This document shows, piece after piece, positions 1-64,000 of a DNA stretch of 64,000 nt. The notes below the pieces were generated by a model. It saw only the letters and a list, made by a program, of their open reading frames with translations. It made no database searches and was not told where the DNA came from. A program made the translations under genes and the position numbers. Source of the stretch: Colius striatus. Lineage: Eukaryota; Chordata; Aves; Coliiformes; Coliidae. Location: NCBI RefSeq assembly GCF_028858725.1, contig NC_084769.1, positions 11,223,501 through 11,287,500 on the forward strand. Reading direction: 5' to 3'. Every line of letters begins with the position of its first letter. The stretch's first letter is position 1.

Positions 1-3000
1 GGGATTCATGCTAAATCTAAATCCAAAGTGTATAAACAAGCACTGGGCTCTGCTCCTCTTTTCTAAAGCAACTTAGCAAAAAGGAAGAGTGTCTCAGCAA
101 TGATAGTAGGATTTAACCACGTGCCAGCACTTTGTCAGATAGGGAAGAGTTTAGACACGTGCTTGTAGGAAAATATGTTTACTTACTTGATTAATTCAAA
201 GATGAGGAAATGTTCCTGCATGTGCCAATTACAAAGGACAAAGTAGGAAAATCAACTCCCAGATGCAGAACAATTCTGTATAAAGATTAGAATGGACTAT
301 ATGAACAAAACTCCTGGCCTGTGTGTCACAGCAAATGGCAAGGGGTTGGAGAGGAAATGAGACAGGACTGTTCCTAACTGAGGTCACACAAAAGTTTGCA
401 AGTACTTAATTTTCATTTCTTACTGATCTTCAAATTCTTCTTAGTGCTGTATGTGGAGTGAAAGGCTCTCAGCAGACTCAGCAGGATTTTCTGAGTGATG
501 ACTGCAAAACTTGGCCTTGTCCAAAAGAGAGAATTGTATTGCACTGAAATGTTCTCTGTACCAGAGCAGGCAGACACTGGGAAGCTTCTTATGTGACTGT
601 ATCCATTGCAGCCTGAGCTTCCTTTTAGCTTTGGTAAGGAAAGGGTCATGTAGCCAATGCATAGTGCACAGGAGGAGGAAAAGGATCTCTCCTGACCTGC
701 AGCACCTTCTCTGGGGTGTCCTGGGAGGCCCCACTCAGCAGGCAGGAGAGGATTTGAGCAGGTGTCAGTGCCGGGGTGAGCGCAGGTGCTTTCCCTTATG
801 GTGATCCGGGAAGTCTTTACAGAGCTGGCAGATACAGCCTGGGGTGGTTCAGCCCAGCCACTCCCAGGGCTGCAATGCTTCCGTCTTCACCCAAGCCCCA
901 CTGGCTTCCAGCTACACCAAGGCACAAGAGGTGAGTGTAGTGCAGTGTGTTTTGACACAATTTATGACAGTTCATTTACTACCACATCCCAGCCCACATT
1001 CAAGCGTGGATGCCTCTCTGTTCAGTCCCTAACTCCCCATTGGATGTTTAAATAACTGCAGCTTATTTCTCAGACTATTTAGGTTACTTCTAGCTACCCC
1101 CACATTACAAATTTTGAGCATACTGGATGTGTTTTGCCAAGCAGAATTGCTCTCTGCTGTCCAAGAAGATAAGATAGAAGTAGCATGTTGCTTGTGAGGA
1201 GGATGCAAGTGGTTCAGACAGATGTGGGGAAAGGAAGAGAAGCTACACCAGTGCTGCACAGAAACTTAGTGTTGCTCCTGACTGCCATGGAAAGTTAGGG
1301 GAGCAGTCAGCAAGGGCCACAGGCAGTTGTGTAGGTGTATTTTTTATTAACTTTGGGAAAAAAAATGCTAATTCTGATGCTTGACAGGAAAAGATGTGGG
1401 AGGCAGACATTTGCTGCTATGGTGCTCTGCCAGTGGTGCCAACAAAAGCCCCTCACCCACAGATATACCTCTGGCAGCCAGCCTGTGAAAGGCAGCCTCA
1501 GTGAACAGAGCAGCAAACTGCAGATTTGAGGGATGATTCCAAAGGGAGACTCATACATGCAGCCTTCCTATGTCTTTGCCAGCCAGCCTTTCCAGCTGCA
1601 CTGGAGAAATCAGGGGCCGTTTGGATACTCTTGGCATACTCATGGCACTGAATTGGGCTCAGTGAGGCAAGTCAGGGGCATTTTGCTGCCCTTTGCCCTC
1701 CTCATAAATCTCATTGCTTTTGTAGCATTTGCTGTAGCAAGTCCCACTATCACGGCCATATAGTGAGTCACACCTCGTGACCGGCCTTCTGGGACGTATT
1801 TACCTCCATGTTTAACGGTAGTAAAAGGCTTTAAAAATAGCAATTATTTACAGTAAGAGAGAGGTGTTTGTCACTGTGAAATTCTTCCTAGCAGTCCTTG
1901 TAAAAGTTGTGTGCCAGTAGCTGAGTAAGCAGCAAAGTGGCTTTGGACACTGCTGCAGTATCTGAGTGCATCCCCGTGACTTGTCTCTAATGCTGGTTGA
2001 TGCCCACATCCGTTCCCAATGCAGTCACACCTCTCCTTTCCTCACAGTGATGCTTAATCTTTAGTTTGCTTCCTTAAATTCACCAGAGTGGATGCATTTC
2101 ACTTAAATACTCTTCCTATGCTGACTAATGTTTTTCCTCTTTACACACAAAGGATCCAACCCAGCATCCATTAAAGTGACCAGAGTAACTCTTTCATGGG
2201 CTTTAATGAAGATATTTTCTTTAGGCCTGAATTATTCCATCACCAGGGTCACCTGTGCATGCCTTCCCTTGGCTGTATTCTGCCTCTTTCTGTGATATTG
2301 TTGCTGCCTGTCCCTGTGTATTTATTTTTAAAAGATGTACTCATTACTGCAGCAGGGCTTGTATTATGTGGGATTGAACAAAACAGGTTCAAGATCTGAA
2401 ACACCTTCCTGAGAAGAGAATGAATGTGAGTTTTATAGAGTTATTTTACTGATCATCCAGCTGGTTTCCTATCATGTAAGATCTTCTAGTCACAGATAAG
2501 AACTAGTCTTCACTCTTACTTGTCCCTTCAGAAATGAAGCATGATCTCTCAGTTTCAAAAGGAGTGTGTGCTGTGTGTTTGTGAGATTTTGGGAGCTTTG
2601 CAATCTGTATTTAGTTGTTTGTTCCCTTGAAGTGCTGAAAATGAAAAGTAGGACAGAAATCCATGAAGGGGTAAAAAACAACAAAAGAAACAAAACCTTT
2701 AAGGTGGGATGACACCTCTTCTGTGTCCAGGTTGTATGTGTGTAATGTCCTTGTTAAGGGAAAACATAGAGAAAGGGTCTGGTGTGCCTTGAAAGTAGTA
2801 TGTAAATGCTGAATCCCTGGATTCAGGTTCTGGTAAAATGCCATAAGAGATGGGTTAATGACTTTGGTTAATGACTGCAGCAGGCAGCCCCCAGCTCTGC
2901 AAAATCCTACATGGAAAAGTCCCGTGGAACACAGTAAAGACTGATCACTTCTCTTGAACAGTGCCATAGAATTCACTTGATATAGAAGGTCTCCAATAAA

Positions 3001-3910
3001 ATCTGCTTGGATGGGTTTACGTTAAGCCTGTTAAATTATACAAGACTTTCCCCTGACAGAAGGTCAAAGTTGGTGTGTAAAATCATAATGGTTTATTTGA
3101 GCAGCTTTCAGAATGGCAGTAGTAAAGCATCGCTTTTGTGAGCTCCGTTTCAAAAGGTAAATTTTCAGCATTTGTTTGTGCTCCTTTTATCAACCTGAAT
3201 GTAAACCTGGTTTATGTTCCTGACATTGCCCCGTTTCCTTCCCTGTATCTCTCAATGTTTGCTTCCAAGTCGATGGGGTTCTAAGGGCGTTCTCCAAACC
3301 AGTATTATTTAAAGGTGTATCATATTTTCAGCCTCCACTAATTATACAGTACTGTAGTAGCAAAATATCATTTTTAAGGATTGGATTATTTTTATACCTG
3401 CATCCAACGTTGTTAAATCTGGCGTTCTAGTCAGTATTATAAAAGGATACAATAAATTGATGAATATTGCCATGTCTCAGCTTTTCTAAATTGTCTTTAG
3501 CTTTCCCTGTAAAGAGGTACTTTTAGGTGGCTTTACTGATAATTAGAAATCTAATCTAGAAATGTTATAATTCTCTTGTTGTGCTGATGGTACTTGGGTT
3601 GTAAGGGACTAAAATGATAAGAAGAATGCAAAGAAGAAAGGGGTATGCTCTGTTGGTTGTGCTCAGCTGAAATACAAGTTGTGTTCTGAGATGTTTGTTT
3701 CGGTAGCATTAAGAAACTGGGTTTAATTTTAATTTTTTTTCCTCAGTTTAATTTTTCACCCCACTGGAATTGCAAGAGAAGTGGTGAAGTTGTGTGACTG
3801 TGTGTGCGAGTGGCATGTCTGAGCAGAGGGAAACCTCACGAGAGGTTGGTGCAGCAGGGCTGTTTGCAAAGGCAAGGGACTGGACCTGAGCACAGTAAGA
3901 TCAGTCCTCA
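1..3910. other. No coding gene seen; intergenic or upstream-gene 3' UTR
   Basis: Small open frames only, none with recognisable protein similarity or exon structure. A CpG-containing, low-complexity-free patch at about 1735-1860 looks less decayed than its surroundings, but I cannot assign it. Confidence 0.5.
3100..3490 (+). terminator. Candidate 3' UTR end with poly(A) signal (upstream gene, HEG1 by synteny)
   Basis: An AT-rich stretch with AATAAA at 3451-3456, then a T/GT-rich segment (ttttctaaattgtctttag). It looks like the 3' end of a long UTR. HEG1, transcribed in the same direction, is the expected upstream neighbour of MUC13, but no HEG1 coding sequence is present in the window. Confidence 0.28.
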
Positions 3911-4165
3911 CAATCACAGAATGGTCAGGGTTGGGAGGGACCTGCAGAGATCATCCACTCCCATCCCTGCCCAAACAGGTTCCCCTAGGTCGAGGGACAC
4001 AGGAATGTGTCCAGGTGGGTTTGGAAACCTCCAGAGAAGGAGACTCCACACCACTTGCGTAGCCTCACAGGAGAGAAGTTTCTCCTCATGTTCCAGAGAA
4101 ACCTCCTGTGTTCCAGCTTGTGCCCCTTACTCTTTGTCCTGACACTGGGAACTACAGAAACAAGA
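3911..4165 (-). mobile_element. CR1 LINE, 5'-truncated
   Basis: The reverse strand reads into the CR1 3' end: it begins at caatcacagaatggtcagg and continues through the conserved gggagggacctgcagagatcatc and cctccagagaaggagactcc blocks. Non-coding remnant. Confidence 0.85.
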
Positions 4166-7100
4166 CTGTCCTCAGTCCTACCTCAGTAAGTGCCATGAGG
4201 ACCTGTGAAGAGTGTACAGCTGAGTGTCTCAGAGGAAGAAGGAGGGCACCTTGAATCCAGAGAAACACAAGGTGTGGCACAGGCTGCTGGGAAGAGGCGT
4301 GATGTGGAAGAGTGTCTGGAGGAATGGCAGGTATGTTCACCTGAGACAAATTGCTCCAGAGGAGTACAGCACTCAGCTGTGACAGCAAGTGGACTGGATT
4401 AAGGTGGGATTCATCTACTCTGCCAAAAGTTAGGTGGGCGGTTTGGACCCACCATCTGGTTCCCCCAAGAGCTATGAAAAGAGACAAGCATCCACAAAGA
4501 GTAGCTCACCCCATGGTAAAGTGTCTCTCACCCTTGACAGTGGTGTCACAGACACTCCCTAGACAGCTGCCCTGGATGGAATGAGTACTGGTTGCAGAGA
4601 AATGGTGAGTCTAGAACTTGTTGCTACATCCTGAAACTTTAGTCTACTTTATACTGTGGTGTAGTAAAGAATTGTGTTCTATGTCTGCTTCTTGTCCAGT
4701 AAGGCTCTGGCGGGAACATAGGGGAGATCGATTAAATCCCAAGGCTCTGTTCATTTGCAAGAGAAGAACAGTTAACAGTGCCTCAGTTCTGTTCTCAATA
4801 CTACTGCAAATTGTTCTGTCTTCTGTGTGACCTTGGTATCTTTTAAGGAAGTAAGCAGTGCAAAAGGATTGCTCACAACATTGCCATGAGACTAGGTAAA
4901 AGACTTTTGAAACTAGGTAAAAGATATAAAGCACACGATTTAACAGTCCTTCCCACTTCAGATTTGCATGTCAGACCATCAGATGCATCTATAGTGTGTC
5001 CTGACAGCCATCTTGGGAAACACCTGAAAAGATGTCAAAGTGCATCTACCTCTCATCATTTTGGGTGACTCTGTATGTGTAGCACTTTGGTTTAGACTTT
5101 CTGGAGGGTTTTTTTTAACTTTTACCTAATTATAACATACATTTCTACTTGTGTATGTAATATACAGTGGATGAAACAAATTTTCCTATACCAAAATGTA
5201 TAGGAATCTAGGAAGGACTAGGGTTGAAAAAATATACAGAAAGAAAGGATCCATCTGACACATGTGAAGAGCTATAAAAGACACTTTGTGCTACTTTAAT
5301 GTGTGTCTTCTTGCAGCATGATTGCCCCTTGATTACAGGCAACTTAAGAGTTAAACAATGAGGCAGCTCAGGACTATGCCCCTTCTAATAGATGAACAAG
5401 GCCTCTTACCTTTGATACTTCTGCTTTCTGACATGAACAAAGATCAAGAGGACAACTACTACGACTATTACTAAATATAACACAATTATTCCATAGTAAT
5501 GATTTGTCAGTGCTCTTGATTGCCATAGCTGAGCTTTGACGTACAACAGATTGGTTTTACAGCTTCTGAATAGTTATGTATTTATTTTCCCAAAGGCAGT
5601 TCTCTCTGGAATTCCTCACAGGACAAGTGTGTGGTGTGTCTGTCTGGGCTAACAGTCAGCTATCTGTTGTCTAAACGTGTGCTTAATAAATTCATTTATA
5701 ATTACATTAGAGCTGCTGACGTTTCAGTGACCTAATTTCTCATGTTTTGGTATTTCTCCTTGTCCATTCTCTTAAACCATCAAATTTCCCCCACAAACTG
5801 GCAAGCAATGGGACACATACAGCCTGTCACCCCCGTTTTCCCCAGGGAGAGCCTGTTGTGACCACCAGTGTGTCACAAAACGGACAGGGGAGGGCAAGCA
5901 GAGACAGAAAGGTCTGGTGCATGAAGGTGTATGTCTGTTCAGTGCATTATTTCCTGGAGGAACTGGTGCCTTTTGCATTGCAAATGAGTCACACTTCCAA
6001 AACTGGGATGTGATACAACCAGATAAGAATGGAAGTGAATTCTAAAGATCTAGGTGCTTGATGTGCATTCACTGTAGAGAACAGTTTTAATGTGCAGGAC
6101 TACACACTCAAGCAGCAGATACCAGTGGAGCCAGCAAAGTTGCACCATTTACTCTCTCTTGGTCCTACACACTTGCTTCACAGCCAAAAGGGAGATTTTA
6201 AGACCTGGATTAGTCTACTTGCTCCTTTAAGGTAGCATTGGACAATTGGTATGTGTTGTGATAGAGATGGATAGGTGAGATGGGCATCAGCAGAGAGCCG
6301 CTCTTCCAGCTGAAGTACATGAAGTACTCCCCAAAATGACTGGTGTCCAAGTGTTGGGTTTCCCTGTAGGCTCACAGCACAGTCTGCTCAGGACTGAAAT
6401 GCTTTCTTCAGGTGAGAATTTGGGTTTGGTTTTTGGATGCCCTCACTACCCTGCATGAGGCAAAGCTGGGAGGGCGGTGAAAGGCAGAGCGTGAAGCAGT
6501 GACACACAGCTTTCTGGTGACACAGCTCTCTGCTGCTCATAGAGAAGCACCCAAACATTTTTTGCTGTCTAGAAACCACTAATGTTTCCTGATTTGGTGC
6601 AAGTTAGAACTTTAGAACAACTCTAAGCTCATGAATGATTTCAGTATTACTTCTGGTCTCTCCCACCCTTCTACATACAATGAGAAACACCCTCTGAGTA
6701 TATGAGATATGTGAGTCTGCATGTCTTGTTTTTAAAACAGCAGATCAAACAAAAGCAGGTGAAGGAAGGGGAGAGGCATTTAACACAGAGAGCTGTTACT
6801 TTGCATTCAGAAATGTGTTCATAACCAGTCAGTGTTGCTGGCAGTGGAGTTTGCCAAAGGAGAGCAGCTCCACGGATATTAGAGGCAGCTTTACAGGGGT
6901 TACATGGGTGGGTTGCTCATCCTTCCTGTCCATGATTGGTAGTGACAGGATAACCTGTGTTTATTTAGCAGAAATGCTTTACTGGCAGTTGTGGCAGGAT
7001 CCAGGCTCACCCCAACCTTTGAATTGAGAGAACACCTTTGCCTGAAAAGGAGGAACTGGAAGACATTGTGGGCCATCTGACATCTAATGGTCTCAAGCAG

Positions 7101-7399
7101 TGCATTTTACTGAAACACAAGGCACAACACATATGTTGTTCCGCTACAGAACTCAAACAGGTGAAGCAGCTAAAAATTAGAGGGCTTGGGAATACCAGGT
7201 CCTGCTCACAGAGACATTTTTCCCATCTTGATCTCCGTTTAACAATTTTCATAAGCTTCCTGGGGTGCAATGACAGACGTCTCCAGCCTGCTTTTCATGT
7301 ATCACAGCTGTGCTACCTTTTCTTGCCACAGCACTTTAGTGCACCCATAACACATATGAGATGGCAGCAAAAAACCCAGCTGTAATTGATGCCAAAAGG
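4166..7399. other. Intergenic region upstream of MUC13, nothing recognised
   Basis: No exon-like open frames with flanking splice sites were found, and no repeat beyond the CR1 at 3911-4165. It may contain distal MUC13 regulatory DNA. Confidence 0.5.
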
Positions 7400-7992
7400 G
7401 TCAAGGTCGGTCTTGTTTCATTGACGTCAAAGATGCAAATGTTGTCTGTTGACTTCTTTCTTGAGCACTAAGAAGTGCTTTGGCATGAAATTTTGCTTAC
7501 AAATAAAGAAGAGTTGGAATCTGAGGCATGGTGCTTGTCTGTACTGGTAATTTATTGCAAGGGATGTGAGTGTGTGGATCCCGAGCATGTGGATCCCACA
7601 TATGCTGCTCCAAGTACAAAAGTGGCATGGCTTGGGATGGGATAGCTCCTTCCACTTTAAGAACTGATTATACAGCAACCCCCATGTGATTTGTACTGAA
7701 GGTGTCAGCACGGAGAGCTGGTGTTCCCACGTCAGCTTATTTAGCAGTAACTTCCTTGTGTCAACAGGTCTCAAGCATTTATGACTTAAAGAAAGAACAC
7801 CGAGGTCCAGAAGTCTCCTCCCAGTCTGAGAAGGAAATAAAACACAGCTTGGATCTATCATTTGCCACTTACCACCATGACGTCAGCTCAGGGCTGAACT
7901 CTCTACCTGTGGCTGGGACCTTAAATGAGCTGACGCCAGAAGAGAAAAGCACTTTCTCTGGGGTTCCGCAGCAAGTAGCAGCAGAAGCGGCC
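7400..7992 (+). promoter_or_regulatory. MUC13: Probable MUC13 promoter and 5' UTR with two perfect CREs
   Basis: The palindrome TGACGTCA occurs at 7422-7429 and again at 7878-7885, the second about 108 bases before the start codon. An octamer ATGCAAAT lies at 7433-7440, a few bases after the first CRE. A weak TATA-like aataaaa sits near 7835. There is no CpG island. The transcription start cannot be set from sequence alone. Confidence 0.5.
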
Positions 7993-8050
7993 ATGAGACG
8001 CCGTGTGTTCCTTGTCATGGCGCTCAGCCTGCTGATGGGCTTCATGAAAG
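7993..8050 (+). CDS. MUC13: MUC13 exon 1: start codon and signal peptide
   Basis: It encodes [19 protein letters not shown] plus the first base of a Gly codon: a basic n-region (RRR) and a hydrophobic core, as in an ER signal peptide. The donor is aaag|gtaaga, phase 1. Phase 1 here fits the phase 1-1 mucin exons that follow. Confidence 0.9.
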
Positions 8051-11000
8051 GTAAGAAACACTATCTTCTGGTTTGGGATTTATCAAAGCAGCTATTCTGT
8101 GGCAGTGAATGGATTGCTCAGGACTCTCAGCAGCTGCTGAGAGGCTGGAAGTCAGTGGCGATACACAATTCAGCACGTCTAGGTTTGATTAATTAATGAT
8201 GAAAAATGTCACCGCAAGCCAACGGTTTTCCTCGCTCACAGAACAATGCAAAAATCACTGGTGCTTGTGATTAACCTAATTTAGCCTGTTCCGAGAGCGG
8301 TTTTCAGGACCTGCACACTAAACCCAGGTAATTCAAGCTCTATTACAGTCACAACAAAAGGTGTGACTGTTCCACCCCGGTGCCCAGGGAAAGGAGTGCT
8401 GCTGCTCGGCCTTCCAGCCAGAGGCTCCTTGCACAATCAGCCTGGAGAGCGGCGCTGCCTGAGCTGGCCTGCAGTGTGCTCGTTTCCTTCTGTTGAAATT
8501 AATTAACTGGAACTTCACCACCAACTAAAGCTGCAGAGGGTTGTGCCGTGCTCTGTTGACACTGAAGGATAGGTGTCGTTCCTTAAGGGGATTAACTTTT
8601 TCTGGCATCGTGACAGATTTGGTAGTTGTGGGGCAGAGCCTCTGCCCAGGCTTGCTTGTCTCCCATACTCAGTGACAGATACAAGAGAGAGAAGGTAGAA
8701 GTAGAGCTAAGATAACTATATCAGGAGTTTTTTGGTGTCTTGAAGCTGTGAGAGGACAGGGACACCCAGCTAACATGGAGATAAAGTTACAGAGACATGA
8801 GCCAAATGAAGACCTTCACTGATGCCGTTAACCTTGCAACTGGTGACAGATGGTTGTTCATCTCTGTTCACTGCTGTGAGTGAACGTGTGTATTCCCACC
8901 AACCTCTACAACATGCTACAGAACAATTTTTAGTTATAAAGTGTAAGCATAGATGTCTTCAAGATTATCAGTCAATAGGTTTTCTGTTTGGAGCCTTGTG
9001 GGTAACAGCAACATGTGAACAAACTTGACCTAAGAGCAACTGAAAGGGATGTGAATCTTTCAATTGGAAAGACTTTGGATCAGGATGGGCCTGACCAGAA
9101 ACCTTCTTCATTCTAAGCAAACACTGTAGAAGCTTTGCACATTTTAAAGGATGTGTCCGAATAGGCCTTGCCTTGCTCAGCAGCCAGGTGTCTGTTATTC
9201 CATAACCTTGATCATAACATCCATTTCTTTATCTCTGCAGTAAAAGCCTAGGTCTATCAACACATCCTGTTTCATTACACAGGAGGTTGGATCTAGGCAG
9301 AGAGAGCCATAAAATAGCCACCTTTGCTCAGGTTGCCTTAGACAAGGTTCAGTTGCAGCTCAGGTACTCTGCTGTCACCATGGACACTATTATTCCTGAG
9401 TCCAAAGGGTACTCTTGGACTACCGTTAGCCAGAGCTTCCACACGGCTACCAGCCGTTGTAGGATAAGGACTAGCTCTATAAGAGGTTACCCCAATGTCC
9501 ATTTTGAGAAGGCAGTCTAAACAGCACTCCAAAACCATTGCCTGTGTCCAACTGAGATTCATATTATCATCTTTATAGGAAAAATGGACATTTCTTTAAA
9601 TCAATAGGGGGAACAAATAATGCTGCCTGTAGGACTCAGTGACCAGTGGAGGTAGAAGGCTTGGCAGAGAACTGGTACAGTTGATCACGTTTCCTGTTTA
9701 CCTGGAGGAGACTAACGGTTTCCTTCAGGCATTGTCTTTCTGATGTGCTTTTTCCATGTCAGCTTGATTGATCAGAAGGAAAAAAGTTCGTGAAATTCAC
9801 TTCATTTTGGATTTGCAAAGCCCTGTTAAAAAGCAGGGTCTATTTTTCACATCTCTATTGAAATTGGCAATCATTTATTTTATACACCAGCTATAAGAGT
9901 GTGTTAGTGCCAAGGATTTTAGCCACAAATAGTAGTCTTTCAGAAATACATTAGTCTTCCAGCTGCACACTGTTAATGCCTTAGATTAAATTATGATTGC
10001 AGCAACGTTAACTCAGAGTAAATATGTTTATTCCTGACTCATATATTAACTAATTCAGATTAAGGTTAGATCACATGATCCAAACCGGACATTTGTTACT
10101 ATCACACATTTATCAGCAAAGCTGTTCCATTATTTGTTCTTGAATCTAGAAAAAACCCCAACCCAAACATTACTTATATCAAGAGTCACAGATTAAATAT
10201 AAAATGAACATCCTAGAAAAAAAGAAAAACACCATGGAAGAGTAAACAAAGTAACAAGTAATGCTGAAACCAAAACGTGAGGAAATTTTCTTCACCTGTT
10301 GTCTGTTATCAAACAGGATTCTCTTTATTCAGAAAGAATTATGACATGAAAGGAAAAGATTGACTATATGGAATTGTAGTCCAGGAATGAGGGTCTTGAT
10401 ACCATTGATGATAATTTAGCAAAACATGCATTCTTTCATTAAAAATACTCTGCTTTCAGTATACTCTTGAATTTGTACAGCATAGGAGAAAGTGTTAGCA
10501 AATGCAATTATTCTACAACTCATGCTCTGACAGAGTCTTAGAGTTTTTAATGCAGCTTCTCTGCAGAGCACAAAAAAAAGGGGCAAAATATCTTAATCTG
10601 TACATATTGCAAGTGATGTATTTTTTCATAGAATCCAAGAATCACAGAATGCTTGGAAAGGAACTTTAGAGATCATGCAGTCCAACCCTCCTGCACAAGC
10701 AAGTCCACCTAGATCAGGTCACACAGGAATGTGTCCAGGAGGGTCTTGAAGACCTCCAAGGAAGGAGTTTCCACACTCTCCCTGGGCAGCCTGTGCCAGG
10801 GCTCCATCACCTCAACAGTGAAATAGGGATTTTTTATGTTTAAACGGAACATTTTGTGTTCCAGCTTCATCCCATTACCCCTTGTCCTGTTGCTAGATAC
10901 AATAGAAAAAAGGGATGTCCCAACCTCCTGACACCCACCCTTTAGATATTTATAAATGTTAATGAGATCTCCCCTCAGTCTCCTCTTCTCCAGACTAAAC

Positions 11001-14000
11001 AGCCCCAGTTCCCGCAGCCTTTCCTCATAAGGAAGATGCTCCAGTCCCCTGATCACCTTGGTGGCCCTGCACTGGACTCTCTCCAGCACTTCCCTGTCCC
11101 TCTTGAGCTGAGGATCCCAGAACTGGACACAGGACTCCAGATGAGGCCTCACCAGGGCAGTGTAGAGCAGGAGCAGAACCTCCCTTGACCTGCTGGCCAC
11201 ACTCTTCTTGACGCATCCCATCTTGAAGCATTTTTTGTGGATACAGCTGAGGTCAAGGGAAGGATCTGAAGTTGCTGTGAACATGTTAAATGTTATATCT
11301 ATTTAAGCTGAAGATGGATGATGGTAAAAGCACTATTTGTTTAAGAGACCACATGGCAGCAGAAGGTGGCAACAGTGGCACTAGTTGAGACGAGGGATTC
11401 AAAAGGTCACAGACTGGAGTACATGCAACAGTGAATGAAATGCCGTTAACACTGCTCTGGCAGCCAACACTAATGTGGTACTGCTGTCAAGGGGGGAGGG
11501 AGATTTCCTGCAAGGAGATTTCTTGTGTTAGAGATAGACAGCTATACACAATGAGTGAAGCTTGGTTGCATGCAATCCATTGCCCGTGTGGCGCATTGGC
11601 TTACTCCTGGGATCTGGGGAGAAGTGACCATGGGTAAGACAGTCTGCACGGGCAACAGGATTAGAGACAGCCCAAAGGCAGACCCAGACTGTGGCTGCTC
11701 AGCCCCATGCAGGTGCCCCACTGAGCTGCTCTGAGCTTCTGCACACATATAGTGCCCAGAAACTCTTCACACACACAACACTCCCTGATGGGGCTGATTA
11801 CCTGGTAGCTGCTTGGGATCAGAAATCAGACTCTCCCCGCAATCCTCCATGCCCTGCAAAGCCCCCTCTCCCAGTGTGGAGATGGAAACCCCATCCTGGA
11901 GGCTTAAATTACCTACTGAGGTCACCCAGAAAAGGGGAAGCCTGTTAATTTCCTCTCCTCTTCCTCCCTGGTTGGCTTGGATGAGTGTGTTGTTCCTATG
12001 GGCTCCCTACCTTGCCATCGTAGATGCCCATCATCTGGAAAGACCTTCTGTCTTAACCTTTGCCCTGAATGATCCTGGGGGTGAAGGGCAATATGAGGGA
12101 GCAGGAGGTGTGCTGGCTGTAAGCAGTCTGATGCCAACTCTCAATGTGCTCTGGAGCCCTGAGACCTGGGGAGAAGTGTCCATGGGCAAGTCAGTCCGCA
12201 CGGGCATTGGGGTCAGGGAGAGCCCAAAGGCAGGCCAAGGCTGCCCAGGGCTGTGGCTGCTCAGCCCCATGCAGGTGCCCCACTGAGCTGCTCTGAGCTT
12301 CTTCTGCACACACAGTGCCCAGAAACTCTTCCCACACACAACACTAAGCAGTGCCATCATCTGCTTTTTGTTTGGCAGGAAGCACCCCTCAGAGCACTCC
12401 TGCTCCATCCAATACGACAACCCCAAGCACTGCAGGTAAGCAGCAAAACCCCTCCATGTTACCCAGGCCCAGGGAGCCCTGCAGCTGCCACAGGCAGGGC
12501 CGGGTTGTCCTGCCCAGGCTTCCCGGAGTTGCTCTCCAGGAGCAGACAGAGGTGGCCAGATGAAGGCTGTGAAGCCTGTGCACTCTTCCCTCTTTCCCTA
12601 CTGGCCTTTGCTGCAGGAGGAAATTGTTGGGGAAGATTTGAGGGAATGTTCTGTTGCTGCCTTTTACCTTTGCACAGAGGTGTTCTTGGGTTTTCTTGGA
12701 GTATGGTCAGGGAGGGAGTTGGGGCACACACCAGATGGGGCTGATTGCCTGGTAGCTGCTTGGGATCAGAAATCAGACTCTCCCCGCAATCCTCCATGCC
12801 CTGCAAAGCCCCCTCTCCCAGTGTGGAGATGGAAACCCCATCCTGGAGGCTTAAATCACCTACTGAGGTCACCCTGAAAAGGGGAAGCCTGTTCATCTGC
12901 TATTCCCCTCTTCCCTGATGGGCTTGGATGAGTGTGTTTTTCCTATGGGCTCCCAACCTTGCGATCATAGTTTCCCGTCATCTGGAAAGACCTTCTTTCT
13001 CAGCCTTTGCCCTGAATGATCCTGGGGTGAAGGGCAATATGAGGGAGCAGGAGGTGTGCTGGCTGTAAGCAGTCTGATGCCAACTCTCAATGTGCTCTGG
13101 AGCCCTAAGACCTGGGGAGAAGTGTCCATGGGCAAGTCAGTCTGCACGGGCATTGGGGTCAGGGAGAGCCCAAAGGCAGGCCAAGGCTGCCCAGGGCTGT
13201 GGCTGCTCAGCCCCATGCAGGTGCCCCACTGAGCTGCTCTGAGCTTCTGCACACATATAGTGCCCAGAAACTCTTCACACACACAACACTAAGCAGTACC
13301 ATCATCTGCTTTTTGCTCATCAGGAAACATCGCTGAGACAAATCCTGCTCCATCCGATCCGACAACCCTAAGCACTCCAGGTAAGCAGCAAAACCCCTCT
13401 GTGTTACCCAGGCCCAGGGAGCTCTGCAGCTGCCACAGGCAGGGCCAGGTTGTCCTGCCCAGATTCCCTGAGTTGCTCTCCAGGAGCAGACAGAGGTGCC
13501 CAGATGAAGGCTGTGAAGCCTGTGCACTCTTTGATCTTTCCTGCTGACATTTGCAGCAAGGGGAAAGTGTTGGGAAAATTTGAGGAAAAGTACTTTTCCT
13601 GCTTTAATTCTTTCCCTCTGGCCCCAGTCCCGGTGCAAAACTGTCTCTTCAGAAGATCTCCCCAGACCAAGCTTGTTACAGGGTCCAGCAGAGGGATGTT
13701 CGTGGGTTTTATTCCTGTGTGGTGTGGGAGGGAGTCATGGCACACACCAGCATGTGGTTGATTACCAGGCCTGTGGCTGGAGACCATGGAGTAGTGTCTG
13801 CCAAGGATCCTCCATGCTCTGCAAAGCTCTCTGTCCAGCAGTGGAGTTGGGAAATCCCATCCTGGTGCATTAAATCAGCGACAGAGCTCACCCTGAGGAC
13901 AGGAAGCCTGTCCATCCCCTCACCTCCTCCTCACTGATGGGCTTGGATGAGTGTGTTGTTTCTAGAGGCTCCCTACCTTGCCATCATAGATGCCCATCAT

Positions 14001-17000
14001 CTGGAAAGACCTTCTTTTTCAGACTTTGCCCTCAATCATCCTGGGGTGAAGGGCAGTATGAGGGAGCAGAAGGTGTGCTGGCTGTAAGCAGTCTGGTGCC
14101 AACTCTCAATGTTCTCTAGAGCCCTGGAATCTGGGGAGAAGTGTCCATGGACAGGTCAGTGTGCACAGGCGTTGGTGTCAGGGAGAGCCCAAAGGCAGGC
14201 CAAGGCTGCCCAGGGCTGTGGCTGTTCAGCCTCATGCAGGTGTTCCACTGAGCTGCTCTGAGCTTCTCCTGCACACACAGTGCCCAGAAACTCTACCCAC
14301 ACACAACACTAAGCAGTGCCATCATCTGCTTTTTGTTCAGCAGGAACCACCACTCAGAGCACTTCTGTACCATCCGATCCGACAACCCCAAGCACTCCAG
14401 GTAAGCAGCAAAACCCCTCTGTGTTACCCAGGCCCAGGGAGCTCTGCAGCTGCCACAGGCAGGGCCGGGTTGTCCTGCCCAGACTTCCCTGAGTTGCTCT
14501 CCAGGAGCAGACAGAAGTGGCCAGATGAAGGCTGTGAAGCCTGTGCACTCTACCCTCTTTCGCTGCCGGCCTTTGCTGCAGGAGGAAAGTGTTGGGGAAG
14601 ATTTGAGGGGATGTTCTTCTCCTGCCTTTTGCCTTTGCACAGAGGTGTTCTTGGGTTTTCTTGGAGTATGGTCAGGGACTGAGTAGGGGCACACACCAGA
14701 TGGGGCTGATTGCCTGGTAGCTGCTTGGGATCAGAAATCAGACTCTCCCCGCAATCCTCCATGCCCTGCAAAGCCCCCTCTCCCAGTGTGGAGATGGAAA
14801 CCCCATCCTGGAGGCTTAAATTACCTACTGAGGTCACCCAGAAAAGGGGAAGCCTGTTAATTTCCTCTCCTCTTCCTCCCTGGTTGGCTTGGATGAGTGT
14901 GTTGTTCCTATGGGCTCCCTACCTTGCCATCGTAGATGCCCATCATCTGGAAAGACCTTCTGTCTTAACCTTTGCCCTGAATGATCCTGGGGGTGAAGGG
15001 CAATATGAGGGAGCAGGAGGTGTGCTGGCTGTAAGCAGTCTGATGCCAACTCTCAATGTGCTCTGGAGCCCTGAGACCTGGGGAGAAGTGTCCATGGGCA
15101 AGTCAGTCCGCACGGGCATTGGGGTCAGGGAGAGCCCAAAGGCAGGCCAAGGCTGCCCAGGGCTGTGGCTGCTCAGCCCCATGCAGGTGCCCCACTGAGC
15201 TGCTCTGAGCTTCTTCTGCACACACAGTGCCCAGAAACTCTTCCCACACACAACACTAAGCAGTGCCATCATCTGCTTTTTGTTTGGCAGGAAGCACCCC
15301 TCAGAGCACTCCTGCTCCATCCGATACGACAACCCCAAGCACTGCAGGTAAGCAGCAAAACCCCTCCATGTTACCCAGGCCCAGGGAGCTCTGCAGCTGC
15401 CACAGGCAGGGCCGGGTTGTCCTGCCCAGGCTTCCCGGAGTTGCTCTCCAGGAGCAGACAGAGGTGCCCAGATGAAGGCTGTGAAGCCTGTGCACTCTTC
15501 CCTCTTTCCCTACTGGCCTTTGCTGCAGGAGGAAATTGTTGGGGAAGATTTGAGGGAATGTTCTGTTCCTGCCTTTTACCTTTGCACAGAGGTGTTCTTG
15601 GGTTTTCTTGGAGTATGGTCAGGGAGGGAGTTGGGGCACACACCAGATGGGGCTGATTACCTGGTAGCTGCTTGGGATCAGAAATCAGACTCTCCCCGCA
15701 ATCCTCCATGCCCTGCAAAGCCCCCTCTCCCAGTGTGGAGATGGAAACCCCATCCTGGAGGCTTAAATCACCTACTGAGGTCACCCTGAAAAGGGGAAGC
15801 CTGTTCATCTGCTATTCCCCTCTTCCCTGATGGGCTTGGATGAGTGTGTTTTTCCTATGGGCTCCCAACCTTGCGATCATAGTTTCCCGTCATCTGGAAA
15901 GACCTTCTTTCTCAGCCTTTGCCCTGAATGATCCTGGGGTGAAGGGCAATATGAGGGAGCAGGAGGTGTGCTGGCTGTAAGCAGTCTGATGCCAACTCTC
16001 AATGTGCTCTGGAGCCCTGAGACCTGGGGAGAAGTGTCCATGGGCAAGTCAGTCTGCACGGGCATTGGGGTCAGGGAGAGCCCAAAGGCAGGCCAAGGCT
16101 GCCCAGGGCTGTGGCTGCTCAGCCCCACGCAGGTGCCCCACTGAGCTGCTCTGAGCTTCTCCTGCACACACAGTGCCCAGAAACTCTTCCCACACACAAC
16201 ACTAAGCAGTGCCATCATCTGCTTTTTGTTTGGCAGGAAGCACCCCTCAGAGCACTCCTGCTCCATCCGATACGACAACCCCAAGCACTCCAGGTAAGCA
16301 GCAAAACCCCTCCGTGTTACCCAGGCCCAGGGAGCTCTGCAGCTGCCACAGGCAGGGCCGGGTTCTCCTGCCCAGACATCCCTGAGTTTTTCCCTCAGGA
16401 GCAGACAGAGGTGCCCAGATGAAGGCTGTGAAGCCTGTGCACTCTTTAGTCTTTCCTTCTGACATTTGCAGCAAGGGGAAAGTGTTGGGAAAATTTGAGG
16501 AAAAGTACTTTTCCTGCTTTAATTCTTTCCCTCTGGCCCCAGTCCCGGTGCAAGACTGTCTCTGCAGATGATCTCCCCAGACCAAGCTTGTTACAGGGTC
16601 CAGCAGAGAGATGTTATTGGGTTTTATTCCTGTGTGGTGTGGGAGGGAGTCATGGCACACACCAGCATGGGGCTGATTACCAGGCCTGTGGCAGGAGACC
16701 ATGGAGCAGTGTCTGCCAAGGATCCTCCATGCTCTGCAAAGCTCCCTGTCCTTCAGTGGAGCTGGGAAATCCCATCCCGGTGCAAGAAATCACCAACAGA
16801 GCTCACCCTGAGGACAAGAGCCTGTCCATCCCCTCACCTCCTCCTCACTGATGGGCTTGGATGAGTGTGTTGTTTCTAGAGGCTCCCAACCTTGCGATCA
16901 TAGTTGCCCGTCATCTGGAAAGACCTTCTTTCTCAGCCTTTGCCCTGAATGATCCTGGGGGTGAAGGGCAATATGAGGGAGCAGGAGGTGTGCTGGCTGT

Positions 17001-20000
17001 AAGCAGTCTGGTGCCAACTCTCATTGTTCTCTAGAGCCCTGGAATCTGTGGAGAAGTGTCCATGGGCAAGTCAGTCTGCACGGGCATTGGGGTCAGGGAG
17101 AGCCCAAAGGCAGGCCAAGGCTGCCCAGGGCTGTGGCTGTTCAGCCCCACGCAGGTGCCCCACTGAGGTGCTCTGAGCTTCTCCTGCACACACAGTGCCC
17201 AGAAACTCTTCCCACACACAACACTAAGCAGTGCCATCATTTTCTTTTTGTTTAGCAGGAACCACCCCTCAGAGCACTCCTGCTCCATCCAATACGACAA
17301 CCCCAAGCACTGCAGGTAAGCAGCAAAACCCCTCTGTGTTACCCAGGCCCAGGGAGCTCTGCAGCTGCCACAGGCAGGGCCGAGTTCTCCTGCCCAGACA
17401 TCCCTGAGTTTTTCCCTCAGGAGCAGACAGAGGTGGCCAGATGAAGGCTGTGAAGCCTGTGCACTCTTCCCTCTTTCTCTTCTGGCCTTTGCTGCACAGG
17501 GGAAATGTTCGGGAAGATTTGAGGGAAAGTACTTTTCCTGCTTTATTCCTTTGCCACTGGCCCCAGTCTCAGTGCAAGACTGTCCATACAGACGAGGTGA
17601 CCAGGTCAAGCCCATGATGGCGACAAGCAGGAAGATGTTCCTGTTGCTGCTTGGAGTGTGGTGTGGGATTGGGTTGTGGCACACACCAGCGTGGGGCTGA
17701 TTACCAGGCCAGTGGCTGGGGACCATGGAGCAGTGTCTGCCAAGGATCTTCCATGCTCTATAAAACTCCCTGTCCTTCAGTGGAGCTGGGAAATCTTATC
17801 CTGGTGCAATAAATCAGCAGCAGCTCACCCTGAGGACAGGAAGCCTGTCCATCCCCTCACCTCTTCCTCCCTGGTGGGCTTGGATGAGTGTGTTGTTCCT
17901 ACAGGCTCCCTACCTTGCCTTCATTGGTGTCCACCATCTGGAAAGACCTTCTTTCTCAGAATTCCTTCCCTCTTTCCCTGTTGGCACTTTACTGCACAAG
18001 GAAGTGCTGGGGAAGATTTGAGGGACTGCTCCTTTACTGTCTTGTGTCTTTGTCTCTGGCCCCTGTCCCAGTGTAACAGGCTTCCTGCAGATTAGGTGCC
18101 CAAATGCAGCCTGTTACAGGGCCCAGCTAGGAGATGTTCCTGGGTTATCTCGGGGTGTGGGCAGGGAGATACTCAGTGCACACACGGCATGGGGCTGCTT
18201 GCCAGGGCAGTGGCTGGGGTCCATGCACCAGCCTGTACCCTACTTTGCAATCATAGGTGCCCACCATCTGGAAAGACCTTCTGTCTCAGCCTTTGCCCTG
18301 AATGATCCTGGGGGTGAAGAGCAATATGAGGGAGCAGAAGGTGTGTTGGCTGTAAGCAGTCTGGTGCCACCACTCAGTGCTCTCTAAAGCCCTGGGATCT
18401 GGGGTATATGTCATGGGCAAGTCAGTCTGCACAGGCATTGGGGTCAGGGAGAGCCCAAAGGCAGGCCAAGGCTGCCCAGGGCTGTGGCTGTTCAGCCTCA
18501 TGCAGGTGTTCCACTGAGCTGCTCTGAGCTTCTCCTGCACACACAGTGCCCAGAAACTCTTCCCACACACAACACTAAGCAGTGCCATCATCTGCTTTTT
18601 GTTCAGCAGGAACCACCACTCAGAGCACTCCTGCTCCATCCGATACGACAACCCCAAGCACTCCAGGTAAGCAGCAAAACCCCTCCGTGTTACCCAGGCC
18701 CAGGGAGCTCTGCAGCTGCCACAGGCAGGGCCAGGTTGTCCTGCCCAGGCTTCCCGGAGTTGCTCTCCAGGAGCAGACAGAGGTGGCCAGATGAAGGCTG
18801 TGAAGCCTGTGCACTCTTTCCTCTTATGCTGCTGGCCTTTGCTGCAGGAGGAAAGTGTTGGGGAAGATTTGAGGGAATGTTCTGTTCCTGCCTTTTGCCT
18901 TTGCACAGAGGTGTTCTTGGGTTTTCTTGGAGTATGGTCAGGGAGGGAGTTGGGGCACACACCAGATGGGGCTGATTGCCTGGTAGCTGCTTGGGATCAG
19001 AAATCAGACTCTCCCCGCAATCCTCCATGCCCTGCAAAGCCCCCTCTCCCAGTGTGGAGATGGAAACCCCATCCTGGAGGATTAAATCACCTGCTGAGGT
19101 CACCCAAAAAAGGGGAAGCCTGTTAATTTCCTCTCCTCTTCCTCCCTGGTTGGCTTGGATGAGTGTGTTGTTCCTATGGGCTCCCTACCTTGCCATCATA
19201 GGTGCCCATCATCTGGAAAGACCTTCTTTCTCAGCCTTTGCCCTGAATGATCCTGGGGGTGAAGGGCAATATGAGGGAGCAGGAGGTGTGCTGGCTTTAA
19301 GCAGTCTGGTGCCAACTCTCATTGTTCTCTAGAGCCCTGGAATCTGTGGAGAAGTGTCCATGGGCAAGTCAGTCTGCACGGGCATTGGGGTCAGGGAGAG
19401 CCCAAAGGCAGGCCAAGGCTGCCCAGGGCTGTGGCTGCTCAGCCCCACGCAGGTGCCCCACTGAGCTGCTCTGAGCTTCTCCTGCACACAGAGTGCCCAG
19501 AAACTCTTCCCACACACAACACTAAGCAGTGCCATCATCTGCTTTTTTTTTTAGCAGGAAGCACCATTGAGACAACTACTGCTACAACAATTGCAAGCAC
19601 TCCAGGTGAGAAGTGAAAACCCTCAGTTAGCTCTTTCGCCTCATTCAGTGCCTTTTCCTCCTGGCCCAGTCCCAGCATAACAGAGACTCTCTGCAGATGA
19701 GGTGACCACGCCAAGAGTGTTACAGGGCCCAACAATGACATTTTTCTGTGGCTTTTTGGAGCGTGGGCAGGGAGGAAGTCAGGGCACACACTAGCATGGG
19801 GCTGATTACCAGGGATCACTTAGAATCACACAGAACATTGTGGGTTGGAAGGGACCTTTAGAGATCATTTAATCCAATCCCTCTGCTCATGCTAGTTCAC
19901 CTAGATCAGTTCATACATGTACATGTCCAGGTGGGTTTGAAAACCTCCAGAGAATGAGACTCCACACTCTCCCTGGGCAGCCTGGGCCAGGGCTTTGCCA

Positions 20001-23000
20001 TCCTCATAGTGAAATAGTTTTTCCTTATTGCCTCCCTTCTATTCTCCATATCCTGCCATGTCCCCATCCCAGAGTATGTTCCAGACTTAAGAAATGAGCG
20101 TCCCTTAATGCTGTCTGTCCCTTCCTCTGTTTCCTGCTGGTTTTTGCTATGAGGTTAACAGAAAGTGCTATTACTTTCTACTTGGGCTCCCTTATCTCGT
20201 AAATTGAATTTGGCTTTATTACGAGCTCTGGAAGCACTTTTTCTGGATATGAGCCCTCTAATCAATAATACTCTTTAAATAAGAATTTTGTTTTCCTTTT
20301 TGAGGGGGAGAATGAAAGACAGTTCCTTTCTTTTCCCCATTGCATGGTATATCTGTGTCATCTATGAGAAAGCACCTATGGAGTTATGTGAACGAAACCA
20401 GGCAGTTATAAAAGCACCTGTTGGTGATGTTGAGAAATATCTATCTATCTATATATATATATATATACACACAATGTATATTGAAATACATATTTTAATT
20501 ACTTGTATACTCATGTATTTCATATAGGTCTGAAATACATCCTCCAAAATCCTTACAGAATATACAATTGCTTAGAGAAAGTGTAATTGTGCCAGGGAAA
20601 AGTTACTATATGACATTAAGCAAGCAAGACATGCTCTCTAATTGCATGTATACTGTATAATCCCTGGTAGTTTCCTTTAGTAGAAGTATGTCTAAAGTAT
20701 TTAATAGATTATGTACTTTATATATGAAGTCTCCCTTGCAGTTGCACGGAAAGCAATATCTTTTTCATCTTTGTGTCAGGGGGTTTCTGCAGCGGAGACC
20801 CTTGTGGAAGAACATTGGCTACATGTGTTGCTTTATTTAGCAATTTTACCTGCCTCTGCCCATATGGATTCTACTACAGTGAGAAGGATTGTTACAGAGG
20901 TGAGTTGTAGAAAAGCAATCTGTATTTTTAGTTACTTCACAGAAAACTGCTTGGGTGAATTCTTCTTCACATATCCCTTGTTCTCATGTTATAAGTGAAA
21001 ACATAATCAGTCTGGGAAAGCAACTGCTGAATAATGCCTGGCTTCACAGACAGCCACTCCTACAATGACCTAGATAGATATCTCACGAAACAGTGACAGC
21101 CAAGGAGGTTAATGTGCTAGGAAAGGAAGGTGAGTTCTCTGTCAGGGGTGCTGGAGACTCAAATGAGTGAAAAGCAGGATAAAATGCAAGTGTAAACCTG
21201 ACATCGATATTAATGGCTAGGATTTAGAAAGGCCCAAACCCATGAAGACCTCTGAACAGCTGGCTTGATTTTGCCTATTGCTAGACACTCATCACAGTCC
21301 TATTGAAATGCATCTCTGAGATGCTGCTGAAGGTGAAGTGTGTGATTAAATGGGGCTTCTTATTTAAGTGCCAACAAGCAGGATTCTCAAATTTACTTGT
21401 GAGCCTAAGGGAGAAGGTAGACACTGAATTGCTTTCTCAGACCTGGTGAGCCACTTTAGCTGCTCAGTGTCTGCAAATTTAGAGTCTTTAATACAGGTAT
21501 TTTCTCACTAAATGCCATAACACGTTTCATAGGCTGTCCAGTTTACTTGAGCCCAGGATCTTGCCTGCTTCCCAGGTAGCCAGAATACATCCTCCAGTTG
21601 ATTGAGCAAACATTTGATTCATCTCATATATAAAAAACCCCACAGATTGATTTCTGCATTGTATTTCCCCATCTCTGAAGGCTGGGGAACTCTAAGGTGA
21701 AATGTGATTTACTCAAATGCTTTTCAATTAATTAATAAATATTCTCTGTTCTCATTACAGGGAAAATATTCCCTGGAGTCCTTAAGCTTTCACTGGCTTA
21801 CAGTGACGAGGTTCAAATTATAACTTCGGAGCAGTATGAAACAGTGTTCCAAAACGTAACAGCCCTTGTGAGTGACTATGGTTTGGTTTTTTTCCTATGT
21901 ATCTAATGCTATCCTGAGTATCACGCAGATGGGGGGGATATGTACTGCCTTTACTGTGGAGCCTAGAACAGTTTCACTCGAGAAACCTGCTTGTTTCAAA
22001 GAATGTTTCGCACTAGTTGAGACCTATTCACAAGAGACATGAATTTTCCCCTCACACGAGTACAGACATGACTCTTGCTGAAGGGAAGGGATGTACTTGA
22101 AATAAGCAATATCTGCATTTTTAGTGCCACTTGTATTTTGTGAAGTTCTCACATAAATTGTTGGTATCTTTCATTGTTCCCAGTCCAGAAACCATGGGGC
22201 CGAATGCAATTTTCTGACCCATTTAGTTTCTGATTTCCACTCTTTGCTGGGGGCTCAGTAACACTCAGTGGTATGAGTGAAAATGTATAGCTATTTTTTT
22301 TTTAAGGAAAACTGTCATTTCCACCCAGCACAAACTTTTCAGAATGGCTGTCCAGCTGTATCTAAATACCTAAATAATAAGCCTCTTCCATAAGCATATC
22401 AAGATTAGTGTTTTAATGCTATTAGTGAAATGCATGTTACACATTTTTTTGCATTCTGTGATTATTGCTGAAATCTGGTGATAGGTTTCCTGAAGAAATA
22501 AGATCAACAGTTTAATGCATACTTCCACATTGAAACAAGTAAATTTGTTTATGTCATTTTTTGGAAGTAAGGAAGAAGAGATATGCAACTCTGACACACA
22601 GCTGATCAAAAAATATTCACCAACTGTTCAGCAGAATTCATCCAAAGTGGCTATCAAATTCTTTATGTTATTATATTGCTTTCTTCCTGCAAATGTTTTA
22701 TCAGAAAGAAACCAAATATTGTCCCTCCAGAATGTTACATTTTCCTCACTCTTTTTTTTTTGTCCAACATTTTTCATGACATGGCTCCAGAAGTGCATGA
22801 TATGCAGCACCAGAAGAGATTCTTATTAGTATGCAAAAGTGAAAGTAGCATAGAAGATGATTTTTTCTTTATTACAAGGAAAGGAAGTTTATCTTTCATT
22901 TCAATTGACTTGGGCAGCTCATCCTTTTCTCACAGTGCCTCCTGCTTGTGTGGCAGTTGGAGGCAGCCCCCTCCACCTACTGTTCACTGCTTCACACGGG

Positions 23001-26000
23001 ATGAGGGAGACCAGTGACTTCTCTACTGACCCCATCCAACTCCCTGTGATTTTGTCAGGGCTGTGCTTCTCTCCACAAGATCACCCCCCGACGATCCCAC
23101 TTCACTGCATCTTAGTGACATGTGCCCTAAGATGTAAGGATGCCTACTTCTCTCTCTTCCCACTACTTGTACAGCAGAGACAGCTTTCTAAGGGATGAGT
23201 CCACAGGGAGTATCTGCAACTATCCAGCCAGTCAGCCTTAAATTCCTGTTTCTCCATCTCTCCACTGTTCTTCCATATTCCCTGTTCTACAACAACAGCA
23301 CACTGCTCCTCTTCTGCAATACGTGCATGGTGGATGTGACAGATCAGCTTGCTTTATTTGTGCCTGTAGTTGCTTCTTCTGGATTAAAATTTAACAGCTG
23401 AAGCCTCAGTGGTTCGTGTGGCTTTGGCCCATTTTTTCTGCTTGTGTTTAACTACAATTCATTTATCTTTTCTAGTTTAAGGAGATCTTTCCAACATCAA
23501 CAGGCTTTGAACAGACTGTCATTGTGGAAATTCAGTAAGTTTGCTGGTTTGGTTGTTGGACATTGTGTACTGCACACTCCATTTTAATCTGTTTCCCATG
23601 GCGAACTCCATTCAATAAAGGATAAGGGATGAGCTCAGTTCAATTTGCCTCCTGTTAAAGGAAGACATTAACTTTCTGGTTTAAAAGTTTCTGGGATGCT
23701 GGTCCTGTTTTTACCCCATGGATTTCCCAGATGACTGTGAAGTGGCCTGGCTGAGAAGGCTCCACAGTAGATGTCCCACTTTTAGCACCACATAGGGTAT
23801 AGCACAGTGTTGTAACTAGCACTCCTTGTGATACCTGATGTGTCTCTGAAGCTGGAACAGTTACCTCTGAGGTTCCTATGAAAGGGTCCAAGCTTAGTTT
23901 AAGAAACATCCTCATTGCATGTCATTGTGCACTTGCTGGTCTCTCCTGATGGCAGGCTGAGCAAAGATGTTATTGAATGAGCTGTGGTGACTCAGTGGCA
24001 CGGGTCCTTTGCTGATCTAGGCAGATGCTGTAAGATGCTTCTTTTCTCCCATTCTTGTTACAGGCTACTGCCCCTGGAGCTCTGCCAGCTAGTCTGTGAG
24101 TGCTCTCTAGCCCATATCAAGCAAAACCCTGTGTGCTTGCACACACAGAGGGCAAACCCCATGGATCAAGCAGTTAAGCAGGCTGTTGTTCTAGCAGGGT
24201 TGTGAGGGCTGTAGCTTCCAGCAGAGCATTTGTGACAATCAGATGGGGCACAGCAACATCCTAAGGCACCACAGCAGTCTACCACTTAAAAGTATTTGTG
24301 TGCATATCCCAGCAGCACCAAGTTCAGCTGAAGAAAGGGGTAGTCACTGCCGTTCTCCACCTCACCCTAGGGAACTTGCTCTCCAGCTGGACCCAACCCA
24401 GCTAACATGCAGTTAGCTTGCATACCTCTACATTGCAAACAGACCCTTGTGAATTCATTGTGGTCACACTCTCACCAGGCTTCAGATGGGTTTTCCACGT
24501 TGTGCCTGGATGACACTGCAGGCTGATGTGAGCATGTAAAAGTCAGGGTCTAACACGTGAGGTCCTCCACACTGCAGCTAGCTTGAGGTTAGCCCAGTAA
24601 AACGAACCAGTCATGTGCCAACAGCACACAAAGGACTGATATTGTTAGTGTGAAATCCAACAGGCTCTGCTTTCCTGCTGCCTATTTACATCCAGGTCTA
24701 CTGGAAAGATGCCATTAATGTATTCCTAAGCAAGACTTAGGAATACTCACTTTCAGGGGTCTTAGCAACTGCCTACATTGTGGGATGAAAGAAGCCAGGG
24801 AGAGAGGGGGGGTTTGACAGAATTTTTCTTTTGTCCTTGCACCTAGCTAGCTATCCACATGGATTGTGTGAGACTTTAAAACGATGCTATCTGTGCTTTT
24901 CAGATCTCAAACTCAAGCCAGATCTTCTCTTCCGATGAATATAACGGTGATAAATGTGTTTAAGGAGGACACAAATGAAACCAATGTGACAGTTGCTGCT
25001 ACAATAAACAGTGCAAAAGAAAGTATCTCCTACATCGTTGAGTACAATGGTATGTAATTCCCCACCATGTAAGTAAATAAACAGGAGAAACAGATTTTCC
25101 TATCTTCAAAGCTGGCCAGAACACTTCTGTATGCAGCAAAGCCCATTAGAGCATAATCCTTGTTGATTTTAAGGATCTGAATGCTCAACCTTAGGGAGTT
25201 TTGAAGACTTGAACCATTCAATGATGACATATTTCTTTTGGTCTTATTAGGGCTTTCTGTTTTCTTTGTAAAGAAGAGAAGGAAAATGCCCAAGTAAGCA
25301 ATGGCATGTTGATTTTAACCTGCTGGGTGTTAAGTGGCTAGAAAAATGAGGACAAAATATGCACAGATATATATTGTGCTTCTGAGAATAAGCCAGTATT
25401 GTACTGCCAGAACAGGATGAAACTCTCTTTAGACTTCTTACATAATTAACCATGATAATTGAAATGAAGCCTCTCTGATTAGCTACTGAGCTAACTGATT
25501 CATTGGTCTAAACCAGTGAAGTCTTGCATACTGGAAGTGTAATACTTGGAGAACAATTTTCTGAATAAAATATGAGGCTCTTAAACATTTTTTAAAATAT
25601 GCTCCTGTTTTGAAATCCGCTTTTTCAAAAGGCATAGCTAAAAATTAAAGGAGTTTCATGGCTTATAGCCTGAGAGTCTCTGAAGGTGACTCTCTCCACC
25701 TCAGCCATGACATTTCCTGTGTGCTGGTCCTAAATGTGAGTGGGAAATAGAATAGAAATAACTTGAGAAAAATACAATAGAAATAATAGGAAAAAACCCT
25801 GAGAGCTCATGAAACACCAGTGCAATCACATCCCTCAACTGCATGCCACCCACTGAGGTTTGTAAACCATTCCCACCATTGGGACATGGATCTGAGAAGC
25901 AACATGCAAGGTAAACAGCATACTAACATTGGTCATGAAATGCCCATAAATATTTATATCTATGTAGAACTTTATGGGATCTGGGCCTCACAGTTCAGCT

Positions 26001-29000
26001 GTAAAAAAAAAACCTAAGGGAGAAGTGTTGGGGTTTTTCTATAGTATGTTTAAGGTGAATGTTCATGATAAGAACTTGTGGGTAGAATTTCCCTCTTTGT
26101 GGACTAGGGGGGCAGGAAGGTTTGGAGGCAGTTGTAGGAGGCTGAGAAACAAGGTCAGAATGTGATGGAAACAGGAGTTTAACTGGTAAATAGGAAGGGA
26201 AATCAAAGCACTGGTCCAAATGCCTTCAGTATTGATGTCCCCCCCCAAAAAAACAGACTTACAAGGGGTTTTTTTTCAGAATTACTAATTGATTTATGAT
26301 TTACTGAGCAAGTGTGCTGCTTCCTATGAAACGATAATACAAGTACTCAGGCTTGCTTCCTGATTGTTTCTCTTTTAAAGAAACAAGCTACTGTGCTGTT
26401 TATAATTGTGATACCAACACCACAGTCTGCATGGAAGATATGTTTCCAAAATGTGAGTGCAAAAGTGAATACTCCAAGTCAGAATGGGATGATCGTTCTT
26501 GTTCAGGTAAGAACCTTGCTAGTTTATCTATCCCTGAAAGTCTGACCTGGTTATTCCCTGTCTCAGTCCCCTTTTCAAAAGGGCACTGTGTGCCAACCTT
26601 TAAAAATCAGGCATTGCATGTCTTACTAAGAAAGCCACAGGAAAACATTCTCATGTTTAATACATCTATAATACTATCCCAGTACAATTAACTACTAAAG
26701 TTTGAGAAGATTATTGCTGAAACCAGTAAGCAGGTAGCTCTTTGAATGTATTGTTAAACTCTTGGTAAGAATTGAAACCTAAATAGGTATAGAATGGAAT
26801 GAATTGACTCCTATATTCACAGCTCTCTGTGCTAGGACATACTTTGGGAATAATTTCTACACACTACCTGGAAAACTAAATGAAAACTATGAAAACTAAA
26901 GTTCTCACACTGCAGGGAAAAGAAAGTCTAGGATATGAGACTTTAGGAAAGCAAATAAATATTGCAAAGACTCGTAATAAAATCATGAAAGCTTGCTACA
27001 ATAAAGGCCAGTGAGATGGGATCCAGTGTAGGCCTTTGTGCCCCCTAACCTGTCTAAATCTGGTCCAGTTTTAGGTCAGTTGCAGTGCAAATCATCTGCT
27101 CATACTGCAGGTCATTGTTTGCCTGTGTAAGATGCAGCCTGACCAGATTTCCATTCTGGTGAATCTGGATGGTTTTAAGCAAAGATTGTTTTCTTCCAAT
27201 TTTGTGCTTTTGTATTTCAGTTTCTCTTCTACATAGGTGTAGCCCTAAAAAAAAGGGCCATTCAGGTGCTCTGAAGCACAACAAAGCTGTGTACTTTTAC
27301 AGGGCAATAAAGAAAAAAAGGGAGGAGGAGGATTTTCTCCGGTGGTTTTTTGGAGGGCAGGCAGTCTTCAATTCCCTCTGTATTTTTTTTCTCTCTGAAA
27401 ATACAGACTGCAATGCAGAATGTTCTGCAGAAAACCACAAGTACTGTGCAAAACAAGGAGGGGTTCCACAATGCAAATGCATGCCTAACTATGAAAAGAA
27501 GAGTGAAAGATGCGTGCCGTGAGTACTTAGCTTTTTGTTGTGTTCCTGTGTCGTAGGCAAAGATAGGGGAGCAGAGCATCTAACACGGGGTCACTCTCAG
27601 TCTAGAAGAATGGGCTGCAGCTATGTGAATCAGAGAGCTGCCCAAGGTGGTGAGCAGGTGGACAAATTCCCCTGGTGTCACAAGTTATGGCATTTTAACT
27701 GCTTGGCATTAGCTGCTGGTGTGCACTTATAATAGCTCAGAGGCAAGTTGAGGAGATCCAAGGTCGCCTGAGTCAGTGAAGGGGATAAACCACTTCACGC
27801 TTATTTTGTGGGTTGCCCACGTAAACACAAACTATTCCTTCAGTGTAATTGAGCCATGGGAACTGGTGTGCTGAAGTATTGAGTAAGTAATAGGCATTAG
27901 AGCAAGACTTGCCTCAAATCCCTGGAAAGTTTCCACTGCTATCACTGGGGACTTTGTTTCCTGATAACTCTCAGACCTACGTTGTTTCTTCCCGGTTTTC
28001 TCTCTGCGGGTATTTCTGTCAGCTCAGGGTCAGAACAGACCAGTGTTGTTTGATGATGAAGCTGAGTAAGGGACTGGTTGTGCTCTGCCCCTGTGGATGA
28101 GCAGAGACCTTACTCCCCATATCCCTTAATTCAGCTCTTTTTGAAGTTACAGATGCTACGTGCTGAACACTTTTTCCTGCGACACATTTTTACTTTATAT
28201 AAGACATATCTATTTTAAATATAAGAAACTAGTATGGGAGGAAGATAAAGATCAGCCAAGCCTTATAGACCTTACACTGAGGCTTTTGATAAAGACAGAG
28301 AGTAGCAATTCCAAGTGGCTCAGAGGTGTAGGGCTTGGTTCTTTGGAGAAATTGGGCACTTTTAACATTTTTCAGGCTGAGAACCTGTGAGTTTTGAATG
28401 CCCAGCTCAGCAATCAGTCTGAAAATCTCAGTTTATTTTACTCTAATAATGAAACTAAACAATTCAATATTAAGATAGCATTAAAGAGGAAACCTGTAAT
28501 GAACGTACCTTGTGGAGAAATTGCTGATAGGTGGAAATGTACTATTGTTTTGTGATCATCTGCTTAATGACACCATCTTCCTTCCCTTTCTTTCTCCTTT
28601 TTTCTCATGTAGGTGTGGAGTGGGCTACTCTGGGGAGGATTGCATCAACAGTAAGTACACAAATTTGGGATTTTTAATGGTATATAGCATGGAAAAATAC
28701 CCTCCAATGTTTAATCTGCCTCAGATAACAAAATTAATAACTGTTAGTGTCACCATCCTGTATTGATAGCAACAAAATATTAGAAAACAGAAATTCCACT
28801 ATTTCCTGGAAGGAAAAATCCTTCTTGAAACTCATGGTCATTTCTTCTAATGACCTCTGTTTTAAGCCCAGTAATTTTTAGACAAATACAGGTTATTTGA
28901 CAGAAAAGCATTTAGTCCTCAAATAAAGACAAGCAATGCTGAACTCAGCATCACTAATGGACTAGTTTCCCCTGTAATTAATCACTCACTCTATTAAAAT

Positions 29001-31667
29001 GCCAGTGGATTGCTCTCATTTGAAATGTTTCTGTTTTAATAGCCAACCACTGGTTCTTGTTTGTGCTTTACCTTGCAAGCACTGCAGAGTATCTAGTACT
29101 GTAGAGTGATGATGGCCCCGACTGTGTTATCCCATAATTGTAATCATCTGGACAAGCCAACCAGATGAACCTTCCAAGGCTTTTTGGCTTTTCTAAGTCA
29201 GTTTTGCACCTGTTTCCTGTACCTTGTTCAGTTTCCACCATCATATAGATCAGGAGAAGACATTCTTTCACCATGACTTTTCAACTGATGTTTCTTGTTT
29301 TCTTCTTTGTTTTCCAGATAGTGAACTCATCCTTATAATAGTGGGTTCAGTGCTTGGAGCCATTGTCCTGTGTTTATTGATAGCAGTCATTGTTGTTTCA
29401 GCAAGGTAAGAGTATTTCTTACAATTGAATAGAAGCTGAATTTGCTGCATATTCATAGAGAGCTAAGCAGAATTTTAGAGGGGCAGAGCTGCAAATGTTG
29501 TTGCATGCCCAGTTGGGCAGACAAGTCCGTAGCCATTAGGATTTGTTTTTGCCTGTGTGCCTTCACAGAAATATTTATTCTCTTGCTACAAATTCAACTG
29601 TGATATCTTCAGATAAGTCTTAAAAAAAACACACCTGGCCCTTTAATCCTAGTCCTGCCCTAGCCATAAGTGCTATGGCATCAGAATGAGACTGAAGAAT
29701 GATGCTGATACCAGAAGGCTGTGTGGTCTAAATTCAGACCCTCTGTGGTCTGAAGTGTTAGCTCCTGCTAACACTTCAGCTCAAGGCCTGGCATGCCTCT
29801 TTCTGTCTGTGTGTGATGTACAGACTTTTGGTTACAATTTAATGCATCATTTGAGTGTCCAGCTTTGGCTACAGACACAAGGGTAACTCACACGAGGACA
29901 ACTTTTCTTAACTGGGCCTGATGAATGCTTCCTTTCTTCCACTGAAAAGTCAGAGCTAGTAGTGGTTAAGGAAGCTCCTTCACTCTAGGAACCAGTTGAA
30001 AGAGGCCAAAGTTCTCCTCTGTCTCTCTTAGCAGCTTAGCCCCATCTGTGATAAGAGATGCCAAGCTTTGTACTCTATCACTGATAACAGGGATTAGCAA
30101 CAGGTATGATAGAAAAATCTGTTGCAGGTTTCAGAACAGAACTGAGCACTCCAAGTAAGGTGAGACTGGACAACTCAATAAACTGGAGTTAATAAGTAAG
30201 GCATACTAAAATGTCTTTTAAAACATCCTTTCTTCTTTCTTTTCTCTCAAGAGCCAAACACAGAAAAGATCCAGAGAGAAAGAGCCTGATAAAGTCAGGA
30301 TATTCCAACTCAAATGCCTCTGATGATAAACCTGCCACGATGTTCCCCCGAGTGCAGACCACTTCTGGCCACTCAAACCCAGGATATCAGCCCAACAACC
30401 CATATGAGATGCCTTCCTCAAACAGAGATCGTTTTCCAGAGAGAGATTATGATGATTTGGTAAGTGCTTCACACACACAAGGCCTACTTGCATTCCTCAA
30501 ATACAGCATTGTTGCCTACAGACATTGTGGGAACCTAAACTCCACTCTGTTTATCCTCCTTTAATCTAAAAGGCTAAAGGGGGTATAAAGACAACTACAC
30601 AACTGTAGCTACAGCTGAAAAGGATTCAGTTTTCACAGAGATCAGCACTCATGAAGACCTTTCTAAAGACCCAGTAGTCATCCTTGAGTCACAGGAGGGA
30701 TACATGAAAAGCAAGGGCCAAAGCAGCAGTGTGGGTGCATTGAGCAACCACCTCCCTCAGGACAGGCACATGGGCAAACACCACGGGCTGCTACAACCTG
30801 AGCTGCTTTTAGGCTGGCTGTTCAGGCTGCCAGATTGCCAGTCACCTTAAGCTAGCACAGCTGCCCAGAGGATTGATGTCCTCCCAGCTGCTCTGCTACC
30901 GCCAGCTTCAGAGCAAGGGCCTCAGCAGCTGTTGCGGTGGGCCAAAGTGTCAAATGCCAAGGGCAGGCTGGCAGAGCTTTTGCACTGATGGAGCCTCAGG
31001 GAGCCTCAGCAGCTGAGGCCTGTCGTTAGCTGGAAGGTGTGTTGTGAAGAAAGATTAATGCCTGTTTTATCCTTGAACTCTGTGAGGCAGCTGCGGAGGG
31101 AGCAGGGGCTTGAGAAATGCCCCGCTGTGGTGTGATTGATTTGCTGGATCTGCAAGCATCGAGGAAATAGAAAGCATATTTTCTGACAGAGATCACTTTA
31201 GCTCCACCACTGTGGTGCAAGAAGCTACCCCTGTCTAGTGAAGAAAACCTGTTTAACTGTATACATGTATCTGTTTTGCAGAACTGAGGCCTAAACCTTG
31301 ATAGAAGAAACCCGATGTTTAAAAAAATCCAAACCCCGCTGCTTTTAAAAAGCTGCCATTTTAAAGAAGACAAACATCTCTTTAGTTAGTTGGTTGATAA
31401 GGTTCACATGGTTTTGGGCATTTCTAACTTTCCAAAGATGTCAACCTTTCACTGGTGAAAATCTGCCTGTCTGGTTTTCCTTGCGGGCTGGTGTGTCACA
31501 GGGAGAGGGCTATTATATGTGGTGTGCAGGCTGAACTGTTCTCAGAAAGGTGCTTTCTGTTCCACAGCTATTCTTTATATCTTCTCTTTTCTTTCTTTTC
31601 TTGTCCAACTTCTCTGTAGTACGAAATATCACGGGAGCCTGAGGGCTTTAGGATGAGGAGATACTAA
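7993..31667 (+). CDS. MUC13: MUC13-like transmembrane mucin, whole gene from start to stop codon (18 exons)
   Basis: Cell-surface mucin of epithelia. I assembled 18 exons by GT-AG signals and reading phase; they sum to 1557 nt, that is 518 residues plus stop, close to the roughly 510 residues of mammalian MUC13. Domain order by residue: signal peptide 1-20; Ser/Thr/Pro-rich repeats 20-168; EGF-like 169-208; SEA 209-312; EGF-like 313-354; EGF-like with an extra Cys pair 355-404; transmembrane helix about 407-432; cytoplasmic tail 433-518. EGF-SEA-EGF-EGF-TM is the MUC13 arrangement. The next gene downstream on the same strand is ITGB5, as in other vertebrates. The start has a good context (gcggccATGa) directly before a signal peptide, although the frame stays open upstream to at least 7702. 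HEG1 is the main alternative, but its extracellular region lacks this compact arrangement and its place is upstream. Extra exons in the 4.3-kb first intron cannot be excluded. Confidence 0.93.
10627..11285 (-). mobile_element. CR1 LINE with open C-terminal reverse-transcriptase reading frame
   Basis: A 5'-truncated copy in MUC13 intron 1. The reverse strand keeps a 191-codon open frame (10709-11284) with the CR1 C-terminal signature [19 protein letters not shown] and [16 protein letters not shown]. The element ends with the CR1 octamer repeats near 10627-10650. The intact frame suggests a relatively young copy, but it lacks the catalytic RT part and endonuclease. Confidence 0.93.
11600..11786 (+). 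pseudogene. Partial array unit whose mucin exon is missing
   Basis: The sequence matches the stretch that precedes each exon (ctggggagaagtg, agagacagcccaaaggcag, cagccccatgcaggtgcccc, cacatatagtgcccagaaac). Immediately after acacacaacact it jumps to the unit's later part (gatggggctgatt). The acceptor, exon and donor are deleted, leaving a dead unit at the array edge. Confidence 0.7.
11786..13240 (+). repeat. Higher-order duplicate block, copy 1
   Basis: It repeats almost unchanged at about 14698-16153, an offset of 2912 bp. Long identical runs, including the exon 1/exon 4 pair and its flanking introns, show that a three-unit block was duplicated or converted recently. Similarity drops at about 13245, where this copy has the cacacatatag variant. 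Confidence 0.8.
12379..12435 (+). CDS. MUC13: MUC13 mucin-repeat exon 1 of 8
   Basis: A 57-bp phase 1-1 exon with acceptor tttggcag and donor gtaagc. With the split Gly it encodes [19 protein letters not shown], rich in O-glycosylation targets. The Asn-Thr-Thr is an N-glycosylation sequon found only in this copy and copy 6. It is preceded by 11786-12378, which is nearly identical to 14698-15290. Confidence 0.85.
13324..13380 (+). CDS. MUC13: MUC13 mucin-repeat exon 2 of 8 (most diverged 57-bp copy)
   Basis: A 57-bp phase 1-1 exon with acceptor gctcatcag and donor gtaagc. It encodes [19 protein letters not shown]. It keeps the Pro-Ala-Pro-Ser core but has lost several Thr/Ser sites at its N-terminal side. 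It is followed by the longer B-type intron (963 bp). Confidence 0.8.
14344..14400 (+). CDS. MUC13: MUC13 mucin-repeat exon 3 of 8
   Basis: A 57-bp phase 1-1 exon encoding [19 protein letters not shown]. The acceptor is a NAGNAG tandem (ttcagcag), so using the upstream AG would add one Ala. The donor is gtaagc. An A-type intron of 890 bp follows. Confidence 0.84.
14698..16153 (+). repeat. Higher-order duplicate block, copy 2
   Basis: Partner of 11786-13240 at an offset of 2912 bp. It contains mucin exon 4 and the intron leading to exon 5. Only scattered single-base differences from copy 1 were noticed by eye. Confidence 0.8.
15291..15347 (+). CDS. MUC13: MUC13 mucin-repeat exon 4 of 8
   Basis: A 57-bp phase 1-1 exon encoding [19 protein letters not shown]. 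It differs from exon copy 1 by one base (Asn to Asp), which removes the N-glycosylation sequon. Acceptor tttggcag, donor gtaagc. It lies 2912 bp after copy 1 inside the higher-order duplication. Confidence 0.85.
16237..16293 (+). CDS. MUC13: MUC13 mucin-repeat exon 5 of 8
   Basis: A 57-bp phase 1-1 exon encoding [19 protein letters not shown]. Acceptor tttggcag, donor gtaagc. It is followed by a B-type intron (965 bp) that resembles the one after copy 2. Confidence 0.85.
17259..17315 (+). CDS. MUC13: MUC13 mucin-repeat exon 6 of 8
   Basis: A 57-bp phase 1-1 exon encoding [19 protein letters not shown]. It carries the Asn-Thr-Thr sequon shared with copy 1. The acceptor tttagcag is a NAGNAG type; the donor is gtaagc. 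It is followed by the longest intron in the array (1294 bp). Confidence 0.84.
18610..18666 (+). CDS. MUC13: MUC13 mucin-repeat exon 7 of 8
   Basis: A 57-bp phase 1-1 exon encoding [19 protein letters not shown]. The acceptor ttcagcag is a NAGNAG type; the donor is gtaagc. An A-type intron of 891 bp follows. Confidence 0.85.
19558..19605 (+). CDS. MUC13: MUC13 mucin-repeat exon 8 of 8 (short terminal copy)
   Basis: A 48-bp phase 1-1 exon encoding [16 protein letters not shown]. It is three codons shorter than the others and has lost the Pro-Ala-Pro-Ser core. The acceptor follows a long T run (tttttttagcag) and the donor is gtgaga rather than gtaagc. It looks like the oldest or least homogenised member, at the array edge. 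Confidence 0.8.
19822..20060 (-). mobile_element. CR1 LINE, 5'-truncated, at the right edge of the mucin array
   Basis: Starts agaatcacacagaacattgt and continues with ggttggaagggacctttagagatcat, the reverse complement of the CR1 3' end. It interrupts the last array unit directly after the gctgattaccaggg segment. Confidence 0.88.
20437..20468. repeat. (CTAT)n/(TA)n microsatellite in a MUC13 intron
   Basis: The run ctatctatctatatatatatatatatacacac lies in the intron between the last mucin exon and the first EGF exon. Confidence 0.85.
20780..20899 (+). CDS. MUC13: MUC13 exon 10: first EGF-like domain
   Basis: A 120-bp phase 1-1 exon of 40 codons. Six cysteines lie in EGF-like order (FC, PC, TC, TC, LC, DC), with an aromatic/Gly stretch PYGFYY before the last. 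The acceptor is tttgtgtcag and the donor gtgagt. MUC13 has one EGF-like domain before the SEA domain, which this matches. It is easily missed because the alternative frames look open across it. Confidence 0.86.
21761..21867 (+). CDS. MUC13: MUC13 exon 11: SEA domain, part 1
   Basis: 107 bp, phase 1 in and phase 0 out, acceptor ctcattacag, donor gtgagt. It begins [14 protein letters not shown] and continues with [12 protein letters not shown], a typical start of a SEA fold, with an NVT N-glycosylation sequon. Confidence 0.88.
23476..23534 (+). CDS. MUC13: MUC13 exon 12: SEA domain, part 2
   Basis: 59 bp, phase 0 in and 2 out, acceptor ttttctag, donor gtaagt. It encodes [19 protein letters not shown]. 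In self-cleaving SEA domains the GSVVV-type cleavage loop falls at this place; here the residues read QTVIV. Confidence 0.87.
24904..25049 (+). CDS. MUC13: MUC13 exon 13: SEA domain, part 3
   Basis: 146 bp, phase 2 in and 1 out, acceptor gcttttcag, donor gtatgt. It encodes the last SEA strands and helix, including [12 protein letters not shown] and [10 protein letters not shown]-glycosylation sequons NIT, NET and NVT are visible. Confidence 0.88.
26381..26506 (+). CDS. MUC13: MUC13 exon 14: second EGF-like domain
   Basis: A 126-bp phase 1-1 exon of 42 codons, acceptor tcttttaaag, donor gtaaga. Six cysteines in EGF spacing (YC, NC, VC, KCEC, SC). It lies directly after the SEA domain. Confidence 0.88.
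27407..27518 (+). CDS. MUC13: MUC13 exon 15: third EGF-like domain, part 1
   Basis: 112 bp, phase 1 in and 2 out, acceptor aaatacag, donor gtgagt. Six cysteines (DC, EC, YC, QCKC, RC). The domain continues into the next small exon, which adds two more cysteines. Confidence 0.87.
28613..28650 (+). CDS. MUC13: MUC13 exon 16: third EGF-like domain, end (38-bp microexon)
   Basis: 38 bp, phase 2 in and 1 out, acceptor tctcatgtag, donor gtaagt. It encodes [12 protein letters not shown], a typical EGF C-terminal loop (G-x-G-Y-x-G-x-x-C). The phase fits on both sides. Confidence 0.86.
29318..29405 (+). CDS. MUC13: MUC13 exon 17: transmembrane helix
   Basis: 88 bp, phase 1 in and 2 out, acceptor tgttttccag, donor gtaaga. 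It encodes NSEL followed by about 25 hydrophobic residues ([20 protein letters not shown] core) and then SAR, a single-pass helix with a basic stop-transfer at the start of the next exon (RAKHRK). Confidence 0.92.
30252..30459 (+). CDS. MUC13: MUC13 exon 18: cytoplasmic tail
   Basis: 208 bp, phase 2 in and 0 out, acceptor tctctcaag, donor gtaagt. It starts with a basic juxtamembrane segment ([11 protein letters not shown]) and then a Ser/Asn/Pro-rich tail with tyrosines in GYQP, NPYEM and RDYDDL contexts that could be phosphorylated. It is hydrophilic with no catalytic domain. Confidence 0.9.
31620..31667 (+). CDS. MUC13: MUC13 last coding exon, with stop codon
   Basis: Acceptor ttctctgtag. 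It encodes [15 protein letters not shown] and a TAA stop. The join to the previous exon creates DDLYEIS, a plausible tyrosine phosphorylation site. The tail ends in a basic RMRRY. Confidence 0.87.
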   Translation, partial: YEISREPEGFRMRRY

Positions 31668-32715
31668 GCGACCGGAGCGGTAGAAGGATGGATGACGATG
31701 GGTCAGACCAAAGACTTTCACAGCCTCTCACCAACACACTGCCTCCAGCAGAAGAGACAACAGAGTCTAAAACCCCAGATTCTCTGAAGATCTTCTAAAA
31801 GAAAGGCCCTTCTTGAAAGAGATTATGGACAACTCTCTGGAATAAGGGAAAAATGAAACAGGGGGTAGGGAGAAGACCTTGAAAGAACTAACGGGCTCCA
31901 ATAAACTTTCAGCTCTTTTCAGAAGGCTGGTGCATTGGCAAGAGAGTGAGTGTGGACAAGGTGCCAGGGTTTTAATCTTGCTGGTTTCAGTTCTTCTGGA
32001 AGATGGTCTGGGCAATAGATGCTGAAAAATGTCAGCTCCCAGACCTTTGCCTGTGTTTGTGCTCACTCCATTTCAGCTACAGGCAGCCTGTGTGGCCTTG
32101 AGCTGACCAAAATTGTTCCTCATGAGAACCTAACTTGTTTCTCTCCACTCTGTTGGATACAGACTTTTCCTCCACCTCAACCTCCTAATATTTCTTAGCT
32201 GAAAGCATTCTGTTCAGCTCTGTGCTGACATGTGTTGTTTGAGGCAACATGTCTGACCTTTTATGCAGCCTTCCTTCCCAATGCAACGAAAAGAAACAAC
32301 TTCAGACACACCCCGTTGCTCTCCATCTCGCACAATGACGTTGATTTTTACATTCTCAGTCCCTGTGGAAAGTGTTAATGTATTTTTTTTTTCTCTTGCA
32401 CTCTTTGATTGCATGATCAAGATTGATTAAGATTGAATGATCTTTAGGTTGTTTGGTGTTTTTTTTTCGTTTCTTACATACAGTCAATAACTCTGCCTAT
32501 AAAAGAATCCACATTTTACCATATTTTACTGAATGTGCATTTGACTAGCATTAACATTTCCATATATATATATAATACATTCATGCCCAAATATGTACAT
32601 ATATTTATAGCTTAAGTTCATTTATCACCATGCAATTCCATGTTATATTTTGTGTTTTGGTTTTTATATATGCAGATTAACTTTTTCCTATTAAACTTTA
32701 TTTTTTCTCAGTATT
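31668..32715 (+). other. MUC13: MUC13 3' UTR with candidate poly(A) signals
   Basis: No coding sequence. An early AATAAA lies at 31900-31905. The better end is ATTAAA at 32690-32695, followed within about 40 bases by a T/GT-rich stretch typical of a downstream element. The distal part is AU-rich, with TATA runs around 32560-32580. The exact cleavage point is inferred. Confidence 0.6.
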
Positions 32716-35039
32716 GAGGCTTTCTTATGTTGGTGTTAACTGGTCTTGGGTTTGGTTTTTTTGGTTTTTTACAGCTCCAGAGACTATTTTGTGTTAAAAC
32801 TTGTACAGAGTTCAGACACAAGCACGCACAGACTGGTTGCATTGGCATCCAGCTTTTACTCAGAGGTTCTGATTAGAAACATTATTAAATATTAACAAAG
32901 CCAAAATGTTTATTGGTGTAAGGCTGGTGGGAATTTTCTGTGGTCACTCCTGGTGGGAATTGCGTGGTTAGTGAGCTAAATGTCCTTGGAATATGCCACA
33001 CAAGCTGCTCTCTGTGGTGACAGCTTTATGCCTATGTTTGTGTCACATAGCTAAATGCAGAAGTTCAGAAGTAGCCTGGTGAGAAAAGGTGCCATTTTCT
33101 CTTTGTTGTTTTCCTTGGTTTTCACTGTTTCTTTCCTCCAGTTGGCTCCTGTCCCCTTTGCTGGCTGCACAGTGCCTGCCCTTGGCAGGTGTCTGCAGCA
33201 GGACAGGTTCTGGTGGCTTCAGCCACCCTCCACTGGCTGTCTGCATCTCAGCATGCACAAGGTGACTTTTCCTCTCTGCCAGCAGAGCTAGCTGGATTTA
33301 GCTATTAATGATAGCTGTATCATTATTCCAAGGATAGCAGAAATTTGCTCTCATTTTCATGGCTTTTCCTCTGAGAGTACTCTCCCATGAGGAGTAGAAC
33401 AAGACATGGTAGGTTTCCTTAGCAGGAGAGGCCCCATCCTTCTTCCAGCTACAAAAGCCCTACAAGGGGGACCAGCTCCCTTCCCCAACAGTTTCCTTTT
33501 TGTCTGTCCCTCCCATGTCTGCTACCCCTTTCTTTTTCTTTGAGCTCCATATGTCCCCACCATTCCCCAGGTGAAGGAGAAACTCCCTGCTTCTAATCCC
33601 TCTGCTCAACCCTTTTCCTTATTTTTCAAGAGCAGGATAAGTTCCTGCTGCTAGCAGAACACTCTCTGGGGAGTCTGAGACACTGGAAAACGGGTGGGAT
33701 ACAGGTAGAACACACGGCAAAAAGTCATGAAGCCCAGTATTGATTTCCTACCAGCTACTTTTGCTTGGACACCAGTTCCTCCTCTGCTTTGTGTGGCAGA
33801 TTGAAACGGGGTTACATGGATTCTAGTGAAAAGCTTTCTCTCTAGCAAGAGTAACAGCCCATGCATCATGGTCCTTCATTGAGGTAAATTGACTGGTTTC
33901 ATCAGCTTAGTACAGAGAATTCTTGAAACAGATGTAATGGGAGACTGCTACAGAGGCACGTGAAAGGCTTTTAAGTGTTATCATTCTTTCACAAAGCAAT
34001 AGGGGCTGGAAATACAACCTCCATGATAAAGGAAACTTTAATGCAGTAAAACTTTATTGAGGGGGGTGATATCTATAGACATTTGCTGTCATTGATAATA
34101 AAAGCAGGAAAAATAGTCAGGTATTTGCATCCTGTAACTGCAGAGGAATTTTCATTGCTCTAGTTCAAAGCTAATTTCTGCAACCAGTTCTCATTTAGCC
34201 CTTGCTGGGGAGGTGCTATCAGATACTACTGTAAGCCTGCTGCTATTTAGCATTTCAAAGGCTGTTACAGCTATTTTATCTGGACTGGAATTCTGTACCG
34301 AAAGGACAAACTCTCAGATATTTCACTCCTGTTTGGCTATTAGCAATATGTGATTCTGTTGGGAAAAGGAATCATGGAAAGCAGCTCTTTGTGGTGTTGT
34401 ACAACTGCTGCTGCTGCTTGGCTCATGCCTCAAAATGCAGCTGTGCATGGGAAAGGGAGCTGAGTGTGACCCTCGCCTGTAGGTGTGAGAGAGGACACAG
34501 CTGTGGGCAGGGTGAGAGGCTTCAGGGAACTGCCACAACTTGTTGCACATCCTGGTATGTCCCATCCCTGCAGAGGGAGGATGATGACACCCAAGTCTGC
34601 CACCTACTTCTGTCCTGACCAAAAATGACATCAGAGAAGATGCTTGGCACACCTGCACAGGGTGTACTAAGATAAATGAGTGGGGACAGAGGTTTGGCTG
34701 GTTATCACACATGCTTGTATGGCGATATTGGGATGGCTCAGATCGTTCTTCATGTGTTTGAAAACGGCTGAATAGGGATGGGAGCATTTGGGGAGGGAGA
34801 CTGTTCCGTGGGTGGCTGAGGTGTAACAGCGTGGATCTGGGCAGCTGCCTTGCAGGAGCTGTCACACAGTAACACGATGGGATAGTGAGGTAAGGATGGG
34901 CTTAATCAGGCCTGACAAATCTTGTGCTGTCTGCACTGCTTGTGCCTGAAACCAGCCTCAAAAATGAGACAGGAAACCCTGCATCCAAATACTCCCCAGA
35001 AAAACCCAGCACCCAAACTCCCCCGTGAAAGGCAGCACC

Positions 35040-35135
35040 TTTCAGGCCTGAAAGCAGGAAGCATTTTGCTTTTTTCTGGTTACCTGCTGGTGAAAACCAC
35101 TCCTTGTTTCTTTTATGAGGCTGTTTTGCCTTAGA
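35040..35135 (+). repeat. Unidentified dispersed repeat, forward copy
   Basis: It shares ctgaaagcaggaag, attttgc and cttgtttcttttatgaggct with the reverse complement of 36918-37025. It may be part of a larger transposable element; no coding function is claimed. Confidence 0.6.
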
Positions 35136-36014
35136 TCCTGCATGTGATGTGCCAGGCTGGAGGCATAAAAGCAGAAGAGTGAGCAGTGAAGGTAAGACAT
35201 TGTTGCAGATGCAAGGCCTTGACTTTTAACTTCTTGTGTGCCTCTTTTGTCTTTGAGGGCTTGTTGTTTTCAATGTGAATGATAGCATTTCTTCTAAAAG
35301 GAGGAAGAGGGGTAAGGGAAAAGGAATCCCTCCTCTAGCAAGAAGTGCTATCCTCTCCTCCTCTCTAGGAACAGTTTCTCCAGCAGAAGCCCCCCAGTAC
35401 GGAGAGTTTTTAGGGAAGCTCAGGTGGGAGCTGAAGGGATTCAGGCAGATGCCCTGGGGAACATCACTGTCTTTAGCTGATTTTGGGAAGACCAGGAGGA
35501 TCACTAGACCCTGGCACAAACCAGGTACAGAGGATCCTCCTTGAAATTTGCAGTCCATTAGCCTAGGGCCACAAACCACAGAAAGGCAAAGGACGCACTG
35601 CCTTGTTCATCTGCCACTCCTGTGAGAGCAGGACTGTCATTTATCAAGTTTGGCAACTGCAAAGTCAGCAACTGCTATTTTTTCCAGTTCCCACTCTTCG
35701 CTCTTTTTTTTTCCTTTAGCCCAGTAGTGCTCCCTGTTTCAAAGCCTTATGTCTTCTGTTTGTGGATGGAGCAGCTTATTAAAGGGTTCCCAGGAGGATT
35801 AAATTGACTTCTCCCAGGTTTTGGGGTGTGAGCTGAAGATACCGATTTTTGCAGCAACTCATAAAAAAACCCCACAATCCTCAAATCCAACCCTGAAAGC
35901 CTGAAGTGGTCAAAGAACAAGGAAAACCATAAAACAAGTCAGGTCACAAACAGGAAATAAATAGGGCTAAAAATAATGATCCATAAATTGCTTTGCAAAT
36001 GATGCTCTAACTGC

Positions 36015-36165
36015 TGATAAAAGGCTCTTTAAATATATCAAAGCTGCAAAGGCAGCAAGGAAATTGGTGGGAATGCTGATGACAAGGGTATAAAAGGGGC
36101 AGATGGGGATGATGAAAATGTAGCAGAGAAACTCAGTGATTTCTTTGTGGCTGGTTCTTTTTTTT
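36015..36165 (+). mobile_element. Degraded LINE (CR1/L2-type) ORF2 fragment
   Basis: Two adjacent frames, joined by one frameshift near 36075, read KRLFKYIKAAKAARKLVG and NADDKGIKGADGDDENVAEK followed by LSDFFVAGS. This matches the pattern of the linker between endonuclease and reverse transcriptase in L2/CR1-like LINEs (FKYI..K.K..VG then DD.G ... E.LNDFFA). Inferred from pattern memory, not alignment. Confidence 0.45.
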
Positions 36166-36917
36166 TGCAGCTGAAGCTATTGCTGAGCTTCCTACAGCTG
36201 TCACACACTGCAGTGGGTCAGCCAGAGGAGTCACAGCAATCAAAAGTAAAAAGGTAACACGGAGCAAAGAGGTAGCTGGGCTAAAGGAAAGTGAAGTAAA
36301 TTGGAATCAGGAGGTATAAGGTCAAAAAGATAAGATGGCTGTTAATAAGTGACTAGCCCACTGAACTCTATGGACTCATTGGGATGCACTGAGCCATTAT
36401 TGATGGGTCTCCAAAGCTACTGACTCAAGGTAGCAGCTGTGAGAATTTGGGCTTACACAGAACTAAAGGATGTCAGCTTAAAGCAGAGAGGAAAAAAAAT
36501 ACAGGGGCACGTGGTGAACTTGCTGCCACAGTGTGACAGGAGATGCTGTTCAAAATTCTAGGATGCAAATGTGTGACAGAGATGTACCACATCTCTGTAC
36601 CACTCTCTCTGTCTGGATGAGAAAGTGGGGGTGCTGGAGGAAGGAGCTGTAAAAGGAGTCAGGCCCCCAAGACAGTGTCTCCTGTTGCAGACCCTGGGGC
36701 TGGATGGACACCCTGTGGCAGGGGAACATTTCTCACCTTCTGAACTCATTGACCTACTTTCACCTTTCATCACATCTGCATGACCTTTCATTGGCATCTG
36801 AAAGGTGATGCCTGGGGTGTGTGTACATGGCATGTCCTGTGTGCCCTAATTATGCCCAGGCTGCTCATAAACCGTGCAGAGGCAGGGTAAGGGCTTGGAC
36901 ACTGGGATCTTTACTTT

Positions 36918-37025
36918 TTTTATGTAAAAGCAGCCTCATAAAAGAAACAAGATGATTTTTTTGTAAGCAGTTCACTACAAAAATGCAAAATACTTCCTGC
37001 TTTCAAACAAGAAAGATCCTGCCCT
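36918..37025 (-). repeat. Unidentified dispersed repeat, inverted copy
   Basis: Reverse-complement partner of 35040-35135, about 1.9 kb away. Both copies keep a similar translated string (CLKAGSIL ... CFFYEA; GLKAGSIL ... CFFYEA), but neither sits in a convincing gene. Confidence 0.6.
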
Positions 37026-40000
37026 TCACATGTAGCCTCCAGAGAGCAAGGTTTATCCGTCTCTATGAAAAGCAAAGACCAACAGCTCCCATTCTCCCCC
37101 TCCTGGTGGAAGCAAAACAGTTGGAGCTCTGCCTCACCTGCTTCAACCTGTCCCCAATCCCCACACAGCTTCCCCCACGGCACCAGCCAAGGTGAACGAC
37201 ATCGAGGGATACGGAGAGAAAATATCTGCCTGTTGCTGACTCAAACACTGCAGAGATTCCCCCAGGGGAGCTGGGAGACTTGCAGGGCCAGGTAAGATGG
37301 AAACTAGGAACACTGAGAGGAGTAAGAAATTTTGCCTAGGACTTCTGAGAGGGTTGTAGAGGGACCAACACTGCTTTTGGTGAGCATCTATGGCAACTAA
37401 GGGTTTTCTTCCTTTTTATTTTTTTGCTTGTGCTGGAACACTAAGAGCTCTGGTACCACCCTGAGGGGCATTTGTCCCAGATGGCTTCCCAGTTTGGGGG
37501 ACTGGGAGAGCGAGGAAAGCTCTCAGCTCTCCTGAGGTGGCTGAGATGCTGCCTGCCACGTGCTTGCTGACATCACCCTGGTTAAACATTAGGGAATCTC
37601 TCCCTCTCCTTTAGTCATGGATATCTGAGTGTAACTGGCGAAGGAAAGTCTGCTGCATAAATAACACTCTAGGAAAAAAAGCTTTCTCTGATGTCTTCTG
37701 TCCCTAATGATCCTTTTATGGAGGAAATCACCAGAAACTTAAAAAATGTTTCTTAGGCAGTCAATGAATTCAAGAGGTTCTTGTAGTGTTAAGGTACCTA
37801 ATTCCCTCTCAAGGAGAAGAATGTTTAAATTGGTGGGAATTAGGGGTCAAGTCCAGGCAGGCATTTCATTGCCTAACTTGTTCTGACATTAATGGGACTC
37901 AGGGTCCCTGCAGAGGAATTGTGGACCTGTGCCTATACATCATTCCTGTAAATGAAACAGGGCTTGTATTGCACATGTGTAAGGGTATGTTGTTATTATT
38001 TTCACAGCATAGTCTTTCCTTGTAGGCTTTCCATCATCTCTCAACTGGTTTTTGTCCTTCCAAGGTTGGTGTGAACAGATTCTGCAGCAAGCTCACGCTG
38101 GGCAGAAACTGTTTGCCAGAAAAATAAGCAAAAAAAAAAACCCCTTCAGAGTCCAACCATTTATTTCAGATAGTGATTAAATAGCCAAGTGTCAACTGAG
38201 ATTTGAACAAGCTGCCTGGGGCACCGGGAGGCCCAAACTGCACAGATCCAGGGCAAATTTCTTGGAATGCTGTTATACCTCTGGATCGCTCTGCTCGCCC
38301 GGGCGTTTGGGACCTGGGCTTTTACCCATCATTCAGTGAGAATTTTGCCAGAGATTTGACTTGAGCTAAGCCTAGCTGGCTCTGCCTGCTGACACAGAAA
38401 TCATATTTAATGATACTTCCACACACACAGGCATATGAAGGGAATCTCTTTGGGCTTTCCGTTCCACTTGGGTTCTATGAGAAAGCCTCTGCTAGATGCT
38501 TGCAGTAAATGCTCCTGGCTTTTGTGGCTCTCCCGTGGCCCTGATCAAAATGAGTCCAGTTTATTTGGAGCAAGACATGCAGGAAAAGAGAATATTTCTT
38601 AAGACACGATGTAAGGCGGTGGAGACAGACCTCCAGGCTACCAAACCCTCCTCCCCTTCCCTCCTCTCTGCGACTTGGCCGTGTCCCTGGCCACAAGATG
38701 GAGCTGGCTCGCTGCAGTTGCAGGAAAAGCCACAGGGAAAGCAGAACCTTTTAATGAGCGCATTTTAATTGGGGCTAACCATTAACAGAGACCACAGAGA
38801 GGTTTCCAGTGAGTCGCTAATGTTTAACCCTCTCTTGTGTCACAGCTCTGTTCATCCCCATGCCGTCCCTTCGGTGGCACACTCCTCAGCTCTGGGGATT
38901 GAGGCATATTTTTCAGGGTGGCTCATGACTGGAGACATCCATCACCCATTTTGGTTCAGCAGGGCAGTGAGCCCCTCCTGAAAACAACTACTCAGGCAGC
39001 CCAGCCTGCTCTAGGAGCTACAGGAACACCAAGACTTGTCAAGCTTGCCCTGGCTCCGTGGCCACTCTTTGAAGGACTCATGTTTATGTACCTTAGAGGT
39101 ATGAGGAAAATCTCCCCTGTGCAGCTCTTGCTCTCCAGCCCAGCAGCTCTAGGCACAGACTCGCACAGAGGTTTATTCTGAGCTCTTGTCTTTTCTTTGT
39201 GCAGGAGAGGGACGAAACTTGGCAAGATGACTTCAGGTGCAGTTCTCTGCTTCCCATCAGTATTGCAATGCTGTTTCTCAGCAGGCTGGGAGTGGTAGCA
39301 TTGCTCTTCAATAGCTTAGAACAGAGGTTTGACCTCAGATGTTAAAAATAGATATTTTTCTCTCTATTTTCATAGCAGACAGCAGCAACATGAACTGCAT
39401 CTTTAGCTAGAGGATAGCACATACTATACAGGAAAGGATGAAATGGATGAAAGGATGAGATTCACGAGTGTTACTTTTTCAATATGCCTATTACAAGGAT
39501 TTTGTGTGAACTGAATTTTTTTGTAGCTTCCATGGAAAAATCAGGAGACAAACTTTTTTCCATGGTTGTGAAAATCCCAGCAGCAGATGTGTGAGCTGAT
39601 TTGAGGGGCAGGCAGCATGGGGATGGCAAAGCTGCCTGATGCCCACAGTGTGGGCTTCTGCACTCCCACTTCCACTGGCAAACAGCACAGGGAGGAGCTG
39701 GAAAGGAAGAGAAACCGTTTTCCTAATACAAAAGCAGTAACACAGTGGAGTTCCCCAAGGTCCAAACTAGTTTGCCTCGTATTCCATATCCTTGATCCTA
39801 ACCCCCCAGCTTGACCCTAGCTCCCCCAAACTCCTTTTTACTAACCCATAAATCAGTTCAACTTGAACATCATCTAAGTTCCAGATCTGCCCATCTTCTG
39901 TCATACAGAGAGCTGCTTGGAACAAAGGACTGAGGGAAGTTCAGGACCTGCTGTGTGCTGGTGGTGCCCAAGGACAGATTGCCTCTGGATTCCTCTTCCA

Positions 40001-43000
40001 TCCATTGCCAGCTTCACTGGAACTTCTGCAAACAGGTAACCTCAGATGGCTCAGCTGGTCTTTCTGGCATGCTAGAGAACTGTGTCTGAGATCCTCTGGC
40101 TTTTGAACTTACTGCAGATATGGTGGTTGAATGGATTCTATGAAATAATGTTATAATGAGTTTTATCCAGTTGGAAGATGTCTCTTCCAGCTGAGCAGCT
40201 AGTAAGTAGCAGCGCTAAACTTGTGCTACAGAGTCTAGAAATGGACGAAAGTCAGAGATATCTCAGGGTTTTATCACAGAATCAAGTCAATGTTTAGTGA
40301 AACATGAAGGCAAAGGTGGAGTGTCGTCCCTGAAACAGGCTGTGGCCATGGGCTGGGGCCCTAGGACTGACATTTTGCTCAGTCTGGTGTAGAAAGAAGA
40401 GTCATGTGGAAAATCTTGAACTTCTTCAGTGCCATGGCAGACATCTAGGTGTGACCCAGATGCTTTTATCCACCCTTCCTGACACGAGGAAGATATGACA
40501 AAGAGAACCTATCTTGGAACCACCCCAAGTATCTCCGAGAAAGCATTTTATTTGTTTTGACTGATAATAAAAGAGCCAATGAACTAACCTGCAATTGTCT
40601 TGCTTGCAAATTCATACCTAGGTCAGATACTCTGGGTTTATGTCCTACCTTGATCATAGTTTAAAATGCAAGTGATAAGACAGCAAGAACAAATATCGGG
40701 CCTTTCCAGCCCTGGGGTTTTTCCTCTCTCTCTGTTCTGGCAGAACCGTGCAATGGCACACAAAACCCAAGTTCAAGAGCACCTAAATATGTGAGGGAAA
40801 CTGAGAGATCTCAGTCCCATGGACTAAGTGATTCCCAAGAATGACATTTGTAGACAGGAGACAATGATGGTCAGGAGAGAGAAGACATAGGCAGCGGCAG
40901 TGGTGGTTCCTGGAGATTGAGTGACTTTATTGCAGGTCATCCTTTCACAATCCCGAGGAGATAGTGCCCTTCTTTAGGTTTCCATCCCAAAATCCTCAAA
41001 CTCATCTGGTACTGATTTGGATGATTGCTTTGCCTTTAATAATCCTGTTGACACATGGGCACTAAAAGCTTTTCTTTTTCTCAATCCTTTGTTCAGCACA
41101 AGGGAATCCCAGGAGGAAGATGAAGGGCTTATCTGGTTTTGTACTTGGAAGCAACCTTCTTTTCAGGCATCTATTCCAGAAAAGCAGCCAGCAGACATAA
41201 GTCCAGCACCCTTGTCACTGCCAAGCAGGAAGGATTTATATGAGCAGCCTCTCTGAGGACCTGATTTTAGGCCACACGTTACCTCTGCTGGTACTTCATT
41301 TCTTGTTCCATGGGTGCCCTCAGGGACACAAAGCTGCCTGTTTGTTCCAGAGGTGGGTGCATGTGCTGGGTGCATTCCCCACCCATGTTCAACCACCACA
41401 AAGCCCCCTTCTTGAGGTTACAGCTGCTCCCTTGATCACTACTGCAATTACATCCCCTCTGTGTGTGGGGGTAAAGGCCCAGTGCTGGCTTCAGGGAAGG
41501 CTATTAATGTCCTTCTCATCAGGGAAGTCGTGGCACTTCCTCCCCTACAGTTCTGCAGAGTCTTTCCATGTAGAGCCCTGGGCCCAGGCCATGGTCTGTG
41601 GGTCAGTGATGATCTACCAGGATGAGATATACAGCCTGTGAGTCTGCAGGACCTTGGCAAGGGTTTGGTTTGAAAAATACAATGATGTGGGGACACAACT
41701 GAGAGTAGATGTTGAGCACTGGCAGCAGCCCATGGCTCAAACAAACATCTATTAGTAGCTTCTGACCTTCTCCTTTCTCTTGGGGGTTTCTCAGGAGTGG
41801 GGTGAGGTCAGCCCTGGCACAGTGGGCTCCGAGGAACAGAAAGCAGGGGCAAGGGCTTGCCCTAAATGTAACCAGTGAGTGGTGAGCTCTTGTGCCTCAC
41901 CTGGCTCTGGTCCCACTGCAACCCACTTCTGAAAGTCATCCCCTTTCTTTCTCATATCTTCTCTGTTACTTGATGTCACAGTCAAGTCTGACAAGGTAGT
42001 TTTCTTCCCTCACAGTAGTTGCTCCCTCCCATGACCCTGCTTTTGCTTTCTCTCCCTTGCTCATTCTCTGCTTGCCCCTGTATATCTGCTCCTTCCCCTC
42101 AGCACTCCCCAGGAGGCACGGCAGGACACAGCGACAAGGCATGAGCTGGGACAAGGCACGAGGGTCTCCCTCCTGGGACCAGAGTGATTGAAGCTCTCAC
42201 ACTCAAGTCTATGTAAGTTCGTACCTGTGGTTTTGTCTCAGGGTACCTGGACACGGCCAGAAGATCTGAGAAGGAGCTTCTAGGTTTACATGGGCCTTCT
42301 CTGGGCATTAAGGCTCATATGAAGTACTTTGTCTCATGCAAACACACAATCTGAACGCTGTCTTCTTTCTTTTCACAGAAATAACAAAGTCACCACAGAG
42401 CAACAATCTGCTTTGAAGCCCCCACACACCATGTCCTGCATTTCCAGGTGAGTCACAGTGTGGCCAGTATTCATGTTATTAACAATAAAGGGTGGAGAGG
42501 CATGGACTTTATCACACTCTTGGGATGAGAGCTGGTGCTGCCCCTTTCCCCACACACAGCTGACAGTTCGAGGCAGCTTGTAGGTCACAGCCTGACCCAC
42601 GCACCACCTTCCTACCACAGCAGAACATTCAGTGAGGCACTTAGTAACATTTGTGCCCCGGTTGCAAGCAGTATGGCTGTGATGGTCCCACAGCCAGGCC
42701 GGGAGTTCACTCTGATTTAGCAACACCAGGATGGTTAAAATGTTACAACTTTTGTAAGCAAATATTTCCCAAGGCAACAAACAGTCATTTTTAACTCAAA
42801 CCTGGTGTCCCCCAGGAGGATGGAGAGGCTGAAGAAACCAGCGAGGTTTATGAAATCAGTGCAAATAAGGGGGAACTTTGGTAAGTGGCATGGCAGTTAA
42901 CCACTTCTTTCTGAGAACACCAATGCCATGTATTGGATTCAGGGCGTGTGTTTTAAGCAACATCTAATAGCGATATCTAGTAGACGCTGTGCTAAAATGG

Positions 43001-43499
43001 TATGAAGGCCACAGGCAGCCAACTATTACTATAAATTGCCTTTAAAATCAGTGATCAGTGATTCTCTGATTTATGAATTCTTTTAAAACCAGAAAAAAAC
43101 CCCAGGAAGCTCCCCAGCAAGTGAAACACAGTCACATAATTCTGCTGTTTCCTTTGGGTCTGAAGCGTTGCTGTCCCATTGCACCAGGGACAGGCAGAGG
43201 GTGTGTGGACGGTGCCAAAGAGCCATCAGGCAGGGCCTCACTGCCAAGCTGCCCTTGCTTAGAGAGCCAGATGGATGCAGTTTGCTTGCTCAGTGAAAAG
43301 CCCTGAAGTAGGAAAACACCACGTAAGAGCAGTCAGTGACCCGTGGGGAAATGAGTGTTGGCCCTGCTGTGAGCCAGGAGGGGAGGGTGTGCACCATTCC
43401 TGTGCCCCTGGGCACAAGCATTTGTGCCTGCCTGTCTGGGTGTGCCTGTGGCTGTGCCTCAGGGTGTGTGTGTCTGTGAAAGATACACAGGTGTGCTTC

Positions 43500-43777
43500 A
43501 GTGGGTAGATCTAGGGCAAGAGGAAATGGCCTCAAGTTGCTCCAGGGGAGGTTTAAACTGGAGGACAGGGAGAACTTTTTGACTGAGAGGGTTGTTAGAC
43601 ACTGTCCCAGGCTGCCCAGGGAGGTGGTGGAGTCCTCATCCCTGGGAATACTGAAAAGCCATGGAGCTGAGGTGCTGAGGGACGTGGTTTAGTGGTGGGC
43701 TGGGCAGTGTGAAGTGGGTGGATGGACTCAATGGTCTTAAAGGTCTTTTCCAACTGAAATGATTCTATGATTCTACA
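43500..43777 (+). mobile_element. CR1 LINE, 5'-truncated, upstream of ITGB5
   Basis: CR1-type 3' sequence in forward orientation (ggctgcccagggaggtggtgg, ggactcaatggtcttaaagg), ending with the terminal repeats attctatgattctac. Confidence 0.88.
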
Positions 43778-43779
43778 GG

Positions 43780-43915
43780 CAGGTGGGAGCATGCGTGTGT
43801 GAAGTGTGCCTACGTGTGATGTGAGTGCGTGCACGGGTGTGCACGTGTGCTGTGAGTGTGCACGTCCACGTGTGAGAGTGTGTGTGTACGAATGCCCGTG
43901 TCCACGCGTGTGCGT
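43780..43915. repeat. Imperfect GT/GC alternating tract (Z-DNA prone)
   Basis: About 135 bases of almost unbroken purine-pyrimidine alternation (gtgtg, gtgcacg, cacgtg blocks) between a CR1 end and the CpG island, roughly 270-400 bases before the ITGB5 start codon. Confidence 0.75.
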
Positions 43916-44680
43916 GGGCCAGGCCGTGCCCGCGGGGGGACGCGGTTCCGCCTCCGTGCGCGGCGGGGCGGGGAGGTGGCAGCGCACCCGCGGGAGCGCG
44001 ACGGACACACGGACGGACCCGCACAGCCGTCCCGTCCCGTCCCGCCGCCCCCGGGGCAGCTCCGCGGCGCCGCCCCCGCCTCCTCCTCCTCCTCCCGCCG
44101 CCGCCGCCGCCGTCGCGGCTGCACAAAAGGCGGCGGGAGGGCCCGGCGGGGAAGGGCTGCCCGGCCGCCCCGGCCGCCCGCACCATGCCCCGCCGAGGGG
44201 GGCTGCCGGCCCCCGCCGCCGCCCGCCGGCCCCCCCCGCTCCTCCTCCTCCGCCTCCTCCTCCTCCTGGCCGCCCCGCTGCAGCCCGTCAGAGGTAAGGG
44301 CCGCTCCGCTCCCCCCGCCGCCCCGGGCCCCGCCAACGCCGCCTCGCAAGGCGGGATATCCCCCTGACCCGCCGCTCTGCACTTTTGTTACGGTTTATAC
44401 TTTTCCCTCCTCTCCCCCGCTCCCGGCTCTCCCCCGGCGCCCCGCGCTGCGTTTCGCGTGTGCGCCCGTTCCTCCGGTGCCGGCGGGACGCGGCTCGCTG
44501 CCCTCGCTGCTCCCCCTTCCCTGCCCCAGAGGCAGCCGCTGCCGCCGCGCTTTCCCCTCCGCCTCCGGGCCGTCCCCGAGCCGCGCCGGGGGCTGCACGC
44601 CGGGTGTCCCCCGGCTGCGGGGCGGCGGGGACCCGCACTCCAGCGGCGCCCTGCGGTAGGGACCGTGCGCTTTCGAGGCG
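43880..44680 (+). promoter_or_regulatory. ITGB5: ITGB5 CpG island promoter and 5' UTR
   Basis: Very GC- and CpG-rich in contrast to the flanks. It has an Sp1-type GGGGCGGGG at 43965-43973, a ccgtc repeat around 44028-44045 and CCT/CCG triplet runs at 44080-44115. No TATA box is evident. It spans exon 1 and the start of intron 1, as usual for a broadly expressed gene. Confidence 0.8.
44185..44293 (+). CDS. ITGB5: ITGB5 exon 1: start codon and signal peptide
   Basis: The start context is cgcaccATGc. It encodes [15 protein letters not shown], then [17 protein letters not shown] and QPVRG. The poly-Leu core is made of CTC/CTG codons in a CCT-rich tract, so the hydrophobic segment is prone to length change. 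The donor is agag|gtaagg, phase 1. It lies inside a CpG island. Confidence 0.9.
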
Positions 44681-47600
44681 TGATTCGCACCTTCGCGTTA
44701 GGAAGCATGAAAGAGCTGTCTATGCATCTCTCTGTCTTTTAACGCTAGCGGCTACGAGCGCTTCTATTCAGGGAGAAAGCACGCACTGCCCTGGGATGTT
44801 TGAGCGGTGTGTGTGGATGGAGTGGAGCGGGCACAGCGGCACAAAGCCCAAGCGCTCGCTCTGCCAAGCGACCGACCTCCCCGTGTCGCCCCGCCGGGAT
44901 TGCCGCCGCGCGTCAGCCCCCCACGCGTGCCCGGGGAGCCGGCTGTGTCCCCACCGCGGATGCTTCCACGGCTGCTCAACACACCTGGAGGCTGTGACTC
45001 CAGTACTGGGAACGGAGTTTCTCACCTTTCTGAGCACCTGGGGAAACTTTTATCGATTGAAGGGAGCTCCTAAAATGCCTGAGCCCACCGTTCCAGTCCT
45101 TGGTGCTTGGTGTTTTAATGGGTAATCTTTACAAGAGGCTCGTCTTGCAGAGTGCTGTGGCACGCGACTGCAAGTGCTTGGAAGAGGTTTTCTTAGCTTT
45201 TGTTTATTTCTTTGATTCGTGGGTCTCATCCTTAGAATTGATGATTCAGTAGTGCAGCAGATCACCTTGGGGACAAGGCTCTTGGAGTGCTTATTGCAGG
45301 CATAAATAAAATGATCTCTTTTTTCACACTGAGCCTGTATAAAGTACATCACCTTTTTTTTTTGCCTTCCCCCTCCCCCCCCCCCCCCCCCAAAGCATGT
45401 CAGTATATTCACCTCCTTTGGAGGACATGCCCAAACGAGGATTTCTTGAAGAGCAGGTTTGAAATAAGGTCTGATTGCCTGGAGCATCTTTATGAGAAAA
45501 TTTGTTGAGTACCTCTCATGAGAGGTTCCTATCTTGCTTTGAATCAGCAGCTTGATGTGTTATAATCTCAGCTGTCTAGTGGAATGCACTTTCTTCCTCT
45601 ACTCTTTTGGGCTCTCTTGCAGCTCAGCCCAAAGGAGGGATGTCATTTGGAGATGCTTTTTGTGTCTGCTGGACGCTGCTCTGTAAAATTAAATAGAGTG
45701 CAGGGCTTAGGGCTCAGCAACATGAGTGTGAAGGACCATACTTGGGAGGGGGAGTTGAGCTGTCCTGGAGGGTGGATTACTTTCCTCTGGAGTAATCTGA
45801 ACTAAATCCTGAATGGAATTTTCCCCACTGTAATAAGTTCAGTTGATATTCAAGAGTGCTTTCATTAAATATATTGGAATCAAGGAGCAGACTGAGTTTC
45901 TTCCAGTCTTACTGGGTGACTCGCCCCAGCCATCTGGAAGGATCTACACCCACTTGAGCATCTTCAGGCCCTTCCTCTGCCCAATTCAGGAGAGAGCTCA
46001 GGTTTCAGCCCAAAAGCACAGGGTTTCACAAAGCTCTGTTTTCACAACAATGCTGGAAATGGTTTGGTGTCACTCCAAAGTGGAAAGAAAAGCATATTTG
46101 GAAACTTCAGAAGCTGCCACAGGGAGGAATGTCGCCCCGTGGCCAGCCACAGGAGCGTAGGCTGCTTTGGTCATGGCACTGGTGGAAGAAGGAACCTTTG
46201 GTTTTCATTCAGACCTTACTGTTACTAAGTAAACTCTCACAAATCCATCAGTCAGGAACGGAGGTAAATATTATCCTATTTCCATGCAAACGCACAAGTG
46301 AAGCCGTGGGAGAGCCAGGGCTGGGTAGCCAGGGTATGAAGGCAAGTGTTTGCTTTACAAAGCCCATTATTTTTGCTGTGTTAGCCCATGCACTGCTGCC
46401 AGAGCAACAGCTCTCCTGGAGAGGCTTTGGGTTTGGTGTAGAGTTTAGAAATGCAAGTATTAATCTCTGTCCAAATTATACTTGGTCAAACAAGTTACAT
46501 TTGGCTTTATGTTACCTATTTATGTTTTGCACTCTTGCAATGTCCAGGAGCTGGGTTATAACTTGTGAATGTGAGCAAGGAATGAGATGCCTGGGGATTT
46601 GGTAACAGCCAGCAAAAAAAACCAACCCAACCCACCCTAAGAAGGCTCTTGTTCAGTATGAATGAGCCCAAGCAGCCTGTCTGAATGAGGGCTTTAGAGA
46701 AAGCCCATGCTTCGTGCTCCAGGGTTAGAGTTAACCACCTTGCAGGCAGCAGAGCCACGTCAGTGCAGGGCTCTGGCACAGTCATGCCTCTGGATGACTG
46801 AGAGTTACTGACAGGACCTACTTATCCTCTTTTTGCTTTTAGCCTAGGGCATGCTAAATTTTCCTCCAACTGCCCTCCAGTCTGATTCACTGCTTCCTGT
46901 GCTCACAGCCTGGCCCTGTATGGGAGTGACCCAGGCAGCCACTGCTTCTCGTTTCTTGACGCAATATTCATGTGGGATCCAGCAAAAATCCTTTTCCAAA
47001 GCTCTTAAGGCTGAAAGTTCTTGGGACAAGAGAAAACTCAGTGTGCCTCTTCAGCAGCCATCAGCAACTCTGCTCAGCCTGCACATTATACCCAGCAGCA
47101 GCATGGTGCTGTGGTATCTGCAGATGCAACTGGCTGAACACAGAGGCCTGACAATGCTTTTATTGACATTGGGGTCAGAAAAAATAGCAGACTCAGAGTT
47201 CGAGCCTGAGGCATTTTGTTTGGAGTGTGCAGCCTCTGTGCTGAGTCCCTGGTCGAAGATTTGTTAAATCAGTTATTGACAGTAGAAGTTAAGAGCTGTA
47301 CCCGGGGAAAACTGGGGCATCACTGGTCTGGAAGGGCACATTCACAGCCACAGGCATGCTTAAACAAGCTGCTGCATTCAAAGCCAGTACCATTGATGTT
47401 TGCTTCGGCTGTACTTGTGTGGTTCCACTTTACTCAAAGCCCAAATCATGGATTTTGCAAGCAAAACTGGCTCAGTACTCCTTGTGTTGCTGGACACCAG
47501 CAACCCAAGAGCAAAGAGCATCACTGCTGCTCCAGAATGTCTATCCCATTGCTGCTGCCTTGGTGTCTTCCTCCCCAGCCAGCCTTGGATGTACCCCAGA

Positions 47601-50600
47601 GCAAACAGCCTGCCCAGCTTCACCTGGATATCCTGTGGAAATGACTCTTGTAACAAATGAAAAGTAATTCATTGTAGCATTAAAACACTATGGAAATCAC
47701 CTGTGTGGAAAGGGGAGACTGGCATCTTCCAACCCTGCTTTAGAATGAAAGTTTTGGGGAGGAGCTGCCAATACAGTCAGCTGGGAAAATGGACAAGATG
47801 TGACTCCTCTGCAAGTCAGCAGCTCAGGAGGTTTCAAGTGGCCATCTTTGTATTCCAGGCTGGTCAAACAGCTACTGCCTCTGTCTGCAGTCAGGGAAGG
47901 ATGTCATTGGGAAGATAAATAGCTGAACTATTAGGCAGAAATCATTGAAAAAGAAGGAAGAAAAATCACCAGAGTCATATTTTTCTTGGGAAAGAAAATG
48001 AGACCTCCTTATGTGTGAGGAGAGAGTTACACCTTCTCCTACCTTTTAAGCTCTTGGGAGATGTTGTGCTCTTGTTTGAACTTAGAGGATGTTTAATGTG
48101 AAGAATATCCAAGTGCTTTGGAGTGAAGTACCCTCTCAGTCCACTCTGTCATTCTTTCTTGCTGCAGGTCTCAATCTGTGCACTAGTGGAAGCGCCACGT
48201 CCTGTGAAGAATGTCTCCTCATCCATCCCAAGTGTGCCTGGTGCTCCAAGGAGGTAGGTGGGCAGCCCTCCTTTGCCTTGCATGCTTTCTGTAACACAGG
48301 AAAGGAGCTACTCCCCTACCTCACCTCTTCCTGGCACTGCCCCATGCCAGAAGGGGTGGCTGAGGGCAACGAGTGCTCCGTGCTGAGTGTAATTTGGGTC
48401 TGTGTGACTCCTCAGCTCTTTGACACTGTCGCAAGTAAGTCTTTGACCCCATTGGCCCCTGTGCATCCTCAACAGAGCAGCACTGTTCCTTCAGCCCTGC
48501 TGTCCCTTGTCCCTTCAATTACCTTCTTGTTTTTGGTGGCTACTGGGTCTGTGTTGCAGGGAGCCTTGCATGAAAATAAAGCTTTTCTCCCTAAAAAGCC
48601 CCAAGCCCCTGGCTGGTGTCCTGCTGTGTGTCCCTTGGTACATGGCCTGGCATGGCATGGGCTCTTTGTCTGCAATAGAAAAAATTCTCCTTTCTGAATC
48701 TATTGTTGTCATCTGTGGGGTGACCCTGCTTCTGGCATCTGTGCTGTGGAGATGAGTTACACAGCACAGCGGTGAGCTTTGGGGTAAAAGTGCATCCTTA
48801 CCTTGGTGCTGAGGCTGCTCACCCACAATTTAGTTGGGTCTCCTTTGTTTGTGAGAAGCTGCAAATATCTTTCCCTGCTCCTTAAGGACTGCTTGTGAGC
48901 TTAGAGATAGATATTATATCATGTCTCAAATATACACCTTATCATGTTGGAAAGCAGGGTGTGTGAAAGACCTTATAATGTCTGATGCAGAGATAGCTGT
49001 TGTCTGCTTAGTGCCTGTCCTCAATGTTTAAGAGAGGAATACAGATGCAGGGAAAGACCCTACCTACTTGCAGGAACCAACTTTGGGCTGTGAGAAACCC
49101 CAGAGCAGCAGGTGGTCCCTCGACGGATGTGGCCAAGAGTTGTGCTGTCCTGTTCCCTGCTGACCCGTTTTCCTCTAGTGTGGTTGTCCCAGCACTGTTT
49201 TGGGGGAAGGAAGCTGCTCCTGTGCCCTTCTGCTGCCCTCATGCATCCTGCCAGCCCTGCCTGGGGTGGCTGCAGCCCCTTGGGGCAGAGGATGGGAATG
49301 GAGATGAGGATGGAGATGGTGTGAGGAGGGCTCCCAAGCCCTGTGGTTTGGCTGGCTCTCAGGAGTTACCCCAGTTTCTATCTCTCCAGATACATTTTAC
49401 TGGATATTTTTCTGGCAAGGCAAATGATGTGCAGAAGGGAAAGGGTAAAGCAATAGATCCTGCTTTTGAGACATCTTGTAAACAGCTGTAAGGGCTCCTC
49501 TTCCAGCCAGCTCATTTGTGGTGGTAAGATTGGATCCAAGAACGCTGGATATTAAATTATGAGTACCCAAGAGCTTGCTTTTGTTTGGGTGGTTATTTTT
49601 TTTCTGTCATCTTGGCATCAAAAGACAACTTTTTGCAAAGTGCTGCCAGTGGAAATGTTTATCTGGTGGTCGCTGTGACCACTAATTGTATGGCAGCAGG
49701 TGGGACTGGCAGCCTGACTTATCTTGCAACAGGAGAGTTACCAAAAAAAAAGTGTTCCTAAGTGGAATGGAGAAGCCAAGAAGGAAGATGGGTATTTACA
49801 GGGAAGTACTGTAATATTTCCTGACCTTTAGCCTGCAGCAGCTGTTTGTAAGTGCATTTCAAGGTGTTTGGTGCCAAGAGTTACGTGTTTAAAAGCTGCT
49901 GTCCCCACCACATGCTAAAACTGAGCAAGTTTTAATTCTGTTGTATTCTCTGTTAGAATTTACAGTTTGATGCTAATTATTTCTCTTTGAGATCATCAGG
50001 TAAGGTACTGGGACTGTGAAAGATATCTAGAGGTTTTCTGCTGCTCTTTTAAGTATCAGGGCTAAGATATTGGAGTGGTTTCCACAAATGCTAGTTATGT
50101 TGTGCTTAGAAATGTCATCAGCTGATTAGTGTGTATTTTCTGCTCCCTTTGCATTTACTTAAGAGCTTTTGGAGAAGATTGGGTCAGCTGTTGTCATCTT
50201 TGTGGGCAGCAGCTAATAGTTTTGTCAGGAAGTATATATAGTAGAAATCTCTAAGTATTATGTGTGTATATGTTACCTGTACAGGATGTGTAGAGATATC
50301 TATAATATATATACTAAATATTATAGTATGCCTATTATTATATCTTCCTGTGTTTATATATATATGCGCTGTATATTTACCTTCTCATCTATAATTTTAT
50401 ATCATATTAATAACATATAATATTCTTCCTTTTGGGAAATAACATAACTTGGTGGTGCTGTCATAGCTGTAGGGCTAAGAAGATGGTGAGGGGACTGGAA
50501 AATCTCTCTTACAAGCAGAGGCTGTGGGACCTGGGGCTGTTTATCCCGGAGAAGACTGAGGGGGGACCTGATTAGCACTTCTAAATACCTAAAGGATGGG

Positions 50601-53600
50601 TGTTGAGAGGATGGGGTGAATCATCTGTAGTGCTTAGTGACAGGACTAGGGGTAATAGGCATAAGCTGGAACACAAAAAGTTCCACTTAACCACAAGGGA
50701 AAACTTCTTTCCTGTTCAGGTGAGGGAGCCCTGGCACAGGCTGCCCAGGGAGGGTGTGGAGGCTCCTGCTCTGGAAGTTTCCAGACCCACCTGGACATGT
50801 TCCTGTGTGATCTGATTGAAAGTAACCTGCTTGAGCAGCGGGGTTGGACTGGACAATCTCTAGAGGTCTCTTCCAACCCTCGTTATTCTGTGATTCTGTT
50901 TATTCTTGTTTCCACTGGGTGCTCAGCAGTGCCGGTGCTGTGAGGGACCCCTCGGCTGTTGAGGTAAGAACAGTTTGAGCAGGAAAGCCACGTGGCTTCA
51001 TGCAACCTTCTGCAGTGTTGCATTCTCCTCCATCACCTTTTGCACACCCAGATTCAGACTCTGCATGACTGCAGAGAAACAGAAAGTCTTGAGTGTGCGT
51101 GGGCTGCAACCAGGGGTTAGGAGTGTGTGAGAGCAATTCTGTGGGTACAAGGAACCCTGTCCTGATGGTTTTTCCAATTGTGATTCCTTTGAATTGTGAG
51201 CATATGTATAGGTAGATGGCTACATCAGAAGAATCAAGATGCTGTACTTTTATGACAGCCACCTCCTAACTTCTTAGCACAGGGTGCATCATGTCCCCTT
51301 GACTTGAATCAGCCTCTGTTCACTTCTGCTTGTGTTTGGCATCTCTGCTCCCACCCGAGAGGGTGAGGATGGAGGAGTTGATAGCAGCTTCTGGTATCTG
51401 GCAGCCCCAGAGCCCCCAGGGGCTGCTGAATTAACCACAAATCTTTGGGCTGTTGGAAATTTGGAAGCAGACATCTCTGCTGTTGACTCGTGGCAGAATA
51501 CCTTGAAAGGCAGGACTTAAATGAGGTGATCTGGTTAAATGGCACTCAGGAGGTATGAATGTGTGACCTTAACCATTTCCTGAAGTATGCCTTGAAACAA
51601 GGCTGACTGGAGGCAATATGTGACTTTTGGGTGATGGAGATTGCTGCAGCCTTTCCATCTGTGCTGGAATCTGAGGAGATTCCTCAGCTTCTCCTGCAAG
51701 CTCCAGCAGAAGCTGGAAATGACGAGGAATTGCTGACACACTGCTGGCGAAGGACTCTGGCTGGCAGCTGCACATTGGCCTGTGGGGTTTCTGTGATATC
51801 TGTGGCAACCTGGTTTTCATAGGCGGGAGGAAGAGGATGTTTGTTGATTTCTTGGTTTTTGCAGTGGCATCAGGTTGCCCAGGCTCAGTGGGGCTTGCTG
51901 GGGAGAGCAGGGAGCTCTGGCCTCAGCACTTCCAGGAGGTGTGTGATAGAGAGGTGGGCTTTGTGTTTATGAGAAACTTAGCTGGAGTGATTGCAGATCC
52001 TGTCCAAAAGAGTATTTGGGAGTGACAAGATGGGGGGAAAAAATAGGTCATTATGTTGCTATTATTCTGTTAACTGCTTTGGGGAACAGAGTAGCGATGT
52101 GCAGAGGCTCCTCTTGTTTGTTAGGTCTGTGTACATCATGTGTTTATCCATGCATTACCTATGTGGATGCTTTATGTGTACATATGTTAAATAGAGATGC
52201 ATGTTAATTACACTAATTAAACCAAAATTTCCCTTTTGGTGAATTGAACTGGCATTTCCCCCTTGGCACCCTCTGTTTTCCAACAGGTTCCTTTTAGCCT
52301 GTCCTCTCCCCTCTCAGGCATTGTGTGCAAGAATGAGAAAGGAAAATCAAGGGTGTTCCTAGAGGAAATGTCATTTTTTTAGTGAGGAAAGCAGGTATAT
52401 TTCAGACTGAATTAATACAGAACTGGACTGATTAAAGCAAAAAAACACCCCATGTTAGGGACATGTCTAGTCAGGAGCTGGATATAGTCAGATACAGTCA
52501 GTTCTGTTCGTTTTTATAGCATGAACCGAGCAATTTGTCTTAAAACCATCAAACTGATGAGCATGTAATTGTCACACTGTTGTCTCCTTTCACCCTGGCT
52601 GCTTGTGTGCATTTGCCTTTGTCAGCTTGTTAGCACAGAGGCTGGGCTCCCACGTGCCTTATTGACAAGGGCAGGGTGGCTTCTTCCCAAACTGGTGCTT
52701 CTCCAGTGCACAAAGCCATACTTGGGGTGGTTGCTGCTTGCTATGGGGTACCTGCTACCTGTTTCTCCCTGAAGCAGGTATGCAGGCAGGTGATCAGCAG
52801 GTATTTGGACATGCTGAATTATTTAACTTGCTGTGAGGTGTCTTCTGCTCAGGGGGAACTGGGGTTTGAACCAGCGTGTCACATCTGAGCTGGTGTGGGG
52901 CTGCCTTTTAGCAGGGTTGCTTGTGAATTATTTGGGCCTGTGTGAAACCCTTTGCTCTTCAGATCTGCTCATCTTTTTGTTCATAGAGTCATAGAACCGT
53001 TTGGTTGGAAAAGACCTTTAAGATTGAGTCCAACCTCACACTGCCAAGCCCATCACTAAACCATGGTCCTCAGCACCCCAGCTATTCAATATCTCCAGGG
53101 TGGGGGCCTCCACCACCCTCTGGGCAGCCTGGGACAGTGTCTGACAACTCTCTCAGTGAAAAGTTCTCCCTAATGTCCAATCTAAACCTCCACTGATGCG
53201 ATTTGGGCCCATTGCTCTTGTCCTATCACTCATTACTTGAGAGAAGAGTCCAACCTTCACCTTACTACAAGGGTAGTAGAGGGAGATTATGACTCCCTTC
53301 AGTCTCCTCCAGACCAAATATCCCCAGTTCCCTCAGACACTTCTCATCAGGCTTGCTCTTTCCTTTCATTCAAACTCCAGGAGCCTTGATTTTCTCTGTC
53401 ACAGAAAGCTGTGTGCTCGTGCTGGATGAATCCTGGAAGCCAGAGTTTTGGCTTTGGGTTTTGACCCATGGATGCATGTGAGGTGTGTTGGCCTGCAGAG
53501 TGCTGTGGTGATTTGCTGGGGCTTTCCCAAGGCCACTGGCACTCTCCTGCTCAGGGTTTCCTTAGAAACCCAAGCAGAAGTCGGGATCAGTTCTACACCC

Positions 53601-56600
53601 TTGGGTGCTGAGCTGCACCTTCCTCTTCTGGAGTGTTTGCTGCCCTATGCAAATCTTCAGGGCCCATTTCAGAAGAAAGTTTAAGAGAAAGTAACTGAGT
53701 CAAGCAAAGGTGACTGGAGGAGTGCAGAGATGCTGCTGAGCTGAGAGCTTTGTAGGGGCTTTCCCTTGACCTCCTGGGCTTCATTCGGACCACTGTTACC
53801 ATGGAGGCTATAGAAAAAACACATTGCAGCAGGAACCATTTCTCACTGCTGTGCAAACAGACAGAGTGGCACACACATGGGCTCCCTGCCCCAAATTGCT
53901 CCCGGCAGGTCCCACACGGCTGAGCTCCTCACCCTGCTGCCAGCACTGTCTCGTCCTTGGCGTGCAGATGCTGCTCTCGTGTACACCCCTTGCTGGGATG
54001 GTGAACATCAGTATAAACAGTTCCATACCCAGAGCTGCCTCTCCTGGTGTTATGAGCTTGTCTGCTAAAGAGTAGCAGCTGGGGGAGGAAGCAGCCATCC
54101 TCCTCTCCCCAGGCTGCCCACCCTTCCTGGCTCTTGCTCTGCTGCCCCAGCCCCAGACAATAATAATTAAGGCCTAATTCAAAGCCCTTTGAAGTCGAGT
54201 CTTTCCACTCACATCAAGAGGATTTGAAGCAGACCCCAGGGAGGACTGGAAATGTCTGATGAGGGCTGTAGTGGCACGAGCAGCCCTAAATATAGTCCTA
54301 TTTGGATACTTCTCTGCAGTGTTAATTCCTGGAGAATGACTAAAGGTTCCCAGCTGCACTCCTGGTGCTCTTTGTGTTGCTTTTTTACACAACCAGAGTG
54401 TCCTTCCTATTAGGTGACAGCAGAAATGAGCTCTCAGAGGTGCTCACCGAGAGCTGTGGTCCAGGGACTGGAAGAGGAGAAGAGCATCTGCTTGCAGGTG
54501 CCCTGCTGCTGAGTGGATCAGTGCAGGAGAACGCCTGGACCCTGCCAGCTTGTCACTGACTTTAGGTCAAACCACATCCGAGATGGACTTTTCTCCAAGG
54601 CTGCCCTAAACATGCTACTCTGAAAGGCTGGGCGTTGTTTTGGGGTTTTGTGAAGGATTCTGGGTTTTATTTTGTCATCCTGGAGATGATTTAAGTAGTC
54701 CCAGCCTTCCTTTTTGGAAGTTCATCTGTTTACACGGAGTGTTCCAAGAAATTGGCGTTGGTATCCATCCGACGTGCCGGACCCCGCCGCTGGATGCTGG
54801 AATGCAAATATCACATTTTTCAAATAGCATCAGGACCTCATAGTGAGAAAATGCAGCAGAGAGCCTCTGCTCTGCATCTGAGGCTGTCCTCAGGGGAACC
54901 CCGAAGCACCCTGAAATCTGTCAGACAAGCCTCTGCTTCCTCAATGTCTCTCCAGTCCTCTGCCGTGACAGAGCCTCGGCAAGAAGTTGGGTTTCATTCA
55001 GCCCTGCAGTGGTTTTTGGCAGCATGGCTGAAGGAGGCGTTGGTGTGGCTGTGATCATCTTCTCTGCATTAATTCATGTCTTTTTAGTCCATCAGCCCTG
55101 GAGCAGAAGGCAGTCGTCTCTCTTGTTATAGTGCAGAAATAAGTAGGAATCGACCGTTGAGAATCCCATAAGTTTTGGGCATATGACTTGCTCCCTTTAG
55201 TGCTTTTGGGGGAAAAAAAAAGGAAAAGAAAAGGCATTCTAACAAATGGTCTCTTTGCAAAAGGCTGCATTGTGTGGCCTGAGTGCAGCTCTGCACAAGG
55301 CTGCATTGTGCAGCACACGTGGGACTCGCAGCGAGGGCTGGGGCTCGGGAAGCCTCCCTGCCACGGCAGCCTGTCCTCCAGGAGCCAGCTGCTGCCTTGT
55401 GCCCACCTCCCATGAAGGCTCTCCCACCTCCCTTATTCTCCAGGAGGCTGCCCAGTACAGCCTGCCCCTGTCCAACTACTCCAGCTGTGCTCTGCCTCAG
55501 GGCCGCTTGCTGTCACACCAGCGCAGAGGTGTGAGGAGGGGGACACACAGTGTGTCTGTGGGGACGTGTGGTGTCTCACCTGGGGGTGAGGGTGCAGGTC
55601 CCTGGTTCATATCTTGGCTTGGCTCTCTGGATTGGGGGATTTGTCATGCTTCCCTCAGTACCATGTCCTTGTCCTGTATTGTCTTGTCTGTCCTGCCTTC
55701 CTTTTCCTTTTCCTTTTCCTTTTCCTTTTCCTTTTCCTTTTCCTTTTCCTTTTCCTTTTCCTTTTCCTTTTCCTTTTCCTTTTCCTTTTCCTTTTCCTTT
55801 TCCTTTTCCTTTTCCTTTTCCTTTTCCTTTTCCTTTTCCTTTTCCTTTTCCTTTTCCTTTTCCTTTTCCCTCGCCAAACTCCTCTGAAGAGATGTACAAG
55901 CAAAAAATAATGGGTTCTCACCTTTTCTTCTTGAAGAGATGTCAGTTGGCAGTCCAGGCAGCAAAGCAAACATTTTGCCTGCTTTCATGTGGACCAAGAG
56001 AGTACCGGGAGCAAGTGCTGCTGCTGTGGCTGGGGTGAAAACCCAGGCTTAGCTTTCTGCTGCTGTGAGCAAATTCAATTTTCAGATACTTGCAGAATTT
56101 CTCTTATGGTCGATCCCTTTGAAAGGCTCAAGCCTCAGCATAGGCTGCTTTTGAGTACAGCTACCACAAATGACACCAGCTTCTTCTTGTCATCTCCTGT
56201 TTGCACTGGAGATCAGCATGTCAAAACCCTGCTGTGGGATTTATGTTTTTCCTCTCCTTTCCCTTTTGTTCGTTCTTCACTCCCCAGGAGTTCGGCAGCA
56301 CAAAGTCCATCACGTCACGGTGCGACTTCCTGCAGAACCTGATTGCAAACGGTTGTGCTGGAGCCATCGAAAACCCCAGCAGCAGCATCAGTGTGGTGAA
56401 GAACATCCCTCTGAGCAGCAAAGGCTCTGGCCAGACCCACCTGGACGTCACACAGATCATGCCTCAGAAGGTCGCCTTGGATCTTCGCCCTGGTGAGTCC
56501 CCAATGGCTGTGAGACATGCTGAGGTGTGTGGGGGAGAAAGAGTGGCTGGGATGTGCCAGGAGCATGTTGTAGCTTGTGACCTTGTAGGCCACTAAAGCA

Positions 56601-59600
56601 GGTTGCTGCTGGCCTCTTCCACAGCCCAGGAACTTCAGTGGTGCATCAGGAACTGAGGTGTGTGTCCTCCATGAGAGGCCACTGCTGTTACACAAAGTCA
56701 ATCAAAGCACACTCACAACTGTTATCAGTTAGATGTAACTTTTGCATGTGTTTGAAAGGAACCTGCTCAGCTTAAAAACATAATCACTAGATGGAAGGAG
56801 TTAAAATAACTTTGGATCCTCCACCAAGCTGATGGTGCTTGACTCTAAACTGAGACAGCTCATTCTATAGATTGGAAACAAAAACACATACCTGTTTTCT
56901 GTCGGTATGCAAAAGAGCCATGGGATCAAGGCAGAAGACGGAGGTTTGAACTTGTGACTCGGGTCTTGGGCTGTAGCCAGATCCCCAATTCATTACCCTG
57001 AGCCATCACTTTTCTTCCATCCCTTCCTTTTAATTAAAAATTAGAAGGGAATGGCTGGACTGAGCCGTGTAAGCATGCTTGCTATCAAAAGGTTTTGCAT
57101 GGTGGGAGGAGGCTTTAATGTGGGTTCAGAATTCCTGCAAAAATTTGGCAGCCAATATTTCTGAGGGGGGGGAAAAAAAAGCTCTTTATTGCATAGTTAA
57201 GAAGCAGATATAAAAGCTTGATTCATTATAAGCAGTTGGTGTGGGTTTCTAGGACTTACAGTTTTGTGAAGCTCTCATGAGCATACAGAAAAATGAAATA
57301 TGATATTTTGCCCAAGAAAAACATGAATTTGAGCTGATGTTCATGCTACCAGTGGTCTCTCAGAGCCTGCCAGTGGCTGCAGGATTATTTTGTTCCAATT
57401 CTATGTGCTGGATAGTCATCATGTCTCTTAATGAACTCTTCCTCAGCAGTATAACTGCTGTCATCAGTCACGCCCTCAAACATAGCAAGATTTTGCTTCA
57501 AGGGCTTAAAAGCAGATACTTGAGGGTAGTCACCACTGGATGTATGGCTAGATGCATGGCTTCTGCAAGGGAATGTTGCTGATGGAACAGGTTTGCTCCC
57601 ATACACAACAGGGAGTTGTTAATTACTGCTGTTTCTTGAGGCTGAAAGGGCTGACAGAAAGGGCTGGCTCAGCTTCCACATCTCACCTCCTGCAGACCCT
57701 CCTTCACATGCAGTGCCCAGTGCTCAGGAAATTCCCCTTTCCCAATCTCCAGTGGTGTTGCCCACTGCTCTGGTCTGAGCTGGGCCTGGGAGCTCATCTT
57801 CTGGGGCCATGCTGTCGGATGCTTGGGGCCACACAAGCCTCATGTGCTGCTCCTCACCAGGGAGCTCACCTTCAGTTCTCCTTGGATGCCAGAGGAGCCT
57901 TCCAGGTCTGGGCTGAGCTGCAGAAATCTCCCTGAGGGCCTTGCAGTGATTCCCAGGCTGACCCAGGAGCTCCTCTCCCTGTGTTCCTCTTGCAGAGCAC
58001 CAGAGTCATGCAGGAGGGATGTACATAGGTGTTTGCATAGTGTCTCCTTTTTTTCCTCTCTTTTTGATGTTGTGCAGCATTCCATGTTAGGGATGATGAC
58101 TTCCTGAACCCTTGCATTAGCATCCCCAGTTTAAATTATCCATTAATCCTTGAGCTTGAGAATGGGTGTCACCCTGTGAGCCCAAGATAAAAAAGAGACA
58201 ATGTTGATTTAATTTTGGGCATGACGGGTGTACTATTTCAAAGATGAATTCACACTGTGAATTGTCTGTGGCAATGGTGATCTTTTATTCTTAGACCACT
58301 AAGCAGAAGCAGAAGGGAACGAATTGTCAATTGTTTGCTGTTCCCACCCAGGCAGTTTGATCTGATAGTCCTGTGCCAGAAGTCACGTCCCCAAATCTCT
58401 GTGCCCACAGCTGATTTCCAAGGGCCTTAAACTGATGCCCTCACAGGGCAGCTTTCACATAGAGCGTTTAGTTGCCGTCATATTGCTTTTTACTCGTGGG
58501 TCCAAGCTGTAAAGCAGCATGTCCTGGTTAAATTAGAAAACGAAACAGTGTAAAAGGAATTAAAGGAATGAATAGATGGAAGTCATGTTGCCCATCAAGC
58601 CAGAAGCCTCACCAAACAGAAAAAAAGAGCTTTGCTTGGGTAAGTGAGGCAACCGAGTTTCTTAAGTTGTCCAAAAGCAGCTTTTCCACTCTCTGCACTG
58701 CCTCTGTGTGACAGTATCCAAGAAACATTTCTGGGTTTTGTTTTGAGTTTAAAAGTTTTCAGTAAAAGCCCTAAGGAGAGGATGCTGGTGACGGTATATG
58801 GGGAGGGAGGGGGCTGGATTATCCCGAGAAGCGTGAGAGTAATACTGTGCCCAGAGAATCATAAATTCTTTTGCACTTACATCTACATACATTAGCAATA
58901 TTTTCTCTGACATAATCAATTTGTGCAGTTAGAAAAGAAAGAAGAACCAGGCCCAGGATCCTGTTCTTTTTGATGCTTCTCAGGGACTAATAAATTCATA
59001 ACTAATAGGAGAAAAAGGTTGGATCAGAGCACCCCACATGCCCTTTCTAGCACAGGAATTCCCATCTTAGGACCTGCTCAGGAAAAACAGTGTTTTGGAA
59101 ATGGAAATGTTGGGAAATGCAGAGTGACACATCCACTTCTGAAAGGATCAGCTTTTTCAGAAAGGGCTGGGCATTCCAGTGGGAAAAATATGTAGGAATG
59201 AAAAAAGAATAGGCATGGAAATGAATTTTCCTGGAGGGAAACACATGCTTGCAGCACTGAGTTAAAAGTCAAAGCTTGCAATCATGGTCTATTACCCTTC
59301 AATCAGTGCTAACAGGCTTTGCATTACATAAATGATGTTCTCCCTTGTTCCCCCACAAAATATGTTCCAGATACAGCATCAGGCCCACCTGATTTAGTTG
59401 AGCCACCTCGATAGTTTTCCTCAGTGTAGGGCCAGTGGTGAGTCACATCCTGCTGCATACCACATCTCAGGGCTACGTCAGGCAGGTCCTGCTCCCACTA
59501 GCAAAGAAAGCTGGAGGGAATAAGGAGAAAGATTTAGGGCAAGAGTTTCCTTCCTCCTACAGCTGATATCTGGGCAATACTTGCATGTGTATGTTTGTGC

Positions 59601-61276
59601 CTTGTGCCTCGTCTTGCCAGCACAGCAGTTTTGGGATGCTGCTGCTGCTGCTGCGTGTTGTTGGGCTGGAAGTAAGTGGGAGCAGCTGTGCTGCTGTTCA
59701 CAATGAGGAGAACAATAAAACAGTTACGGAAATGTTTTCACAATGCTAAAAAATGTGCCTTTCATTTCTGGGGAAGAAGATGGAAAGCCACAAGTGTTTT
59801 ACAGAACTGACAGTTCTCAGAGTTCAGCCTCGGCTGTGAAGAACTGGGAGAGGGGGGCAGGAGGGAAGAGCTTGGTCTTGAGATGATCTAAGTCCCTAGT
59901 CTTAGGTCTCAGAGACCGCACTGAGCTGGAAAAGGGGATGTGGGGTCTCCAAACCAGCCTGGGGTTTGAGGTTGCTGAAGTCTGGGGCTTCCATTTAGAT
60001 CCCTCTCTCAGCAAAGCATAAGGCAAACACTTGCCACCTCCACTCTGGTTCCAATGAGGTCCATGTGGTGTGAAGTTAAGTGCACTTTGAAGCCACTTCA
60101 CTTTTTTTTGAGGTGCGGGCAGTGTTGGCAGTGGCCTTCCCTCTGCAGGGCATCTCTGATGAAAGCGCTTTGGCAAAGGGGGAAGGTCAGGGGAAGGCTT
60201 TCCTCTCCTCCTCTTCATGTTTGCACAACCTGTGACTCAGCCCCGTCAGCACCTCCCTTGTGCTCCTCACTTTAGGAAGCTTCATCTCTGCCTCAGCGCT
60301 TTCCTGGGCGACCCTAACAAGCTTCTTTGTCTACTTCACTTCCCTTTGGCTCTGCTTTCTCCAGAATCATGGAGGCACAGCACTTTTTTGTGGGGAGAGG
60401 TCCTTTTCAAAAGTGTTTCTTTTGTGCCTGCTTCAACCTGACTTCCCTGCACAGCTCAGAGGACATCTTACATTCACCTCACGCTGGTCATTTTCTTCTG
60501 AACCTCTTCCTTCTCCTGCTCCACTTCCTTCTCTCTTTTGTGCAGGACTTCTTGGACTGCTCCTGGTTTGCTTTGAGGACATACCCAAGTAAGCGTGCAC
60601 AGGATCCCTCTTTCCATGAAACATCCTTTTGAGGTTTACTCTGCTCTTCTTTCCAGTTTTCTAGGAAAACACCCCTGGACTGTACACAGTCTGGGGCAGC
60701 GGCACTTTTTGTATGTTCCCCCTTAGTTCTTTCATGTAAGATGGAACGACCCTTTCCCATATCTTCAAAGAGAAATAGAGACTTACTCTATAGATTCCTT
60801 GCCAGATAGTGCACTACATAGCTTAAGAAGACCCAAAGTCATTACCTGCTTTCCTGTTAGCCTCCTAAGGGATGGCCTTGGAAAAGCTTATTCCCATCAC
60901 CTTCTCCTTTCGCAAGTGATCTGTCTGCTCTGCGGGGGAGGGGGAAAGGAAGAAAAGCCTGTGGTCTGGATTTTCTGTGCACTGGGAGTTTCCTTTTCAC
61001 AGCTCTCAACTCTTGTGTGTGTGCAGGTGACCAGACCTCCTTCCGAGTTCAGGTTCGGCAAGTGGAGGACTATCCCGTGGACCTCTACTACCTGATGGAT
61101 CTCTCCCTGTCCATGAACGACGACTTGGACAATATTCGCAACCTGGGGACCAAGCTGGCTGAAGAGATGCGAAAGCTCACGAGCAACTTCCGCCTCGGCT
61201 TTGGCTCTTTCGTGGACAAAAACATTTCTCCTTTCTCCTACACTGCACCAAGATACCAAAACAATCCCTGTATTGG
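44185..61276 (+). CDS. ITGB5: Integrin beta-5, 5' portion (exons 1-4); gene continues past the right edge
   Basis: Beta subunit of the alpha-V/beta-5 integrin, a vitronectin receptor at the plasma membrane. Four exons (109, 86, 205 and 250 nt) join in frame for 216 codons plus two bases. By residue: signal peptide about 1-36; PSI domain from about 37, beginning [18 protein letters not shown]; hybrid-domain start; then the beta-I domain with YLMDLSLSM. The MIDAS residues of DxSxS are D158, S160 and S162, with the ADMIDAS Asp pair at 165-166. The sequence resembles ITGB5 more than other beta subunits ([20 protein letters not shown] and the SITSRCD segment are characteristic). The remaining exons were looked for in 61277-64000 and not seen, so this copy is cut by the window, not broken. 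Confidence 0.95.
44294..48167 (+). other. ITGB5: ITGB5 intron 1
   Basis: CpG-rich for about 400 bases after exon 1, then ordinary sequence with the poly-C tract. No further exon was seen. Confidence 0.75.
45367..45391. repeat. C-rich homopolymer tract in ITGB5 intron 1
   Basis: It follows a run of T, then ttccccct and 17 consecutive C. On the other strand this is a G run able to form G-quadruplexes and likely to vary in length. Confidence 0.9.
48168..48253 (+). CDS. ITGB5: ITGB5 exon 2: PSI domain
   Basis: 86 bp, phase 1 in and 0 out, acceptor cttgctgcag, donor gtaggt. It carries five of the PSI cysteines (LC, SC, EEC, KC, WC) and ends CAWCSKE. Confidence 0.95.
50270..50425. repeat. AT-rich low-complexity region in ITGB5 intron 2
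   Basis: TATA and ATTA runs (atataatatatatac, tatatatatatgcgc) with no exon signals. Confidence 0.7.
50465..50898 (+). mobile_element. CR1 LINE, 5'-truncated, in ITGB5 intron 2
   Basis: Forward-strand CR1 3' part with the conserved gaggggggacctgatt, ggctgcccagggagggtgtgg and cctggacatgttcctgtgtg blocks. It ends ttattctgtgattctg. Confidence 0.92.
52984..53370 (-). mobile_element. CR1 LINE, 5'-truncated, in ITGB5 intron 2
   Basis: Begins with the reverse complement of the CR1 end (atagagtcatagaaccg) and continues through ggttggaaaagacctttaag, ctctgggcagcctgggacag and tcagtctcctccagacc. Confidence 0.9.
55697..55869. repeat. (CCTTTT)n hexanucleotide microsatellite
   Basis: About 28 near-perfect copies in ITGB5 intron 2. 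Pure pyrimidine on the + strand, with mirror symmetry. All six frames stay open across it, giving artefactual open frames. Confidence 0.97.
56288..56492 (+). CDS. ITGB5: ITGB5 exon 3: end of PSI and hybrid-domain start
   Basis: 205 bp, phase 0 in and 1 out, acceptor cactccccag, donor gtgagt. It begins [19 protein letters not shown], contains the NGC cysteine and the [19 protein letters not shown] strand, and ends VALDLRP. Confidence 0.95.
56493..61026 (+). other. ITGB5: ITGB5 intron 3
   Basis: No repeats or exons recognised apart from a short (GCT)n near 59638-59655. Confidence 0.75.
61027..61276 (+). CDS. ITGB5: ITGB5 exon 4: start of the beta-I (I-like) domain
   Basis: 250 bp, phase 1 in and 2 out, acceptor gtgtgtgcag, donor gtaagt. 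It contains [18 protein letters not shown] (MIDAS), the [13 protein letters not shown] helix and the [19 protein letters not shown] strand, and ends YQNNPCIG. The next exon should complete a Gly codon. Confidence 0.97.
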
Positions 61277-64000
61277 GTAAGTGGGAGGTGTGCCCTGAAG
61301 GGACAAGCCCTGTGTGTGCACGGAGCCTGGCTGAGGCAGTCTCTTCCTATTCTTGCTTTAAATAGTGAAGCGCACTTAAGCCCCAGCTTTTGGGAACGCT
61401 GATTAGCCACATTTATCCCTGTGATGCTCCAGAGCAGTTCAGGATAGGATAACTTGCAGTTTTCCAGTGGCTGCTGGGAGATCTCTGCATCTAGAGATGG
61501 GAAGCATGCAACTGGGAGCCTGAAGCTATCTTTAAGGGCCTGAAGTGGAGGCATAGGAGGTTTTTTAAAGGGCTTTAAGGAAAAGAAGCAAGAGCCAGAA
61601 GTTCCTGATTTCTGGTCCTAGCTCTGAGTCATAGTTTGGCCTTAAGTAAATCAATTTAGCTCTTTGTCTCCATCTTACAGATAAGGAGACCAAGGCAGCT
61701 TAAGTCCTTCCCAACAGAAGTGTTTGGGGGAAGTGAGATTTGTGTCGGCCTGTAGTACTGGTTAATGAGTTCTTGTAAAGTGGTTTGAAGATGTCAGGCG
61801 GTTGTGTTTAACATCTTTATTGCTGTGGAAGGAAAGCAAACCCGCAGTTGCAAAAGACACAAATGACGTGTGTTGCTTTGCAGTGATATCAGAACCTTCC
61901 TCCTTTGTGCTCTTTTTTTATCCCTTGTTAGTGTCTTTGCTGTAGAGTCTTTTTGTTTGCCCTTTATCCCACGGAGCTGGGACCAAATCCATTGAATCGG
62001 GGATTACACCAGAGTGAAATTGGGTGTAGTGAGAAGAGAGTGTCCAGGCTCAGATGGGTTTGGATGTTGACAGGAAAGGATGGACACAGCAGCAAGTACC
62101 CTCCTGGGAGAATTCCAGTGTCGACACATACCTTTGTGGTCCCTGTCTTCTCCTCATCCACCGTTGGGCTGCTTTCTGGTCATGTAAGGGCAGTAGGGGT
62201 AGCACTTTGAGCCATTTGTGGGTCCTTACACTGTAAGATCACCACATGAACGTATGCCAAGCTGTGTAGGACTGCATCCTTTAAGTTTTCCATATGAGAG
62301 GCAGATTAAAGAGAGCTTCCATCAGCTATGAGTTTCTAGGCCAGCTTTTGGCATTGACCAACCGTTTGGCATCTCATTGCCCATTACCTGTTGACCAGAC
62401 AAAACTAATCTGCATTCTCTTTTCACCAGTTCTGTCCAGAGAGGAAAGTCAAATGGATTTTAACATTGAAAACTTGTACTTTGGCCATGAAGCATAGTCA
62501 AAAGTGACCATACTGACTAAGCTGGAGAGATGACTCTGCCGCCATGGCACTGTCTACCATGCTCTTCATAGCTCTTTCCCCCTAAAATTTGGTATGGCCT
62601 CAGAGCCATGCCCTCAGACATCTCTATTGTCCTGGATCTCCATCACCTGCTCATGGGCTGAGGACAGGGGGAAAATCTCCAACTGGGAAAGTCTTGGAAA
62701 CTTTGTTTGGCTGGTGTGTGATTTAATTGAAGTGACATGGCTTTCATTGAGTGAAATAGAGTGAATTGTGCAGGAGGGGAGAGGTGGGAGAGGAGAAGAG
62801 GATGGAGCTGGACAACTCAGCAGCAGGGCATGCTTGAAACTGCCAATGCCCTTTCAAGGACACCCAGAGCTGTTGCCTTGGCTTTTCCCACCATGATCAG
62901 GCTATCTGCATGTCCTTTTGGTTTTATCCAGGTGGTTGCTTTTGGGTTTGTGGGTCACATTCAGCCAATCTTGTCTTGGGAAACCGTTTGGGAAGGACTG
63001 GTCAAGGTAGCTCATATGGTGGGCACTCATTTCCAGTTGCTATCTGTCTCCTCTTAATCCAAACCAGGGGTCCTGACTCCCTGTTGTATGGATTGGTTTG
63101 CAGCTATTTCTAGTATCAAAGCAGACTGTCCAGTGGCTTACTTGTGGCTAAGAAAAGGTGCAAGTAAACATGAGCTGTGCTGCGTATGTTTGGCCCCTAG
63201 TCCAAGCTCTCTCCTCCTCATCCTCACAGGGGTGGCTGTCCTGCAGGTCTACGTGCAGTGCAGCCCTGTTTTCATGTGGGATCTGGCTGGGATCCCTTGT
63301 GCCTCTTCCAACTCACCCAAGGTTGCTGCTCACGCCTGCTCCTGGCTCAGCATCCCGGCTGGGACCTCCCAGGGGGGAAGGATCTAGCCTCTTTCAGCCA
63401 TGGTGTCATTCAAGAGAGATAATATGAAGGAAACAAACACTGAATTAAGAAAGATAAAGAAAGCAGAGGGTTTGACAGAACACCTAATTGCCCATTTATC
63501 TGTGGCACGACTTGTGAAGGTTACAGCCTGAGATAACCCACCCTCAGTGCTGTGTGCTCTGACCCAGTCACTCAGATACCCATCCTGCTGCTGTCTGCAG
63601 CTTCTGCAGCAAGCCTGGAGTGTAAAACAAACAGAAAAAGCATTAAATTACACATCTTTTTGGGAGCTAGGATCCTATAGCATGTCAGTGTTTTCTCTCT
63701 GCACCAAGGCTCTAGCAAACCAAATGCTGAGATGTGTTGTGTGGATTAAGGGCTGTTTGCTGAGACCCTGCAGTGCAGGGGTTTCAGATACTGCAAACTC
63801 CTTGCCTTGGCCCTAGGTGCGAGTGGGATTGCAACTCTGAACATGGGGGCTGATGGCAAGGGATGGATGGCTGAGCCCAAGGCACTGGGACCTGCCCTGT
63901 GGTTAGATGTGTGCATAGCTGTGCGGGTGGAAATCCCTGCTCTGGGGTCTCTTGTGTGGGATTTCAGTTCCCAGCAGTGGTAAATCTTAAGTACTCCTTT
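61277..64000 (+). other. ITGB5: ITGB5 intron 4, incomplete
   Basis: Searched for the expected next integrin exon (a CVPSFGFRH-like segment); not found, so it must lie beyond 64000. Confidence 0.7.

Follow-up and report, generated by a model that had tools for sequence, protein, structure and literature searches.

In Colius striatus, the mucin (PTS) domain of MUC13 is, in all likelihood, assembled from eight mini-exons whose unit of exon plus intron was multiplied by tandem duplication at the DNA level, accompanied by exchange and by losses of exons. The units lie at positions 11600 to 19821 of the window, the 64,000-nucleotide stretch of contig NC_084769.1 that was analyzed, which is free of N. 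A mucin with its repeats carried as separate exons can vary in length through germ-line changes and, at least in principle, within a single animal through splicing.

An array of exon-intron units

Self-comparison reveals a direct-repeat array with a unit of ~1 kb, each unit consisting of an exon and an intron. We found 39 direct self-matches of ≥150 bp within the array, against none in any of 50 dinucleotide shuffles and none in any of six control stretches (8.2 kb each) elsewhere in the window; chance is thereby excluded as its origin. The array is missing from the output of Tandem Repeats Finder because the longest period searched was 500 bp. Of the inverted repeats within it (the 25 longest of 35 pairs), none is longer than 26 nt (at 73%), and those at 100% do not exceed 18 nt. 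The mini-exons, predicted on the + strand from splice borders and phase, are as follows:

12379–12435, + strand: mini-exon 1, 57 bp, 19 residues
13324–13380, + strand: mini-exon 2, 57 bp, 19 residues
14344–14400, + strand: mini-exon 3, 57 bp, 19 residues; acceptor CAGCAG (60 bp with the upstream CAG)
15291–15347, + strand: mini-exon 4, 57 bp, 19 residues
16237–16293, + strand: mini-exon 5, 57 bp, 19 residues
17259–17315, + strand: mini-exon 6, 57 bp, 19 residues; acceptor TAGCAG
18610–18666, + strand: mini-exon 7, 57 bp, 19 residues; acceptor CAGCAG (60 bp with the upstream CAG)
19558–19605, + strand: mini-exon 8, 48 bp, 16 residues; acceptor TAGCAG

The preliminary description had called seven mini-exons of 57 bp and one of 48 bp, all phase 1-1 and hence neutral to the frame, each within a repeated unit of ~1 kb, and had named a dotplot as a check on this periodicity. 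AG/GT borders, open frames, and phase 1-1 in all eight bear out the exons and their frame neutrality, and the periodicity is there, with a spacing of 945 to 1351 bp. The arrangement in units also holds, except that the 48-bp exon has no full unit of its own and the first unit has no exon. In order, the distances from one mini-exon start to the next are 945, 1020, 947, 946, 1022, 1351, and 948 bp, and the introns between them measure 888, 963, 890, 889, 965, 1294, and 891 bp. What mini-exon 8 shares with the other units is the flank upstream of it and scattered pieces from mid-intron; the downstream intron is shared only in part. Joined, the eight exons would encode a PTS domain of 149 residues, 72% of which are Ser, Thr, or Pro (26 S, 51 T, and 30 P).

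Gene identity and neighboring genes

The gene, which encodes a mucin of the gut surface, is very probably MUC13, since on its strand HEG1 lies upstream and an integrin-beta gene downstream; the earlier gene call thus stands as very probable, the matches to SEA and EGF domains being weak. HEG1 (+ strand) terminates some 10.6 kb upstream of exon 1 and contains an EGF exon above the Pfam cut-off plus an S/T/P-rich stretch; its C-terminal 26 residues agree with the solved HEG homolog 1 peptide (3u7d) at 24 positions (E = 3e-12). The integrin-beta gene (+ strand) starts at about position 61065, and its best solved chains are beta-3, with no beta-5 among the 59 chains listed. In mammals, an integrin beta-5 gene lies near MUC13. 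The position of MUC13 beside HEG1, with the same polarity, is the gene order reported by Lang, Hansson and Samuelsson (2006, PMC1552070). Around the array, the predicted gene comprises the following exons:

7993–8050, + strand: probable exon 1, with start codon, signal peptide, and phase 1 donor AAG/GTAAGA (from a filter)
20780–20899, + strand: EGF-like exon, phase 1-1 (weak EGF matches)
21761–21867, + strand: first exon of the SEA domain (Pfam SEA on joined exons)
23476–23534, + strand: middle exon of the SEA domain, phase 0 to 2 (open frame; borders by eye)
24904–25049, + strand: last exon of the SEA domain, phase 2 to 1 (borders by eye; SEA match)
26371–26520, + strand: cysteine-rich exon (extent of the genome match), judged EGF-like by eye
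27403–27531, + strand: second cysteine-rich exon (extent of the genome match), judged EGF-like by eye
29317–29418, + strand: transmembrane exon with a 28-residue stretch, helix by eye (extent of the genome match)
30244–30459, + strand: cytoplasmic-tail exon (extent of the genome match), where the gene model ends without a stop-codon exon

The filter for exon 1, applied upstream of the array, combined an ATG, a hydrophobic stretch, and a phase 1 donor, and left a single candidate. For the EGF-like exon, Pfam EGF gave E values of 0.05 and 0.044 (14.7 bits versus a cut-off of 29.3); the two cysteine-rich exons had no Pfam EGF match. The joined SEA exons matched Pfam SEA over 88 residues at 18.1 bits (E = 0.003), under the 26.4-bit cut-off, and a joined C-terminal query omitting the middle SEA exon had no SEA match. 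That middle exon was picked by eye among open frames, the splice-site filter having returned no candidate for it. The SEA stretch had no match in NCBIfam, a Pfam scan of six downstream open frames found no mucin domain, and two solved-structure searches with pieces of MUC13 returned nothing significant (best E values of 0.054, for EGF, and 1.1). The EGF-like, transmembrane, and tail exons occur in order, and all seven genome matches listed for them fall at the MUC13 locus.

Duplication, exchange, and loss of units

Two segments of the array depart from the regular unit:

11606–12378, + strand: unit 0, an exonless, partial repeat unit that opens the array (self-comparison)
17316–18609, + strand: intron 6, a long intron of 1294 bp, made of two fused units with one exon lost (self-comparison and junction sequences)

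Within unit 0, positions 11606 to 11782 match the sequence directly upstream of mini-exon 1, and from 11784 the match resumes with sequence beginning ~350 bp past the start of that exon, so the acceptor, exon, and donor have been deleted. In intron 6 the fusion point is at about 17959/17965, and another deletion, a smaller one, lies near 18231/18238; the 1351-bp unit is thus a fusion of two units, one having lost its exon. Judged from these junctions, at least two units have lost an exon by deletion.

Self-comparison further aligns positions 11784 to 14638 with 14696 to 17554 at 95.7% identity, a block of three units and 2.9 kb. Its differences are unevenly spread: the first 1350 columns hold 8 mismatches (0.6%) and the other 1510 hold 108 (~7%). 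This disparity within one duplicated block points to a three-unit duplication that was followed by an exchange of ~1.35 kb, whether through gene conversion or unequal crossing-over.

Assembly error could account in part for the nearly identical 1.35 kb. That the array as a whole is an artefact, its extra units stemming from collapsed or duplicated haplotypes, is highly improbable: stretches such as this one, 99.4% identical over 1350 columns, are of the type that assemblers mishandle, but units U1 to U7 differ pairwise by 2 to 16%, with introns of different lengths and deletions of their own, no second array appears elsewhere in the assembly among the genome matches listed, and the same layout is described for chicken (PMC1552070). 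We rejected an artefact on the unit divergence, the private deletions, and the lack of a second array among those matches.

Still less credible is that an element of the dispersed or satellite type carries an exon-like motif by accident. Two of the 18 genome matches listed for one unit (counts that are lower bounds, as the search skips very common words) fall in a single 467-bp stray fragment on another contig (C7), where it adjoins an abundant CR1-like repeat, as such an element might. The other 16 lie inside the array, which makes this origin unlikely; an Rfam search of the window returned no match, and the phase of the mini-exons agrees with that of the MUC13 exons on either side.

Variability of exons and introns

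The mini-exons are no better conserved than their near intron flanks. Variable sites amount to 14/57 in the exon and 74/480 in the near flanks, the exon being the more variable (p = 0.09; p = 0.09, 0.06, and 0.04 under three flank ranges). No purifying selection on the exon relative to the near flanks was detected, and conservation therefore lends no support to a function of the single exon. Along the whole unit, divergence in the exon (0.096) is lower than in the mid-intron, where it rises to 0.21, an effect owed in part to comparing short with long kinds of intron there.

Pairwise, codons with a single difference comprise 0 synonymous and 91 nonsynonymous cases (the pairs are not independent), with 12 further pairs showing two differences. 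By site, 2 of the 14 variable sites are possibly synonymous, versus 28% expected (P = 0.20; P = 0.02 once two double-change codons were removed afterwards). One could speculate, although we think it rather unlikely, that the mini-exons are the fast-changing cargo of a self-renewing array, in which duplication and exchange would supply units, deletions would remove exons, and selection would diversify the exon, such that birds would tune the length and glycosylation pattern of MUC13 in steps of entire exon units, perhaps against microbes of the gut.

Consequences for mucin length and splicing

Under the favored reading, tandem duplication at the DNA level, each mini-exon would correspond to one glycosylation repeat of the mucin domain, and its unit was copied by tandem duplication, at least once as the three-unit block, which later underwent the exchange; deletions removed exons from at least two units. 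Since the exons are phase 1-1 and multiples of three, gain or loss of a unit would keep the frame and alter nothing but how long the O-glycosylated rod is, a length that may drift or be selected; skipping of any subset of exons in the RNA would likewise change rod length only.

This frame neutrality, common to all eight mini-exons, would equally serve a regulated splicing cassette, in which cells choose the number of mini-exons and one individual makes several MUC13 rod lengths, by analogy with CD46. Such a cassette would fit the NAGNAG acceptors of mini-exons 3, 6, 7, and 8 (4/8), which could add 3 bases; splicing control has been suggested for chicken (PMC1552070), and CD46, with isoforms created through its exons 7 to 9 (PMC5064401), offers a precedent. 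However, all seven 57-bp exons have the identical, strong-looking donor CAG/GTAAGC, a uniformity that fits constitutive use, and we regard a regulated cassette as conceivable but doubtful. By default, most or all of the eight mini-exons are expected to be included constitutively, with regulated skipping possible.

Comparison with known systems

Most mucins change in length via repeats within one exon. HEG1 in this genome resembles MUC13 in its strand and in having an S/T/P-rich stretch and an EGF domain but differs in that the stretch is one long open frame of 487 codons (C13:11199799; a frame, not exon borders) with no mini-exons. Exons 7 to 9 of CD46 are small and encode an O-glycosylated Ser/Thr/Pro stretch. 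Like MUC13, CD46 is a membrane glycoprotein, and these exons are alternatively spliced (PMC5064401); the gene is unrelated, however, and its splicing is demonstrated, whereas the mini-exons here are predicted from the genome.

The closest counterpart is chicken Muc13, for which a PTS domain encoded by several nearly identical exons with one repeat each was published in 2006 with the backing of an EST (AJ452523), together with the proposal that length varies by recombination and by splicing (PMC1552070); the multi-exon layout, and both routes to length variation as a proposal, have thus been known since then. The same source names human MUC13, whose PTS domain occupies one large exon in contrast to the mini-exons here, as the orthologue of chicken Muc13, and mentions a zebrafish homologue as unpublished. 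Chicken and C. striatus agree, with the repeats compared by description, in having one PTS repeat per exon (in all eight frame-neutral exons here, the seven of 57 bp being alike) and HEG adjacent with the same polarity. They differ in that the chicken gene shows a minimum of 12 repeats, each of 20 aa, and an assembly gap, whereas in C. striatus the eight exons encode 19 or 16 aa each and the sequence is free of N.

Duplication of exon plus intron, block exchange, and lost exons, all described here, do not figure in the account of chicken Muc13 that we draw on from PMC1552070. Because the array has no gaps and its duplications, exchange, and losses can be seen, the evolutionary side of the proposal can be tested directly across individuals and bird species. 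Beyond the 2006 work, the C. striatus locus adds a three-unit duplication, a later exchange, two units with exon loss, exons whose conservation does not exceed that of their near flanks, and one stray fragment.

Organization of the mini-exon array

Self-comparison reveals a direct-orientation repeat spanning window positions 11600–19821, with a unit of ~945–1020 bp and a single outlying spacing of 1351 bp. The tandem ~1-kb exon-intron units claimed in the preliminary description are borne out: the array contains 39 direct self-matches of ≥150 bp, and such matches are absent from all 50 dinucleotide shuffles and from all six other window stretches of equal length. The eight mini-exons proposed there (seven of 57 bp and a last one of 48 bp) are each preceded by AG, followed by GT, in phase 1-1, and open in a frame that runs on into the EGF-like exon at window 20780. 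Openness taken alone is poor evidence for coding, because the two other frames are also open in 7/8 and 6/8 mini-exons; composition, unlike openness, counts as more than weak evidence, with serine, threonine, or proline at 107 of the 149 encoded residues. Given the shared phase, every mini-exon can be lost without a frame change, as had been claimed, and in-frame skipping is feasible for all eight.

Two fragments of a retrotransposon that we take to be CR1-like bracket the array in the same orientation (window 10624–11220 and 19821–20028) and are 77–79% alike across two 92-bp stretches, a placement possibly due to chance.

Gene assignment and neighbors

The earlier assignment to MUC13 is very probably right, judging from the domain order and from a HEG1 neighbor of the same polarity, with the SEA and EGF matches lying below their cut-offs. 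The features are as follows (C13 is the contig of the window; L014 and L016 are loci on it).

Window 7993–8050: candidate signal-peptide exon, the sole candidate surviving the filter
Window 20780: EGF-like exon, EGF match below the Pfam cut-off
Downstream of the array: three exons jointly resembling SEA (18.1 bits, E = 0.003, cut-off 26.4)
Downstream of the array: two cysteine-rich exons, then a transmembrane exon, then the tail
C13:11199799 (L014) to C13:11220897 (L016:7397), plus strand, as MUC13: HEG1
Window ~61065 to past the window end (C13:11284565–11296069), plus strand: integrin-beta gene, four family matches

All seven listed matches of a C-terminal MUC13 query to the 1.21-Gb assembly fall at the MUC13 locus. 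Downstream, on the same strand, the first integrin-beta family match occurs at window ~61065; beta-5 would be the subtype expected at this position from mammals. The window also holds a (TTCCTT) hexamer array (55698–55869; 28.7 copies, 100% match).

HEG1, upstream on the same strand, ends ~10.6 kb before exon 1. One of its EGF exons scores above the Pfam cut-off and one is weak, and its C-terminus is identical to a solved HEG homolog 1 peptide (3u7d) at 24/26 residues (E = 3e-12). In this genome, HEG1 has a long S/T/P-rich open frame (487 codons), whereas the adjoining MUC13 has mini-exons. The order and polarity of the two genes match those of chicken, where HEG adjoins Muc13 with shared polarity, and of human and mouse, described as arranged alike by Lang et al. 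(PMC1552070).

Duplication, exchange, and loss of units

A three-unit block was duplicated once: the top long self-match pairs 11784–14638 with 14696–17554 (2860 columns, 95.7% identity). Mismatches within this block number 8 in the first 1350 columns versus 108 in the other 1510, and the step in divergence, near window 13134, fits a later exchange of ~1.35 kb taking in exons 1 and 4. Among the units carrying mini-exons 1 to 7 (U1–U7), U1, U3, U4, and U7 have short introns and are 94–98% alike, and U2 and U5 have long introns and are 94% alike; the three-unit spacing recurs in U2–U5 and U1–U4–U7, with U3 short too.

Two further units have lost their exon. In unit 0, at the start of the array, sequence matching the stretch immediately upstream of an exon (11606–11782) is fused to sequence from ~350 bp past an exon start (11784 on), and within intron 6 a pre-exon part is fused to a post-exon part at the 17959/17965 junction. 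With these two besides the eight that bear exons, ten units are therefore traceable.

A unit search of the genome yielded 18 listed matches, 16 in the array and 2 at a single site on another contig of the same assembly (C7):

C7:8004573–8005039 (L009/L010), minus strand: dispersed MUC13 unit fragment, 467 bp

This fragment comprises a mini-exon plus flanks, is 78–81% identical to units 1–7, and adjoins a CR1-like interspersed repeat. Its exon is open by eye (GNITETTNGTFNSTTSSAP), with a start resembling exon 2, and its donor, CAA/GTAAAC, is seemingly weaker. None of the C-terminal MUC13 matches listed falls there, so this copy is in all likelihood dead.

Exon variability and splice signals

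Conservation within the unit does not peak in the exon. Across U1–U7, 14/57 exon sites are variable versus 74/480 in the flanks (300 bp before and 180 bp after; p = 0.09), and narrower flank ranges give 27/200 (p = 0.06) and 40/300 (p = 0.04). Along the whole unit, exons differ pairwise by 0.096 on average; the corresponding mean is 0.023 for the 57 bp immediately downstream and 0.04–0.08 for the ~200 bp leading up to the following exon, and it reaches as much as 0.21 in mid-intron, where the short- and long-intron kinds differ. Pairwise comparison of mini-exon codons with a single difference gives 91 nonsynonymous and 0 synonymous changes, with 12 further pairs showing two differences; counted by site, the nonsynonymous excess is not significant (P = 0.20), such tests being restricted by inter-unit exchange and few sites. 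Weak constraint combined with retained frame and composition is the pattern that would be expected of a mucin rod; diversifying selection on the mini-exons is possible, if unproven.

The donor, CAG/GTAAGC, is identical in all seven 57-bp mini-exons, and four of the eight mini-exons have NAGNAG tandem acceptors:

Window 14338–14343: before mini-exon 3
Window 17253–17258: before mini-exon 6
Window 18604–18609: before mini-exon 7
Window 19552–19557: before mini-exon 8

Acceptor choice could add one alanine codon; use of the upstream site would yield 60-bp exons (51 bp for mini-exon 8). Chicken Muc13 repeats are given as 20 aa by Lang et al. (PMC1552070).

Comparison with chicken Muc13

The mini-exon layout is real, its outline is right, and its gene assignment is very probably right; it is already known, both as a kind and for bird MUC13. 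Lang et al. (2006, PMC1552070) announce in their title and abstract a chicken Muc13 mucin domain of multiple exons with one repeat unit apiece. They report at least 12 of the 20-aa repeats, backed by an EST, contrast chicken Muc13 with single-exon PTS domains (human MUC13 among them), describe a zebrafish homologue split among several exons, and propose length variation through both recombination and splicing; taken together, this is the same claim as is made here. In passages of other papers, the multi-exon result appears only as the Lang et al. title in references (PMC4136736, PMC6027344, PMC8521165) or is not treated (PMC3056801), and in the parts of the open-licence full-text literature that were covered, no subsequent description of how MUC13 units evolve in birds came up. 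What the Colius striatus locus adds to the chicken description is a gap-free array displaying unit duplication, exchange, and loss.
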